A DNA stretch of 64,000 nucleotides from NCBI GenBank assembly GCA_905160935.1, contig CAJHZI010000311.1, positions 266,001 to 330,000 of the forward strand, in the 5' to 3' direction. Shown here one piece after another: positions 1 to 64,000 of the stretch. The notes under the pieces are model-generated. The model ran no database searches and was not told the origin of the DNA. It worked only from the letters and a program-made list of their open reading frames with translations. Each line of letters starts with the position of its first letter. The stretch's first letter is position 1. This stretch comes from Enchytraeus crypticus. Its lineage: Eukaryota > Annelida > Clitellata > Enchytraeida > Enchytraeidae. Position numbers and translations under genes: made by a program.

Positions 1-769
1 ATGCAGCACAAATTCAAAACTTAAAATTTGTGGATAAGTTGGTCGAAGAATAATATATATTTCAACATTTGATTTATCTCGCTAGTTTAAGGTATTGATC
101 AACTTCTAAACGTGACGTACTGATGAATAATAAAGATGAACGCAAAATAGTTGGCAGTCAACAATATCCCATTCAACGAATTGTCACGACATATCTTTAT
201 CAATAGTGTCGTTTTCGATCCGATTTGACTAATACAGTTGCATCTTAATGGCAACACGTTCATTTTTTCAGGATAAATATTTACTACTGACTTGTACACA
301 AATGAAAATAAACACGAGTAAACAATTAAAATCGTGAGTTTCGTTTGGCAGATTAATAAACGTCGTCAACACGGAAACCTACTAAAAATCCATAGGATTA
401 GAGGACCGCAGCATGAAATTTGAATCATCGTATTTTTCCAACGTCGGCTTCAAGGCTGCCAATCAAAATTTGTTTTGCTAAGCCAAACAAAACAATACAC
501 TGCTGTTGACTGGCGGTGTTCGAAACAAGGATTGAAGATTTCAAATCGATTGACAGATTTGTCGATCTAAATTTAGCCCGTTTTTCAACCTACTCGCTAT
601 GTAAGCAGCTAGTTTTACCGCGATTAATAATAATCTAAATGGTAGATCTCTCCAAGATACACTGAAAACAGTTTCCAGGAATGAGCGATTGTGTCTCACT
701 AGATACAGTAGTAAAAATTAACTGTTTTCAACAAAGATGTCTCAAAAGAATCCAAAAAATTAATTACTG
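1..769. other. No gene recognised
   Basis: AT-rich sequence without conserved coding signal, RNA gene or clear repeat. Confidence 0.6.
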
Positions 770-1082
770 AGAGCACATCAAGAATGAGGCAGTACTTGAA
801 AAGTTTGGAGAAAGTAAATTAGATGAACTAGTTGCGGAAAGAACAGTAAGGTTCTTGGGCCACGTATTAAGAATGCCTGATGATATATATGCAAAGACTG
901 CAATGAATTGGAAGCCAAGGAAAAGGGAAAATATGAAGACCTAGAAATACGTGGTTCAACACGATCAACAAAGATTTGAAAACTTTGAACATTTCATGCG
1001 AAGATGCTGTGAGCGTTGCTAAAGACAGAAAAGAATGGAGGAATGTTGCCGCCCTATGTTCTCACCAGAACTCAAGGAACTG
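770..1082 (+). pseudogene. LINE reverse transcriptase 3'-terminal relic (family R)
   Basis: Broken reading with segments EHIKNEAVLEKFGESKLDEL, RTVRFLGHVLRMPDD, then after frame changes EECCRPMF in place of the usual WRNVAALCS ending. This is the C-terminal tail common to several metazoan non-LTR families. At least three frame or stop defects are present. Two antisense relics of the same tail lie in SF3B3 introns (20347-20465 and 25046-25240). Confidence 0.75.
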
Positions 1083-1697
1083 ATTATGATATACAGTAGC
1101 ATTGCCTTTAACTTGAGTCAAATAAGACGCTGGGCTTCCAAATGGAATCCGTATGATAAAGCTCCAAGCCTGCTTCCAGTAAGTATTCACTTTGAATCAC
1201 AACAGAGATTCTTCAGTAGCACAGAATATTGTTTACCTTTTAAATAATCTAGACCAGCAAATATAACAGTTGTAAATAATAAAAAATATAATAACCGGTC
1301 AAGTGAATATTTGTTTGAACATAGTCGACCATAAAATGTCAATGACATTAGTTCCTCTCAGTAATTTTCTTGGAATTTGAATCCGGCGAATAATTTAGTA
1401 TATTCTAGAAAAAGTAAGCGTTTCTGCTATTTAAATTTAGTAACATTATTGCAGACTTTGGGATTTAACATAACGAAATTGGCGTTATAAGTTGTTAATC
1501 TATCTATATAATATTTGCGCAAATGTATAAGCGCCTATCAGCTGAGACTAAAAAAGGATCCTATAGTGATAAATTATTTATCGCAGACGCAAAAACACCG
1601 CTCATTCTTTCAAGAAGTTTATAGAATAAGACAAGAGGCCAATTAATTTTCACTGCAGTCAAGTCAAATGACGAATAAATCTATTTATATTGTATCG
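1083..1697. other. No gene recognised
   Basis: Unique AT-rich sequence between the LINE relic and a family C copy. Short frames here show no family resemblance. Confidence 0.6.
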
Positions 1698-1816
1698 TAA
1701 CAACAATTGGAGTGCTGTTGTCGTCCATGACAACATGGAGCACTATTGAGACAAATCCAAGCCGGTGAGCAAAATTAAAGTTCAAAACGGTGCAAAATGC
1801 CAAAATCTAGAAAACC
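1698..1816 (+). mobile_element. SINE-like family C copy
   Basis: CAACAATTGGAGTGCTGTTG followed by TGAGACAAATCCAAGCCGG, then GGTGCAAAATGCC. Family C usually abuts an AAT/AAC-rich tract. Confidence 0.7.
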
Positions 1817-2519
1817 AGACGAAAGATTAAGGGGATTAGAGATTGTTTTATGTACCTCTATCTACGTCACGCACTATATCTACATCATATATCCATTAAG
1901 CCGGAGGTGTAAAATCAGAGAATGTATGGAGCTGGAACCTGGAATAGTTTATCATCAGAAGGCCAGGTTTCAGAAGTAAATAACACCACTTCAGTTAAAA
2001 GAAGCAATGATCGTCTATTAATAATTCTAAAGTAAACGGTTATTCAACCAGTTTTAGGTCTTTGGCTTCGTTAATCTTTAGTCCCCTTAATATCCTTCCA
2101 TATCTCTACTGAAGATACGCGTGTATCATTGAATCATTTCAGGAAATTACTCGTTCACTGAGAAAGTACTTTGATAGGACTTTCATTTTTTCTTTTTCTT
2201 GATATTTGCTTTGATGAAAAGATATTCATCTTGAATGGGCTAAATCCGATGAGTAGAAAATACTGCTAATAGAATAAAACTGTGATACAATTAACTTTTA
2301 CAATTAGGCCTACAAATTAGAAACTAATTAAAATCGCTGTTGCTAGGTAACAGATGCTATCACGAATACCAGTAAGACTAGTACCATGTTCAGATTGTTA
2401 GCTAGGAAGTTATTAATATATCCTCATGGGCTGCAAAAGTATTCTAACTATAATTTTATCAGTAGGGCCTAAACCTATTCTTTTCTAAAATCATAATCGG
2501 GCGAGAAACATTAAGTAAG

Positions 2520-2660
2520 ATTGTTATTGATTGATTGATTGAATGAACGAATGAATAAATAATAAGTAAATAAAGCAATCAATCATTAAAAATAGTTGGT
2601 TAATTGTTTGCCCGGGGGTTGTATTGACTTATTGACTGATTGAGTAATTAAGTACATGCA
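2520..2660. repeat. ATTG/ATGA-rich simple sequence
   Basis: Loose ATTGATTG and GAATGAAC repeats; similar material occurs at 3590-3885 and 4900-4930. Confidence 0.6.
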
Positions 2661-2935
2661 GTTAAACATAATCGAATTTGAAAGGCAGTTATACAAACCG
2701 ATAACAGGAAACTTAACTTGATTTCGAAATTGTTATTCTATACAAGTGATCAATGCATTTAAGTAAGTTATTCAGATGTCAATTTGTGTGCCACAAGTTT
2801 CTCATGGATGTACTATGATTGGCTAACTGTCACTTTGCTCTGCTAATGATCTCATTATTTATAAATTTCTACAGCATTTATTTTCTGCAATTTTTTCATT
2901 TGAGTTATTATTTAAAGTGCAGGGCAAGAAAAAGC

Positions 2936-3088
2936 TATATAAGAGCGGTCGCAGTTTACAACCCGCAGTTGAGCAAAAATTGCGTTTGAATAAATATTTG
3001 TAAAAGACCTATTGAGATTATCAGAATGCCGGTTCAAATTTCATATCAGTTGCCTATGGTCTTGCTCCACTACGTCGCTCAGCAATAA
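2936..3088 (+). promoter_or_regulatory. Candidate TATA promoter with a 20-codon ORF
   Basis: TATATAAG at 2936-2943 is followed by a GC-richer start region and, 83 bases later, an ATG with a 20-residue ORF (MPVQISYQLPMVLLHYVAQQ) at 3026-3088. No homology is recognised and no downstream exon could be attached. It may be chance in AT-rich DNA. Confidence 0.2.
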
Positions 3089-3589
3089 GCATAGGCTCGG
3101 CTCTGCAGCTTACACGTCAACGTGTGTTTCTTCATCGATCAACGTAGTAACCTAGGCGTCCAAAAATAAACAACTCACATTTAACTTTGTTTCTTCTTCT
3201 TAAACACCTCCTGTATTAATATACATAGATCTCTCACGCAGTTTATTATGTGAACGGAAACGATTTTCAGTTAATATCGCATCATGTATCGAATTCCTAA
3301 CCCCATAATTAACTGTAATTCCTCAACTGAAGTCATGTGGTGTAAGAACCATGTGAAGCGAAAAACAATTGATATAATTACCGAACATCAAGGCTGCCTA
3401 ATGCCTAAACCCAACATATATTATAATTAGCGGTACCTGACTTGCATCCGTCCCTGTTAATTGTTAGGCCTATTAACTCTGAAATGCAGAACACGCAATT
3501 CTTAACCTCCAACCAGACTTCTAATTATAATTGATTACATATTATTAACTGACGGGGTGGTTGACTAGGTGAGAGTTAATTGTGCTGAG

Positions 3590-3885
3590 TAATTGATTGA
3601 TTGACGAAATATATCTGACTAATTGATCATTCTCTGTCTTTATTGACACAGATGATTGATTTTATGCATGTAAGAGAGACTGACTCATCGATCTGTTTAT
3701 TTAATGATTGATTGATTGTCTGATTTCACTTACTGGCTAACCGAAAGCTCGATGGAATGATTGATTTATTAACTGACAAATCTACTCATAACTGATTCTT
3801 GGCTGATTGACTGGTTAATTTACTGATTGTAATTTATTTATTGCTTGATTAGGTTGTAATTTATTGATTGATTAGATTTATTCAT
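3590..3885. repeat. Degenerate ATTG (GATT) repeat field
   Basis: Scattered TGATTGATTG units over 300 bp in intergenic DNA. It shows that this microsatellite is not confined to intron ends. Confidence 0.65.
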
Positions 3886-5239
3886 CGAGCGGATGATGGA
3901 AGGAGTTTCTAGCCATTAGTCACGCCTATAGTGGAGATGGAATATTCTAGAATTGTAGGGTGACTAAGACAGAGACAGGCTGACACGCGGTGAGTGAACG
4001 TAATTGCATCATCGAAAGAAATATCTGCAAAACCAGACAAAATGATTCAAAATTCTGATATAAAATCATGACAGCGAGAATTTTAAAGAGTCTGATGTTC
4101 TATATATCGAACTCTCTCGCACCAAGCAACGAGTTTAATTGGGACATAGTTTTAATATGTTTCAATTTTTCAACAAAAAAATCAGTCATGTTTCAGTACA
4201 CATAGGTGTATACTTATCAGGAAGGACTAATTGCCAACAAAGTGATATGTCACAAGAATTTGCAATATCATTGTAAAAAAACATCATGTAATTTGATCAT
4301 ATCTTCAGTGCATAAGATTTACGCCCTAACCGGAAATAGCTGTTAAATTTATCATCAATGGACTTGGTTTGTGACACGTCACACCTTGACTTGCCCACTT
4401 CAACACGTCTACAATGGTATCTAGACTCTCTAGCATTTCAGTGCAGCAGCAAAAATGAGAATATATATTTCAAGTATTTCATATAACTCATGTCCCGAAA
4501 GCGATCAATGAGACATTATTAAGCAGATGAGGCGTAAACATGTGCGTAATGTAATCCCAGCACTGTAGGATAGACCTTCCGTGTACTATGCGTGGTGTGA
4601 GAGACGACTAAATAAATGGTAGGAAGGCAATAGGACTCCGCGGCAATGGAAAATCACCCCATACGCTGTAGCTTCAGAGAGATTATTAGGTAATTAGTAA
4701 ATATTTAAGAAACCGTTATTTTAGTTTCTGGAATTTGTAGGCTGATAATGGAAGGCCCTATTTAACTGTTTATATAATCTAATTTAGCATTTATGTGTGG
4801 CTACTTAAAAAGTAGAGCTTCATTTAAAAGATTTAATTGTTGGAATGATTGATTACCTAAGTGACTGGTTCAACGATAGATTAAAGAGTTAGTTGATTTT
4901 TGCGATTGATTGATTGATTGATTGATAAATGCAGTATTCGTTATTTAATGAACTTTTGTCTACTGATAGATCAAACTATTGTATTGATGAAGGTTTTTAT
5001 TGTCGACCATACTTTATATTTTTTATAATTTAAGAATAATAATATTATTATATTATATTGTCCAGTAAATAATTGAGACAATTATTAACTGGACAGATAG
5101 GACAGATAGATACTTGCATTGTAGACATTAATTCAGTCGTCAAATAGTAAATATAAGAAGAGTCTCACTAAAGTGTTTAAAAAATTAGAATTTATTTAAG
5201 GATTTGCGTGCAAATACTCAAGTCATTTCCGTCTAATTT
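3886..5239. other. No gene recognised
   Basis: AT-rich; a possible old SINE at about 4500-4680 (GTGTGAGAGACGACTAAATA). Nothing coding. Confidence 0.5.
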
Positions 5240-5400
5240 TTCGAAAGATCGGAATGGCGGCTTTCGGTGACATCATAAACAATGCACCTATGTCGACAGT
5301 TTTTGTCGGTTTGTGAGATGACATTTTACTCACTCGGAACGGAAACAAGTTTAGCGGCTCGCTTTGGACGTCGCCCAAAAAGTAAATAGAACATTTCAGA
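5240..5400. promoter_or_regulatory. Candidate promoter-like island
   Basis: GGAATGGCGGCTTTCGG (YY1-like) is followed by TGACATCATAAAC (CRE-like) and a local rise in GC. No gene was recognised on either side within several kb, so it may serve a gene outside the window or none. Confidence 0.2.
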
Positions 5401-5473
5401 GATTCGCAACGTAACGTACCGAATATTTTTACAATTTAGAGGGTAGAATGTAGCTGCGGTTAACTGACCATTA

Positions 5474-5752
5474 CAATAAAAGTTAAATTGAGTTTCAACT
5501 TGTCAGTAAAGGTTTATGACAAATTTTGCTGCTGTTTTTAATTAGATTTGTTTGAAAATCAAGCGTCATACTACTATTGCACTCCTCTATTAAAAGTGGT
5601 ATCACAATCAAAGTTAAATTGAGTTTGAACTTGCAGGCTAACTGGCTAAGTAAAGGTTTACTACAGATTGTCCTGTTATTTCTAAACAGATTTGTTTGAA
5701 AAATCAAGTATCGTATTACTGTACTGCTCTATTAAAAGTGGTATCAAATTGT
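5474..5752. repeat. Tandem duplication, unit about 132-147 bp
   Basis: 5474-5605 and 5606-5752 share AAGTTAAATTGAGTTT, AGTAAAGGTTTA, AGATTTGTTTGAAAA and TATTAAAAGTGGTATCA in order. Copies have diverged. No coding content. Confidence 0.8.
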
Positions 5753-5875
5753 TAATAAAGTACATAAAATAATAAAATTAACAATAAAAGACTGCTAAAT
5801 AAAAATGAAAACCACGTTTCCCATTCGAAGACATTATTTAGTTGTCATATTAGAGTTGTCATATTCCCTGAGTTT

Positions 5876-6017
5876 TGCTCGGGTGTGGTTGGACCACTGC
5901 AGAATAGGGCATCCGTAAAACAATCTGCTGCGTGTGCGTAAGAGGCGACTAAGGCATGAGCTGAGGATGGCAAGAGGGGACCCCACTATTCTGCAGTGGT
6001 CCAACCACACCCGAGCA
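5876..6017. mobile_element. 142-bp foldback element with perfect 32-bp inverted arms
   Basis: Arms 5876-5907 and 5986-6017 are exact reverse complements over 32 bp (outer part TGCTCGGGTGTGGTTGG) around a 78-bp loop. The loop contains GTAAGAGGCGACTAAGG, which resembles repeats at about 4598 and, reversed, about 41815. The perfect arms suggest recent formation. No target duplication was found. Confidence 0.75.
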
Positions 6018-7396
6018 CAACACGAGAAAAATAATATAATAATAACCACAAAGAATTTAATAACATCAATATAACAATAACTACAAATTCGTGTAAGATA
6101 AATTCTAGAAACTCTAGCGGTCTACGAGTGATTAGCTTGACTCACATTTGAGTCTAGACTTGCAGTGTGTGAGTCAAGGTCTGCAAGGTCTACGTTATAT
6201 AAACAATGATGTCCCATTTCAGAGAACTTCACCACTATGAATTCATTCATAAAATAAAACATACGAGAATCAATCAGGTATGTTACCGAGATCAATGATG
6301 CGCCATTCTGAGTGCTTGCGAACACTTCCGTTTCGAAAGGTTGAGGCTAACCTTGTCCAAACATTGTCGATGATCTAATTCAGTGAATTGTGTGACTCCA
6401 GTAAGATAATAAATCTTCGAGTCAATCCACGGCTATGCTGTGAGATGAGTGCAAATGAAAACTCCCTGTTAGTTAGGATGCGTTAAACCCTTGTATAAAC
6501 GATGATATTCACTTTCTGTGAATTGAATGACTCCGTTAATAAAATAAAACTTGGATTATCTCTTGCTTCATTCTTTCTTCTTTATACAAACAATGATTCT
6601 TAAATTCACGGAACTACATACATGAAGTTCCATTCATAACTAAATGTAGATCCGTCTTCTATGGACGTTATAGCGATTGTAAGACAAATTTATAGTAATA
6701 TTACAAAAAATGTCAAGTTGAGTCACGCTCTAAGAAATTATCACAAATAAAATAAAATATTATACTGAATTCAAATTAATTGCATCAGCCAAATCCTTCT
6801 GTATTTAAAAGCTGGAAAATCTAATGACAACGTCAGTTTCCTCTCTCGAAAGCGATGTCAGTGACGGGTGAGCCCAGGATTTGAACTACGCACATGCTGA
6901 TCCGCGGTCGAATATCAAACCGACATCGCCTGACGTGGTTCCAGACATTTAAAATGAACGCCTTATGTTTTAATTTTAACAAAGATTTAAAATAGATCGT
7001 GGTACTAAACATAAATTTGATGACATCATGTTTGCACGCAACAGTGTTGTAATAGAATTTTGAATGAAGTGCCAGGCGCGATATTTACCCACGAGTTCTG
7101 TTGTAGGCACAATATCTGCGTGTCAGTCACGTGCTTAAATTAAAAAATGTAAGAATAGAACCCGATGAGGCGTGACCTACCCTACAGCGTGATAGAGTGG
7201 GTGGCGTAAAGGTGTGCAAAGAACTGAATGAAGAACTGCGCAAGCAGCGGATATGTAATAGAGAAAAGTTAAGCTCTGTTTCGGTAGTTTAATGAGATAG
7301 ATAGCGAAAGATTTTATCAGTTACAATTTGCAAAGCAGACCCGAAACCGTATTATTATTTTAAAATTGTATATGTATACATATATATGTATATATA
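6018..7396. other. No gene recognised apart from one SINE
   Basis: Apart from the family A copy at 6808-6942, no coding or structural RNA signal was seen. Confidence 0.55.
6808..6942 (-). mobile_element. SINE family A, minus strand
   Basis: Inverse copy with GAAAGCGATGTCAGTGACGG and GAGCCCAGGATTTGAAC (inverse B box). Confidence 0.78.
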
Positions 7397-8161
7397 CAGA
7401 CTGGGGCAAAAAAAATCCCCTAGCGAAATCTCGCTAACTTCAACAAAAAACAAAAATCAAAATATATGTTCAAAATTTTTCGAGGCTCTAGAGTAGGAAT
7501 TTCTGCATATAATCTGAAAATTTCGTGAAAATCTATTAAGTAGTAACCAAATTACAACGTTTTAAAGAAAAAAGTGCTAAAATCAATTTTAACAAGGCTT
7601 TTTTGACCAAAAGTCTTAATAACTTCGACAAAACTCTAAATATTTTTACAAAATTTTTAGAGCTTCTAGAGGAATACTTTCCACACTTAACTTGCAAATT
7701 TGGTGAAAATATATTCTGTAGCAACAAAAATATAACATTTTTACTGGAAAAATTTTAAAATCAATTATAGCAAGCCAAAAATAAACAAAAATAACGAAAT
7801 TTGTCTTCAAACTTTTGGAATAATTTTAAGAGAAGAACTTATTTTAAACATCTCTTATTTGAGTAGCTAAAGAGATAGTGTATACTTATACTCCACCATA
7901 TAAGTAAACTATCCTTGTCAGTGTCGTTAATTTCTATAGAAGGAACGACCGACATTTCGAAAAGCCTTGTTAAATTGATTTTAGCACTTTTCTCGTAGAA
8001 ACGCTGTAATTTCTTTAAAACTGAATATATTTTCACCAAATTTGCAGGAGATACGCAGAAATTCCTCCTGTAGAAGATCTGAAAATTTAGTATAAATATT
8101 TGGAGTTTTGTGGAAGTTATTGAGATTTCGCTAGGAGATTATTTTTTTATGCCCCAGTCTG
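7397..8161. mobile_element. 765-bp non-autonomous element with long imperfect inverted repeats
   Basis: The left end reads CAGACTGGGGCAAAAAAA and the right end is its inverse (TTTTTTTATGCCCCAGTCTG). The inverted similarity continues inward through AGCGAAATCTC and CAAATTTGGTGAAAATATAT for at least 200 bp per arm. The inner sequence repeats a roughly 190-bp module (compare 7430-7560 with 7618-7730). No transposase frame is present. Ends of this kind and TA-rich flanks suggest a Tc1/mariner-type miniature element, but a clean TA duplication was not seen on the right. Confidence 0.75.
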
Positions 8162-8174
8162 TCCTCATTTTCAG

Positions 8175-8179
<5 letters not shown>

Positions 8180-8231
<52 letters not shown>

Positions 8232-8235
8232 ATAT

Positions 8236-8293
<58 letters not shown>

Positions 8294-8312
8294 TGTGTAT
8301 GTGCGTGTACAT
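8180..8312. repeat. TA then TG dinucleotide microsatellite
   Basis: (TA)n from 8180 to about 8253, then (TG)n to about 8312. It begins 18 bases after the inverted-repeat element at 7397-8161. Confidence 0.95.
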
Positions 8313-8469
8313 ATATCATATATTTAACATTGCTATAATTGCTGATTTACATATTTTAGTTTAATAGTTTACTGATATTATCAAATAGGCCTACGTATTA
8401 AAAAGATAACATTTTCATTTAACTAAACTCAAAGAACCAAAGAATCAGCGATGCTTGTAATGCCACATA

Positions 8470-8665
8470 TTATAGTGAAATGATCAACTATGTTGATATC
8501 TATCACTTTTAATACCACATGTTAAATCCGTTAGGCAATTTTGTCCATTTTCCGTATAGCCAGTCCAGTGAATGTCCGAGATTTTACTCTCAGCTCAGCG
8601 CGGCTGGGATTCGAACCCACGAGGGTTCAATTCACCCCAGGGTCTGTCATTTGAAACTTCATGAA
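8470..8665 (-). mobile_element. SINE family D, minus strand, 5'-truncated
   Basis: Inverse of the 31010-31229 copy: starts TATAGTGAAATGATCAACTA and reaches past the B box (GGGATTCGAACCCACGAGG). Confidence 0.8.
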
Positions 8666-8907
8666 TTTTTTGTAGTCATTGATATATAATTAGTCAAGCT
8701 TTGTTGGTGTTGCAGAATTAGCAGAATCATATTCCATTTTTAAATAACATTCTAATCTCATTTTAAACGATACCTAGCTAATACCCTACCACTCAGCATA
8801 TTTTATATTGCTAACCCACATAAAATCTATTACTCTATTATCTATCTTATATTTGATATGATTTTAATTTTATTTTAATTTTATTTTGATTTTATTTAAT
8901 TTTTGAT

Positions 8908-8983
8908 TTTAAGGCTGGATTTTGTATCAGTTGTGCCCGATATTGTCATTGATGACTGTAGCACTCTAATTGTTATTATTATT
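8908..8983 (-). mobile_element. SINE-like family C fragment
   Basis: Inverse partial copy: GGCTGGATTTTGTATCAG, CATTGATGACTGTAGCAC and a TTATTATTATTG tail. Confidence 0.6.
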
Positions 8984-9500
8984 GTTAAATTTGCAACGAT
9001 CAATAAATCAATCAATTTATTATTATTCAATTACATCATTGACGTCAAGTCTATAACAGGAAGCAGGTTGGAAAGCTTCAAGGTAGCTTGATCTATTTGT
9101 AAACTGGACAATCCAGAAAGTGACTGAAATATGATTTCATGAACCCACACTACAACAAATCACCGGATGTTTCTTATCAGTTTGATAAGGATTTCTAATC
9201 GGCTGCGTCAGTAATCTAAAAATAATCACCCGAAATCTTTGATTGATCATTGATCGTTTTATTTAAAAGCGATATAATATGGTGGCTGAAGGTAATTTTT
9301 ATTAGGACAATTACATTGAATGGTGAGAGTAAATTTAGTTGTTGGAATTCCAATACGTAGGTGTGCTAATTAGTGTAGATGATCGACATTTAGATTGAGA
9401 TCAACTGCAAGAGGGAAAAGATCGTGGTTTTTAGCAATTAACAACTAAATTTATAGTTATTAATAATTAAATGTAACACAATGATAATAGTTTTTCTTAA

Positions 9501-9625
9501 AGGCTAGTAGGATAAAGTCGATCGATGTTAATGTCAGTTTCGTGTCTTGAAAGGGTACTAGTGACGGACAAGCCACGGATATGAACCCCGCACATACTGA
9601 TCCGGCAATCGGACGCCCAACAGAT
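9501..9625 (-). mobile_element. SINE family A, minus strand, diverged
   Basis: Recognisable by AGTGACGGACAAGCCACGG and CCCGCACATACTGATCCG, with several small changes; an older copy. Confidence 0.6.
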
Positions 9626-9827
9626 CAAGCTAACTAAATGTTTTAACTATCTTTATTTCATTGTTAGAACCATTTCGGCATATAATATAGACAGGATTGT
9701 TAGATTAGAAGTTGAATTTGATTAGGCCTACTTAATTTAAAAACCACTGCCAATGATATAAATCAATTACCGTCTTAACTCTGAAGCTGCTTTCATACCA
9801 CATTAATAAGATACCGGTGTCAGAAGA

Positions 9828-9955
9828 CTAAAGCTTAATTTAACGTCAGCTTCATTGAAAGTTAATAAGTGAAAGGAGAAAACACTGCATTTGAACCCTA
9901 CTCCTCATGAACCGCAGTCGGATACCTAATCGAGCACGCTCCCGTTGGGCACACT
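9828..9955 (-). mobile_element. SINE family A, minus strand, strongly diverged
   Basis: AACGTCAGCTTCATTGAAAG, TTTGAACCCTACTCC and CCGCAGTCGGATACC keep family order, but much of the A-box side is lost. Confidence 0.5.
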
Positions 9956-10050
9956 GTTAGCCACTTTCTGACGACAATCACGGGACGTGGGCGTGGCTTA
10001 ATGGTTAGTGAGTTGGCTTAGTGGCCTGAGTTTAAAAGTTTAAACTGAGT

Positions 10051-10140
10051 GTTTGATTTTGTCTGGTTTTGTCTCGTCGGCTAAACTTAGCTCCATTTTG
10101 TCACTGACGACAGTAGCACTCAAGTTGTTGTAGTTGTTTA
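10051..10140 (-). mobile_element. SINE-like family C fragment, diverged
   Basis: TTTGTCTCGTCGGCTAAAC and TGACGACAGTAGCACTC resemble the inverse family C sequence. Shorter fragments at about 12448-12505, 43188-43233 and 43290-43350 keep only the GATGACAGTAGCACT part. Confidence 0.5.
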
Positions 10141-11054
10141 AAGTATATGTCAGCCAACAATTGAAGGGTATTCCTATGACTCCGAGACGGTTAATCCTAT
10201 GTCGGAGATTGCTGCCTTTGGCGCTGTCAATAGCAAAAACATGATTAATCATGGAAAAGATTCGTTGTAGCACATGAGTCTGTCGAGTGCCTGTCTAAAT
10301 GGAGGACTCTTGATATCGTTAGCCTTGCAGGTTTATAGATAGCAGGGACTAAATGTATTGTATAATTTACTACACCTAATTAAACAGCCAGATCGGTACT
10401 AAAACGAGCCACTCCCGTACCGTAGAACGGAATCAGAAGCAAACTCTAGAAGTTGCTGAGTGTTTACATCTTTAACAGAATTTCAACGTATACAGAACTT
10501 AATTGTCGTAAGGGACATTTGAGTAAATGAATGGAGAAGGTAATGTGAAACCAAAAAGTGTTGTTTTTAAGTTAATAAGTGATTTATTTTATTATATTTC
10601 ACCGTATAGCTTAATTTTGAATATTTAAGGTCGAATTACTATGTCAGATTTCCTTTCAGTTTAAATTTTCTTAATTGTTTAAAAAGAGATCTATAAATTC
10701 GCTGCGTGTAGTTCTTGTTCTAGTTCTTGTTCCAGTGCTTGTCCAGGTTGTCCTAGTTCTAATTAATCTTTTCATATGTGACTCTGCAAACCAGCATGTA
10801 CAAGTATCATGAGTTCACTTTTTAAATCTACAATTACTACTTTAATTAAATTACTATAGTAAATGATAAAATTAAAATTTCAAGTTAATACTCCTATTAG
10901 TCGTGTTTGTGTTTTTAATTATATTTTAATACATTTAGATTGTAGTTTCTTAATCAATAGGAACCAAAAAAAATGTTACGTTCGGTTTCTCAGCATAAAG
11001 AATGTCGGGAAAAAATCGACAGAAATATGTTTTCGATATTACAGATTAACATAG

Positions 11055-11056
<2 letters not shown>

Positions 11057-11134
<78 letters not shown>

Positions 11135-11135
11135 G
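11057..11135. repeat. AAT microsatellite
   Basis: Uninterrupted (AAT)n, about 26 units, directly before the retroelement fragment. Confidence 0.97.
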
Positions 11136-11347
11136 GATATGAAGTTGTTCCGGTGGCTATTGAAACCATGGGCCCGATGAATCCCGAAGGAGTTGACTTT
11201 ATTAATGGCATAGGCAGACTTATTGCAGAGCAAACCGGCGATAAGCGAGAGACATCTTTTCTTTGGCAAAGGCTTTACATGACTTTGCAAAGATTTAATG
11301 CAGTCTGCTTCAACAATTCTTTTAAGCCGATTGATGACCTCGAGTAG
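11125..11347 (+). pseudogene. Retroelement protein fragment between AAT tracts
   Basis: Open reading VVPVAIETMGPMNPEGVDFI, then NGIGRLIAEQTGDKRETSFL and WQRLYMTLQRFNAVCF. From memory of this protein type it resembles the extreme C-terminus of metazoan non-LTR reverse transcriptases. It follows an AAT tract (11057-11135). Its stop at 11345 is followed by a GC-richer tail (GCCGGGCGGCGATT) that runs into a second AAT tract at 11416, which looks like a LINE 3'UTR with a microsatellite tail. Confidence 0.65.
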
Positions 11348-11415
11348 CCGGGCGGCGATTCAGCACGTATTGCTCGAATCGTTTTTATCAAACCCCAGGT
11401 TCTTTACACCGGGGT

Positions 11416-11417
11416 AA

Positions 11418-11448
<31 letters not shown>

Positions 11449-11505
11449 TAATAATAATAATATAATAATAATAATAATAATATAATAATAATAATAATAA
11501 CGATA
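11416..11505. repeat. AAT microsatellite, interrupted
   Basis: (AAT)n with several dropped bases, between the retroelement 3' tail and a family C copy. Confidence 0.95.
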
Positions 11506-11507
11506 AC

Positions 11508-11640
11508 AACAGCGCCGACGACAATTAAAGTACTATACTGTCGTTAATGACAACATCAAGTACTCTAGAACCAATCAAAGTAGATTAGTAAAAGAGTCCA
11601 GACACGGTGCAAAAAGTCTAAAATCTAAAATCAATCCAAA
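11508..11640 (+). mobile_element. SINE-like family C copy, diverged
   Basis: Begins at the end of the AAT tract 11416-11505; GTTAATGACAACATCAAGTA and CACGGTGCAAAAAGTC identify the family. Confidence 0.6.
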
Positions 11641-13199
11641 GTTTCGTATAACACAGCAATCGTACGACACATTCGTAGGGCCTATAATATATAGTGTTCT
11701 ATATATTTTTACACTTTAATTCACCTGGGTGACCCAAGAAGTGGAAAATCGTAAACTGTACGTATCTTAAAAACTACCAAACAGGAACTAAGAATTGTAT
11801 AGAAATGCGTATTTGGTGGCGATTTATATTAAAAACAAGACTATGTTTCAGTTTATTAAAATGGCAGAAACGTAAAAGCGATTTATTTCCATACAACATA
11901 AAACTTAGAAGAAATTAAATTCCTCCTATTTCGCTTCATATTCAAATACATACGTCCTCTTATGTGGCACAATAATTTCATGGAATTTCAATTCATTACT
12001 TTAAGAAATCAAATATTTCTGCTAATTTCAGTCCGTCCCGTCAAAATTGTCGTCTATAATTGGCAGAAATGGCAGAAAAGCTGAAATTAAAAAATAAACC
12101 TTTTAATCATCCCATCCATCGCAACATCATTCAGCTACAAGGAAGGGACTATACTTCAGAAACACTCACACATTTAATATACAGAAATTCTTGTCTGAAT
12201 TTTTCTGATCTGAGTCTTCAGTCCCCGTCTCATTTCTAACTGGAGATTTTATCGTAAAAGCTGTTTAAACGCAGTTTTTATAATATTGCGTTGTCTGAGT
12301 TTAAACACAGTATGGTGGGAGATAGTGAATTCTCAATTTTTACTGGAGAGGCAAGTAACAGTTGTAAGACTATGCGTAAAAAATGAAAATGAGTAGGGTA
12401 CTTAAGGCGGTACGGTTTTGAACTCATTTGTTCTTCTGTTAATTCTTGGCCAATTGGATTGCATTCAATAGCAATATTGATGACAGTAGCGGTCTAATTA
12501 TTATATTGAAATTTGAAACGCCAAATGACTATATAGACACTTCTATAATAGTTTATGTTAAATACTTTTAAAAATATTTTAAAAATTTGTTCTCTTGCAA
12601 AACTGATCGAAAATTAAGTCAGTTTATATGTAGGCCTATAGGCTTTATAAATCCTTGAAGATGATGTAAGTAGATATAAATTAGGCTTATCCACTACCTG
12701 TAGTCCGAATAAAAAACTAAATTCATGTGTAAACCACCACGGCTTCAGCATAGATATTGAGTTTTATATTTTCCGATATTATCATGAACAAGATTCTACA
12801 AAATGTACGCAGTCCTCTCTTGCGTACACAGCCTGTATGTACAAACGATTAAATTCAGTAGAGTACAGAGATCTTGGAATAATTAACATAGTGTTCAATG
12901 TACATAAGTATGATACTTCCATGTGTGTGGATGTATTGTGTTTGTATTTGCAAGCATATTTTTAGATAGGCAAATTTATCAAGGTTTATATTTCTGCCTT
13001 AAAAAATTTTTGTATGATAAGGTGTGAACTTACGACTAGACTGGTGTTACAAGTCTTCAAAACTTCTTAAACCACTACAATTAAGTTCAGATAAGTTAAG
13101 TCTATTTAAGTTCATAATAAATTAATAATAATAACCCCAATAAAATAATTAGAATCTTTGGGTAAGCCATTTAACTCCTCAAATCGGGAGGAGTTCTGT
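11641..13199. other. No gene recognised
   Basis: Holds a GGCAGAAATGGCAGAA motif at about 12065 (shared with 49972 and 50147-50202), a small family C fragment (12448-12505) and a family E copy (13030-13105). Confidence 0.55.
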
Positions 13200-13569
13200 C
13201 TGTATACGGCTTTGTTGTATAACCAATATGGCGAATGTTATTGTTTATTTATAAATCGCATGCCTATCGTTTCGCCGGTTTTGTTAGTAAAGTTTTGCTA
13301 AGTATAGGTTTAAGTCTGAAATAATTAACGATTTCTCATAAAGGTAGTATTTATTTTTTATTTGCTTCTTATGCTAATTGTTAAATATGTAAGTAATTTT
13401 ACCGGATGCACAATTACGGTTTACATCGAGATCAACACAATTTTTTTGAAATGGAGATCTTCATCTAATTAGTTTAGTAGAATAACATTTTTTATAATTA
13501 CATCTTTAAATAGACGATAATTATAGGTTGTGACTAGTCAAATGAGAGTTTTGTTATATCAGCTTGCTG

Positions 13570-13652
13570 ATCCATGTAGTGCTCTATATGGAGCATAAGA
13601 GCAGATCTTGAGTGGGAACATGTACCATTGACTTGTCATTTGGCAAAAGACT

Positions 13653-13653
<1 letters not shown>
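13570..13653 (+). mobile_element. SINE-like family F fragment before SF3B3
   Basis: GTAGTGCTCTATATGGAGC, GAGCAGATCTTGAGTGGGAA and GACTTGTCATTTGGCA correspond to the 3' half of family F. Confidence 0.55.
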
Positions 13654-13656
<3 letters not shown>

Positions 13657-13690
<34 letters not shown>

Positions 13691-13710
13691 CTGGAGCTTA
13701 TATATATATA
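13657..13710. repeat. TA microsatellite
   Basis: (TA)n at 13657-13687 and again at 13699-13712 around AATTCTGGAGCTTAT, a 15-mer also present in SF3B3 exon 1. Confidence 0.9.
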
Positions 13711-13864
13711 ATATAGCGGGTGTATTTTGTCTTGAAAAAAAAAAATTTATGTTTTATGAAATATTACATTCTATAGAGTATAAAACAGTCTATTATAAAT
13801 AATAGATTTATTTGTATTTTAGATAAATATATTAGCAGTTTAATTCAGTGGATATTCTTTGAAC

Positions 13865-16800
13865 ATGTTTCTCTACAACTTAACCCTTCAGAGGGCAACC
13901 GGAATAACTCATGTTATTCATGGAAACTTTTCCGGCACCAAGCAGCAGGAGTTGGTTATGTCGAGAGGTAAAATTCTGGAGCTTATGCGTCCAGATCCAA
14001 ATACGGGAAAGGTTTATCCTCTACTTGCCACGGAAGTTTTTGGAGTTATTCGCTCTCTCATGCCGTTCAGACTAACGGGTGGATCGAAAGGTTTGTGATC
14101 ACGTTCTAATTCTGCTATATATCAAGACTGTATTAATAATAACCTGCCAGGAACTTGTAAAGTGGTCTCAAAGACCAGACACCGGTCACGACAACACTAT
14201 TGAAATTGTCAGAGGATATTACTATCATTATTATAGTTAAATTTGATTACTGGAATAGCTATGGTAAACAAAAACAACGAGGTTGCTTGTTAAATAGCTC
14301 TACCTATTAGTAGTTAATTTATCGAGTTATAGTGTTATTCTCGTCTCACTAGATTGCCCGATTATGGTATATATCTAGTTTCACCATATCATTTGGAATT
14401 CATCACTTTCAGTAGGAAAAATCAGAAATTAAATTCTAACGCATTACTGTTTACACTGGTTGAACTTGGCCCTATACGCTCGCGTAGCGTTAGGCGCACG
14501 TCTCCGGTTAACTCACCTCTCCAGTTAGGGTTCTACTAATCCAGTCAGTATGGCTGAGTTGGGCATAGAGATGGCGCTGCAAAGGGCATTAAAGAAAATA
14601 GAAGAACTAGAATCTGAGCTAGCCTTCTATAAAGAAATATAAGATACTCCAGAAGAATATAGAACTCCAGAAGAATATAGAGCACTGCGAAATACAGTTG
14701 AGCAAAACAAGTATCAATGGCATACTTATGAAAATAAACAAGATAGACCTCTCAGAGTTATCGCAAAAAATTTGCTTTCTTCATGTGATCCAGAAGAAAT
14801 TAAATCAGAATTGCAAAATCAAAACTACAAAATAATCCAGGTTGAACCTAGGTTTAAGAAGACAACTGAAGGAAATGTTCAATGTTCCCTTACTTGTGTT
14901 TACTCTCGTTTTTGAACAGACAGAGGACATTAAACGAGTTTTCAACATTCAATACCTGTGTCACATGAGAGTCAAGATTGAGGCCATAAGAACAAATAAA
15001 GTAATCCCTCAATGTAAAAGATGCCAAAGATATGGCCACACTAAAAAATTTTGCTATCGCTATTTTGTGTGTGTTAAAATGTGCTGGTAAGCACAGTTCA
15101 TCCCAATGTACGAAAGCAAATGATCTGCCAGCTAAATGTTCAAACTGCGGCGAAGCTCATCCGGCAAGCTATAGAGGCTGTGTGATAGCCAAAGAACTTC
15201 AGAAGCGAAGGCAAGAATCTCAAACACCTAAAACAACTACTGCTCTCTTGAAGCCTGCTGGTATTGTCCAGAACGGTATCACATATTCCATGGCAACTAA
15301 AGTACAGTAAAAAGTTCCTGCACCCAGTGACGTCCAGGCATCTGATCTAAGACAAATGTTTACGCATATGATGGAGATATTTAAGAAAGTTGGTGAAAGG
15401 CTAAATGTTCTAGAGGCTGAGACAAATTCACCAACTAAAAACTTAAATTCTAATAATGGATAGAACAGATTTAAGAATAGCACTCTGGAATGCCAACATC
15501 ATTCTGAACAAAAAGACTGAATTGGAGGTATTCGTACAAAGTCAGTCAATAGATGTCTGCTTAATAATGGAAATGCATTTTACAAGAGAGTCATACCTAA
15601 AAATTAGAGGTTACAAATGTTATCATACAACACATCCAGAAAATCAGGCGAGAGGAGGCAGTGCAGTTATTGTTAAGGATTCAATAGATCATTATGAAGA
15701 AGGATATTTGCAAAAGCCAGAAATACAGCTAACCCTAGTTTCTATCATATCAATGAAACAAACTTTTATTATAGGCGCTGCCTATATTCCACCCAGACAT
15801 AACCTTAAAGCAGCACAATATAAAGTACTTCTGCAACAACTCGGCGAGAGATTTATTCTTGGAGGTGATTTCAACGCTAAGCATGTAGACTGGGGTTCTA
15901 GAATAACTACAACTAAAGGTAGTGAGCTAAGAAAAGCTATCAAAGAACTGGTCTACAACTTTAAGTCAATAGGTAAACCACTTACTGGCCAACATATACT
16001 AATAAACTTCCTGATCTGTTGGACTTCTTCATCACCAGGAAAGTTTCATCAAACTTCCTCCACACGAATGATAACTATGATCTCAACTCTGACCACTCTG
16101 CAGTACTTCTCACACTAAGTGAGAAAATAATCAAAATTAAATCTCGACCTACATTGATAAATAAAACTACAAATTGGATGGGTTTCAAATGCAATCTGCA
16201 AAACAATATTAACTTAAAAATTGCTCTAAAAACAAAAGAGCAGCTAGAAGAAGAAGCTGAGAAATTTGTAAGAATTGTACAGAATGCAGCTCTCAGAAAT
16301 ACTCGAGAAAGAACTTTCTCTACTCCAGGTAAAAACTTTCATATTGAAATCAGGCAGCTTGTGACTGAAAAACGAAAGGCAAGACGAAGGTGGCAGCAAA
16401 CTAGAGATCCAGGAGATAAAACTATTCTAAACAATAAAACTCAAAACTTGAAAAGAGAAATACAGAAATTAAAGGAAGAGTCTATGGATTCATATCTAAG
16501 TAATCTAACGCCAAACCGTGATGGCAATTACTCTCTATGGAAAGCTACAAAGAAAATTAAGACCTGTCATCTCAATTCCTCCAATCAGGAAGGGAACTGA
16601 ACTCTGGGCCAGAAGCAATAAACAGGAAGCTGATCTGTTTGCAGAAAGTCTGTATGAGATTTTTCAACCAAATCAAATACAGAGCAATATTTCACTTCAC
16701 CTATCTCAAATGGCAAATTTGAAAATATTCCATTTACTATGCCTAACGAATTGGCTCATGAGATAAAAACAAATTTAAGTCCAAAGAAGGCTCCAGGTTT

Positions 16801-17735
16801 TGATCTGATAACAACTGGACGTATTTTGAAAGAATTGCCTAGGAAAGGATTAGTCATGTTGACTTACTTAATTAATGCTGAATTTCGACTAAGATATATT
16901 CCTGATATCTGGAAAGTGGCAGAGGTAATTATGATACCAAAGCCAGATAAACCCCCACTGATGTTAAATCATACAGGCCTATTTCTCTTCTACCAGTTAT
17001 ATTGAAGTTTTTGAAAAGCTACTGTTGAAAAGAATGAAACCGATCATTGAAATACGCAAGTTAATCCCTGATTTTCAGTTCGGTTTTAGGAAAAAGCATA
17101 CTACAATAGAACAGGTACATCGTATATCTGATATAATTGAGAATGCACTAGAGAAAAAAAGTTAGCACAGCAGTATTCCTTGACATAGCTGCTGCTTTTG
17201 ATAAGGTTTGGCATGAAGGCTTGGTACATAAACTCACGCAGCAGATGCCGCCACAGTATACCGAGATTTTAACGTCATATGTCTCAAATAGAACATACAG
17301 AGTAAAATATGAAAACGAACATTCTGATCTCAAAGATATACATGCTGGTGTCACACAAGGAAGTGTTATAGGACCAATCCTCTACCTGCTCTATACTTGC
17401 GATATTCCAGTTATGGGAGGAGTTACTCTGGCAACACTTGCAGATGATACAGCAATAATCGCAACTGGAAAAGATCTCGCCATATCCACGAGCATAGTAC
17501 AAGCAGTGTGTAATAAATTTCTGGAATGGACTAAATCTTGGAAGATAAAGTTAAATGAACAGAAGTCTATTCACGTAAACTTTACAAATAAAAGAATAAA
17601 GAATCCGAAAAGGCTCTCTATCAATGGTACAGAAGTCACATATGAAAATAATGCCAAATATCTTGGTATGAATCTAGATAATAAGCTGAGATGGAAAGAG
17701 CATGTTCAGAAGAAAAGAAATGAGCTCAACCTCAG

Positions 17736-17777
<42 letters not shown>

Positions 17778-20700
17778 TTAGAGTGCTACAGTCATCAATG
17801 ACAACATCAAGCACTATTGAGACAAAAATCAAGCCAGCGAGCAAAAAGAAGGTCCAAAAACGGTGCAAAATCCGGAAATTCAGTCCAAAGTAAAGGGAGT
17901 TAAAGAAAAGATGCTTTAGGCGCAGGTCGCTGCTCATGAACACTGGATGGAAAAGAGAGATGGAAAAGATAGGTCTTCAACTACCTATGGAATAGCTCAT
18001 AGGAAAGCAAAGGCCGATGTGATTCAAATGAAGCTTTCCGATGATTGGATGGAAGAGAATTCCAGATCTGCGGTGCAGCATGCTGGAAAGAACGATTAGA
18101 TAACTTAGAGCGTGAAGGTAAGCTAGGTCTCACAAGAGTAATTGACTTAGAAGACCGAGTAACAGCAGGCTGCATCACTTTAATCAAGTGAGACATACAA
18201 GTTTGTCCAGGGATGGTGATGGACTTGTAGGTTAACGAAGCTGTTTTATAAAAGATACGCTCTTTAATCTTTAGCCAGTGCAAAGACTTTATAATAGGCG
18301 TAACATGTGAGTACTTGGAACTACAAGAAATTGCCCGCGCAAGAGAATTCTGAACAAACTGCAACCGATCAATCTCACAGCCAGGGAGATTTAAAAACAG
18401 GGAATTGCAGTAGTCCAACTTCGATTGCACAAGAGCAGCACCAATTGTAGAAGCTGTCTCACGTGACAAATATGGACGTATTCGATGAAGATCACGGATA
18501 TGGAAGAAACACGCTTGTGAATATAGGCAATACTACTGGCTTATTGGACGAAATTCTAAACTCTCGATACATAATAAACTAATAATATACTCTCAAGTGT
18601 TGAAGCCAGTCTGGCTATATGGATGTCAAATTTGGGGCTGTACCAAATCATCTAATACTAAGATTGTCCAGACGTTCCAGAATAAGGTGTTAAGAAACAT
18701 TGTAAATGCTCCTTGGTACATCAGAAATAATGATATTCATCTTGATCTGAAAATACCCCTGGTAGTAGAAGTAATAAGAAACTCGATAACAAGACATCAA
18801 GACCGACTCAGTCATCACATCAATCCGCAAGCTCTTCAACTACTGAACCAACTACGTCGCTTCCGCAGGCTGAAGAGGACTAAGCCCTTCGAACTAGTGT
18901 AATAATTTAGTCACTAGACTAGATCAGAAGCCTTCTATAAGTAATATACTTTAAAACTACTTCATAAGATGTTGAAATTATTTACTTTTGCAACCGAAAC
19001 GTAATCATTGGATTATCTTTAGTTAAAAGTACTCTCAGACTGTTAGAACAAAATTAATGGTTGGTCTTAGCAGACCAGTTTTAATTCTTTAAATATTAAA
19101 AAAAAATTTATTACTGATTTCAATAAACTGGGGAAATAAATATGTGAAACTTGTGTTTATTAATACTAATTCTTTTAAAAGCTTTTTCATTTTAGAGGTT
19201 TAAATTAATAATGTCAAACAAATTGATGAAAATCTGTTTCTCTGCATTAACGCCCACCCCTGTTTATCTTTTCAAATCATCTAGTTGGGAGTCTTGACAG
19301 CTTGTTACTCGTTAGCTTGTAGTGCTTGCTGTTTTAAAGTAAACTATTTTATGTATAAATCTTGAATTTACTGTTATCTATCTCTAGAGATAGGCTCACT
19401 GTTTGTTATCAATAGTTATATTCTTAACTGTTATTTTTTAAACTGGAGTGGTGCTTGCAAAAAATAATATTTTGTTGTAAGAAGGCACCATTTTATTTAT
19501 GTACTTGAGTCGCTGAATAATATTTAAAGTTAATGATTATGTGCTGTATTCGAATTAAGATTTTATTTTATTTTATTACTGCTTTTAATTGAAATGTATG
19601 TTTTTAACTCTGCTGCAGATTATATTGTGATTGGCTCAGACTCGGGAAGAATTACCATACTGGAGTATGCTCCTGCTAAGAATGCATTTGAGAGGGTTTG
19701 CATTTTTACCATTGACTTGTAGCTAGAACTGTGAAAGTAATAGTTAAAGTAATAGTCAGCCCGGTTATTAAGAATTTCTCTAACCATTAACGATTCACTA
19801 AGTATTAACAAAGCTAATAGCCGTGCTAGTAGCAATGTCAATAACTATGACATTGCTGGTATAGATGTAATCATTAAGTACCTGGCTGGAGCCAGTGGCG
19901 ATGTCGGTAAGACATTCGACTGCGAATTAGTATGTGTGGGGATCAGAGCCTGGGCTCGCCCGTCGCTGATATCGCTTTCGAGTGAGGAAACCAACGTTAT
20001 CATTAGCTTTAGCTTTTTTGATACAGATTCCCACAGGACTATATGCTAGTTTGTTGTACTATTGTACAGGTTCATCAGGAGACTTTTGGTAAGAGCGGTT
20101 GCAGGAGAATTGTTCCAGGACAGTATCTGGCTGTGGATCCCAAGGGCAGAGCCATGATGATAGGTTAGCTTCTACTCCTGTCTGCATCACCTATTTGAAC
20201 TAATTCTTATAGTACATATTTCATCAGACAGCTTTAAAAGTTTTTAAGTTACTTAGTAACTGCAGTTACTGATAAAACGTACACACGTAGGGTTAATTTT
20301 TATTTCAATCTGTCTGTTTCACATTCATGAGCAAACTATTTTATACTCATGATCGTCATCAGATCCTTGCGTTCTGTACAGAACATAGGGCGGCAACATT
20401 CCTCCATTCTTTTCTATCATCAGCAATCTTCACAGTGTCTTCCCGTGAAATGTTTAATGATCTAATTTTATACTCAACACACTTTAAATGGAATATTGTT
20501 AACTACCACTGTCAATAATTTATCAACATTGAGACCTTCCAGAGTAATTGCTCCACAAAAGCAGCCAGCTAGTTAGAATTGCTTACTAATAGAATGGAAT
20601 GAACTGCCTGTGAATAGTTATATAGTACATTTTAACATTTGATTGGCAGAGATTGAAACGTTGATTATAGCGTTGTATAACTGCTTGCGTCACAGGAGCA

Positions 20701-23700
20701 GTAGAGAATCAGAAGTTGGTTTATATATTGGACATTTGATTGGCCTAGATTGCGCAGAAACGTTGGACATTTGATTGGCAGAAACGTTGATTATAGCGTT
20801 GTATAACTGTTTATGTCACAGGAGCGGTAGAGAAGCAGAAGCTTGTCTATATATTGAACAGAGACGCCCAGGCCAGACTGACCATATCGTCTCCTCTGGA
20901 GGCACACAAGTCCAATACTCTGGTCTATCACATGGTTGGCGTGGATGTGGGCTTTGAGAACCCGACCTTCGCCTGTCTGGAAATAGACTACGAGGTGCGT
21001 TGATCTTGAGATTTTGTTTTTAAACTCTTTTAATTTGCTGACTGTTCATTGAAGTGTTAAAGCTATAAATTTAAGCTATAGTGCAAGCCTGATGGTAGCA
21101 TTTCAAACTATATCCATATAAATTATATTCTTACTACTGACTTATAATATCGTTTAAACTGATATATCCTTAAGGCGACTTATATCCTTTAAGCTGGCTT
21201 ATATCCTTTAAGCCGACTTATATCCTTTATGCAGACTTATATCCTTTCAGCCGACTTATATTCTTTCAGCCAACTTATATTCTTTAAGCAGACTTATATC
21301 CTTTCAGCCGACTTATATCCTTTAAGCAGACTTATATCCTTTCAGCCGACTTATATCCTTTAAGCAGACTTATATCTTTAAAGCCAGCTTATATTCTTGA
21401 AGTCTGCTTATATCCTTCACATTAATATTACATGGTGCTTGACATTAACTTGCATGGTGCTTGACATTAACTTGCATGGTGCTTGACATTAACTTGCATG
21501 GTGCTTGATCGTACTGTGCCTGAAACTGATTGTGATGAATTACTTGGCCTTTAGAAAGTTGATGATTACTCGACTGTAGAATGATAAATAATGAATAGAA
21601 AAAGTGGTTCCTTGTGGATTGATAGCAGTGTGTGATGAGAATGGTAGATCTATAGAACTTGAAGGAAGTTACTGCAGGTTATATCTTGATGGATTGACTG
21701 AAATTCTATATTGATTGATTGATGGATTGATTGAGGGATGTATCTGTCTCTACTCTGTTTCAGACCACATAAGATCTAGACTGATTGATTGATTGTATAT
21801 TGTTTGATTGATTGTATATTGATTGATGGATCGATTGATTGAGAGATATATCTGTTGCTACTTGTTCATACAACGTAAGATCTTGATTGATTGATTGATT
21901 GTATAGGAAGCGGACAACGATGCTACGGGAGAGATGGTACAGAAGACGCAGCAGATGTTGACGTACTATGAGTTAGATCTTGGACTGAATCACGTCGTTA
22001 GGAAGTACGCCGAGCAGCTAGAAGAGCACGCCAACTTCCTCATCTCTGGTTGGTGTCGTAGTCGCTTACGTTTGTTGTCAGATAATTATGATGTTTATGC
22101 TGATGTTAATATTTGTGTGTGCAGTGACTGGAGGTACCGAGGGACCCATTGGTATGTTGATATCTCTCTCTCTCTTCGTGCACTGTCTAATGGCAGGTCC
22201 ATGTTGTATAACGCCTCCACGCTTCTCTTCCTTTCACATTTCACTCCATGTCCACATATGAGTGAATCTTTATGTGGGCATGAAGAGGAAAGCAGAAGCC
22301 AGAGAAGCGTGGTGGCAATATATGATGTTGATGTGTATACTGTGTGCATATTTGTATGTGATGATGTGTACAGTACCTGGAGATACATAGGGATCCAGTG
22401 GTGTGTTGAAGTGTATACTGTTGTGCATATTTGTATGTGGTGATGTGTACAGTACCTGGAGATACATAGGGACCCAGTGGTGTGTTGATGTGTATACTGC
22501 TGTGCATATTTGTGTGTGGTGATGTGTACAGTACCTGGAGATACATAGGGACCCAGTGGTGTGTTGATGTATATACATGTACATATTTGTGTGTGGTGAT
22601 GTGTACAGTACCTGGCTGATGTATATACATGTACATATTTGTGTGTGATGATGTGTACAGTGCCTGGAGGTACAGAAGGACCGAGTGGTGTGTTGATCTG
22701 TTCTGAGAACTACATCACATACAAGAACTTCGGAGATCAGCCTGACATAAGATGCCCTATACCAAGACGCAGGGTCGGTATTATTTATAATTCTTTGAAT
22801 TTAAAAGCATTTTAATTATCCAGGAGTGTAAGACAACATCACATCATCATATCATTTGCAAAGTGATTTGAGATATTTTTAGAAACAACATGTAGTTATA
22901 AAGCTGGGCTTACAGTATTGAAAGAATTTATTTAAATGTTTTGTGTTCATTTATCTCTTTATAGATTTATGCTCTCTCTTCGTTTTCCCAATTCATCTTC
23001 ATTCGTACCTCCATGGATTCATCCTTACTGGTATCTCCATAATTCGTGTTGTTACCGAATTTCAATGATGAATTTTATAATGCATGTGGTAGAATCAGAT
23101 GTATTTCTAAATGATGTTTTCTATAAGTATTGTGTATTTGCTTGTACAGAATGATCTGGATGATCCTGAGAGAGGAATGATATTTGTGTGCAGCGCCTCT
23201 CACAAAACAAAGGTATTAACTATTATTCTGACTTGATATAAAAAAATTGTCAGTGGAGGATATTTTCTTAAATCGGTACTGAGGAATTAAGGTGATGTTA
23301 ATTAAATTGCTGATATGAGAAACGGTTTAGCATTTTTCTAAGTATATCTCTAGGTTTAATTGTGGATGGCATTTGTCTAATTGGTCAAGAGAGCTCTTCA
23401 GAATTGTGAGACATAGGTTCAAATACTTAACCAGCAGTAATAGACTAGTATTGTTGGAAGGTGATTCTTGAGTCGGGATAAACTGCACTGTATGGCATCA
23501 TCGTCGTCATCTTCTTCCCCTGAATCCTTGATTATGCTTTGCATTTTGTTATATTTAGAAAGATGTGTTTAAGATAATTTATATAAACTCTACTTGTAGA
23601 TACTCTTTGAGAATTACAATTTAGAATGGGCTACTTAAAACTGTGTTATTAATATTATATGATCAGTAAGGAAATATTGTAACTTTCTGTACACACAGTC

Positions 23701-26700
23701 GATGTTTTTCTTTCTCGCTCAAACGGAGCAAGGTGACATCTTTAAGATTACGCTGGAAACAGACGAAGATATGGTACGTATATTTTGTGTTAATACAATA
23801 TAATGTAATACAATTCAATACGTTATAATGTGATACAATGCTTTTTAGAATTCAAATTGTATTTAAAATAAAATTATGATAATTGAACATTTTTTTTACA
23901 TCCAAGCAATGTTAAGAGTCTTAAAATAACATTTAACTCTTTGATTAATTAGCTAACCGGAGAATTGAATCCACTATTTTCAGTTCATCTAGAACGAGTT
24001 CTTTAGAATATCATGACACTACCTGCCATCTTATGCCATGATTTGTTTGTGCGATTTCCATAACCCAATTTTACAGGCTACTGTCTCTTTTTGCTATCTG
24101 ACTAGAAAAAAGTGATCATTATTATTAAACGTCACATTACGTGATAGTTGTAATCGTTAATATTACTGATGCGGTATATGTGGTGCAATGCAGGTAACGG
24201 AGATTCGCATGAAGTACTTTGATACAGTGCCCATCGCCACCTCACTGTGTGTTCTCAAGACTGGGTTCCTATTCGCTGCATCAGAGTTTGGCAATCAGTA
24301 AGCTGTTCAATTGTTAATTTATTCTGTTCCAGACATATGCTATCTTGTGGATAAACATCTGAATAATACATTAAATACACCATTAAAATTCAGTCATTTC
24401 AAATCAATCAATATAATTGAGTTTTAAAATCAAATCTAAATTTTTCTTCAATTTAAAGCAAATCATCAATTATCGCCCAATTGTTTGCTTGCTCTGCCGT
24501 ATAAATTTTAAATATTTTATGCACAACTGTTGTTATACTTGTAAATAGATTAAAACACCATTTGAATACATCATTTTTCTGCATAAATTTTAAAATGCTT
24601 ATGCCCAGATAATTTTTTGGTGTTGTTGTCATACGATTTACTGTGAGTTTCTGATCCAATTTGCGATCATTTTCTGTGTTTTGAGAAGAGTTTTCGATCT
24701 ATAGCCATTGACATATACGATCACAGGCTGACATATTGCGGAGTTTATAGTCTACAACCCTATAGTTTGTTTTTGAAAGTTTTCTATATGAAAGTAGTAT
24801 AAAAAATTATGAAAATTATGTATTCACTGTTGATTAAATTGATTGATTGATTGATTGTAGCTATCTCTATCAGATAGCGCACCTGGGTGATGATGATGAT
24901 GAGCCAGAATTCAGCAGTGCTATGCCCCTAGAGGAGGGTGACACGTTCTTCTTTGCACCACGTCCACTCAAGAATCTCGTCATGGTTGATGAGCTCGACA
25001 GTCTCTCTCCGATCATGCATTGTCAGGTTTGAATACACTTCATCATCATCAGTTCCTTGAGTTCTGTACAGAACATAGGGCGGCAACATTCCTCCATTCA
25101 TTTCCATCATCAGCAATCTTCACAGCGTCTTCCCATGAAATGTTTAATGCTCTCAAATCCTTGTTGATCGTATTTAGCCAAGTACCTCTAGGTCTTCCTC
25201 GTTTCCTTTTTCCTTGAGTTCGCTTCCAGTTAACTGTAGACTTTGCGTAAATTTTACACTTTGAGTACATTTACTACTGATTAATTAATTATAATTATCA
25301 ATCAGACTGCAAGTGAATTAAGATTTTCACTATTTCTATATTTTATGTACTAGACACTTTGTCAGGTTTGAATAAACCTGACAGTTACTACTGATTATAT
25401 ATACAACTATATTATCAATAAGACAGAAAGTTAATGAAGAGTTTCTTATATCAGTAATTTGGTACTAGACACTTGACTACAATATTACCTATTGTGTTAA
25501 AACGATAACTTACAATATTTAAAATTATAATTGCTTTTGTCACTTGTTTTGAAGATAGTCGATTTTTGACTACATAGCACTATTTTGGACTAAGCGCTAT
25601 TCTTCTGATAACTGTATAATTCAAATAATGGTAATCTCTTACTACTGAATTATTTGTGAACTGTTGCTTTATTGGATTGACATAGTTTTTTATTTTTCAT
25701 ATGTTATGGATTTGTATTGGAATAAGGCACTCCATTGGGTACACTTTGATGCATTTGAAGTGTTAATGATATTGTGTCGCTTGCAGATTGCTGATCTGTT
25801 GAACGAAGATAACGCTCAGTTGTACGCTTTGTGCGGGAGAGGTCCAAGATCTTCACTTAGAGTCCTCCGACACGGTCTGGAGGTGAGGCTGATTGATCCG
25901 CTTAATCTAATTATTTTAAAGCTGGTAAAGCTAATGTTAACGTCAGTTTCCTCACTCCAAAGCGGCGTAAGTGATGGGCGAGCCCAGGATTTGAACCCAG
26001 CACACACTGATCCGCTGTCGAATAGCTTAACGACATCGCTACTGGCTCCAGTTTGATTCTTTACTGAATAAGGGACAAATACTAGGATATATTTGTTGTG
26101 ATATCTAAAGAAAAAGGTAGTAGGGAAAATTACTTTTGCCTTTGTAAAACTATTTTCTCTGATAAATTTAGAATTTAATAAATTCTAAAGAAAAAGGTAG
26201 TAGGAAAAATTACTTTTGCCTTTGTAAATTTAGAATTTAATAAATTCAGAAATGATGCCTAATTGTGATTGGTAGGAGAAAATATTAAAATTTGAAGTGA
26301 AATTAATTTAACAGCGTAAATGTGACCAATATGACACATATGAGTGGACGTTATCAGTTCTCGTTCCTTAATCTAAGATGAAAAAACCTTCTGCAAGTAT
26401 TCAAACTGTATACAATTACTATATATATATATTATTATTATTATTATTATATATAATTATTATAATTATTATTATTATTTGTGGTTTTGAGAAATAGTTT
26501 TAGTTAAAAACGCAGAGGCTAAGATAGTATGTGTTTTTTAACCACAATGTACTGCTGTATAAAATCTTGCATACAGGGTGTAGAATCTGAACATGCGTCC
26601 TGCTGCATGTCGGGCAAGTTTGCTAACGAATTGGCGCAACGTGGTAAAAAAGATAATTATGTATGTGTTTATGTATTAGCTACTTATTTATGCATGTGTT

Positions 26701-27053
26701 TATGTAGGTATCTGAGATGGCTGTATCTGAACTTCCTGGTAATCCTAATGCTGTATGGACGGTCAAAAGAAACGTTGAAGGTAATTGAACTTGATGTCTA
26801 ATATTTCTTTAATATTCTATTATAGTATACTTCATTTGGTATGTAAATCTTTATAGATTTATTTATTTATTTTTCATTAGTTCCACTTGTGTTCATTTGG
26901 GGCAGTGGTTCTAGTAAAATTATAATTTGAATAGTTTAATTTCATTTTATTTATTTTAAACTAAACTTAATTGTTTTAACAGTATATTCTTGCGATGATT
27001 ACAACTTTTTTCATTGCTGTATTACTGATATTATTGTTTCTAGTGTATATTTA

Positions 27054-27107
<54 letters not shown>

Positions 27108-27191
27108 TTTTACCCGTGTTGTGTCCGAGTTAATAGACCAACCATGGACTGCACTACTGTAAAATGTTGTAAAATAATATTTATAGTATAT

Positions 27192-27270
<79 letters not shown>

Positions 27271-29544
27271 ACATGTATATATGTGTATATATATGTGTAT
27301 ATATATATATATATTTCTATTTGTATATCTATATTATACCACATTACTTAACTACTAAATTATATTATTCTACTATATTTATGCTATATTTATTATGATA
27401 TATCGATGCATTCTCTCAGATGACTACGACTCGTACATCATAGTGTCGTTCGTTAACGCCACCCTGGTTCTGTCTATCGGAGAAACTGTAGAAGAAGTGA
27501 CGGACTCTGGTTTTCTTGGCACGACGCCAACTCTGTCCTGTTCACAGCTCGGTGATGATGCTCTAGTGCAGGTATAGTGCCCAGCTTGAGAAAGATTAGC
27601 GTAACTTAGCATTATTTAGACTTGTTAGGTACAAGGCTTGTAGCAGCATTATTATAACAAGTTGAATATTTAAATATTACTGCATCAATGTAAAATAACA
27701 ATGCAACGTCTAATAATGTCGTGAATTGTAACGTCTGTTATCTTTTAGAACAGTTGTCTGGCTAGTTGGTTTAACTTTGCTAGGTTTCGTTAATGTGTTT
27801 TTAATTGAGGCTAAAATAAGGGTATTTTCCATATGTTATTGTCTGCATTTTTCTATTATATACGTGGGTAACTAATCAGATGCTATTTAATCTCTGTATG
27901 CATTGATGTTTATTGGATTATAATAGATCTTCATTTTTCCAATCGAACAGTATTTGGATCGGAAGAGTATTTGAATCAAATAGTCTACTACAGAGTAATT
28001 AATTTGATGTTATCTTATGTTTATTATAGATAATATTTATACATTTATAGTTGCCAGGATGTCAGAAATGAATGATACCCTTCAGTTAATATTGTAATAA
28101 TAATAATAATATATATATAATAATTAATACTTAATAATAATAATAATAATAATAATTTAATAATTAATAGATAATAAATAATAATATATATAGTAATAAT
28201 AACAAATATTAATTATATAATATTGATTAACAACGTGCATAAAATTTCTAGATATATCCGGACGGTATAAGACACATCCGATCAGACAAGAGAGTCAACG
28301 AGTGGAAGACGCCTGGCAAGAAGACGATTGTTAAGTGTGCGATGAACCAGCGACAGGTCGTGATTGCCCTCACTGGCGGTGAACTAGTCTACTTTGAGAT
28401 GGACATGGTTAGTGCTGTTTGTACTCTCTGCTGCTCTTTTGATGCAGTTTTAAATCGCTGTGTGATATCAAAAAACGAAGTTTTGGTTCAAAATATATAA
28501 ATAGTGAAGATAAATATACATGTATATACGTTTGTTGGACAGCCATCGAGTAAATCTGTATTTTAAAAAAATGCATAGTATTGTGACATATCTATAAGGG
28601 AGTTCTAATGTAAAAAAAGAATCCTTAAATATTTATATAGGTTAACTCAAAAAAATATTTTTTCAGTACAGGTTTTACATAGGGACCTCTGACGATAACT
28701 CTTCTGAGGAAGCACCAGTCGATGATTTCGTTCTTTTGTTTATTTATTGAAAATTTATACTTTATTTGTTTACTGATTTACTGCTGACCTTGGTAATTGG
28801 TTACAATACAATACGTCATAATTTATTGTTGCAATGCAGTATAATTTATTGTTACTCATGATTTAAGGCATTGGTGTGATTTGTTTTTATTGATTAATTG
28901 ATTGAATGAATGATTGATTGATTGATCAGACAGGACAGTTGAATGAGTACACTGAGAGGAAGGAGCTCTCTGTTGATGTGATATGCATTGATTGATTGAT
29001 TGATTGATTGATCAGACAGGACAATTAAATGATTATACAGAGAGGAAGGAGCTATCGGTTGATGTGATATGCATTGATTGATTGACTGATTGATCAGACT
29101 GGACAGTTGAATGAGTACACTGAGAGGAAGGAGCTATCCGTTGATGTGATATATATTGCTTGATTGATTGATTGATTGATTGATCAGACTGGACAGTTGA
29201 ATGAGTACACTGAGAGGAAGGAGCTGTCAGTTGATGTTATATGTATGGCTCTTGGAAGAGTCAGTCACGGAGACCAGAGGTCAAAGTTTCTCGCTGTGGG
29301 CCTGGCGGATAACACCGTCAGAATCATCTCCCTCGATCCTGCTGTTGGTATCCACTTGTTCAATTTTAAATCAATCGTTAGCGCTACTTAATATGAATGT
29401 GCATTCTGATTGATTATTCTGATTGCTCATAGAAGTAGTGGGTAAACATTTATTAAATTGTTGCTTAATATTTTATTTAGATTTTATTCATATTTTTCTA
29501 TATATTTCTCTTTTTATATATTTATCTTTTTTATAAATATTTAG

Positions 29545-29630
<86 letters not shown>

Positions 29631-32600
29631 ATATCTATATATTTATATTTCTATATATTTATATCCACCTGACTGAGGAAGGCAACGGGAAACCACCTCA
29701 GAAGCCAAATTTTTCCCAAGCTATAGGCTACATAAGGTATTGATAAGGCTTAGACTTTGTGAAGGGATTAACTTGTTGATCTATGGAGTGCTCTTATGGA
29801 GCGAGAAAGCAGACTTTGAGTATGAATATGTACCTTGAACCTGCCACTTGGCACTGAAGAAGATATTTATATTTTTATATATTTATCCTTCTATATATTT
29901 AACTTTCTATATATTTATATTTCTATATATTTATCCTTCTATATATTTATATTTTTATTATATATTTATCTTTTTATATATATATTTATCTTTCTATATA
30001 TTTATCTTTTACGTTCCTGACATCATCCTTGTGTGAGAAAATGGACGTTAAACCTTAATTATTATTATTAGTATTATTATTATATATTTATCTTTTTATA
30101 TATTTATCTTTTTATATTTATCTGTCTGGTTAGACTGGGATTTAAGGAATGATGATGATGATGATATGTTTGTCTTTCAATGCATTTATCTATTTATATA
30201 TTTATGTGTTGATGTGTTCAGGACTGCCTGTCGCCGCTGTCCATGCAGGCTCTACCAGCGACCCCGGAGTCTCTGTGTATCGTAGAGATGGGGGGTCATG
30301 AGGTTAAGGGAGATGAGGAGGGCAGTGGCAGCAAGGGGGGTCTGTTCCTCAATATTGGCCTACAGGTTTGTCGACTCATACCATTTCTAAATCCTAATAA
30401 TTAAGTGAAAAAGTAATAATAAAATAATAATTAATTTAGGAAATTGAAATAAATGAAGTAATTAAATTGAGGTGATTAAATCTAATTCATTGGTGTATTA
30501 GCATTTTATTTCTTATTAATTAAAGTTTACGGGCAGTTTTATAAAAGTAACAGTAGTGTTTGGTCATATAAAGAGTTAAATACTATTAGTCAGTTATACA
30601 ACAGCTACTTGTCAGCGTGTTGTTGTTGTTGTAGTGTAGAATGGGGTGTTGTTGTTGTGTAGAATGGGGTGTTGTTGTTGTTGTGTAGAATGGGGTGTTG
30701 TTGTGTGGAATGGGGTGTTGTTATTGTAGTGTAGAACAGGGTGTTATTGTTGTTGTAGTGTAGAACGGAGTGTTGTTGTTGTTGTGTAGAACAGGGTGTT
30801 GTTGTTTTGTAGAACAGGGTGTTGTTGTTGTTATTGTGTAGAACGGGGTGTTGTTGTTGTTGTGTAGAACGGGGTGTTGTTGTGTAGAATGGTTTGTTGT
30901 TGTTGTATAGAACGGGGTGTTGTTGTTGTGTAGAACGGGGTGTTGTTGTTATTGTGTAGAACGGGGTGTTGTTGTTGTTGTGTAGAACGGGGTGTTGTTG
31001 TTGTGTAGAATGTCTCAATAGCATAGGGGTAATGTCATGAAGTTCTAAATGACAGATCCTGAGGTGAATGGGACCTTCGTGGGTTCAAATCCCAGCCGCG
31101 CTGATCTGAGAGTAAAATCTCGGACATTCACTGGACTGGTTATACGGAAAATGGACTAAATTGCTTAACGGTTTAAACATGTGGTATTAAAAGTGATAGA
31201 TATCGACATAGTTGATCATTTCACTATACTTGCTTGTTTACTTTTAGAACGGTGTGTTGCTGAGGACTGTACTGGACACTGTCACAGGGGACCTCTCTGA
31301 CACTCGCACTCGATACATCGGGACTCGACCTGTCAAGCTCTTCAGAATCTTTATGCAGGGCTCAGAGGCTGTGAGTAGTTGTCTGCTTTAACTCTTTCTT
31401 TAGATCATAAGTCCTATGTTAAATTTATAAGTGTGGCTTTTTTATTATTTTATTTACGTTTGCAATGGTAAGACTCTGTCAAATGGCTGGAATACCTTGC
31501 TTAAGCTATTTATATCAGAATTGTTTATATTTTTTCATTTAAATTGTTATGTAAATGATATATTGCAGTTAATTTACCGTATTGTATTTGTTTGCAAATT
31601 GTATTTAATATTTAGTATTTTTGTTTTGTATTGAATATATTGTATTTAACGGACTGTATTTGTTGTATTATATTTAATATGTTGTATTTAATGGATTATA
31701 TTTATCGATTTGTATTTAATATATCGTATTTAATGGATTGTATTTGTTGTATTGCATTATTTGACTGATTGTATTTGTTGTATTATATTTAATGGATTTT
31801 ATTTAATGGATTTTATTTGTTGTATTGTATTTGCTGTATTGTATTTAACGGATTGTATTTGTTGTATTGTATTTACTGTATTGTATTTACTGTATTGTAT
31901 TTGCTGTATTGTATATACTGTATTGTATTTTCTGTATTGTATTTACTGTATTGTATTTGCTGTATTGTATATACTGTATTGTATTTTCTGTATTGTATTT
32001 ACTGTATTGTATTTATTGTTGCTCAGGTTCTGGCCATGTCAAGCAGATCATGGCTGAGCTACTCCTATCAGAATCGCTTTCACCTCACCCCGCTCTCCTA
32101 CGACATGCTGGAGTACGCCTCAGGATTTGCCTCAGAACAATGTCCTGAGGGCATTGTGGCCATCAGCACCAACACGCTCAGGTAAGTGGACCTGCACCGG
32201 ATCCGATCTCTACTTTTAAACTTATTGCTCGTCTATTGCAATCTGCCGCTAGTTCTACTTGTATACTATTCTCTATCGTTTGGATGTCTTCTGCGGTTGA
32301 TGAATCAGACTCTGAATTCTGATTGATTGACTGATTGATCTGTTGCTACCCTTAGATAAAAAAGGGAGTAGTAAATATATAATTTAAATATTAAATATTT
32401 CATGTTTCTTTCCTCATCCCAGATCATGTCAGAGATGTAATAAATAGTAATCAACATCTTAAATTAGTGATGTATCATTTAAACCATTCGGACGTAACAT
32501 CTCTATCGTCTTTCCTTGGGATCTTTTCTTGAGTCCCAGTTTAGCTATGGTTGGGACGTTAGGACAAAGCCATGCAATAAATTTCAGTTGTGTGTATTCT

Positions 32601-35600
32601 TGAAGGATATTCTCGCTTTGAAGCTGCTGTATTGTAAGGTCATCATAGCATATCATATTACTGTTGTGATAGGTTTTTAAGCAAAAACTTTAGTGTTTCT
32701 TATCTCCGTCTTTCTGTGTTTACTGCGGTGGTCAGCTCGAGAGGGTACTTCAGTGCCCTCTCTGATCGCCGTAGTGAGCAAATTTTTATTTTCTGTTTGG
32801 TGCTACATATTTTGATCACACTTTGAACTGTTGATTTGTCTGTTTTCACAATTGTTTGTCGGTGTTTGAAGACTTTTTTAAGTAAACATATGTACTACTA
32901 TGTCATCATATTTATTTGTTTGAAGACTTTTTTAAGTAAACATATGTACTACTATATCATCGTATTCATGTTCGCAGGATTTTGGCACTTGAGAAGCTCG
33001 GCGCAGTGTTCAATCAGGTGTCAACGCCTCTCAAGTACACGCCGCGCAAGTTTGCGATAGACACGGACAGCAACAACCTGATAATCATAGAGTCTGATCA
33101 CAACACCTACACTGAGGAGACCAAGAAGACCCGCAAAGAGACCATGGCCAAGGTTTAACACTCACTATCTTCTTTCAGCTGCTGACTGTAGCTTATTATG
33201 CAATTTTATTATAAAAGTTATTACGAAGATATAGGTAATTTACATGTATATTGTATATTGCAAGGGAAGATGATGATGATGGATATGAAACTGCGTCTAA
33301 ATTCGCTTTGGATAGGCTTAGACAATGCTTAGACAAGCTCAATAAATACATGTATGCCAAAAGTATTCATAAAATAATGGTGTTTGATAGTATTTTTCCC
33401 ACTCTCTGTTGACAGGAAATGGTGGAGGCAGCTAGCGAGGAGGAGCAACAGTTAGCTACTGAGATGGCTCAGGCATTCCTGGACGAGAAGTTACCGGAGG
33501 AAGTGTTTGGTGCGCCTAAAGCTGGTGCGGGTATGTGGGCGTCGTGTGTGCACATCATCGACCCCATGGTCGTGCAGAGAACCCTGTACGAGCACGCTTT
33601 TGAACAGAACGAGGCTGCTTTCAGGTTATTATTATGATCATCTTCTTTTTCCCGCGAATTAACTTAATTTTTGCTTGAAATCATCTTAGATGACCTCTAA
33701 TAACAATAATAACAACAGTTAGAGTGCTACCGTCATCTATGACAACATCGAGCACTGTTGAGTCAAAATCAAGCTGGCGAGCAAGAAGAAATGACGAGTT
33801 AAAAAATGATGCAAATTCTAAAATCCAGAAAATCAGTCCAAGGTAATACATCATGCCGTGTGCTCTGAATATAATATTGGTTGTTAAACTGTTCCATATG
33901 ATATTAGTGTGAGATATGATATCTCACACTAGCTGCGTACATCTACTAGAATATAATGATAGCCATGTGGCGTAATTAACTTAATTTTTTCTTGAAATCA
34001 TCTTAGATGATCTCTAATAAATCATGCCCTGTCCTCTGTATGTACAGCATAGCTATTACGAAGTTTGCTGGACTGGGAGACCAGCAGTTTGTGGTCATTG
34101 GCACGGCTGTGGACCTCGTGCTCAACCCTCGATCTATCAGCGCCGGCTACCTCCACGTCTTCAGGCTGACCAATGGAGGCACAGCGCTCGAGTTTGTGCA
34201 CAAGACTGTCTGCGATGAACTGCCCGGGGCCATTCTACCATTCCAGGGTCGACTGCTCGTGGGTGTGGGGCGATTCCTCAGGATCTACGACATGGGCAAG
34301 AAAAAACTTCTGCGCAAGTGCGAGAATAAGGTCTGTAGTGTATTGTGTTTATTTGAAGTTATCTGTAAGTAGTTATTCAGTTGAGTTGAAAACTTCTGCG
34401 CAAGTGCGAAAATAAGGTCTGTAGTATATTGTGTTTATTTGAAATTATTTTCCCTCTCATCTGTTGTGAAAAAAATGATATACCAAGACCGTTAATATGA
34501 TTTACACGATCTTTTGATTCTCTACTTGCTGTTTCTATTTAACTGCGAAATAAAATTGTAATTCGATAAATTTCATTACCATGCTACCATCAAGAATTTT
34601 TATTTGTTTCACTTTGTAGCATATACCGAACTTCATCGTTGGACTGCACAGCAGCGGAAACAACCGCATCATCGTGTCGGACATTCAGGAGAGCTTCCAC
34701 TTCGTCAAGTACAAGCGGCAGGAAAATCAGCTGATCGTGTTTGCTGACGACACTAATCCTCGCTGGCTCACCTGCTCCGCTCTGCTCGATCACTCCACCG
34801 TCGCAGGAGCGGACAAGTTTGGAAACATCTCCGTGGTAAGACTTCTTAACGCACTCTCTCTCTCTCTCTTAGTGCACTGCCTACTGGCAGGTCCAAGTAG
34901 CAAGTCTTCTCAATGCATTATAATATAATAATTATAATATTTAATTATTTATAATATTTATTAACTTTAAATTTCCCGCTCTGTAAATATTTAAATAATA
35001 AAAAGCTGGTAAAGCTAAGTTAACGTCTGTTTCCTAACTCGAAAGCGATGTCAGTGACGGGCGAGCCCAGGATTTGAATCCCGCACATACTGATCCGCGG
35101 TCGAGTGTCTTACCGACTTTCTGCCACTGGCTCCAGCCAGTAATAACTGCATAAAACAATATTTATGAACTTTAAAATTTCTCACCCTGGAAATATTAAA
35201 AAAAATTTCCGCATCAAAGTTCCAGTTTTCTATAGCATTATTTTAGATCTAGTTAATGTAACTGTGTTGAGTTTCTCTATTATGTTAGTAATTTCACGCT
35301 AAAATAAGGGTGCTTTCTAATATTTTTTATGGTCTGCATTTGATTTTTCGACTGTTTCCTGTTACTCTTTTTGCATTACTGTCTGCCTTTTATAACGTCT
35401 ACAACAATCCTCTGTTTCATCTGATACTGAAACTATCACCAAAAAATATCACCTCACTTCACTTTCCTTTTCTCAACTTGCTTGGCAGAACTAATACATC
35501 CACCTGATGGCCCTTGCTTTTAATCGTTTCCTAATATCTTCAATTCATTTATTACTGTCATTGGATAATATTGATTAACTTGACTTGATGTGAATTAAAT

Positions 35601-38600
35601 CTACTCTTATTTTTTTTGAGTAAAATATATTTTGATTAATTGACAAAATAAATCGATTGATTGACTAACTAGTCGATTGATTGTTTCATTGATTTTCTAG
35701 ATATCTTAGTTGACTGATTGAATGATTGACTGGTTGTTTTATTGATTGGCTGGTGGATGAATTGATGGCTTGGTTGACTAATTTACTGATACTGATCAAC
35801 TGATTGATTGATTGTTTGATTGATTGATTGATCGACCGATTGATTGATTTACAGGTTCGCCTGCTACCTGATGTGAATGATGATGTAGATGAGGACCCGA
35901 CAGGAAGCAAGGCTCTGTGGGACAGGGGAGTACTCAATGGGGCGTCCCAGAAGGTTTGTGCCTTGGACTGTCGTTAGAGCGCTTCCTTTGCTTCCTTACT
36001 AATAATAAATAACAATAACAACAATTAGAGTGCTACAGTCATCAATGACGACATAGAGCACTATTGAGTCAAAATCAAGCCGGCGAGCAAAAAGAAGATC
36101 CAAAAACGGTGCAAATTCAAAAATCTAGAATATCAGAAACTGATTATATAGAAAATCAGAAATTCATGCATATATAATGGATCCTATAAATGCATGAGTG
36201 TGTGTATGTGTGTGCACTGTAAACAAGTTGAAATTGTATAATTGAATTTACACTTAAAATTGTATTGATTATGGTTGCACAGTCATTTTGATTTTTATGA
36301 AAACATTTTTTTTTGTATAATACATACATAGCATTATTATCGACTATTAAAATTATAGTCAGGTTTTATGTTTCTTACTTATGTTATATCTACAGCAATG
36401 TTCAAACAACCTGTTTGAACATTGCTGTATATTTTAAGTATGGCCCTATAACACCATATTTAACAGAATTTGAACAATCTTTGTATGTTATGTTATCCCG
36501 GGCTCTCCCGCCACTGCCTTCGCTTTGGAAAGATGAACCTGACGATTACTGCTCTACAGCTCTTATTGCTAAGTTGTCAGGCTTACTGGTATCTTTTAGC
36601 CGTAACCCTTAATTCAACCTGACAGTTTTCATAATTATTGATAAGCTATAATTGTATAACTAATTGACGTCCCTGACGTCATCCTTGTGTGAAGAAACGG
36701 ACGTTAAACTTTTATTCTTATTATTAATATTAAAATGCAACCTATATTTATTTAGAGAGGCATTCTGACTAGCTAAAAATCTAGTATATTATAACAACTC
36801 TATTATCATCAATAACATTCCTTTTGATATACAATTATTCTTGGGGATTCTGCACATGACGAGGTGGACCCCCTATGCCTTCTTCAGCTTCGACTAACAT
36901 TTACTGGGCAGGGGCGTCATTCCCTAAGAAAACAATCCTGTTTACCCATAAGTTGTAACGGCATAATTAAAGTGCAACCTATATTTATTTAGAGATATTA
37001 TGTTTACCCATAAGCTGTAACTGCATAATTAAAGTGCAGCCTATATTTATTTAGAGATAGTCTGACTAGTTATTTCTCTATTATCGCTCAGGCGCAGGTG
37101 ATGTCTAATTTCTATGTGGGGGAGACAGTGACGTCAGTGCAGAAGGCTAATCTCATCCCCGGGGGCTCAGAGTCCCTCGTCTACACGTCTCTCTCAGGTG
37201 GCATAGGCATGCTCGTCCCCTTCACGTCCCACGAGGTAGCCACCGCTCTATTACAGTTCTGTTGTTTCATTACACTTTCACTCAGTCAATTTACAAATTT
37301 AGTTGAACCTTCATTAATGGTCATATTTACTAGTGAGATAATCAAGTGTTTAAACCTCAACAGTTGCTTAAACTACTGATTAGTCATAATTTGATATTTT
37401 GCAAGGTTGAATCGATGTGTAAAGTAATGCATAGCGCCTGTTTTTGGCCGCTTAAACAGTAGATTAGTTACACCACTGATTAAGAAATAATATTCTGGCT
37501 TTGTTTACGAAGTAAGCTGATGACGTCCCTGACATCATCCTTGTATGAGGAAACGGACGTTAAACCTTTATTATTATTATTATTATTATTGGTCAATCAG
37601 CGTGAAGGACAGCGCTGTGATTGGCTCAGTGGCATAATTTAGGAGGTTGACCTTGTAGTTATTAACCACGCAATATTTTTTAGTGAATACCAAAAATTCG
37701 GAACAATAGTTGACAAAAGAAATAAATGAGAAGTTAACGTCTGGTTCCTCGACATAAGTCAATGTCCGGGACGTCAATATAATGAATATATTGATTATAC
37801 GTAATTAATGAAACCGGTTATATTGCTTTGAATAAAATGCCTGAAGATGTGATTTAGTAAATGCATGTATATTGCTTGATTGTTGAGCCCTGGGCGTCCA
37901 GAAATTGCTGCAATATATTTTAAAACGAATGGGAACAGGTCTATTCGTATCCCAATCCTCGTTAAACTGGGACTCAAGGGAAGATGATGATGATGATGAT
38001 GATGATGTTTGATAATGGTGATGATGATGATAATAGTGATGATGATAATAATGATGAGGATGATGACGATGATGATGATGATGACGATGATGATTGATTT
38101 ATTGATTAATTGATTGATTGTCGTAGGATCATGATTTCTTCCAGCACCTGGAGATGCACATGCGCTCTGAGATGTCCACGCTGTGTGGAAGAGATCACCT
38201 CTCCTACAGGTCCTACTACTTCCCTGTCAGGGTATGTATCAATTAGTATGATTAATATTGATTAATATGATTAATATCGATTAGTATGATTAATGTCGAT
38301 TAGTATGATTAATATCGATTAATATGATTAATGTCGACTAGTATGATTAATGTCGATTAGTATGATTAATATCGATTAGTATGATTAATATCGATTAGTA
38401 TGATTAATATCAATTAGTATGATTAATATAGACTAGTATGATTAATATCGATTAGTATGATTAATATCGATTAGTATGATTAATATAGATTAGTATGATT
38501 AATATCGATTAGTATGATTAATATCAATTAGTATGATTAATATTGATTAGTGTGATTAATATCCATTAGTATGATTAATATTGATTAGTGTGATTAATGC

Positions 38601-40490
38601 AGATTAGTATGATTAATATTGATTAGTGTGATTAATATCCATTAGTATGATTAATATTGATTAGTGTGATTAATGCAGATTAGTATGATTAATATTGATT
38701 AGTGTGATTAATATCCATTAGTATGATTAATATTGATTAGTGTGATTAATGCAGATTAGTATGATTAATATTGATTAGTGTGATTAATATCCATTAGTAT
38801 GATTAATATTGATTAGTGTGATTAATGCAGATTAGTATGATTAATATTGATTAGTGTGATTAATGCAGATTAGTATGATTAATATTGATTAGCATGATTA
38901 TGCGCCAGTGCCCCAGCCAGGATTTCATCTTGGGGGTGGCGCTACTTTATAGGAAATGTTAATGCAGCCTTTTTTCTAGTAAGCAATAATACTAACTCGA
39001 TATACAAAGTTACACATATGCAATTTTCAGAGGAGGGAGGTACATGCCCCTCTGCTCCATTGCCTGCTCTCATTGTTGATTCTGATGTTCAATGTGGGTT
39101 CAGTGGTTTTTCCTGTATGTTGCAACACTACGTTGTAACGGTTTTACTAATTGTAACCCCTGGGGCTGCATTAGACGTAAATGAATGTATTGATTGTAAT
39201 ATTCTAGTAATAATTAAATGCAATGAAGTAACAGTAACGCAATATGTGTGAACATATTTATTGTTGTGTAAATTATTCATTTATTATTGTTATTCAATTA
39301 TTGAAGTCATTATTGTTACATTATTGGTATTCTTATTTTTCTTACTAGAAAAACTGGCCGGAGCCAGTGGCGATGTCGGTTGGATATTCGACCGCGGATC
39401 AGTATGTGCGGGTTCAAATCCTGAGCTCGCTCGTCACTGACATCGCTTTCTAGTGAGGAAAATGACGTTAACATTAGCTTTACTTTTTAGCTTTACTAAA
39501 TATGATTTTTATTACTATTATTATGTACGATTTTTATTACTAATATTGTGTTTTATGTGTTTGTGCTGAGCAGAACGTGATAGACGGAGACCTGTGTGAG
39601 ATGTACAACATGTTGGAGCCAGGCAAACAGAAGTCCATAGCTGAGGAACTCGATAGGACTCCCAGTGAGGTAAGGCTCTGATGATAAACTCTCTCTCTCT
39701 TAGTGCACTGCCTGTTGGCAGGTCCATGACATATAGCTTCTCCACATATTTCTCGTCCACAAAACTCCACTAACTACAAAAAGCTATAACGTATATGTAT
39801 ATTACATTGACGGCCCTGATGTTGCCTTACGGTGAGGAACCGGACGTTATATTGTTTTTGATCAAATGATTGTTTAGTACTGATATAATATATGCAGTGA
39901 AAAATGCTTTCAGCAGCTGATTTTGGCATAATGATACTTCAGTGACTTGTGTAGGTTGCCTTTCTTTACTGATGAGAAAGAGCTGCTTAGAAGTTTCTCC
40001 GTCCATTTTATCAGCAAGGTTGAACTGGACTTGTGTGGATATTTATTAGTTAATAATTAATCTAAGTAGCTTTGAGATTTTTAATAATAATAATATTAAT
40101 TATTTAATAATAATAATAAAATTTTTGAGAAATTTAAAGTTGATTGGTTTCTGCAGCAGTCTGCTCTAAATAAATAGCGTTACATTTATTGACCATAATC
40201 GTTTTTTTACTGAACTGGTGGTGAAATTCATTTTAAAATGATCAAAGATAATTCTAAGCATTAGTCTGAAAGTTAGTAGTTTTTTGTAAGAACTTATCAT
40301 TTTTTGTCCAGTATTCTTCGTTTTTAGGCCTTTCGCCTTATCTGCGGTTTGTATTCTAAAATGTATTTTCACGTCCCTGGCAGTATTCGTAGAAACGGAA
40401 TTAAAATGTATATTTAATTTATTGTCCTATGGTTTATGTTACCAGGTGTCCAAGAAGCTTGAAGACATAAGAACGAGATACGCATTTTAA
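13865..40490 (+). CDS. SF3B3: Splicing factor 3B subunit 3 (SF3b130/SAP130), 27 coding exons, complete
   Basis: Scaffold subunit of the SF3b complex of U2 snRNP, which binds the intron branch point in the nucleus. Exons: 13865-14090, 19619-19695, 20070-20163, 20822-20994, 21907-22048, 22661-22773, 23150-23212, 23699-23773, 24194-24297, 24861-25026, 25787-25882, 26708-26780, 27420-27571, 28252-28407, 29188-29343, 30222-30365, 31248-31370, 32027-32181, 32978-33152, 33416-33624, 34048-34330, 34620-34835, 35855-35953, 37092-37235, 38127-38231, 39574-39669, 40446-40490. All junctions are GT-AG and phases agree; the sum is 3660 nt, 1219 residues, against about 1217 in human. The start [14 protein letters not shown] and the end [12 protein letters not shown] are near-identical to the family. 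Family knowledge: three WD40-like beta-propellers with MMS1_N-type and C-terminal CPSF_A-type regions. The exon map rests on conservation by eye; each boundary could shift by a few bases. Several introns carry duplicated splice junctions (separate entries). Confidence 0.97.
14550..15310 (+). pseudogene. LINE ORF1 (gag-like nucleocapsid), broken
   Basis: Encodes a nucleic-acid-binding protein that coats LINE RNA. The reading starts [20 protein letters not shown] and has an in-frame TAA at about 14640. A frame change near 14870 precedes the part [18 protein letters not shown]. Zinc knuckle 1 ([14 protein letters not shown]) lies at 15014-15055; after another frame change further Cys/His spacing follows at about 15062-15180 ([10 protein letters not shown] and [15 protein letters not shown]). 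The knuckles and the PLRVIAKNL segment are typical of jockey-type gag. It cannot be translated as one protein. Confidence 0.85.
15456..17737 (+). pseudogene. LINE ORF2 5' part: endonuclease and reverse transcriptase, frameshifted
   Basis: The endonuclease starts at ATG 15456 ([10 protein letters not shown], then [11 protein letters not shown] and [14 protein letters not shown]) and changes frame near 15975, after which [14 protein letters not shown] continues it. Reverse transcriptase follows with frame breaks near 16560, 16970 and 17160: [51 protein letters not shown], and the catalytic box as LADDTAI (usual first residue Tyr or Phe). Loss of frame makes it non-autonomous. Confidence 0.88.
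17738..17895 (+). mobile_element. AAT microsatellite plus SINE family C copy nested in the LINE
   Basis: An AAT run (17738-17776) leads straight into a family C copy: GAGTGCTACAGTCATCAATG, then a block ending in the CGGTGCAAAATCC type motif. The copy interrupts the jockey ORF2 in frame, so it is younger than the LINE. Confidence 0.8.
17940..18510 (-). pseudogene. CR1/L2-type LINE reverse transcriptase C-terminal fragment, antisense, nested
   Basis: On the minus strand, from about 18508 to 17981, an open reading includes the segments [64 protein letters not shown] and [12 protein letters not shown]. These are the standard post-RT segments of CR1/L2/Daphne-type LINEs. It has no N-terminal RT domain here, is antisense to the surrounding jockey element, and lies in its interruption. 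It is a truncated 5'-deleted copy. Confidence 0.85.
18511..18901 (+). pseudogene. LINE ORF2 3' end, resumed after the nested insertion
   Basis: After the inserted block the jockey-type reading resumes with [17 protein letters not shown] and continues through [12 protein letters not shown] to a TAA at 18900. This is the conserved tail that follows reverse transcriptase in this group. The match in position and type to the part ending at 17737 shows that the material between was inserted later. Confidence 0.85.
19883..20019 (+). mobile_element. SINE family A (tRNA-derived), SF3B3 intron 2
   Basis: Full-length family A copy: GCCAGTGGCGATGTCGGTAA (A-box region), a degenerate B-box region, then CATTAGCTTTAGCTTTTTTG at the 3' end. 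It lies 50 bp upstream of exon 3. Confidence 0.8.
20347..20465 (-). pseudogene. LINE family R 3' relic, antisense in SF3B3 intron 3
   Basis: The minus strand matches the 25046-25240 copy closely over the WRNVAALCS region and ends with the same intron-flank signature. It is only about 120 bp long, so it is a severely truncated copy. Confidence 0.7.
20639..20731 (+). repeat. Duplicated exon 4 acceptor with exon 4-like start (decoy)
   Basis: Bases 20639-20731 repeat 20770-20866, which hold the true end of intron 3 and the start of exon 4. The decoy acceptor AG is at 20694-20695. The exon-like part reads [11 protein letters not shown] against [11 protein letters not shown] in the true exon, then reaches TGA within a few codons. 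GCG/GCA, CTT/TTG and GTC/GTT differ silently. Confidence 0.88.
21165..21420. repeat. 20-bp minisatellite, SF3B3 intron 4
   Basis: About 12 variant units of CTTATATCCTTTAAGCCGA. It is followed by a 23-bp repeat (TGGTGCTTGACATTAACTTG, about four units) at 21432-21510. Confidence 0.92.
22113..22660 (+). repeat. Array of five decoy acceptors with exon 6-like starts
   Basis: The true exon 6 begins at 22661. Exon 6-like starts preceded by acceptor AG occur at 22125, 22374, 22453, 22532 and 22609. The 22374-22609 copies form a 77-79 bp tandem array (TGATGTGTACAG plus TACCTGGAGATACATAGGGA) and share an in-frame TAG. The 22125 copy is separate and stays open ([12 protein letters not shown] against [12 protein letters not shown]) for about 100 codons before a stop. 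The 22609 copy is truncated to seven bases. Confidence 0.88.
22160..22270 (+). repeat. Family H repeat (CT tract plus GTGCACTG...GGCAGGTCC)
   Basis: TCTCTCTCTCTTCGTGCACTG then GGCAGGTCCATG. Related copies follow the exon 22 donor (34845-34912) and the exon 26 donor (39687-39760). Each begins within about 20 bases after a GT donor or donor-like GT. Confidence 0.6.
25046..25240 (-). pseudogene. LINE family R 3' relic, antisense in SF3B3 intron 10
   Basis: Minus-strand reading [20 protein letters not shown], then [20 protein letters not shown] and [14 protein letters not shown]. This is an intact-frame piece of the C-terminal tail of a non-LTR element, 5'-truncated as is usual for LINE insertions. 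Confidence 0.82.
25917..26051 (-). mobile_element. SINE family A, minus strand, SF3B3 intron 11
   Basis: Well-preserved inverse copy beginning AAAGCTGGTAAAGCTAATG and ending in CGCTACTGGCTCCAG. It starts 35 bases after the exon 11 donor. Confidence 0.82.
26419..26482. repeat. TA/ATT microsatellite
   Basis: (TA)n followed by (ATT)n in SF3B3 intron 11. Confidence 0.9.
27054..27312. repeat. Two TA microsatellites in SF3B3 intron 12
   Basis: 27054-27103 and 27194-27312, with a unique 90-bp spacer. Confidence 0.93.
28909..29187 (+). repeat. Three decoy copies of the exon 15 acceptor and first ~60 bases
   Basis: Units of 82-90 bp, each an ATTG tract, GATCAG and about 60 bases of exon 15-like sequence, begin their exon-like parts at 28930, 29016 and 29098; the true exon begins at 29188. 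All three read [18 protein letters not shown] (one Glu to Asp in the second), then meet TGA when the ATTG tract starts. Almost all differences from the true exon are silent. Confidence 0.9.
29547..29660. repeat. TA microsatellite, SF3B3 intron 15
   Basis: (TA)n over about 85 bases grading into TATTTATATTTC units; similar TATTTATCTTT repeats resume at 29865-30010 and 30085-30125. Confidence 0.93.
29668..29862 (+). mobile_element. SINE-like family F copy in SF3B3 intron 15
   Basis: Contains GGCAACGGGAAACCACCTCA, TTCCCAAGCTATAGGCTAC, TGGAGTGCTCTTATGGAGCG and CCTGCCACTTGGCACTGAAG. The family recurs at 54362, 61893 and partly at 13570, always on the plus strand here. Confidence 0.7.
30010..30085 (+). 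repeat. Short interspersed family B unit with TTA tail
   Basis: ACGTTCCTGACATCATCC, AAATGGACGTTAAACC and a (TTA)n tail in SF3B3 intron 15. Confidence 0.62.
30607..31008. repeat. Minisatellite (TTG)n-GTAGAACGGGGTG, SF3B3 intron 16
   Basis: About 16 units made of GTGTAGAACGGGGTG plus a variable number of TTG triplets, 17-30 bp each. It ends at the 5' edge of the family D SINE. Confidence 0.93.
31010..31229 (+). mobile_element. SINE family D (tRNA-like), abutting the exon 17 acceptor
   Basis: A box TAGCATAGGGGTAATG at 31019 and B box GGTTCAAATCCCAGC at 31081, as in a tRNA-derived SINE, followed by a body ending TTGATCATTTCACTATA. Two inverse copies (8470-8665 and 50732-50955) share the same end. 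It finishes 18 bases before SF3B3 exon 17, so the branch point of intron 16 may lie in or at the edge of the SINE. Confidence 0.8.
31600..32019. repeat. TGTATTGTATTTACTG-type minisatellite up to the exon 18 acceptor
   Basis: Units of TGTATTGTATTT followed by ACTG, GCTG or TCTG continue until a few bases before the exon 18 acceptor (AG at 32025-32026). Many units contain TTTAC, a branch-point-like motif. Confidence 0.92.
32862..32970 (+). repeat. Tandem duplication before the exon 19 acceptor
   Basis: GTTTGAAGACTTTTTTAAGT and the following CATATGTACTACTAT occur twice, about 56 bases apart. The second copy ends 15 bases before exon 19. The acceptor AG itself is not duplicated. Confidence 0.8.
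33654..34041 (+). repeat. Duplicated intron 20 segment, first copy split by a SINE
   Basis: 33654-33701 plus 33850-33870 match 33973-34041 (AATTAACTTAATTTTT, TGAAATCATCTTAGATGA and ATCATGCC). The second copy supplies the exon 21 acceptor. The first carries a family C insertion. Confidence 0.8.
33702..33849 (+). mobile_element. SINE-like family C copy in SF3B3 intron 20, with a paralogous empty site
   Basis: Inserted into the first copy of a local duplication whose second copy (33973-34041) lacks it: CTCTAATA...CATCATGCC versus CTCTAATAAATCATGCC. The comparison places its ends at about 33702 and 33849 with TAATA on both sides, a probable target duplication. Confidence 0.78.
34331..34455 (+). 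repeat. Duplicated exon 21 end and donor (decoy donor)
   Basis: The last bases of exon 21 plus about 40 intron bases (about 34303-34370) are repeated 86 bp downstream at 34389-34455. The copy keeps AAACTTCTGCGCAAGTGCGA and the donor AAG|GTCTGTAGT, with a second possible donor at 34417. The only change in the exon-like part is GAG to GAA (silent). Confidence 0.85.
34845..34912 (+). repeat. Family H repeat just after the exon 22 donor
   Basis: CTCTCTCTCTCTCTTAGTGCA, CTGCCTACTGGCAGGTCC. The CTTAG inside is itself acceptor-like. Confidence 0.6.
35001..35140 (-). mobile_element. SINE family A, minus strand, SF3B3 intron 22
   Basis: Well-preserved inverse copy; CGAAAGCGATGTCAGTGACG and CACTGGCTCCAGCCAG are visible. 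Confidence 0.82.
35640..35850. repeat. ATTG-rich tract before exon 23
   Basis: Degenerate TGATTGATTGATTG repeats over 200 bp, ending five bases before the exon 23 acceptor. Confidence 0.85.
36017..36137 (+). mobile_element. SINE-like family C copy in SF3B3 intron 23
   Basis: AACAATTAGAGTGCTACAGT through CGGCGAGCAAAAAGAAG to CCAAAAACGGTGCAAATTC; well preserved. Confidence 0.78.
36391..36429. repeat. Perfect 18-bp inverted repeat with 3-nt loop
   Basis: TACAGCAATGTTCAAACA and its exact inverse, separated by ACC, in SF3B3 intron 23. Confidence 0.92.
36664..36720 (+). repeat. Short interspersed family B unit
   Basis: A 50-60 bp unit, GACGTCCCTGACGTCATCC then GAAACGGACGTTAAAC, followed by a TTATT tract. 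Other copies: 30010-30062, 37521-37575, 45177-45228, and diverged ones at 39809-39862 and about 40370-40405. The ending GAGGAAACGGACGTTAA resembles the end of SINE family A (GAGGAAACCAACGTTA), so both may use the same LINE machinery. Confidence 0.7.
37521..37590 (+). repeat. Short interspersed family B unit with TTA tail
   Basis: GACGTCCCTGACATCATCC, GAGGAAACGGACGTTAAACC and a (TTA)n tail. Confidence 0.68.
37980..38125. repeat. GAT then ATTG microsatellites before exon 25
   Basis: (GAT)n with interruptions at 37982-38095, then ATTGATTAATTGATTGATTG directly before the exon 25 acceptor. Confidence 0.92.
38232..38895. repeat. 21-bp minisatellite starting at the exon 25 donor
   Basis: About 31 units of TATGATTAATATCGATTAG and variants. 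It starts within ten bases of the exon 25 donor and has a higher-order pattern in its second half (units with GTGTGATTAATGCAG alternate). Confidence 0.95.
39355..39490 (+). mobile_element. SINE family A (tRNA-derived), SF3B3 intron 25
   Basis: Best-preserved promoter of the family: TGGCGATGTCGG as A box and GGTTCAAATCC as B box about 45 bases later, then a non-tRNA body ending in GTGAGGAAAATGACGTTAAC. The arrangement is that of an RNA polymerase III internal promoter. Confidence 0.85.
39687..39760 (+). repeat. Family H repeat just after the exon 26 donor
   Basis: CTCTCTCTCTTAGTGCACTG, CCTGTTGGCAGGTCCATG; closely similar to 34845-34912. Confidence 0.6.
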
Positions 40491-41944
40491 CGAGGACATA
40501 CGGACTATTTCCTTTTAGTTTTGTATTATTGTTTTGTTCTAAAGTAAGATTAGCATTCGCTGTACTGTCGTCTACCATGGAAGTAAAATACCGGTACATG
40601 TTTATGCGTAAATAAGTGGGACAGTGATTTGGCTCTTTGTATAGCGCATTGAACTATAGCTGTAAGAGCTCTTTGTATAGCGCATTGAACTATAGTTGTA
40701 AGAGATCTTTGTATAGCGCATTGAACTATAGCTGTAAGAGCTCTTTGTATAGCGCATTGAACTATAGCTGTAAGAGATCTTTGTATAGCGCATTGAACTA
40801 TAGCTGTAAGAGATTGAGAATTTGATGAGGAATTATGATTAATTAATTATCATAAACTAGAAATACACGTATGTTGAGCAAAGAACTCACGAGATACTAC
40901 GTCTCTGCAACTAGCTATGGCTTTAGTGCTGGATGAACATTGGATGTGAAAATCAATAAAATTAGAAAAATAAAATGAAAATTTAAAAAGGGATGCCTTA
41001 ATGCTTTTATACAGGAACAGGTAAAGACGTACAATGTGAATGTTTCAGGATTTATGGTTGCAATCAGATCTGAGTGACAGAGTTAAATATGTAATGTTAT
41101 GCACTAATTAATAAGGTAAATAGCAATATTATACAGTAGTTTAAAAGTGTTCGATATAATTATTTAATATGTTAAATTTCATCGGAACATTTGCAATGCA
41201 AAGGTTACGTTACTAAAATCTATACTGAAAGTTAATAATAATAATAAATTAAAAAATGAGGAAATGAAGACAACGGATGACCGAACTATAGTAAGAAAAG
41301 TTACACTATCTGAATACACGATTACAATAATTCTCAATAAAATCATATTCATAAACAATGAGGAATCTTAACTTCAAATGATGTTTATGTCCAATAGAAT
41401 TATTCATCAAATCTCAGTTTGAAGAATGTTCTAATTGCGTACTTTCAATTGAATGCTGACTACGTTCCATTATGAGTACAGTACTTCGCATTGATGATGT
41501 CAGGTAGGTCTCTGGTTGGATTATGAATCCACGACCTCTGGCTTTCAATACACTCACGGCGCTTACTAAGCCGCTCCTCAGAGACCAGTCTCCGACGACT
41601 AATAATAATAATAAGTATATTTATAAAGCACCGCTCTATGCTAAATGCCACAGTAGCGCTGAATGGACAGTGACGGTCAAGTAGCCTGGTGATATAATGC
41701 CTCAACCGGTGTAGCAACTATAACTCTGCAAGTCTGGAATATGAGCGACCAATTGGTCTAAAACACAGAAATCATCACCACGTGGCTACAAGTCTCTTCA
41801 CTGTCATATCTGCGTCAGTCGCCTCTTATGAACACGTGCAGTTGTCGGTAGGTTCCATTCTCAATTTTTCCGAACCTACTCGGACATATTGAATGATGTA
41901 ATAGTTTTTCACGAGGACGTCAGACAATATCGCTATTAAAGCTG
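40491..41944. other. Convergent intergenic region SF3B3 / DHRS4
   Basis: Contains the 36-bp repeat, an AATAAA at 40955, and at 41460-41720 a repeat-like segment with an AAT stretch. No additional gene was recognised. Both 3'UTRs should end here. Confidence 0.6.
40632..40811 (+). repeat. 36-bp tandem repeat downstream of SF3B3 (probable 3'UTR)
   Basis: Five units beginning GCTCTTTGTATAGCGCATTG. Unit junctions alternate between AGAGCT and AGATCT, a dimeric higher-order pattern. AATAAA at 40955-40960 is a candidate polyadenylation signal. Confidence 0.93.
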
Positions 41945-49082
<7,138 letters not shown>

Positions 49083-50146
49083 GACAACAAAATCAAAAGT
49101 ATCTAAAGGAATAATAACTTTCAGTAAATATATCCTTGCTGCTTATATAACTAGGTACAACATGATTTATGTCAGACCGAAGAATCATAGTGCAAACTTC
49201 AGTCCCATTTTTTCAACTTTACCCAAAAAATCATTAAATCTTCTCCTATTTAATATAGATTGGCATTAGCATTAATCTGGGGAAACATGGCATCGCAGTG
49301 ACACATTACTAAGCTACATTAATAGCAACTTATCTACAATTTAGGTTTTAGAGAAGTTTACACACTTTTTCTCAAATTTACATGTAGAAAAGTGTCGAGC
49401 AATAGAGGATTTTCACAGCCGTTAGCCGTGCCCACTTTTATCACCTACCGGCATTGGCATCCATATTGGATTACGTCTGTTGATTTTTAGCATTACGTAT
49501 ATATATAGATATATATGCATATAAAATAAAATTTCTATATATGTACGCATATTGCAATTTGTAAAAATGCACACGATTTATTAGTTATATACACAGACAA
49601 TGTAGGCCTACCTCTGTGCTTCATAAAGTTGTATGAACTTACGTATGGAATATATGAGCTCCGATCTTACCGGTAAGCCGTACGCTGTAGATTCGTTATG
49701 TAGGTGGATTCTATAGTTGAAGACTTAAATTAATTATACTAGTTCAGTAGGTCTTGATCGAGGACTTGTAACACTAGTCTAGTCGTAATTTAATGCCTCA
49801 ATACACAAAGACCGTAAAGGATTCAAATACAAACCGTAAGTCGCAAACTATAGGCTGGTGCAAAAAGTCAAAATTTTCAATAATTATTTGTTTACAGATC
49901 CATGTGTATGCTAATAACTTTTCCCTGTTTTGAGAAATTTGACCTTAATTTGCATTACGTAAATGGCAGAAATGGCAGAAGCTTTGCAATTACTAATTTC
50001 GTCAAACCATTAAAGCTTGCCACCAATAGGCCTATCTTATATTTCGACAACTAATTAAATACATAGACTAAGTACACAACAAAATAGAAACACATCGTGG
50101 CGACAGATTTTTGTCCCATTTCCCTGAATTCCACTCATGGAGTCCA

Positions 50147-50202
50147 AATTTCTGCCATTTCTGCCAATTAGCCTGCACTACTTGGCAGAAATGGCAGAAA
50201 TT
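50147..50202. repeat. Perfect 21-bp inverted repeat, 14-bp loop
   Basis: Arms 50147-50167 and 50182-50202 (TTTCTGCCATTTCTGCC and inverse). The same GGCAGAAATGGCAGAA motif occurs singly at about 49972 and 12065. Confidence 0.9.
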
Positions 50203-50373
50203 CTGAAATTATGTGTAACAAAGCTTTCAAGAACCATCATATCCACTACCAGTTCATTAACCTGTAAGAAAGAGCCAATGTTCATATTTCAGACACAATT
50301 TTATACTAAATTAAGATGAAAAACTACTTAAAGTTACATATATAGCCGTGTATCATATAGAGTGTCGTATATC

Positions 50374-50384
50374 AAAATGGCGGC
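50374..50384 (+). promoter_or_regulatory. YY1-like motif between DHRS4 and TAF7
   Basis: AAAATGGCGGC matches the YY1 consensus often found near starts of housekeeping genes. It lies 1.3 kb upstream of the DHRS4 ATG and 1.6 kb upstream of the TAF7 ATG, consistent with a shared divergent promoter and a 5'UTR intron for either gene. Confidence 0.4.
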
Positions 50385-50444
50385 TTTGTAATGTAAACAA
50401 AAAATGACATAGTCATGAAAGCTCTCTATATCGCTTAAGTTGTA

Positions 50445-50600
50445 AATAAAAACATTCAGTAAAGTAAACAATAGATCTGTCAAATTCTCTACTTTTCTCA
50501 ACATTCAGTAAAGTAAACAATAGATCTGTCAAATTCTCTACTTTTCTCAACATTCAGTAAAGTAAACAATAGATCTGTCAAATTCTCTACTTTTCTCTAA
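50445..50600. repeat. 49-bp tandem triplication
   Basis: Three nearly identical units containing AACATTCAGTAAAGTAAACA and TCAAATTCTCTACTTTTCTC between the DHRS4 and TAF7 starts. Confidence 0.95.
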
Positions 50601-50731
50601 AAAAAAGTCAAAAAGTAAATAATAACAATAATAATAATATTATTATTATTACCATTATTATTATTATTTTTTACTTACTTTTTTAATTCATGTTTTTTAG
50701 GAAGAATTAACGGAGAGAATTAAACACGCAT

Positions 50732-50955
50732 TATAGTAAAATGATCAACTATGTTGATATCTATCACTTTTTAATACCACATGTTTAAACCCTTAGGCAA
50801 TTTAGTCCATTGTCCATGTAACCAGTCCTGTGAATGTCCGAGATTTTATTCTCAGATAAGCGCGGCTGGGATTCGAACCCACGAGGGTTCAATTTACCTC
50901 AGTATCTGTCATTTAAAACTTCATGACGTTACCCCTACGCTATTGAGACATTCAA
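50732..50955 (-). mobile_element. SINE family D, minus strand, between DHRS4 and TAF7
   Basis: Near full-length inverse copy: TTATAGTAAAATGATCAACT, the B box GGGATTCGAACCCACGAGG, and the A-box side CCCCTACGCTATTGAGACA. Confidence 0.82.
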
Positions 50956-51195
50956 AACGTAAGTAAGAAAACATACTAAGACATAAGTAAGACAATTCGG
51001 ATGCTGATGGAACGAGATAGCATCTGAATACTAAGCGGTATGATAGGATTGCAGTATTCGGAGATATTAAAAGTTTTGGCTTCCGAACCGTTAGAGCAAC
51101 GATGGTTTAAATCGAAGTTTAAATCAAAAGAATGAGGAAGAATTAACTGAGAGAATTAACTGAGAATGTTGAAAGAACAAATAGAAGACGAGTTT

Positions 51196-51335
51196 TATTT
51201 TGGACTGAATTTCTGGATTTTGGAATTTGCACCGTTTTTGGACCTTCTTTTTTGCTCGCCGGCTTGATTTTGTCTCAATAGTGCTCGATGTCTTCATTGA
51301 TGACTGTAGCACTCTAATTGTTGTTGTTATTGTTG
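51196..51335 (-). mobile_element. SINE-like family C copy upstream of TAF7
   Basis: Well-preserved inverse copy, GACTGAATTTCTGGATTTTG to TAGCACTCTAATTGTTGTTG. Confidence 0.78.
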
Positions 51336-51986
51336 TTATATAAGATTTTTCTGAAACTATATACTCTGCAAATTTTCCAATCAGCTAACCTTGAAATACT
51401 CTTTTGCATAGAATCTTTTTAAACACTTTTACAAATTAGCATCAGAGAAATTGATTTTTTACGTAACATGGTAGCTCTTACTGTTTGAATGAGTTTTTGC
51501 GCAGGTATGGTAAGCATTACGTGAGCGATATTTCAAAGGCAACATATTTTATAATAATTAAACTATGGAAATCAGTTAGTTGCTTAAGGTTCTCTAACTA
51601 ATATGGATAATTAATTTTTTGAGTTAATTATACAGTATTTAAATTAAATTTTTAGAACGATATAAAATTTTTTCTTACATAATATTACACATTTACATTA
51701 TGTCATACATTTCTCAAATGTTCCATACGCGATCATAGTTAAATTTAGTTTTAATTTTATATTTCTTCATTGTCACTGCTTGAAATAAGTGGTTTTGTGT
51801 GGGTATTTAACTATTATTGATTATTGAAGCCACTCACTTCATTGTATATTTTGATGCTTATTGAGTTTTCCCTATGAACTGTTTGTACATTACAGTTAGT
51901 CATGCAAATAATTTATTGAAATTATTTATTAATTTAATTTAATAATTTCATTATTAATGAATTAAAAATAATTTTATGAGTTATAA

Positions 51987-54900
51987 ATGAGAGAATCAAT
52001 GAAGGGTTCGAAAGCATCCGTTGCCGGAGGTGGTAGCAAGAAGAAGGAAGATGGTATCATTGATCAAGAACAACAGTTTATTCTCCGTATGCCACCTGTA
52101 AGTATTTTAATGTTATATAGTATTTTACAATGCTGTTTAACAATATGCTACTGCTTTATTGTGCTCTACTTAGTATACAAATATTCTAAATTATATTCTA
52201 ATGTTTTATTTTTTAACTAGTTAAAATTAAGTGGGGTTGGCTCGGTGGAATCAGATAAAAGCTGGTAAAGCTATTGTTAACATCAATTTCCTCACTCGAA
52301 GGCGATGTCAGTGACGGATGAGGCCAGGATACTACACATACTGATCCGCGGTCCAGTATCTTTCCGCCATCGCCACTGGCTCCATTCAGATAGAATGAAT
52401 GATTGGAATATCAAATGACAGTGTACTAATATCCAATTTTTGAAGTTTTAGCAATTTTTTACCTTGTCTGTGTCTTATGTAATTAGTAATGTAGTTATGT
52501 AAGTACTTCATACAAAATAGTAATGTAGTTATGTAAGTACTTCATACAAAATAGTAATGTAGTTATGTAAAGTACTTCATACAAAATAGTAATGTAGTTA
52601 TTTAAGTACTTCATACAAAATAGTAATGTAGTTATGTAAGTATTTCATACAAAATAGTAATGTAGTTATGTAAGTACTTCATACAAAATAGTAATGTAGT
52701 TATGTAAGTACTTCATACAAAATAGTAATGTAGTTATGTAAGTACTTCATACAAAATTCTACAGGTTAGAAAACCAAGTTGGTCGCACACTTTGATCAAC
52801 AGAAGTCCATGGATTGTAATTGAAAAATTTATAATTTATTTGATCCAACAAAGATCTATGCAAAATGTAAACTAAGCTTTGAGTGTAATATCATGTTATC
52901 ATTTTTTAATATGTAGTTTTTTGTAGCCAATATTGGAACCTTATAGATTTGATATATTTGACTGCTTGATTGTGGCTCTCCAATTTTCATCTTCGAAGTA
53001 CCGGTTCTGTATTACGATGTATTTTGGCATATCAAATCTAAATAGTTAAATAAAAACTATTTAACAGGATTGATTTATAGTATTTATGCGTGATTTTTAG
53101 TTTAATGCTTATTTTGCTGTTCTAGGGACCTGCAGCTATGCTTCGCCGTGATATTCAGTCTGGTTCACTGAACCTCAAAGATAAACTTTTCATAGAGCTA
53201 GCACCAGACTCTAGGCATGGCAAGTTGACCTATGAGGGTTACGTTCTGAACACTAAGGTAAGAAATAGCTATTTGTATGTCATTAAGAAATATATGTATA
53301 TAATATAATGTATGTAATATCTTTATATTATTTATCATATCATTTTTTTAAATATACATATCATTTTCATTAATATATATAATATATATGGTATTATAAT
53401 GTTTTCTCAAAAATAATAGCATTAAAATTGTTAGCCTATAATTCTGTCTGTCTCTTGTAACTTATGTCATTTTTCTTCCGAAGTATATGTATATAATAAT
53501 CGTTTTCTCATTGATCAAATTTTATTGAGTAATTTTTGTTTAACATGAAATGATTTCTATTCAGATTGATGAAGTTGAATTAATTTAGTTAGTTGCACTA
53601 CTATACTATATTACATACTTTACTTCATATTCTATTATATAAATACTCATACATTGTTTCTTTATTTTTAATGCTTGTATATTATTTATTTACTACAATA
53701 GTTAATATCTATTTGTTTTTTCGCTTCTAGTATTTATCACATTATCTATTGTCACATTTATGCTGATATTTTAAATTTGTATTATTTGTTTGTGAGCAGC
53801 TAGTTGATTTGCCGTGTATCATTGAGACACTGAAAACAACTGACAATAAGACACTTTACAAAACTGCAGATATATGTCAGGTAATGCACCATTGCACTCT
53901 TCAAATTATTTATTTATAATATCTACTATATTCAATAGTCACACTAGGCTACTATATGCAGATAGACAGTTGATAAAATGTATTAAGAAATAGGAAGAAG
54001 AGATGGATAGGACACATTCTAAGGGGAGGTCTATTAAAAGAGGTCATGGAAGGTAGAATGGAAGGAAAAATACTATATTCAATGGTAATATGTTTTAATA
54101 TGAAGAAGAAGATACTATCTGCATTAATTATCAATATTATATAAAGTTATTATTCTAAAACCAAGTTTAACATCAGATTCCTGCTCGAATAGCATGTCAG
54201 TGACAGGGAGAGCAATGGATTTGAACCCTGAACCTTCTGTTCTACTGTCGAACAACTTACCAACAATTGCCGGCTCAGCCCCATTAAAGCTCATATCTCG
54301 TAGATAAATGTACTAAATATGAGATAATTGAAGAGATAATTATTATTTTAAATTATCTCATATTTTCCAAGTTATAGGCTACATCAGGTATGGATAAGGC
54401 CTAGCCTTTTGTGAAGGGATTAAGTCAATGACCTATGGAGTGCTCTTTATTGAGCGTTGAAGCAGAATCTGAGTATGAATATGTACAGAACATTAGAGAA
54501 AGAGAGATAATTAATAATTAATTAATATAAAATAAGTTTGTTTTAAATTAGATATATTTAAAATTTCTAGTATAATATCTAAGACTTGGATGTATTTATG
54601 TAGTTTTTTTTCGGATGTATTTTATTTTTATTTATGTATTTTATTTTAGATGCTGATGTGCACAAATGACGATGAAGAGATTCCAATTGAAGTGGAGAGT
54701 CCAAAAAAGAAAGAAAAAGATAAGCGGTACTTGTGGAATCATGGAGGTATAGTTTGGAGCTTTCAGCTTTTCAGAGTTATTTTTTAATAAAATACCTTTA
54801 TTTCCTGATGTAAAGTGAATATAAATCTCAACTGGTTTTAATTTGGATGTTTTGATGGTGGTTACATGATAGTTTTCAGATCTATGGTTTGTTGATTAAT

Positions 54901-57557
54901 TAGTTAGTTAATGATTGATTTGATAATTAATCAAATCAATCAATTGTTAATTGATTTGTGATTTATTTGATTAATACTTAGGTTCACGATTGATGATCTG
55001 TCTGTCGTGTTAAAGAGCCTCTCTATCCTCTCTATCTTTCTTTCTCTATCTCTCCCTTTCTCTCTCTATCTCTCCCTTTCTCTTTCTCTCTCTCTCTCTC
55101 ACTCTTTCTCTCTCACTCTTTCTCTCTCTCTCTCTCTCTGACTCTCTCTCACCATCTGTCTCCCTTACATTTTGTGATAATTGGCAGTTTAAAGTTTCAT
55201 ACTACTACTTCTCTGACTCCGTGCTCACTGAAAGATACTTCATAATGTGGCAATTTAATTCCATAACTAATCCAACATATTAGTACAATAACCTTAAGAA
55301 AACTTCAGCTGTTGAGGTGGTTTCCTATGTCATTCCTCGACTCTTTTGTTGCCTCTTCCTGCAGTAAGCCTATAAACTTAATTTGTTGCTTATACTGACA
55401 TTTGTCTGATTATTTGCAGTGTGTCCACCTTTGAAAAACTGCAGGAAGAAACGCTTTCGCAGAGTTCTATCAAAAAAGGTTTGTAAGTTTTTAATTTTCT
55501 AACATTGGGCTGGTTTATATATAGATTGTAATTTTTAGTCCTCTACCTCTATTATTGTGCCAATTGGCAGAGCCACGGTACTTATTTCTGCTAGCAGTCT
55601 TGTGTGTCTCTTATGCATGCATCCAGTATTCAGTCCTAAAATTCTTCAAAGTTAAAGTGGGAGGATGGGAGGACTTCAATCCGATTTAAATTGATTTTTA
55701 ACATTTGTCGCATGTTTAATAAGGACAGAAAAATGTTGGTGGTAATGAACCGGAACACACCACTACTGGCAGTTAAAAGTTTTGTGTTTTCAGGCATATG
55801 TTCTCCATATTTCGTAGGATTCTTTTCTTACTCTGTTCTGTGCTATCGTTTCATGTTTGTAAGATAAGTTGCATAATTTCTTCATTTTTAAAGAAGCCAT
55901 TCTTCCAATTCAAAGCTTTGCTTAGTTTGTTTGAATGTACTTTTGTTGGATGTGTGTTTGTATATATGTTTATGTGTATGTTTTTATGTGTGCTTGTATG
56001 TGTGTGTATGTGTTTCTACGTGCGCTTGTATACGTGTATGTATATGTGCATGTATTTCTGTACGTATGTGTCCTTGTATGAGTGTTTGTATTCATTTATG
56101 TGTATTTGTATGTATGTGTATGTGTATTTGTATGTGTAGTACTTCGGACTTATTTTCTGGATTTTGGAATTTGCTTCATTTTTGGACCTTCCTTTTGCTC
56201 ACCGGCTTGATTTTGTCTCAATAGTTCTCAATTTTGTCATTGATGTCTGTAGCACTCTAATTGTTGTTATTATTATTAGTATTAGGAGCAGTGATTAAAG
56301 TAAGCGGGATCCCATGGGATCTGAGATCCCGGGCCCACAGATTTTAAACAATAGAGATCCCACAACAATTTTGTTAAATTTTCTAGCGGAATCTCTTAAA
56401 TGACACGTGGGATCTCGTAATACTCTATCGATCCGATTTCAGAAAAAAATAAATGACGCTTATCCCAGATATCGCCACAAAATAGCAAGATTTATTTGAG
56501 AGAAATGTAGAGATTGTAGTTTTCGCAAAAATTTCCTTATTTTTAAATATTCTTAATGTATTTTTGTTTGCATAATTGTATGTTTGAAATTGATTACTAT
56601 CTGATTAAATTTGGTGTATTCTCAATTAATTATATATAATCTGGTATAATATTAATGGCTCGCAGAGTCGCACATGATATATGGGGCCTGGATGTTATTC
56701 TAAGGGGCCCGGAAGAAATTGTAGGGGCCCAGAAGCTTTTTAGGGATCCCGCTACAGAAAATGTATACTTTAACCAATGATTAGGAGCATCCGGATACAT
56801 ATATGTGTTTGTGTATGTATATGTGCTTGTACGTGTGTTTGTATACGTTTATGTGTGTTTGTATGTATGTGTATTTGTATGTGTAGTATCAGGAGCAGCC
56901 CGACACTGAGAAGGAAGTGAAGCGGTTGTTCAGGATGGACAATGAGGCTGTGGACATTAAGTGGGAGATTGTGACGGAGGACGAGAAGGGCGTAGAACAG
57001 TCGTCGACTGGTTTAGCTTCAACCTCTGGGGTTGCAGAGTTAAAACCCGTCAAGTCTCGGCCTGGACTTGGTAATAATTATAATTTAATGCTAGTGTTCT
57101 TTAGAGTGACCGTGTATTATATCCACTTTATTTTTATAATGATATGATATTATTTGTTATTAGTAATTACTATTATTGTCATTAATATTATATTATATTT
57201 AGTTTATGATTATTAACTGAAAATGTGGATAATATAATAATATATAATATGTTTTGTTTCTTAAACTGTAGGAGCTATGTTTTTGATTTAATGTCATTTC
57301 TTAGCGGATATATTCGGTGACGTCAGTAGCTCAGATGATGATGACGACGATGATGATAAAGAAGAAGAACGAGAGCTGAGTAATGCAGCGGACACGCAGG
57401 ATACGCAGGATAACAGTGATTCTCAAATATGTGAGTGCCTTAACGCCACGAATTACCTTACCATTTGTCAACGAGTCTTGTTTGATCCTTTTAACTTTTA
57501 GCCGAAGATGATGATGAAGCAATTTCTTATCGTACTTCTTCCAATCTTGTTAACTAA
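51987..57557 (+). CDS. TAF7: Transcription initiation factor TFIID subunit 7, 8 coding exons
   Basis: TFIID subunit (TAFII55) that binds TAF1 and restrains its acetyltransferase activity at promoters. Exons: 51987-52097, 53126-53257, 53800-53880, 54650-54746, 55420-55478, 56887-57070, 57305-57430, 57502-57557; total 846 nt, 281 residues, phases consistent. The N-terminal TAFII55 domain is clear: [10 protein letters not shown] (about 28-37), the LKDKLFIEL and [13 protein letters not shown] strands, [21 protein letters not shown], the RYLWNHG motif, and the Arg/Lys-rich RKKRFRRVL before EKEVKRLF. Exon 7 encodes DIFGDVSSS followed by a run of Asp. An in-frame stop directly precedes the first ATG. 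The last exon ([18 protein letters not shown]) is chosen because it keeps frame and acidity; it ends well short of the 349-residue human protein, and the usual C-terminal coiled coil is not found. Skipping to an acceptor at 58191 would create an immediate stop. Confidence 0.93.
52257..52384 (-). mobile_element. SINE family A, minus strand, TAF7 intron 1
   Basis: Inverse copy (GAAGGCGATGTCAGTGACGG) with a deletion that removes most of the B box. Confidence 0.75.
52480..52757. repeat. 34-bp minisatellite, TAF7 intron 1
   Basis: Eight units of AGTAATGTAGTTATGTAAGT and ACTTCATACAAAAT, nearly identical. Confidence 0.95.
54156..54282 (-). mobile_element. SINE family A, minus strand, TAF7 intron 3
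   Basis: Diverged inverse copy; TGTCAGTGACAGGGAGAGC and GGATTTGAACCCTGAACC remain. Confidence 0.7.
54362..54488 (+). mobile_element. SINE-like family F copy in TAF7 intron 3
   Basis: TTTTCCAAGTTATAGGCTAC, GTGAAGGGATTAAG and TGGAGTGCTCTTTATTGAGC; lacks both ends of the 29668 copy. Confidence 0.68.
55016..55145. repeat. CT-rich simple sequence, TAF7 intron 4
   Basis: (CT)n and TCTCTATCTCTCCCTTTC-type repeats. Confidence 0.92.
55945..56140 (+). repeat. TG-rich tract ending in a duplicated acceptor-like site, TAF7 intron 5
   Basis: TGTATGTGTTT-type repeats ending ATTTGTATGTGTAG at 56127-56140. The same type of tract with the same ending (ATTTGTATGTGTAG, 56873-56886) forms the true exon 6 acceptor. 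A family C SINE and the hAT-type element separate the two. Confidence 0.75.
56141..56280 (-). mobile_element. SINE-like family C copy in TAF7 intron 5
   Basis: Inverse copy that starts exactly after a duplicated acceptor-like TGTGTAG at 56134-56140 and ends in a TTATTATTATTAG tract into which the hAT-type element inserted. Confidence 0.78.
56289..56779. mobile_element. Non-autonomous hAT-type element (491 bp) in TAF7 intron 5
   Basis: The ends are CAGTGATTAAAGTA and, inverted, CATTGGTTAAAGTA. They are flanked on both sides by the exact 8-bp direct repeat ATTAGGAG (56281-56288 and 56780-56787). CA-starting ends, near-identical termini and an 8-bp target duplication are the hallmarks of hAT elements. 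Subterminal GCGGGATCCC is also inverted. There is no transposase reading frame. Confidence 0.85.
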
Positions 57558-57649
57558 TGCAATCAATCAATCAATCAACTTTAATTCAATGAAATTAAAT
57601 TCTGCATTAAGTCAATGCTAATTCTTTTCTCTGTCGTCGTATTGTTAAG

Positions 57650-57790
57650 ACGTAATTCGATGAAAGTTAATTCTACGTTAATTCTAAGTTTATAATTTAT
57701 TCTGCGTTAATTCTAAGTTTATAATTTATTCTACGTTAATTCTAAGTTTATAATTTATTCTACGTTATTTCTAAGTTTATAATTTATCCA
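57650..57790. repeat. 29-bp tandem repeat after TAF7
   Basis: Four to five units of TAATTCTAAGTTTATAATTT followed by ATTCTACGT. Confidence 0.88.
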
Positions 57791-58896
57791 CCTATCTTTC
57801 ATTTACATATATATTTTGAAGTCAGTAGTATGGCATTTTAATTCTGCACATTCTAGAAGCTGATTCGAGATTGAGCGAATAGCCAATAGTACCTACTGGC
57901 TGAAAATCAACCTCAAGTCGATCTCTTCAAACTCTATAACCAGTTTTGCAAAAAAAAAATTAACAACTGAGATGCAAGTCAAAGTCCCTCGTCAAAGAGT
58001 TAGGTATTTCTGCAGAATGAGTTAACTCGTTTAGTTTAATTAGTCTTAATAGCTTAGATTCAGAATTTTTGCGCCTTGACGTTTTGCTGATGCATAGAAA
58101 ATGTAGTAAAAGTGATCATCGTTTAGTATTGTCTCCTTTATTATGTCCCAATCGCACGTTAAATTGCTTTTATCCTTTTTACTTGTTTCAGAACCGGTTT
58201 TGAAGATATACGGATGATCTTACTGACGAAGATTCTAGAAGCAATCAAGACTGTGAAATGTTGATCAGTCATTGTATAAATCTTGGAAGATGTCTAATTG
58301 TTTATGCTTCCGCGGACCATTGCGTTTAATAGACTGCTTTAATTGATTATTGCCGACTCCCCGATTCCATTTTAAGAATTTAAATCATCTTACGTTCTGC
58401 ACGTTCCATATTTTTCAGATACCGTATTTCTGATAAGTGTCTAGAGTATATTTCTTATAGTATTGCAACTAGAATTTTGTGATTGCTATCTAATTCACAT
58501 TTTTCCAATGAATATAATAGAGTCGTCACTCTCACCCCCAAAACCAAATTGAGGCCAATTTCAGTGTAATCCTTGAGCCCTACAAGCTCTTTATGGGTCT
58601 TCCCCACCCAACTCCCTTCCTCTTGAGAAATGTATTTTATAATAAGTAGTTTACAGAGTGGTGTCAATTATAACTGTTTGTATGACAATTATTAACTGTT
58701 ATTTTCTTTGTATATATGTTTCTGTAGTGGTGTAAACATTATACATGTATTTTAATTCCACATAATATTTTACCTAGTCAAAAAGATAAGAAAAGTGGTA
58801 AAAATGAAAATTCATTTTTAAAGTCTAAATGGGTTCTTTACTAATATATAATGCATACATGTACATGCACTCCCTGCATGTCCGGAATATACCAAC

Positions 58897-58945
58897 CTCG
58901 GGCCCGGGGCACCCCCCCCCCCACCCCGGGGCACCCCCCTTCTAG
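58897..58945 (-). other. C-tract island (G-rich on the minus strand)
   Basis: GGGCCCGGGGCAC followed by runs of 11 and 6 C. On the minus strand this gives several G runs able in principle to form a quadruplex, isolated in AT-rich DNA. Confidence 0.7.
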
Positions 58946-59603
58946 GGCGCCCCAAACCCCAGTGCACCTAAACTTTGATATGTTTGATGAAAATCTCGTT
59001 AGTTGAGTTGTGTGCTTTAAAGCAATGTACATTAATACATTAATAATGTATATGTATGGCTATTATGCAATACATATAAGAACTTGTAGGCTAAATGTAT
59101 CTTGTCTTGTTATATAATTATGCTAATTAAGCGGTTCAAAACTTAAGGTCAATGATTAATTTAATCGAGTGAGTTTATTCAATCGGAATGCATAATAGCA
59201 AATTTTAATAAGTAAATTGAACCGGCTAATAAATAATTTTCAAGTTGGATAAAGATAAAAAGTTGCTATAAAACGCTGTCATATAACTTCACGAATGGTC
59301 TCTACATATTTGCCAAGATTCTAATAACACATATTGTACACGTTCTATAACACTATACTGTAATAGTTCTAGACAACAACAGAAACTTACATGGACACTG
59401 CATGTCTTCAATGGTAACATAGAACATTATTAAATCAAATCACATAGACAAACATAAAGGGTGCAGCAACAAGGGCCAATGTAATCTAATCCAGTAAAAA
59501 AAGTCACGGTTAACATTGAAACGCCGTACGTATGTACTTATAGGATGTTTCAATATTAATCCTGTTTTTTAAACAGTGAGGTCGGGATTTTGAACACTTT
59601 ATA

Positions 59604-59815
59604 TAGCACGCCGTTAAATCAACGAAGTTAAGCAATATCTGGCTAGGTTAGTACTTGGATGGGATAATTCTTTGGAAGACCGAGTGCTGACAGGATTGAA
59701 TATTAAAAAAACCCAGGGTGTTGGAAGACTACTCTTAGTCTACGCTGACTACAATATACTGCAGTGCATTGTACCGTTTATATAGGCAAGGATTACTATA
59801 GTAGTCATGAAAAGA
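59604..59815 (+). mobile_element. 5S rRNA-derived SINE
   Basis: Bases 59621-59698 read as diverged 5S rRNA: AACGAAGTTAAGCAATATCT, then the intact internal control region GGTTAGTACTTGGATGGGA, then ACCGAGTGCTGACAGG. A body follows with AGGGTGTTGGAAGACTA and AGGCAAGGATTACTA, which is also present next to the inverse copy at 44620-44812. The shared non-5S body makes it a SINE of the 5S (SINE3) type rather than a stray pseudogene. Confidence 0.75.
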
Positions 59816-61892
59816 AATAACGAAAAAAACTACAATGAAAATAGGCAACATAAGCAAGGAAACTTAGCACATGAATACATCTTTAGCGTAACTAAAAGAA
59901 TATTAAAAAGCGTAGGGTTTGCTGTTGCAAATATCTATCATAGAATTTTATCAGTTAGATTAGTTATAAGAACAATTCGCTGACTTCAGGGACATTTAGA
60001 CTATGAATCTAGCGTTGATTCTGTTTGCATAGTAAACTGGACTAGTTCAGGCATGCATTGGGCTAGTTATAGCCTGCATTGGGCTATATAATTTTACAGC
60101 AGCTGGCCTCACCGAGGCCTAGTTTTTGTGTTTACAAGAGCACATGCTGAACGTGAGAACCTGTTGGGTACAACTAGAAGTTAATTAGAGTCGTATAGTA
60201 TGATTTACCTTTGAACAGTGGACTTAAGCTTCTGAACTTGACATTAAGTCTATTGTGGCAACTATTAAGTGATAGCGCGAGTCAGGAAATATTTGGCAAA
60301 AGAAAGATATTTAGCTTGAAAGTCATTGTATAATCATATTATATTGGTATATCTTGCGGGAGATTTGGCCTATATTTAGCAGCTTCATTGCTAATTTATA
60401 ACTGTTTTACTTTAGAACACTAGCTATAGTGCTTATATATTGCACTAAATATGGCAAAAATCGGGCTATAATATGCACAGTTTGAAATCAGTGGTTGGTC
60501 CTTACAGTCTTATAGTGAATAATGTAAAGTAATGAAACTCACAAAATAGATATGTGTAACTTCAAGAGACTAACTAGGTTTTGAACCCATTCCTTCTTGC
60601 CTGTCTCACAAGAAATTGTAATCTTGTGCAGTATCTATGGTGCAAAAGTCTTATATTAGGATATAATTATATTACTCTCTCTAATCAATTTATTATCATC
60701 TTCATCTTCCTATGAATCTCAATTTAACTAGTCAGGATACAAATAGGTCCTTTTTCTATTCGTTTTACAAAATTTTGTAGCAATTTCTGGAGCCTAGGCA
60801 CTTACCAACTTTGCTCTTTCAGACATTGGTTTGGATGTTAGTGCTTTGTTGCTTTTTAAAACATGTGCAGTCTATGGTCGATCTATTCTTCAGCGACCCT
60901 GACACAACACGGTTAAATATAAATTTCTTTAATCTATTGGCAAGTGTTCAAATATACGCTGGTCTTGTCTTCTCGAGAAATGTCACGAATTAGATCAAAT
61001 AAAAGATGAAAGGTTTAAAATATTGACTGTGATGAAAGGTTTAAATATTGACTGGGCCAAATAGGATTAGAAATTTAGATTATACTCTAACTAGATATAT
61101 ATCTAGGTAATTAGTAGGCTTCATAAGGTGATATGAGTAAAAATTTAATAGAAGTTTTGTCAGGGTGTGGCTTGTATTAAGTCAATGGGGCTTTTAATCT
61201 ATCACCCCTAAATACTACCTGTACAAAATAAATTTTATTATTAGAAAAAATATATATAAAGTTTTGTTGGTGCTATAGAGAAAATCTTCATCATATTCTA
61301 AAATCACAATACTTATGCCATTAAAATTTAATATATTTAATACTGTATTATTTAGATTTAATTAATACCATACAATTTGTAAATCTTCTCCACAGCTGAT
61401 TTTCTGGGAACTATCTGTGGTTTACAATAAAAATACTAGCATGATTAGCTACTCCCTGGTACGCAATTTAAATGAATGTGAACAATAACAGATTGAAATT
61501 AAAATATGGAGTTGTTGGATCAATTAATTAGATAACCAAATCTCCACAGAATGTTTGAAAAATGTTGGTTTGAAGGTTGATAACTGCATGTACATATTTA
61601 ATTTTAACGTTAATATTTTACATGTTTAATATCTAAAGCATTTAATTTTCATAATTTCAGGAGTTTGCTAATTGAAGCAACCATTGGGTTTATTTAGTTG
61701 AATATTAACAGTTGATTTACTTTGTGCCTGTCGGAACTAATCTGTTTATTCTCTGGAAGTATTTCTAGCTGGACCTAGCGTCAATTACAGGTAGTGTTGC
61801 AGTATATTATGTTTGTCTGATTTCTCTCTACTTTTGTGTCCTGATTACTACAGTATAAACCACTATGCACGTCTAAAGAGGTGACTACCTTA

Positions 61893-62055
61893 GAAGCCAT
61901 ATATTTCCAAGCTAGAGGATTACATGAGGGTTAAAAAGGCTTAGTCTTCTCAATGGGATCAGTTTGTTGGTCTAAGGATTGCTCCTACTGAGCGCAAAAA
62001 CTGACAAAATGAGAATATATACGTTGGATCTGCCGCTTGGCAGAACACTATCGTG
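61893..62055 (+). mobile_element. SINE-like family F copy upstream of pyruvate carboxylase
   Basis: CCATATATTTCCAAGCTAGA to GGATCTGCCGCTTGGCAGAA; diverged. A family A copy follows 30 bases later. Confidence 0.65.
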
Positions 62056-62084
62056 TAAGAGAGTATCTATTGTTTTTTTATTGC

Positions 62085-62212
62085 TTTCGTGGTTAAGTCG
62101 GTAAGATACTCGACCCCGGATCAGTATGTGTGGGGTTCAAATCTTGGGCTCACCCGTCACTGACATCGCTTTCGAATGAGGAAACTGATGTTAACCTTAT
62201 CTTTTTTGGCTT
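62085..62212 (+). mobile_element. SINE family A (tRNA-derived), just upstream of the pyruvate carboxylase exon
   Basis: Family A copy with GGGGTTCAAATCTTGGGCTC as B box and a TTTTTT tail. It ends about 30 bases before the candidate acceptor that precedes the pyruvate carboxylase start. Confidence 0.8.
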
Positions 62213-62247
62213 TTTTAAGGAGAATTGATTGATTGATGTTGTAGATA

Positions 62248-62440
62248 ATGCTTCGATTAAGAAGCCGCATTTCAAGCCTCTCTCACTCGGCTTGCAATGT
62301 TCTAACTCAGGATGCGGCTGCCCAAGGCTTGAGACCAACAACGGCTTGGGCCAACGTAAGGCTAAATAGCACAGAGTCATCGAAGAAGATCAGCAAACAT
62401 GAGTACAAACCTATCAAAAAACTCATGGTGGCCAATAGAG
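62248..62440 (+). CDS. PC: Pyruvate carboxylase, mitochondrial: first coding exon only (partial)
   Basis: Biotin enzyme that carboxylates pyruvate to oxaloacetate in the mitochondrial matrix. Only the first 64 codons are in the window. The start MLRLRSRISSLSHSACNV is rich in Arg and Ser and free of acidic residues for 20 positions, as expected for a mitochondrial presequence. The exon ends in YKPIKKLMVANRG, the beginning of the biotin carboxylase domain; the split Gly codon is followed by a GT donor at 62441. No exon encoding the expected next segment (EIAIRVFRA in the family) was seen up to 64000, so intron 1 is longer than 1.5 kb. The related PCCA and MCCC1 start this domain differently, making pyruvate carboxylase the better fit. 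An AG at 62243-62244, five bases from the ATG region and preceded by ATTG repeats, could be the 3' end of a 5'UTR intron. Confidence 0.82.
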
Positions 62441-63689
62441 GTTTGTAGAGTTTGTCGTAGGAAGTGTGTAATTTTGTGTGCTGAATTATGTTGATGTTTA
62501 GAGAGTACTTGATTAACTTGCATATCAGTATTGCACTTGCAGTGCTTTTATGTTAGTAGGTATAACATAATATCTCTGAGATCCGATTTATTAGTACTTG
62601 GAAGAACTCTTGGAATTTATCTTGCAAAATTAAAGGCAATTTAGAATTATTAAGATGATGTTTTCAACTCATTTATAGATTTTTGTAGTTGAATTTTAAC
62701 ATAATTTTTGATTTTATTGGCAGATACTTGAATTATACAATTTAAATGTGTAATTTAGCAATTATTCTAAATGAGCCAGTTTAGTTAATATGCAGTTGTC
62801 ATGATGTGATTGCAGTTGGGTATAAAGGTTTTGAGATGTGGCTGGGTTGCAATTTATTAAGCTTCTAGCATGGTGATATTATAGCATGGGCTCTATTTAT
62901 AATATTACAATGGAACCCCTGGTATAAAGCAATGTCACTGTGTGTAGTAATATTCCTTTATAAAAGTATATCTGCAGACATTTAGCTATGTACTGAGAGT
63001 CGTATATAATAGTGGTCCTGGTGCAAAGCATGCCCAAGACAGTAAAATACCGGTGTACTTAGACCTACTATATATGATTGCTGACTAAATTGTAACTTCT
63101 GTGAACTGGAGGAGTACTGATATTGGATTATTTCAATATGACTTTAGATATAAATTTACTTATCTAACAGCTTAAATAATGGTATTTACTCATTTTTCGA
63201 AGTGCTCTATCTATTCTTTTAGTCAATATGATCTTCTACTAACCCAGGTGTCTGATATTAGCATAAACCATTTGAAGCAATGTCTGATATATTGTAATTT
63301 TGCATTATACATTGTAATTTTTCGCATAGGTTAAGTAAGCCCTGTTACCAATAACTAATTAATTAATTAATTAATTAGACTACTTGATTGATTTCATTTG
63401 AAGTGGTTGTGACATTCGGCTAAGAGTGACGCTTTGTGCGAGGCTTTTTCTTTTTTCTTCTCCACAATTGCTTATGGGTGTAAAACGCAGTATTTTAGAC
63501 TGTGTAGTTGTATTGAATTATGTTTTACTGAACAAGCCTGCATTGCTCTTATGACAACAGTCCGCTCTGTTGACCTCAATGCTTCTCTAGTTTTTGACGC
63601 CTGCGGCAATTCGTCTTTAACAAGACTCCTAGTGTAGGGACTATTATCAGTATTATTTTTAGACTTGTTGGCAAACTCGAGATGTTTAC
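62441..63689. other. Pyruvate carboxylase intron 1 (partial)
   Basis: AT-rich intronic sequence with an ATTA tract at 63357-63377. No second exon was found. Confidence 0.6.
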
Positions 63690-64000
63690 TTATTGACTGG
63701 CATGAGATGTTGACTAGCTAGAGATGTTGATTGTTGACTAGCAAGAGATATTGACTTATTGACTAGCTAGAGATGTTGATTGTTGACTAGCAAGAGATAT
63801 TGACTTATTGACTAGCTAGAGATGTTGATTGTTGACTAGCAAGAGGTATTGACTTATTGACTAGCTAGAGATGTTGATTGTTGACTAGCAAGAGATATTG
63901 ACTTATTGACTAGCTAGAGATGTTGATTGTTGACTAGCAAGAGATATTGACTTATTGACTAGCTAGAGATGTTGATTGTTGACTAGCAAGAGATATTGAC
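63690..64000. repeat. Minisatellite in pyruvate carboxylase intron 1, open at the window end
   Basis: Units of about 60 bp made of TTGACTAGCAAGAGATATTG and ACTTATTGACTAGCTAGAG continue through base 64000, so the array is cut by the window. Confidence 0.93.

Follow-up and report, generated by a model that had tools for sequence, protein, structure and literature searches.

Why should three partial copies of an exon start, each closed by an in-frame stop codon and all lying directly before the exon itself, differ from that exon almost only at silent sites? The question is raised by the gene for splicing factor 3B subunit 3 (SF3B3) of Enchytraeus crypticus, within a stretch of 64,000 nucleotides (C228:266001-330000, contig CAJHZI010000311.1) that we refer to as the window and in which positions are counted from its first base. 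The G+C content of the window is 0.31-0.37, and the assembly that was searched comprises 524 Mb in 802 contigs.

The SF3B3 gene and an array of exon 15 starts

The SF3B3 exons were located with a human probe together with GT-AG junctions. The exon whose start is repeated, taken for SF3B3 exon 15 in an initial annotation of this DNA, holds that place in a complete 27-exon gene model. The features of the gene and the array are the following, with a slash marking the splice point.

13865..40490, plus strand: SF3B3, 27 coding exons with GT-AG junctions and an uninterrupted frame of 1219 amino acids
28408..29187, plus strand: intron 14, 780 nt, donor ATG/GTTAGT, containing C1 to C3 if the last acceptor is used
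28901..29243, plus strand: tandem array of four units of 82-90 bp, each an (ATTG)n tract, CAG and exon 15 start
28930..28988, plus strand: copy C1 of the exon 15 start, 91.5% identical over 59 nt, 19 codons followed by Ile, Asp and stop
29016..29074, plus strand: copy C2 of the exon 15 start, 83.1% identical over 59 nt, 19 codons followed by Ile, Asp and stop
29098..29160, plus strand: copy C3 of the exon 15 start, 92.1% identical over 63 nt, 19 codons followed by Ile, Ala and stop
29188..29343, plus strand: the real exon 15 of the gene model, 156 nt, phase 0-0, donor GCT/GTTGGT

The joined protein matches human SF3B3 (PDB 5o9z) over residues 1-1219 with a score of 2281 bits. A genome-wide protein search with SF3B3 listed 26 matches, all 26 of which fall at the SF3B3 locus, and a DNA search of the genome with exon 15 gave four matches, namely exon 15 itself and C1 to C3; a longer DNA query listed 88 matches, and those at other places mostly cover the ATTG tract. 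Because the protein matches all lie at this locus and exon 15 DNA is unique to the array, we found no second SF3B3 gene in the assembly by these protein and exon 15 DNA searches. A divergent paralogue was also considered as the donor of the copies, and none was found in the assembly. From the intact frame we infer that the last acceptor is the one used for exon 15, and the same uninterrupted frame is a pointer that only suggests that normal SF3B3 splicing is undisturbed by the array. Several open frames in SF3B3 intron 1 (15447-17781) resemble, by reading, a non-LTR retrotransposon with endonuclease and reverse transcriptase.

The four tandem blocks seen in the initial annotation can be read directly and are recovered by TRF as an array at 28901-29243 with a period of 86 and 4.0 copies. 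The acceptors end with CAG at 28929, 29015, 29097 and 29187, giving lengths of 86, 82 and 90 bp for the three upstream units, and all four terminate in GATTGATCAG. Past codon 19 the sequence reads ATT GAT TGA in C1 and C2 and ATT GCT TGA in C3, which places the stop noted earlier for every copy at codon 22 of C1, C2 and C3; only the last unit continues into the exon. At the join after codon 19 we find ATATGCATTGATTG in C1 and C2 and ATATATATTGCTTGATTG in C3, readable as one junction that was later altered, so that the units are probably descended from a single duplication. The tracts following C1 and C2 are told apart by a single base and a length step of 4 bases, so that this portion of the array looks young, with the caveats that a microsatellite is a poor clock and that the third tract differs more. 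Codons 2-12 are identical in C1, C3 and the real exon with the differences lying beyond them, which gives the array a mosaic appearance.

Tracts of ATTG/GATT are present in the last 60 nt of five of the 26 SF3B3 introns (those before exons 5, 10, 15, 23 and 25) as compared with 12 of 339 other 60-nt bins, and such tracts supply many UUGAU branch-point-like sites. When 28890-29260 is folded as RNA, the ATTG tracts pair mutually in the predicted structure (z -2.15; 1 of 100 shuffles as stable), and this predicted pairing could conceal some of the four acceptors.

Divergence among the units is almost entirely silent

Over 19 codons C1 departs from the real exon by five silent differences, C2 by nine silent differences and one replacement (Glu-Asp), and C3 by three silent differences and one replacement (Cys-Tyr) in codon 19 at the edge of the copy; this recount agrees with the numbers first given for each copy. 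Within codons 1-18 the four units vary in nine columns, all of them third positions, with at least 12 changes and one Glu-to-Asp, and at codon 14 all four TCN codons are present. Codon 19 contributes one third-position and one second-position change. The minimum numbers of changes at the three codon positions are 0/0/12 for codons 1-18 and 0/1/13 for codons 1-19, for which the probabilities by position only (1/3 each) are 1.9e-6 and 6.1e-6; with variable columns alone, nine of nine are third positions in codons 1-18 (P 5e-5) and 10 of 11 in codons 1-19 (P 1.3e-4).

The initial annotation had set these counts against a neutral expectation of three quarters replacement changes, which is valid only for changes on the decaying copy. 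The 18 codons of exon 15 hold 13.8 silent and 40.2 replacement sites, and by arithmetic from these counts a neutral copy compared with a silently evolving exon is expected to show about 41% silent differences. Since the real exon itself changes, and does so silently, the fair null is milder than 3:1 in favor of replacement; the silent excess still stands.

We therefore applied this fairer null by fitting a codon model with an assumed omega of 0.03 on the real-exon branch and with copy branches that were either neutral or free, under four tree shapes. Likelihood ratio statistics against neutral copies are 18.9-21.7 for 18 codons and 19.4-20.5 for 19 codons (p 3e-6 to 1.4e-5), and the copy branches are fitted with an omega of 0.03-0.05, which is as low as the 0.03 assumed for the real exon. 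Judged from sequence, the copies bear what appears to be the signature of purifying selection, and descent from functional sources would give an equal signature.

We also simulated neutral arrays and counted, among those with at least 12 changes, the arrays having at most one amino-acid-variable codon. There were 21 of 255,111 with the fitted branches, none of 389,541 with equal branches, none of 399,791 and none of 400,000 with two clock ladders, and 540 of 310,700 with a long real branch and short copy branches (0.6/0.05), so that all of the simulated neutral tails are at or below 1.7e-3. The earlier claim that neutral decay does not account for the differences is thus upheld by formal count and by likelihood ratio, and ordinary neutral decay of the exon 15 copies is rejected on these models, for a case of 18 codons picked by eye among an unknown number of windows.

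Exon-edge copies elsewhere and control arrays

Copies of exon edges are not confined to exon 15, either in SF3B3 or in the downstream neighbor gene, which we take to be pyruvate carboxylase by its exon matches to a probe.

20696..20734, plus strand: copy of the exon 4 start, 126 bp upstream of exon 4, 84.6% identical over 39 nt
22125..22161, plus strand: copy A of the exon 6 start, 83.8% identical over 37 nt
22374..22568, plus strand: copies B, C and D of the exon 6 start, spaced 79 bp, with an in-frame TAG in each
34389..34416, plus strand: copy of the exon 21 end, 27 of 28 nt identical, followed by the donor GTCTGTAG
C228:343797, 356071 and 356792 (L017 ~3797; L018 ~6071 and ~6792): copies of three pyruvate carboxylase exon starts (107797, 120071 and 120792 of the joined stretch), placed 42-147 bp ahead of the genuine starts

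When all 27 SF3B3 exons were compared with the whole window, four had edge copies in adjacent introns, and three of 19 matched coding stretches of pyruvate carboxylase had exon-start copies in a same-strand search out to 3 kb; two further stretches of this gene were scored as copy-free, one having simple-repeat matches and the other, by reading, intron-tail matches. Edge copies in an adjacent intron are thus present at seven of 46 exons of two neighboring genes, six at starts and one at an end. A coding-score scan yielded 22 candidates, which include two more short (18 nt) exon-start-like copies (194910 and 223175 in joined-stretch coordinates); the remaining candidates are, by reading, already known arrays or repeats.

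Three multi-copy arrays can be tested alone as controls, at SF3B3 exon 6 and at pyruvate carboxylase 107797 and 120071. Neutrality was not rejected in any of the three, and the best omega grid value exceeds 1 in all of them. Setting omega to 0.1 costs the control arrays 8.5, 4.4 and 6.8 log units (19.7 in sum), whereas exon 15 gains 10.8 at 0.03; with the three controls fitting neutrality, exon 15 is the outlier among four testable arrays in all. In the two-copy cases (exon 4, the exon 21 end and pyruvate carboxylase 120792) changes on the copy and on the exon are inseparable when branch lengths are free. Pyruvate carboxylase 120792, over 16 codons, has five silent and two replacement changes and so tends in the direction of exon 15; the codon site count was used for this case and for the exon 15 site counts only.

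The array was also ranked by an annotation-free scan of 264 kb around the window, in which the C2/real pair came top of 262 diverged local repeat pairs for period-3 differences, with a score of 5.1e-5 after phase correction. An additional 50 kb (30 pairs) gave a best value of 2.1e-3, in a stretch that by reading resembles a transposon-like frame present in the window, and the best value at seven 3-kb loci elsewhere in the genome was 1.2e-2. No second array with the silent-only pattern was found within the 314 kb scanned. A tandem array of about 39 bp at L018 8421-9047, before a pyruvate carboxylase exon and next after exon 15 in the 264-kb ranking, includes one pair whose six differences share one phase. 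It was considered as a second silent-looking array and rejected, the copied stretch being intron tail by reading and the 6/6 spacing being taken as chance; that such a pair arises in sequence read as non-coding advises caution with period-3 tests of short pairs.

These comparisons bear on whether the exon 15 copies are neutral after all, having happened to retain their amino acids and then been picked up by a scan that seeks oddities. Only 18 codons and 12 changes are involved, five of the 12 at two codons, the array was selected from an unknown number of windows, and the simulation with a long real branch does produce such arrays at times. Against this stand their rarity with fitted branches and their absence with equal branches and clock ladders, and the three comparable nearby arrays, which point the opposite way and show that the test discriminates. 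We regard chance as unlikely, if by no means negligible.

Possible use of the copies as exons

Selection on the copies themselves would be a direct explanation of a low omega, if they were translated. Counted from the start of a copy, one candidate donor follows at 42 nt (GTTGAT) and another at 48 nt (GTGATA), and with them a copy could serve as an in-frame cassette micro-exon of 48 nt (or 42 nt), adding 16 (or 14) residues and spliced to a later acceptor. Both candidates (TCN/GTTGAT and GAT/GTGATA) lie at codon boundaries, so the frame would be kept on inclusion; the first change outside third positions, in C3 codon 19, lies directly beyond the 48-nt donor; and the real acceptor is 210 nt away from C1 and 124 nt away from C2, which leaves room enough for an intron. 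On a matrix of SF3B3's own donors the candidates score from -3.8 to 2.7, and scores at least as high are reached by 23% to 94% of the 1,283 GTs in introns, which puts the candidates at background; the real exon has a better GT at the corresponding place (3.3). The weakest true donors of the gene nevertheless score as low (1.0 on the matrix, -3.1 if left out of it), so that the candidates fall within the range of these. Introns between adjoining units would be only 34-48 nt long, as against 263 nt for the shortest modelled SF3B3 intron, and a redundant insert is unlikely to be constrained as strictly as SF3B3 proper.

With an acceptor in each copy and no donor clearly above background, translated micro-exons are unlikely, and any use of the copies is more likely to be as alternative acceptors. 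Direct translation is the only simple route by which a long-standing copy could be held at an omega of 0.03, and it is an unlikely one. We accordingly give translated and selected micro-exons a low probability, lower than that of chance. It is more doubtful still that the copies are expressed in some tissue or stage, as in-frame micro-exons or as an alternative end, and form a bank of interchangeable coding segments that selection for the protein would keep while their silent sites saturate.

Two related schemes were rejected. A micro-exon used together with replacement of the corresponding part of the exon, which would leave the protein unchanged, fails, by reading, in that the copy GTs and the exon AGs miss the same offset by one base, and also in that the inner AGs of the exon are preceded by purine-rich sequence. 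An antisense frame as the source of constraint fails, again by reading, in that the in-register frame places the variable sites at its own first codon position.

Comparison with known systems

Tandemly duplicated alternative coding exons are repeats of coding sequence with their own acceptor and coding-like divergence. The exon 15 copies share the acceptor and the divergence with them, but are exon starts only, with no donor clearly above background. Cassette poison exons, which have their own donor, trigger nonsense-mediated decay. Use of an exon 15 copy would likewise bring in an in-frame stop, but the copies are again distinguished by the want of a donor clearly above background, and the poison role first proposed for them is weakened to that extent.

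The closest parallel is with the tandemly duplicated intron/exon boundaries described in lancelets as 'mirages', for which normal splicing and unstable length are reported (PMC3087553; the name also in PMC3902484; available portions of both). According to the same portions, the BflGb6 mirage covers an intron end and an exon start in units that are 81-100% identical, the BflGb9 mirage covers an exon end (PMC3087553; PMC3902484), and mirages also occur near PGBD5 exons and in TnC (PMC3902484). The exon 15 array resembles them in its boundary-spanning unit, its multiple units and its repeated splice signals, and here too several exons and genes of one genome are involved (SF3B3 4/27, pyruvate carboxylase 3/19). 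It differs in that splicing and length polymorphism of the lancelet mirages were studied, whereas the exon 15 array is known from the sequence of one haplotype. Intron gain by tandem genomic duplication, as described in the available portion of PMC4974935, likewise involves a short tandem duplication bearing splice signals; for exon 15 the full frame is obtained with one acceptor, no new intron is needed, and the copies are intronic.

The array was first put forward as a form not described before. In structure it is of a known kind, a boundary minisatellite, and the coding-like divergence sets it apart as a variant: in the open-licence literature searched, as far as its available portions go, we found no report of silent-only divergence between boundary-repeat units, nor is it among the features given for the lancelet mirages (PMC3087553; PMC3902484).

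Origin of the copies

What is observed directly is the array, its common junction, its coding-like divergence and three comparable arrays that lack this divergence. The explanation that we tentatively favor, and would place just short of probable, is that the copies are non-coding decoys of the mirage type, produced by boundary duplication, and that each was recently transplanted from an exon start then still in functional use. A duplication would have joined the sequence just after exon 15 codon 19 to the upstream ATTG tract, copying the 3' splice site along with roughly the first 59 nt of the exon, and the number of units would then have been raised by unequal exchange at the ATTG tract. The three copies would be spliced out along with intron 14, the last unit alone continuing into the exon, and would have no coding role. 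Their sources would have been either other haplotypes with silent divergence or the exon itself in earlier states, and the copies would have spent little time as non-coding DNA. Since such sources were functional, the silent differences would reflect selection on the sources and not on the decoys. Edge copies at seven of 46 exons mean that no special cause is required for the duplication itself.

The time spent as non-coding DNA can be bounded. In codons 1-18 there is one replacement (Glu-Asp) in 3 x 40.2 (about 120) replacement sites, which by arithmetic corresponds to about 1% neutral change, with a 95% upper limit of about 5%, or about 6% if the Cys-Tyr change of codon 19 is included, while the copies differ from the exon at 3 to 8 per 13.8 silent sites. 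On these figures the copies seem to have evolved as real exon and to have been decoys for a short time only. Simulated capture from functional exon starts gives such arrays readily when silent change is set to 0.2 per lineage and non-coding change to 0.01: 38,431 of 181,498 arrays with at least 12 changes have at most one amino-acid-variable codon; with 0.1 per lineage and zero non-coding time, just 1,947 of 400,000 arrays attain 12 changes.

Recent transplantation therefore requires about 0.4 per silent site between the source lineages, which is, to our knowledge, several-fold above any within-species value. This required divergence is uncomfortably high and is the weak point of the transplant explanation. 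One pair of 4-kb stretches elsewhere in the assembly (C259:218801-222800 and C400:244533-248532) is 99.9% identical, gapless and with four mismatches; it may be a haplotig that was kept, a redundant contig or a duplication of recent date, would help to gauge heterozygosity, and points to low diversity there if allelic. The initial annotation had suggested that blocks were once real exon starts or were captured from divergent alleles; this survives in the form of recent transplantation of exon starts that were functional, burdened by the high divergence that it requires.

Other ways of supplying the copies with a functional history were rejected. One is a 'revolving door', in which unequal exchange between homologues moves units between decoy and real positions; in forward simulations of small populations with four parameter sets, dead copies were retained, and the four-unit arrays that matched numbered 0 of 605, 0 of 546, 0 of 376 and 0 of 513. 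The other is indirect selection through conversion of the exon by a copy, which by arithmetic is effective only with Ne x c at about 1.2 or more, with c capped by the silent divergence d = 2 mu/c, and hence requires a diversity above 1; by this bound gene conversion alone, which had been among the first suggestions, fails to fit.

Very unlikely, in our view, is an accelerated silent evolution of the exon start in answer to competition for splicing from its decoys, with later duplications recording its successive states. The order C2, C1, C3, real exon costs one extra change in codons 1-18 (at codon 13), and a purine-rich stretch, GAGAGGAAGGAG, which we take to be enhancer-like, is invariant across all four units. 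Against it, C2 sits between C1 and C3 rather than at the far end of the array, there is no indication that the silent changes alter splicing, and nothing of the kind is present at SF3B3 exon 6 or at two pyruvate carboxylase exons with decoys. Selection on splicing enhancers, proposed earlier for the copies, gives no ground for changes confined strictly to third positions.

Still less probable is that the four branch-point/AG cassettes are regulated poison acceptors that adjust SF3B3 output through nonsense-mediated decay. Such a role would fit the acceptor ending and the stop at codon 22 that the copies have in common, but leaves the amino-acid conservation in the copies unexplained, and the similar copies before pyruvate carboxylase exons argue that nothing about the arrays is peculiar to a splicing factor. 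An assembly artefact of mixed haplotypes is extremely improbable: tandem repeats are prone to misassembly and one aberrantly assembled mirage is on record (PMC3087553, available portion), but read errors would show no preference for third positions, one junction is by reading common to three units, and the array is internal to a 773-kb contig.

Significance

Silent-only, coding-like divergence is an unusual feature within the known kind of boundary arrays. If copies of this sort preserve the encoded protein and drift at silent sites, there are two possibilities: the copies are used, or the arrays record divergent functional haplotypes. If this is true, boundary arrays would be a natural archive of variation, and boundary minisatellites would provide a tool with which to test the choice made by splicing among four near-identical acceptors. 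The presence of edge copies at seven of 46 exons suggests that splicing in these genes tolerates many near-perfect decoy acceptors beside the real one, a tolerance that is relevant to how splicing selects the correct AG.
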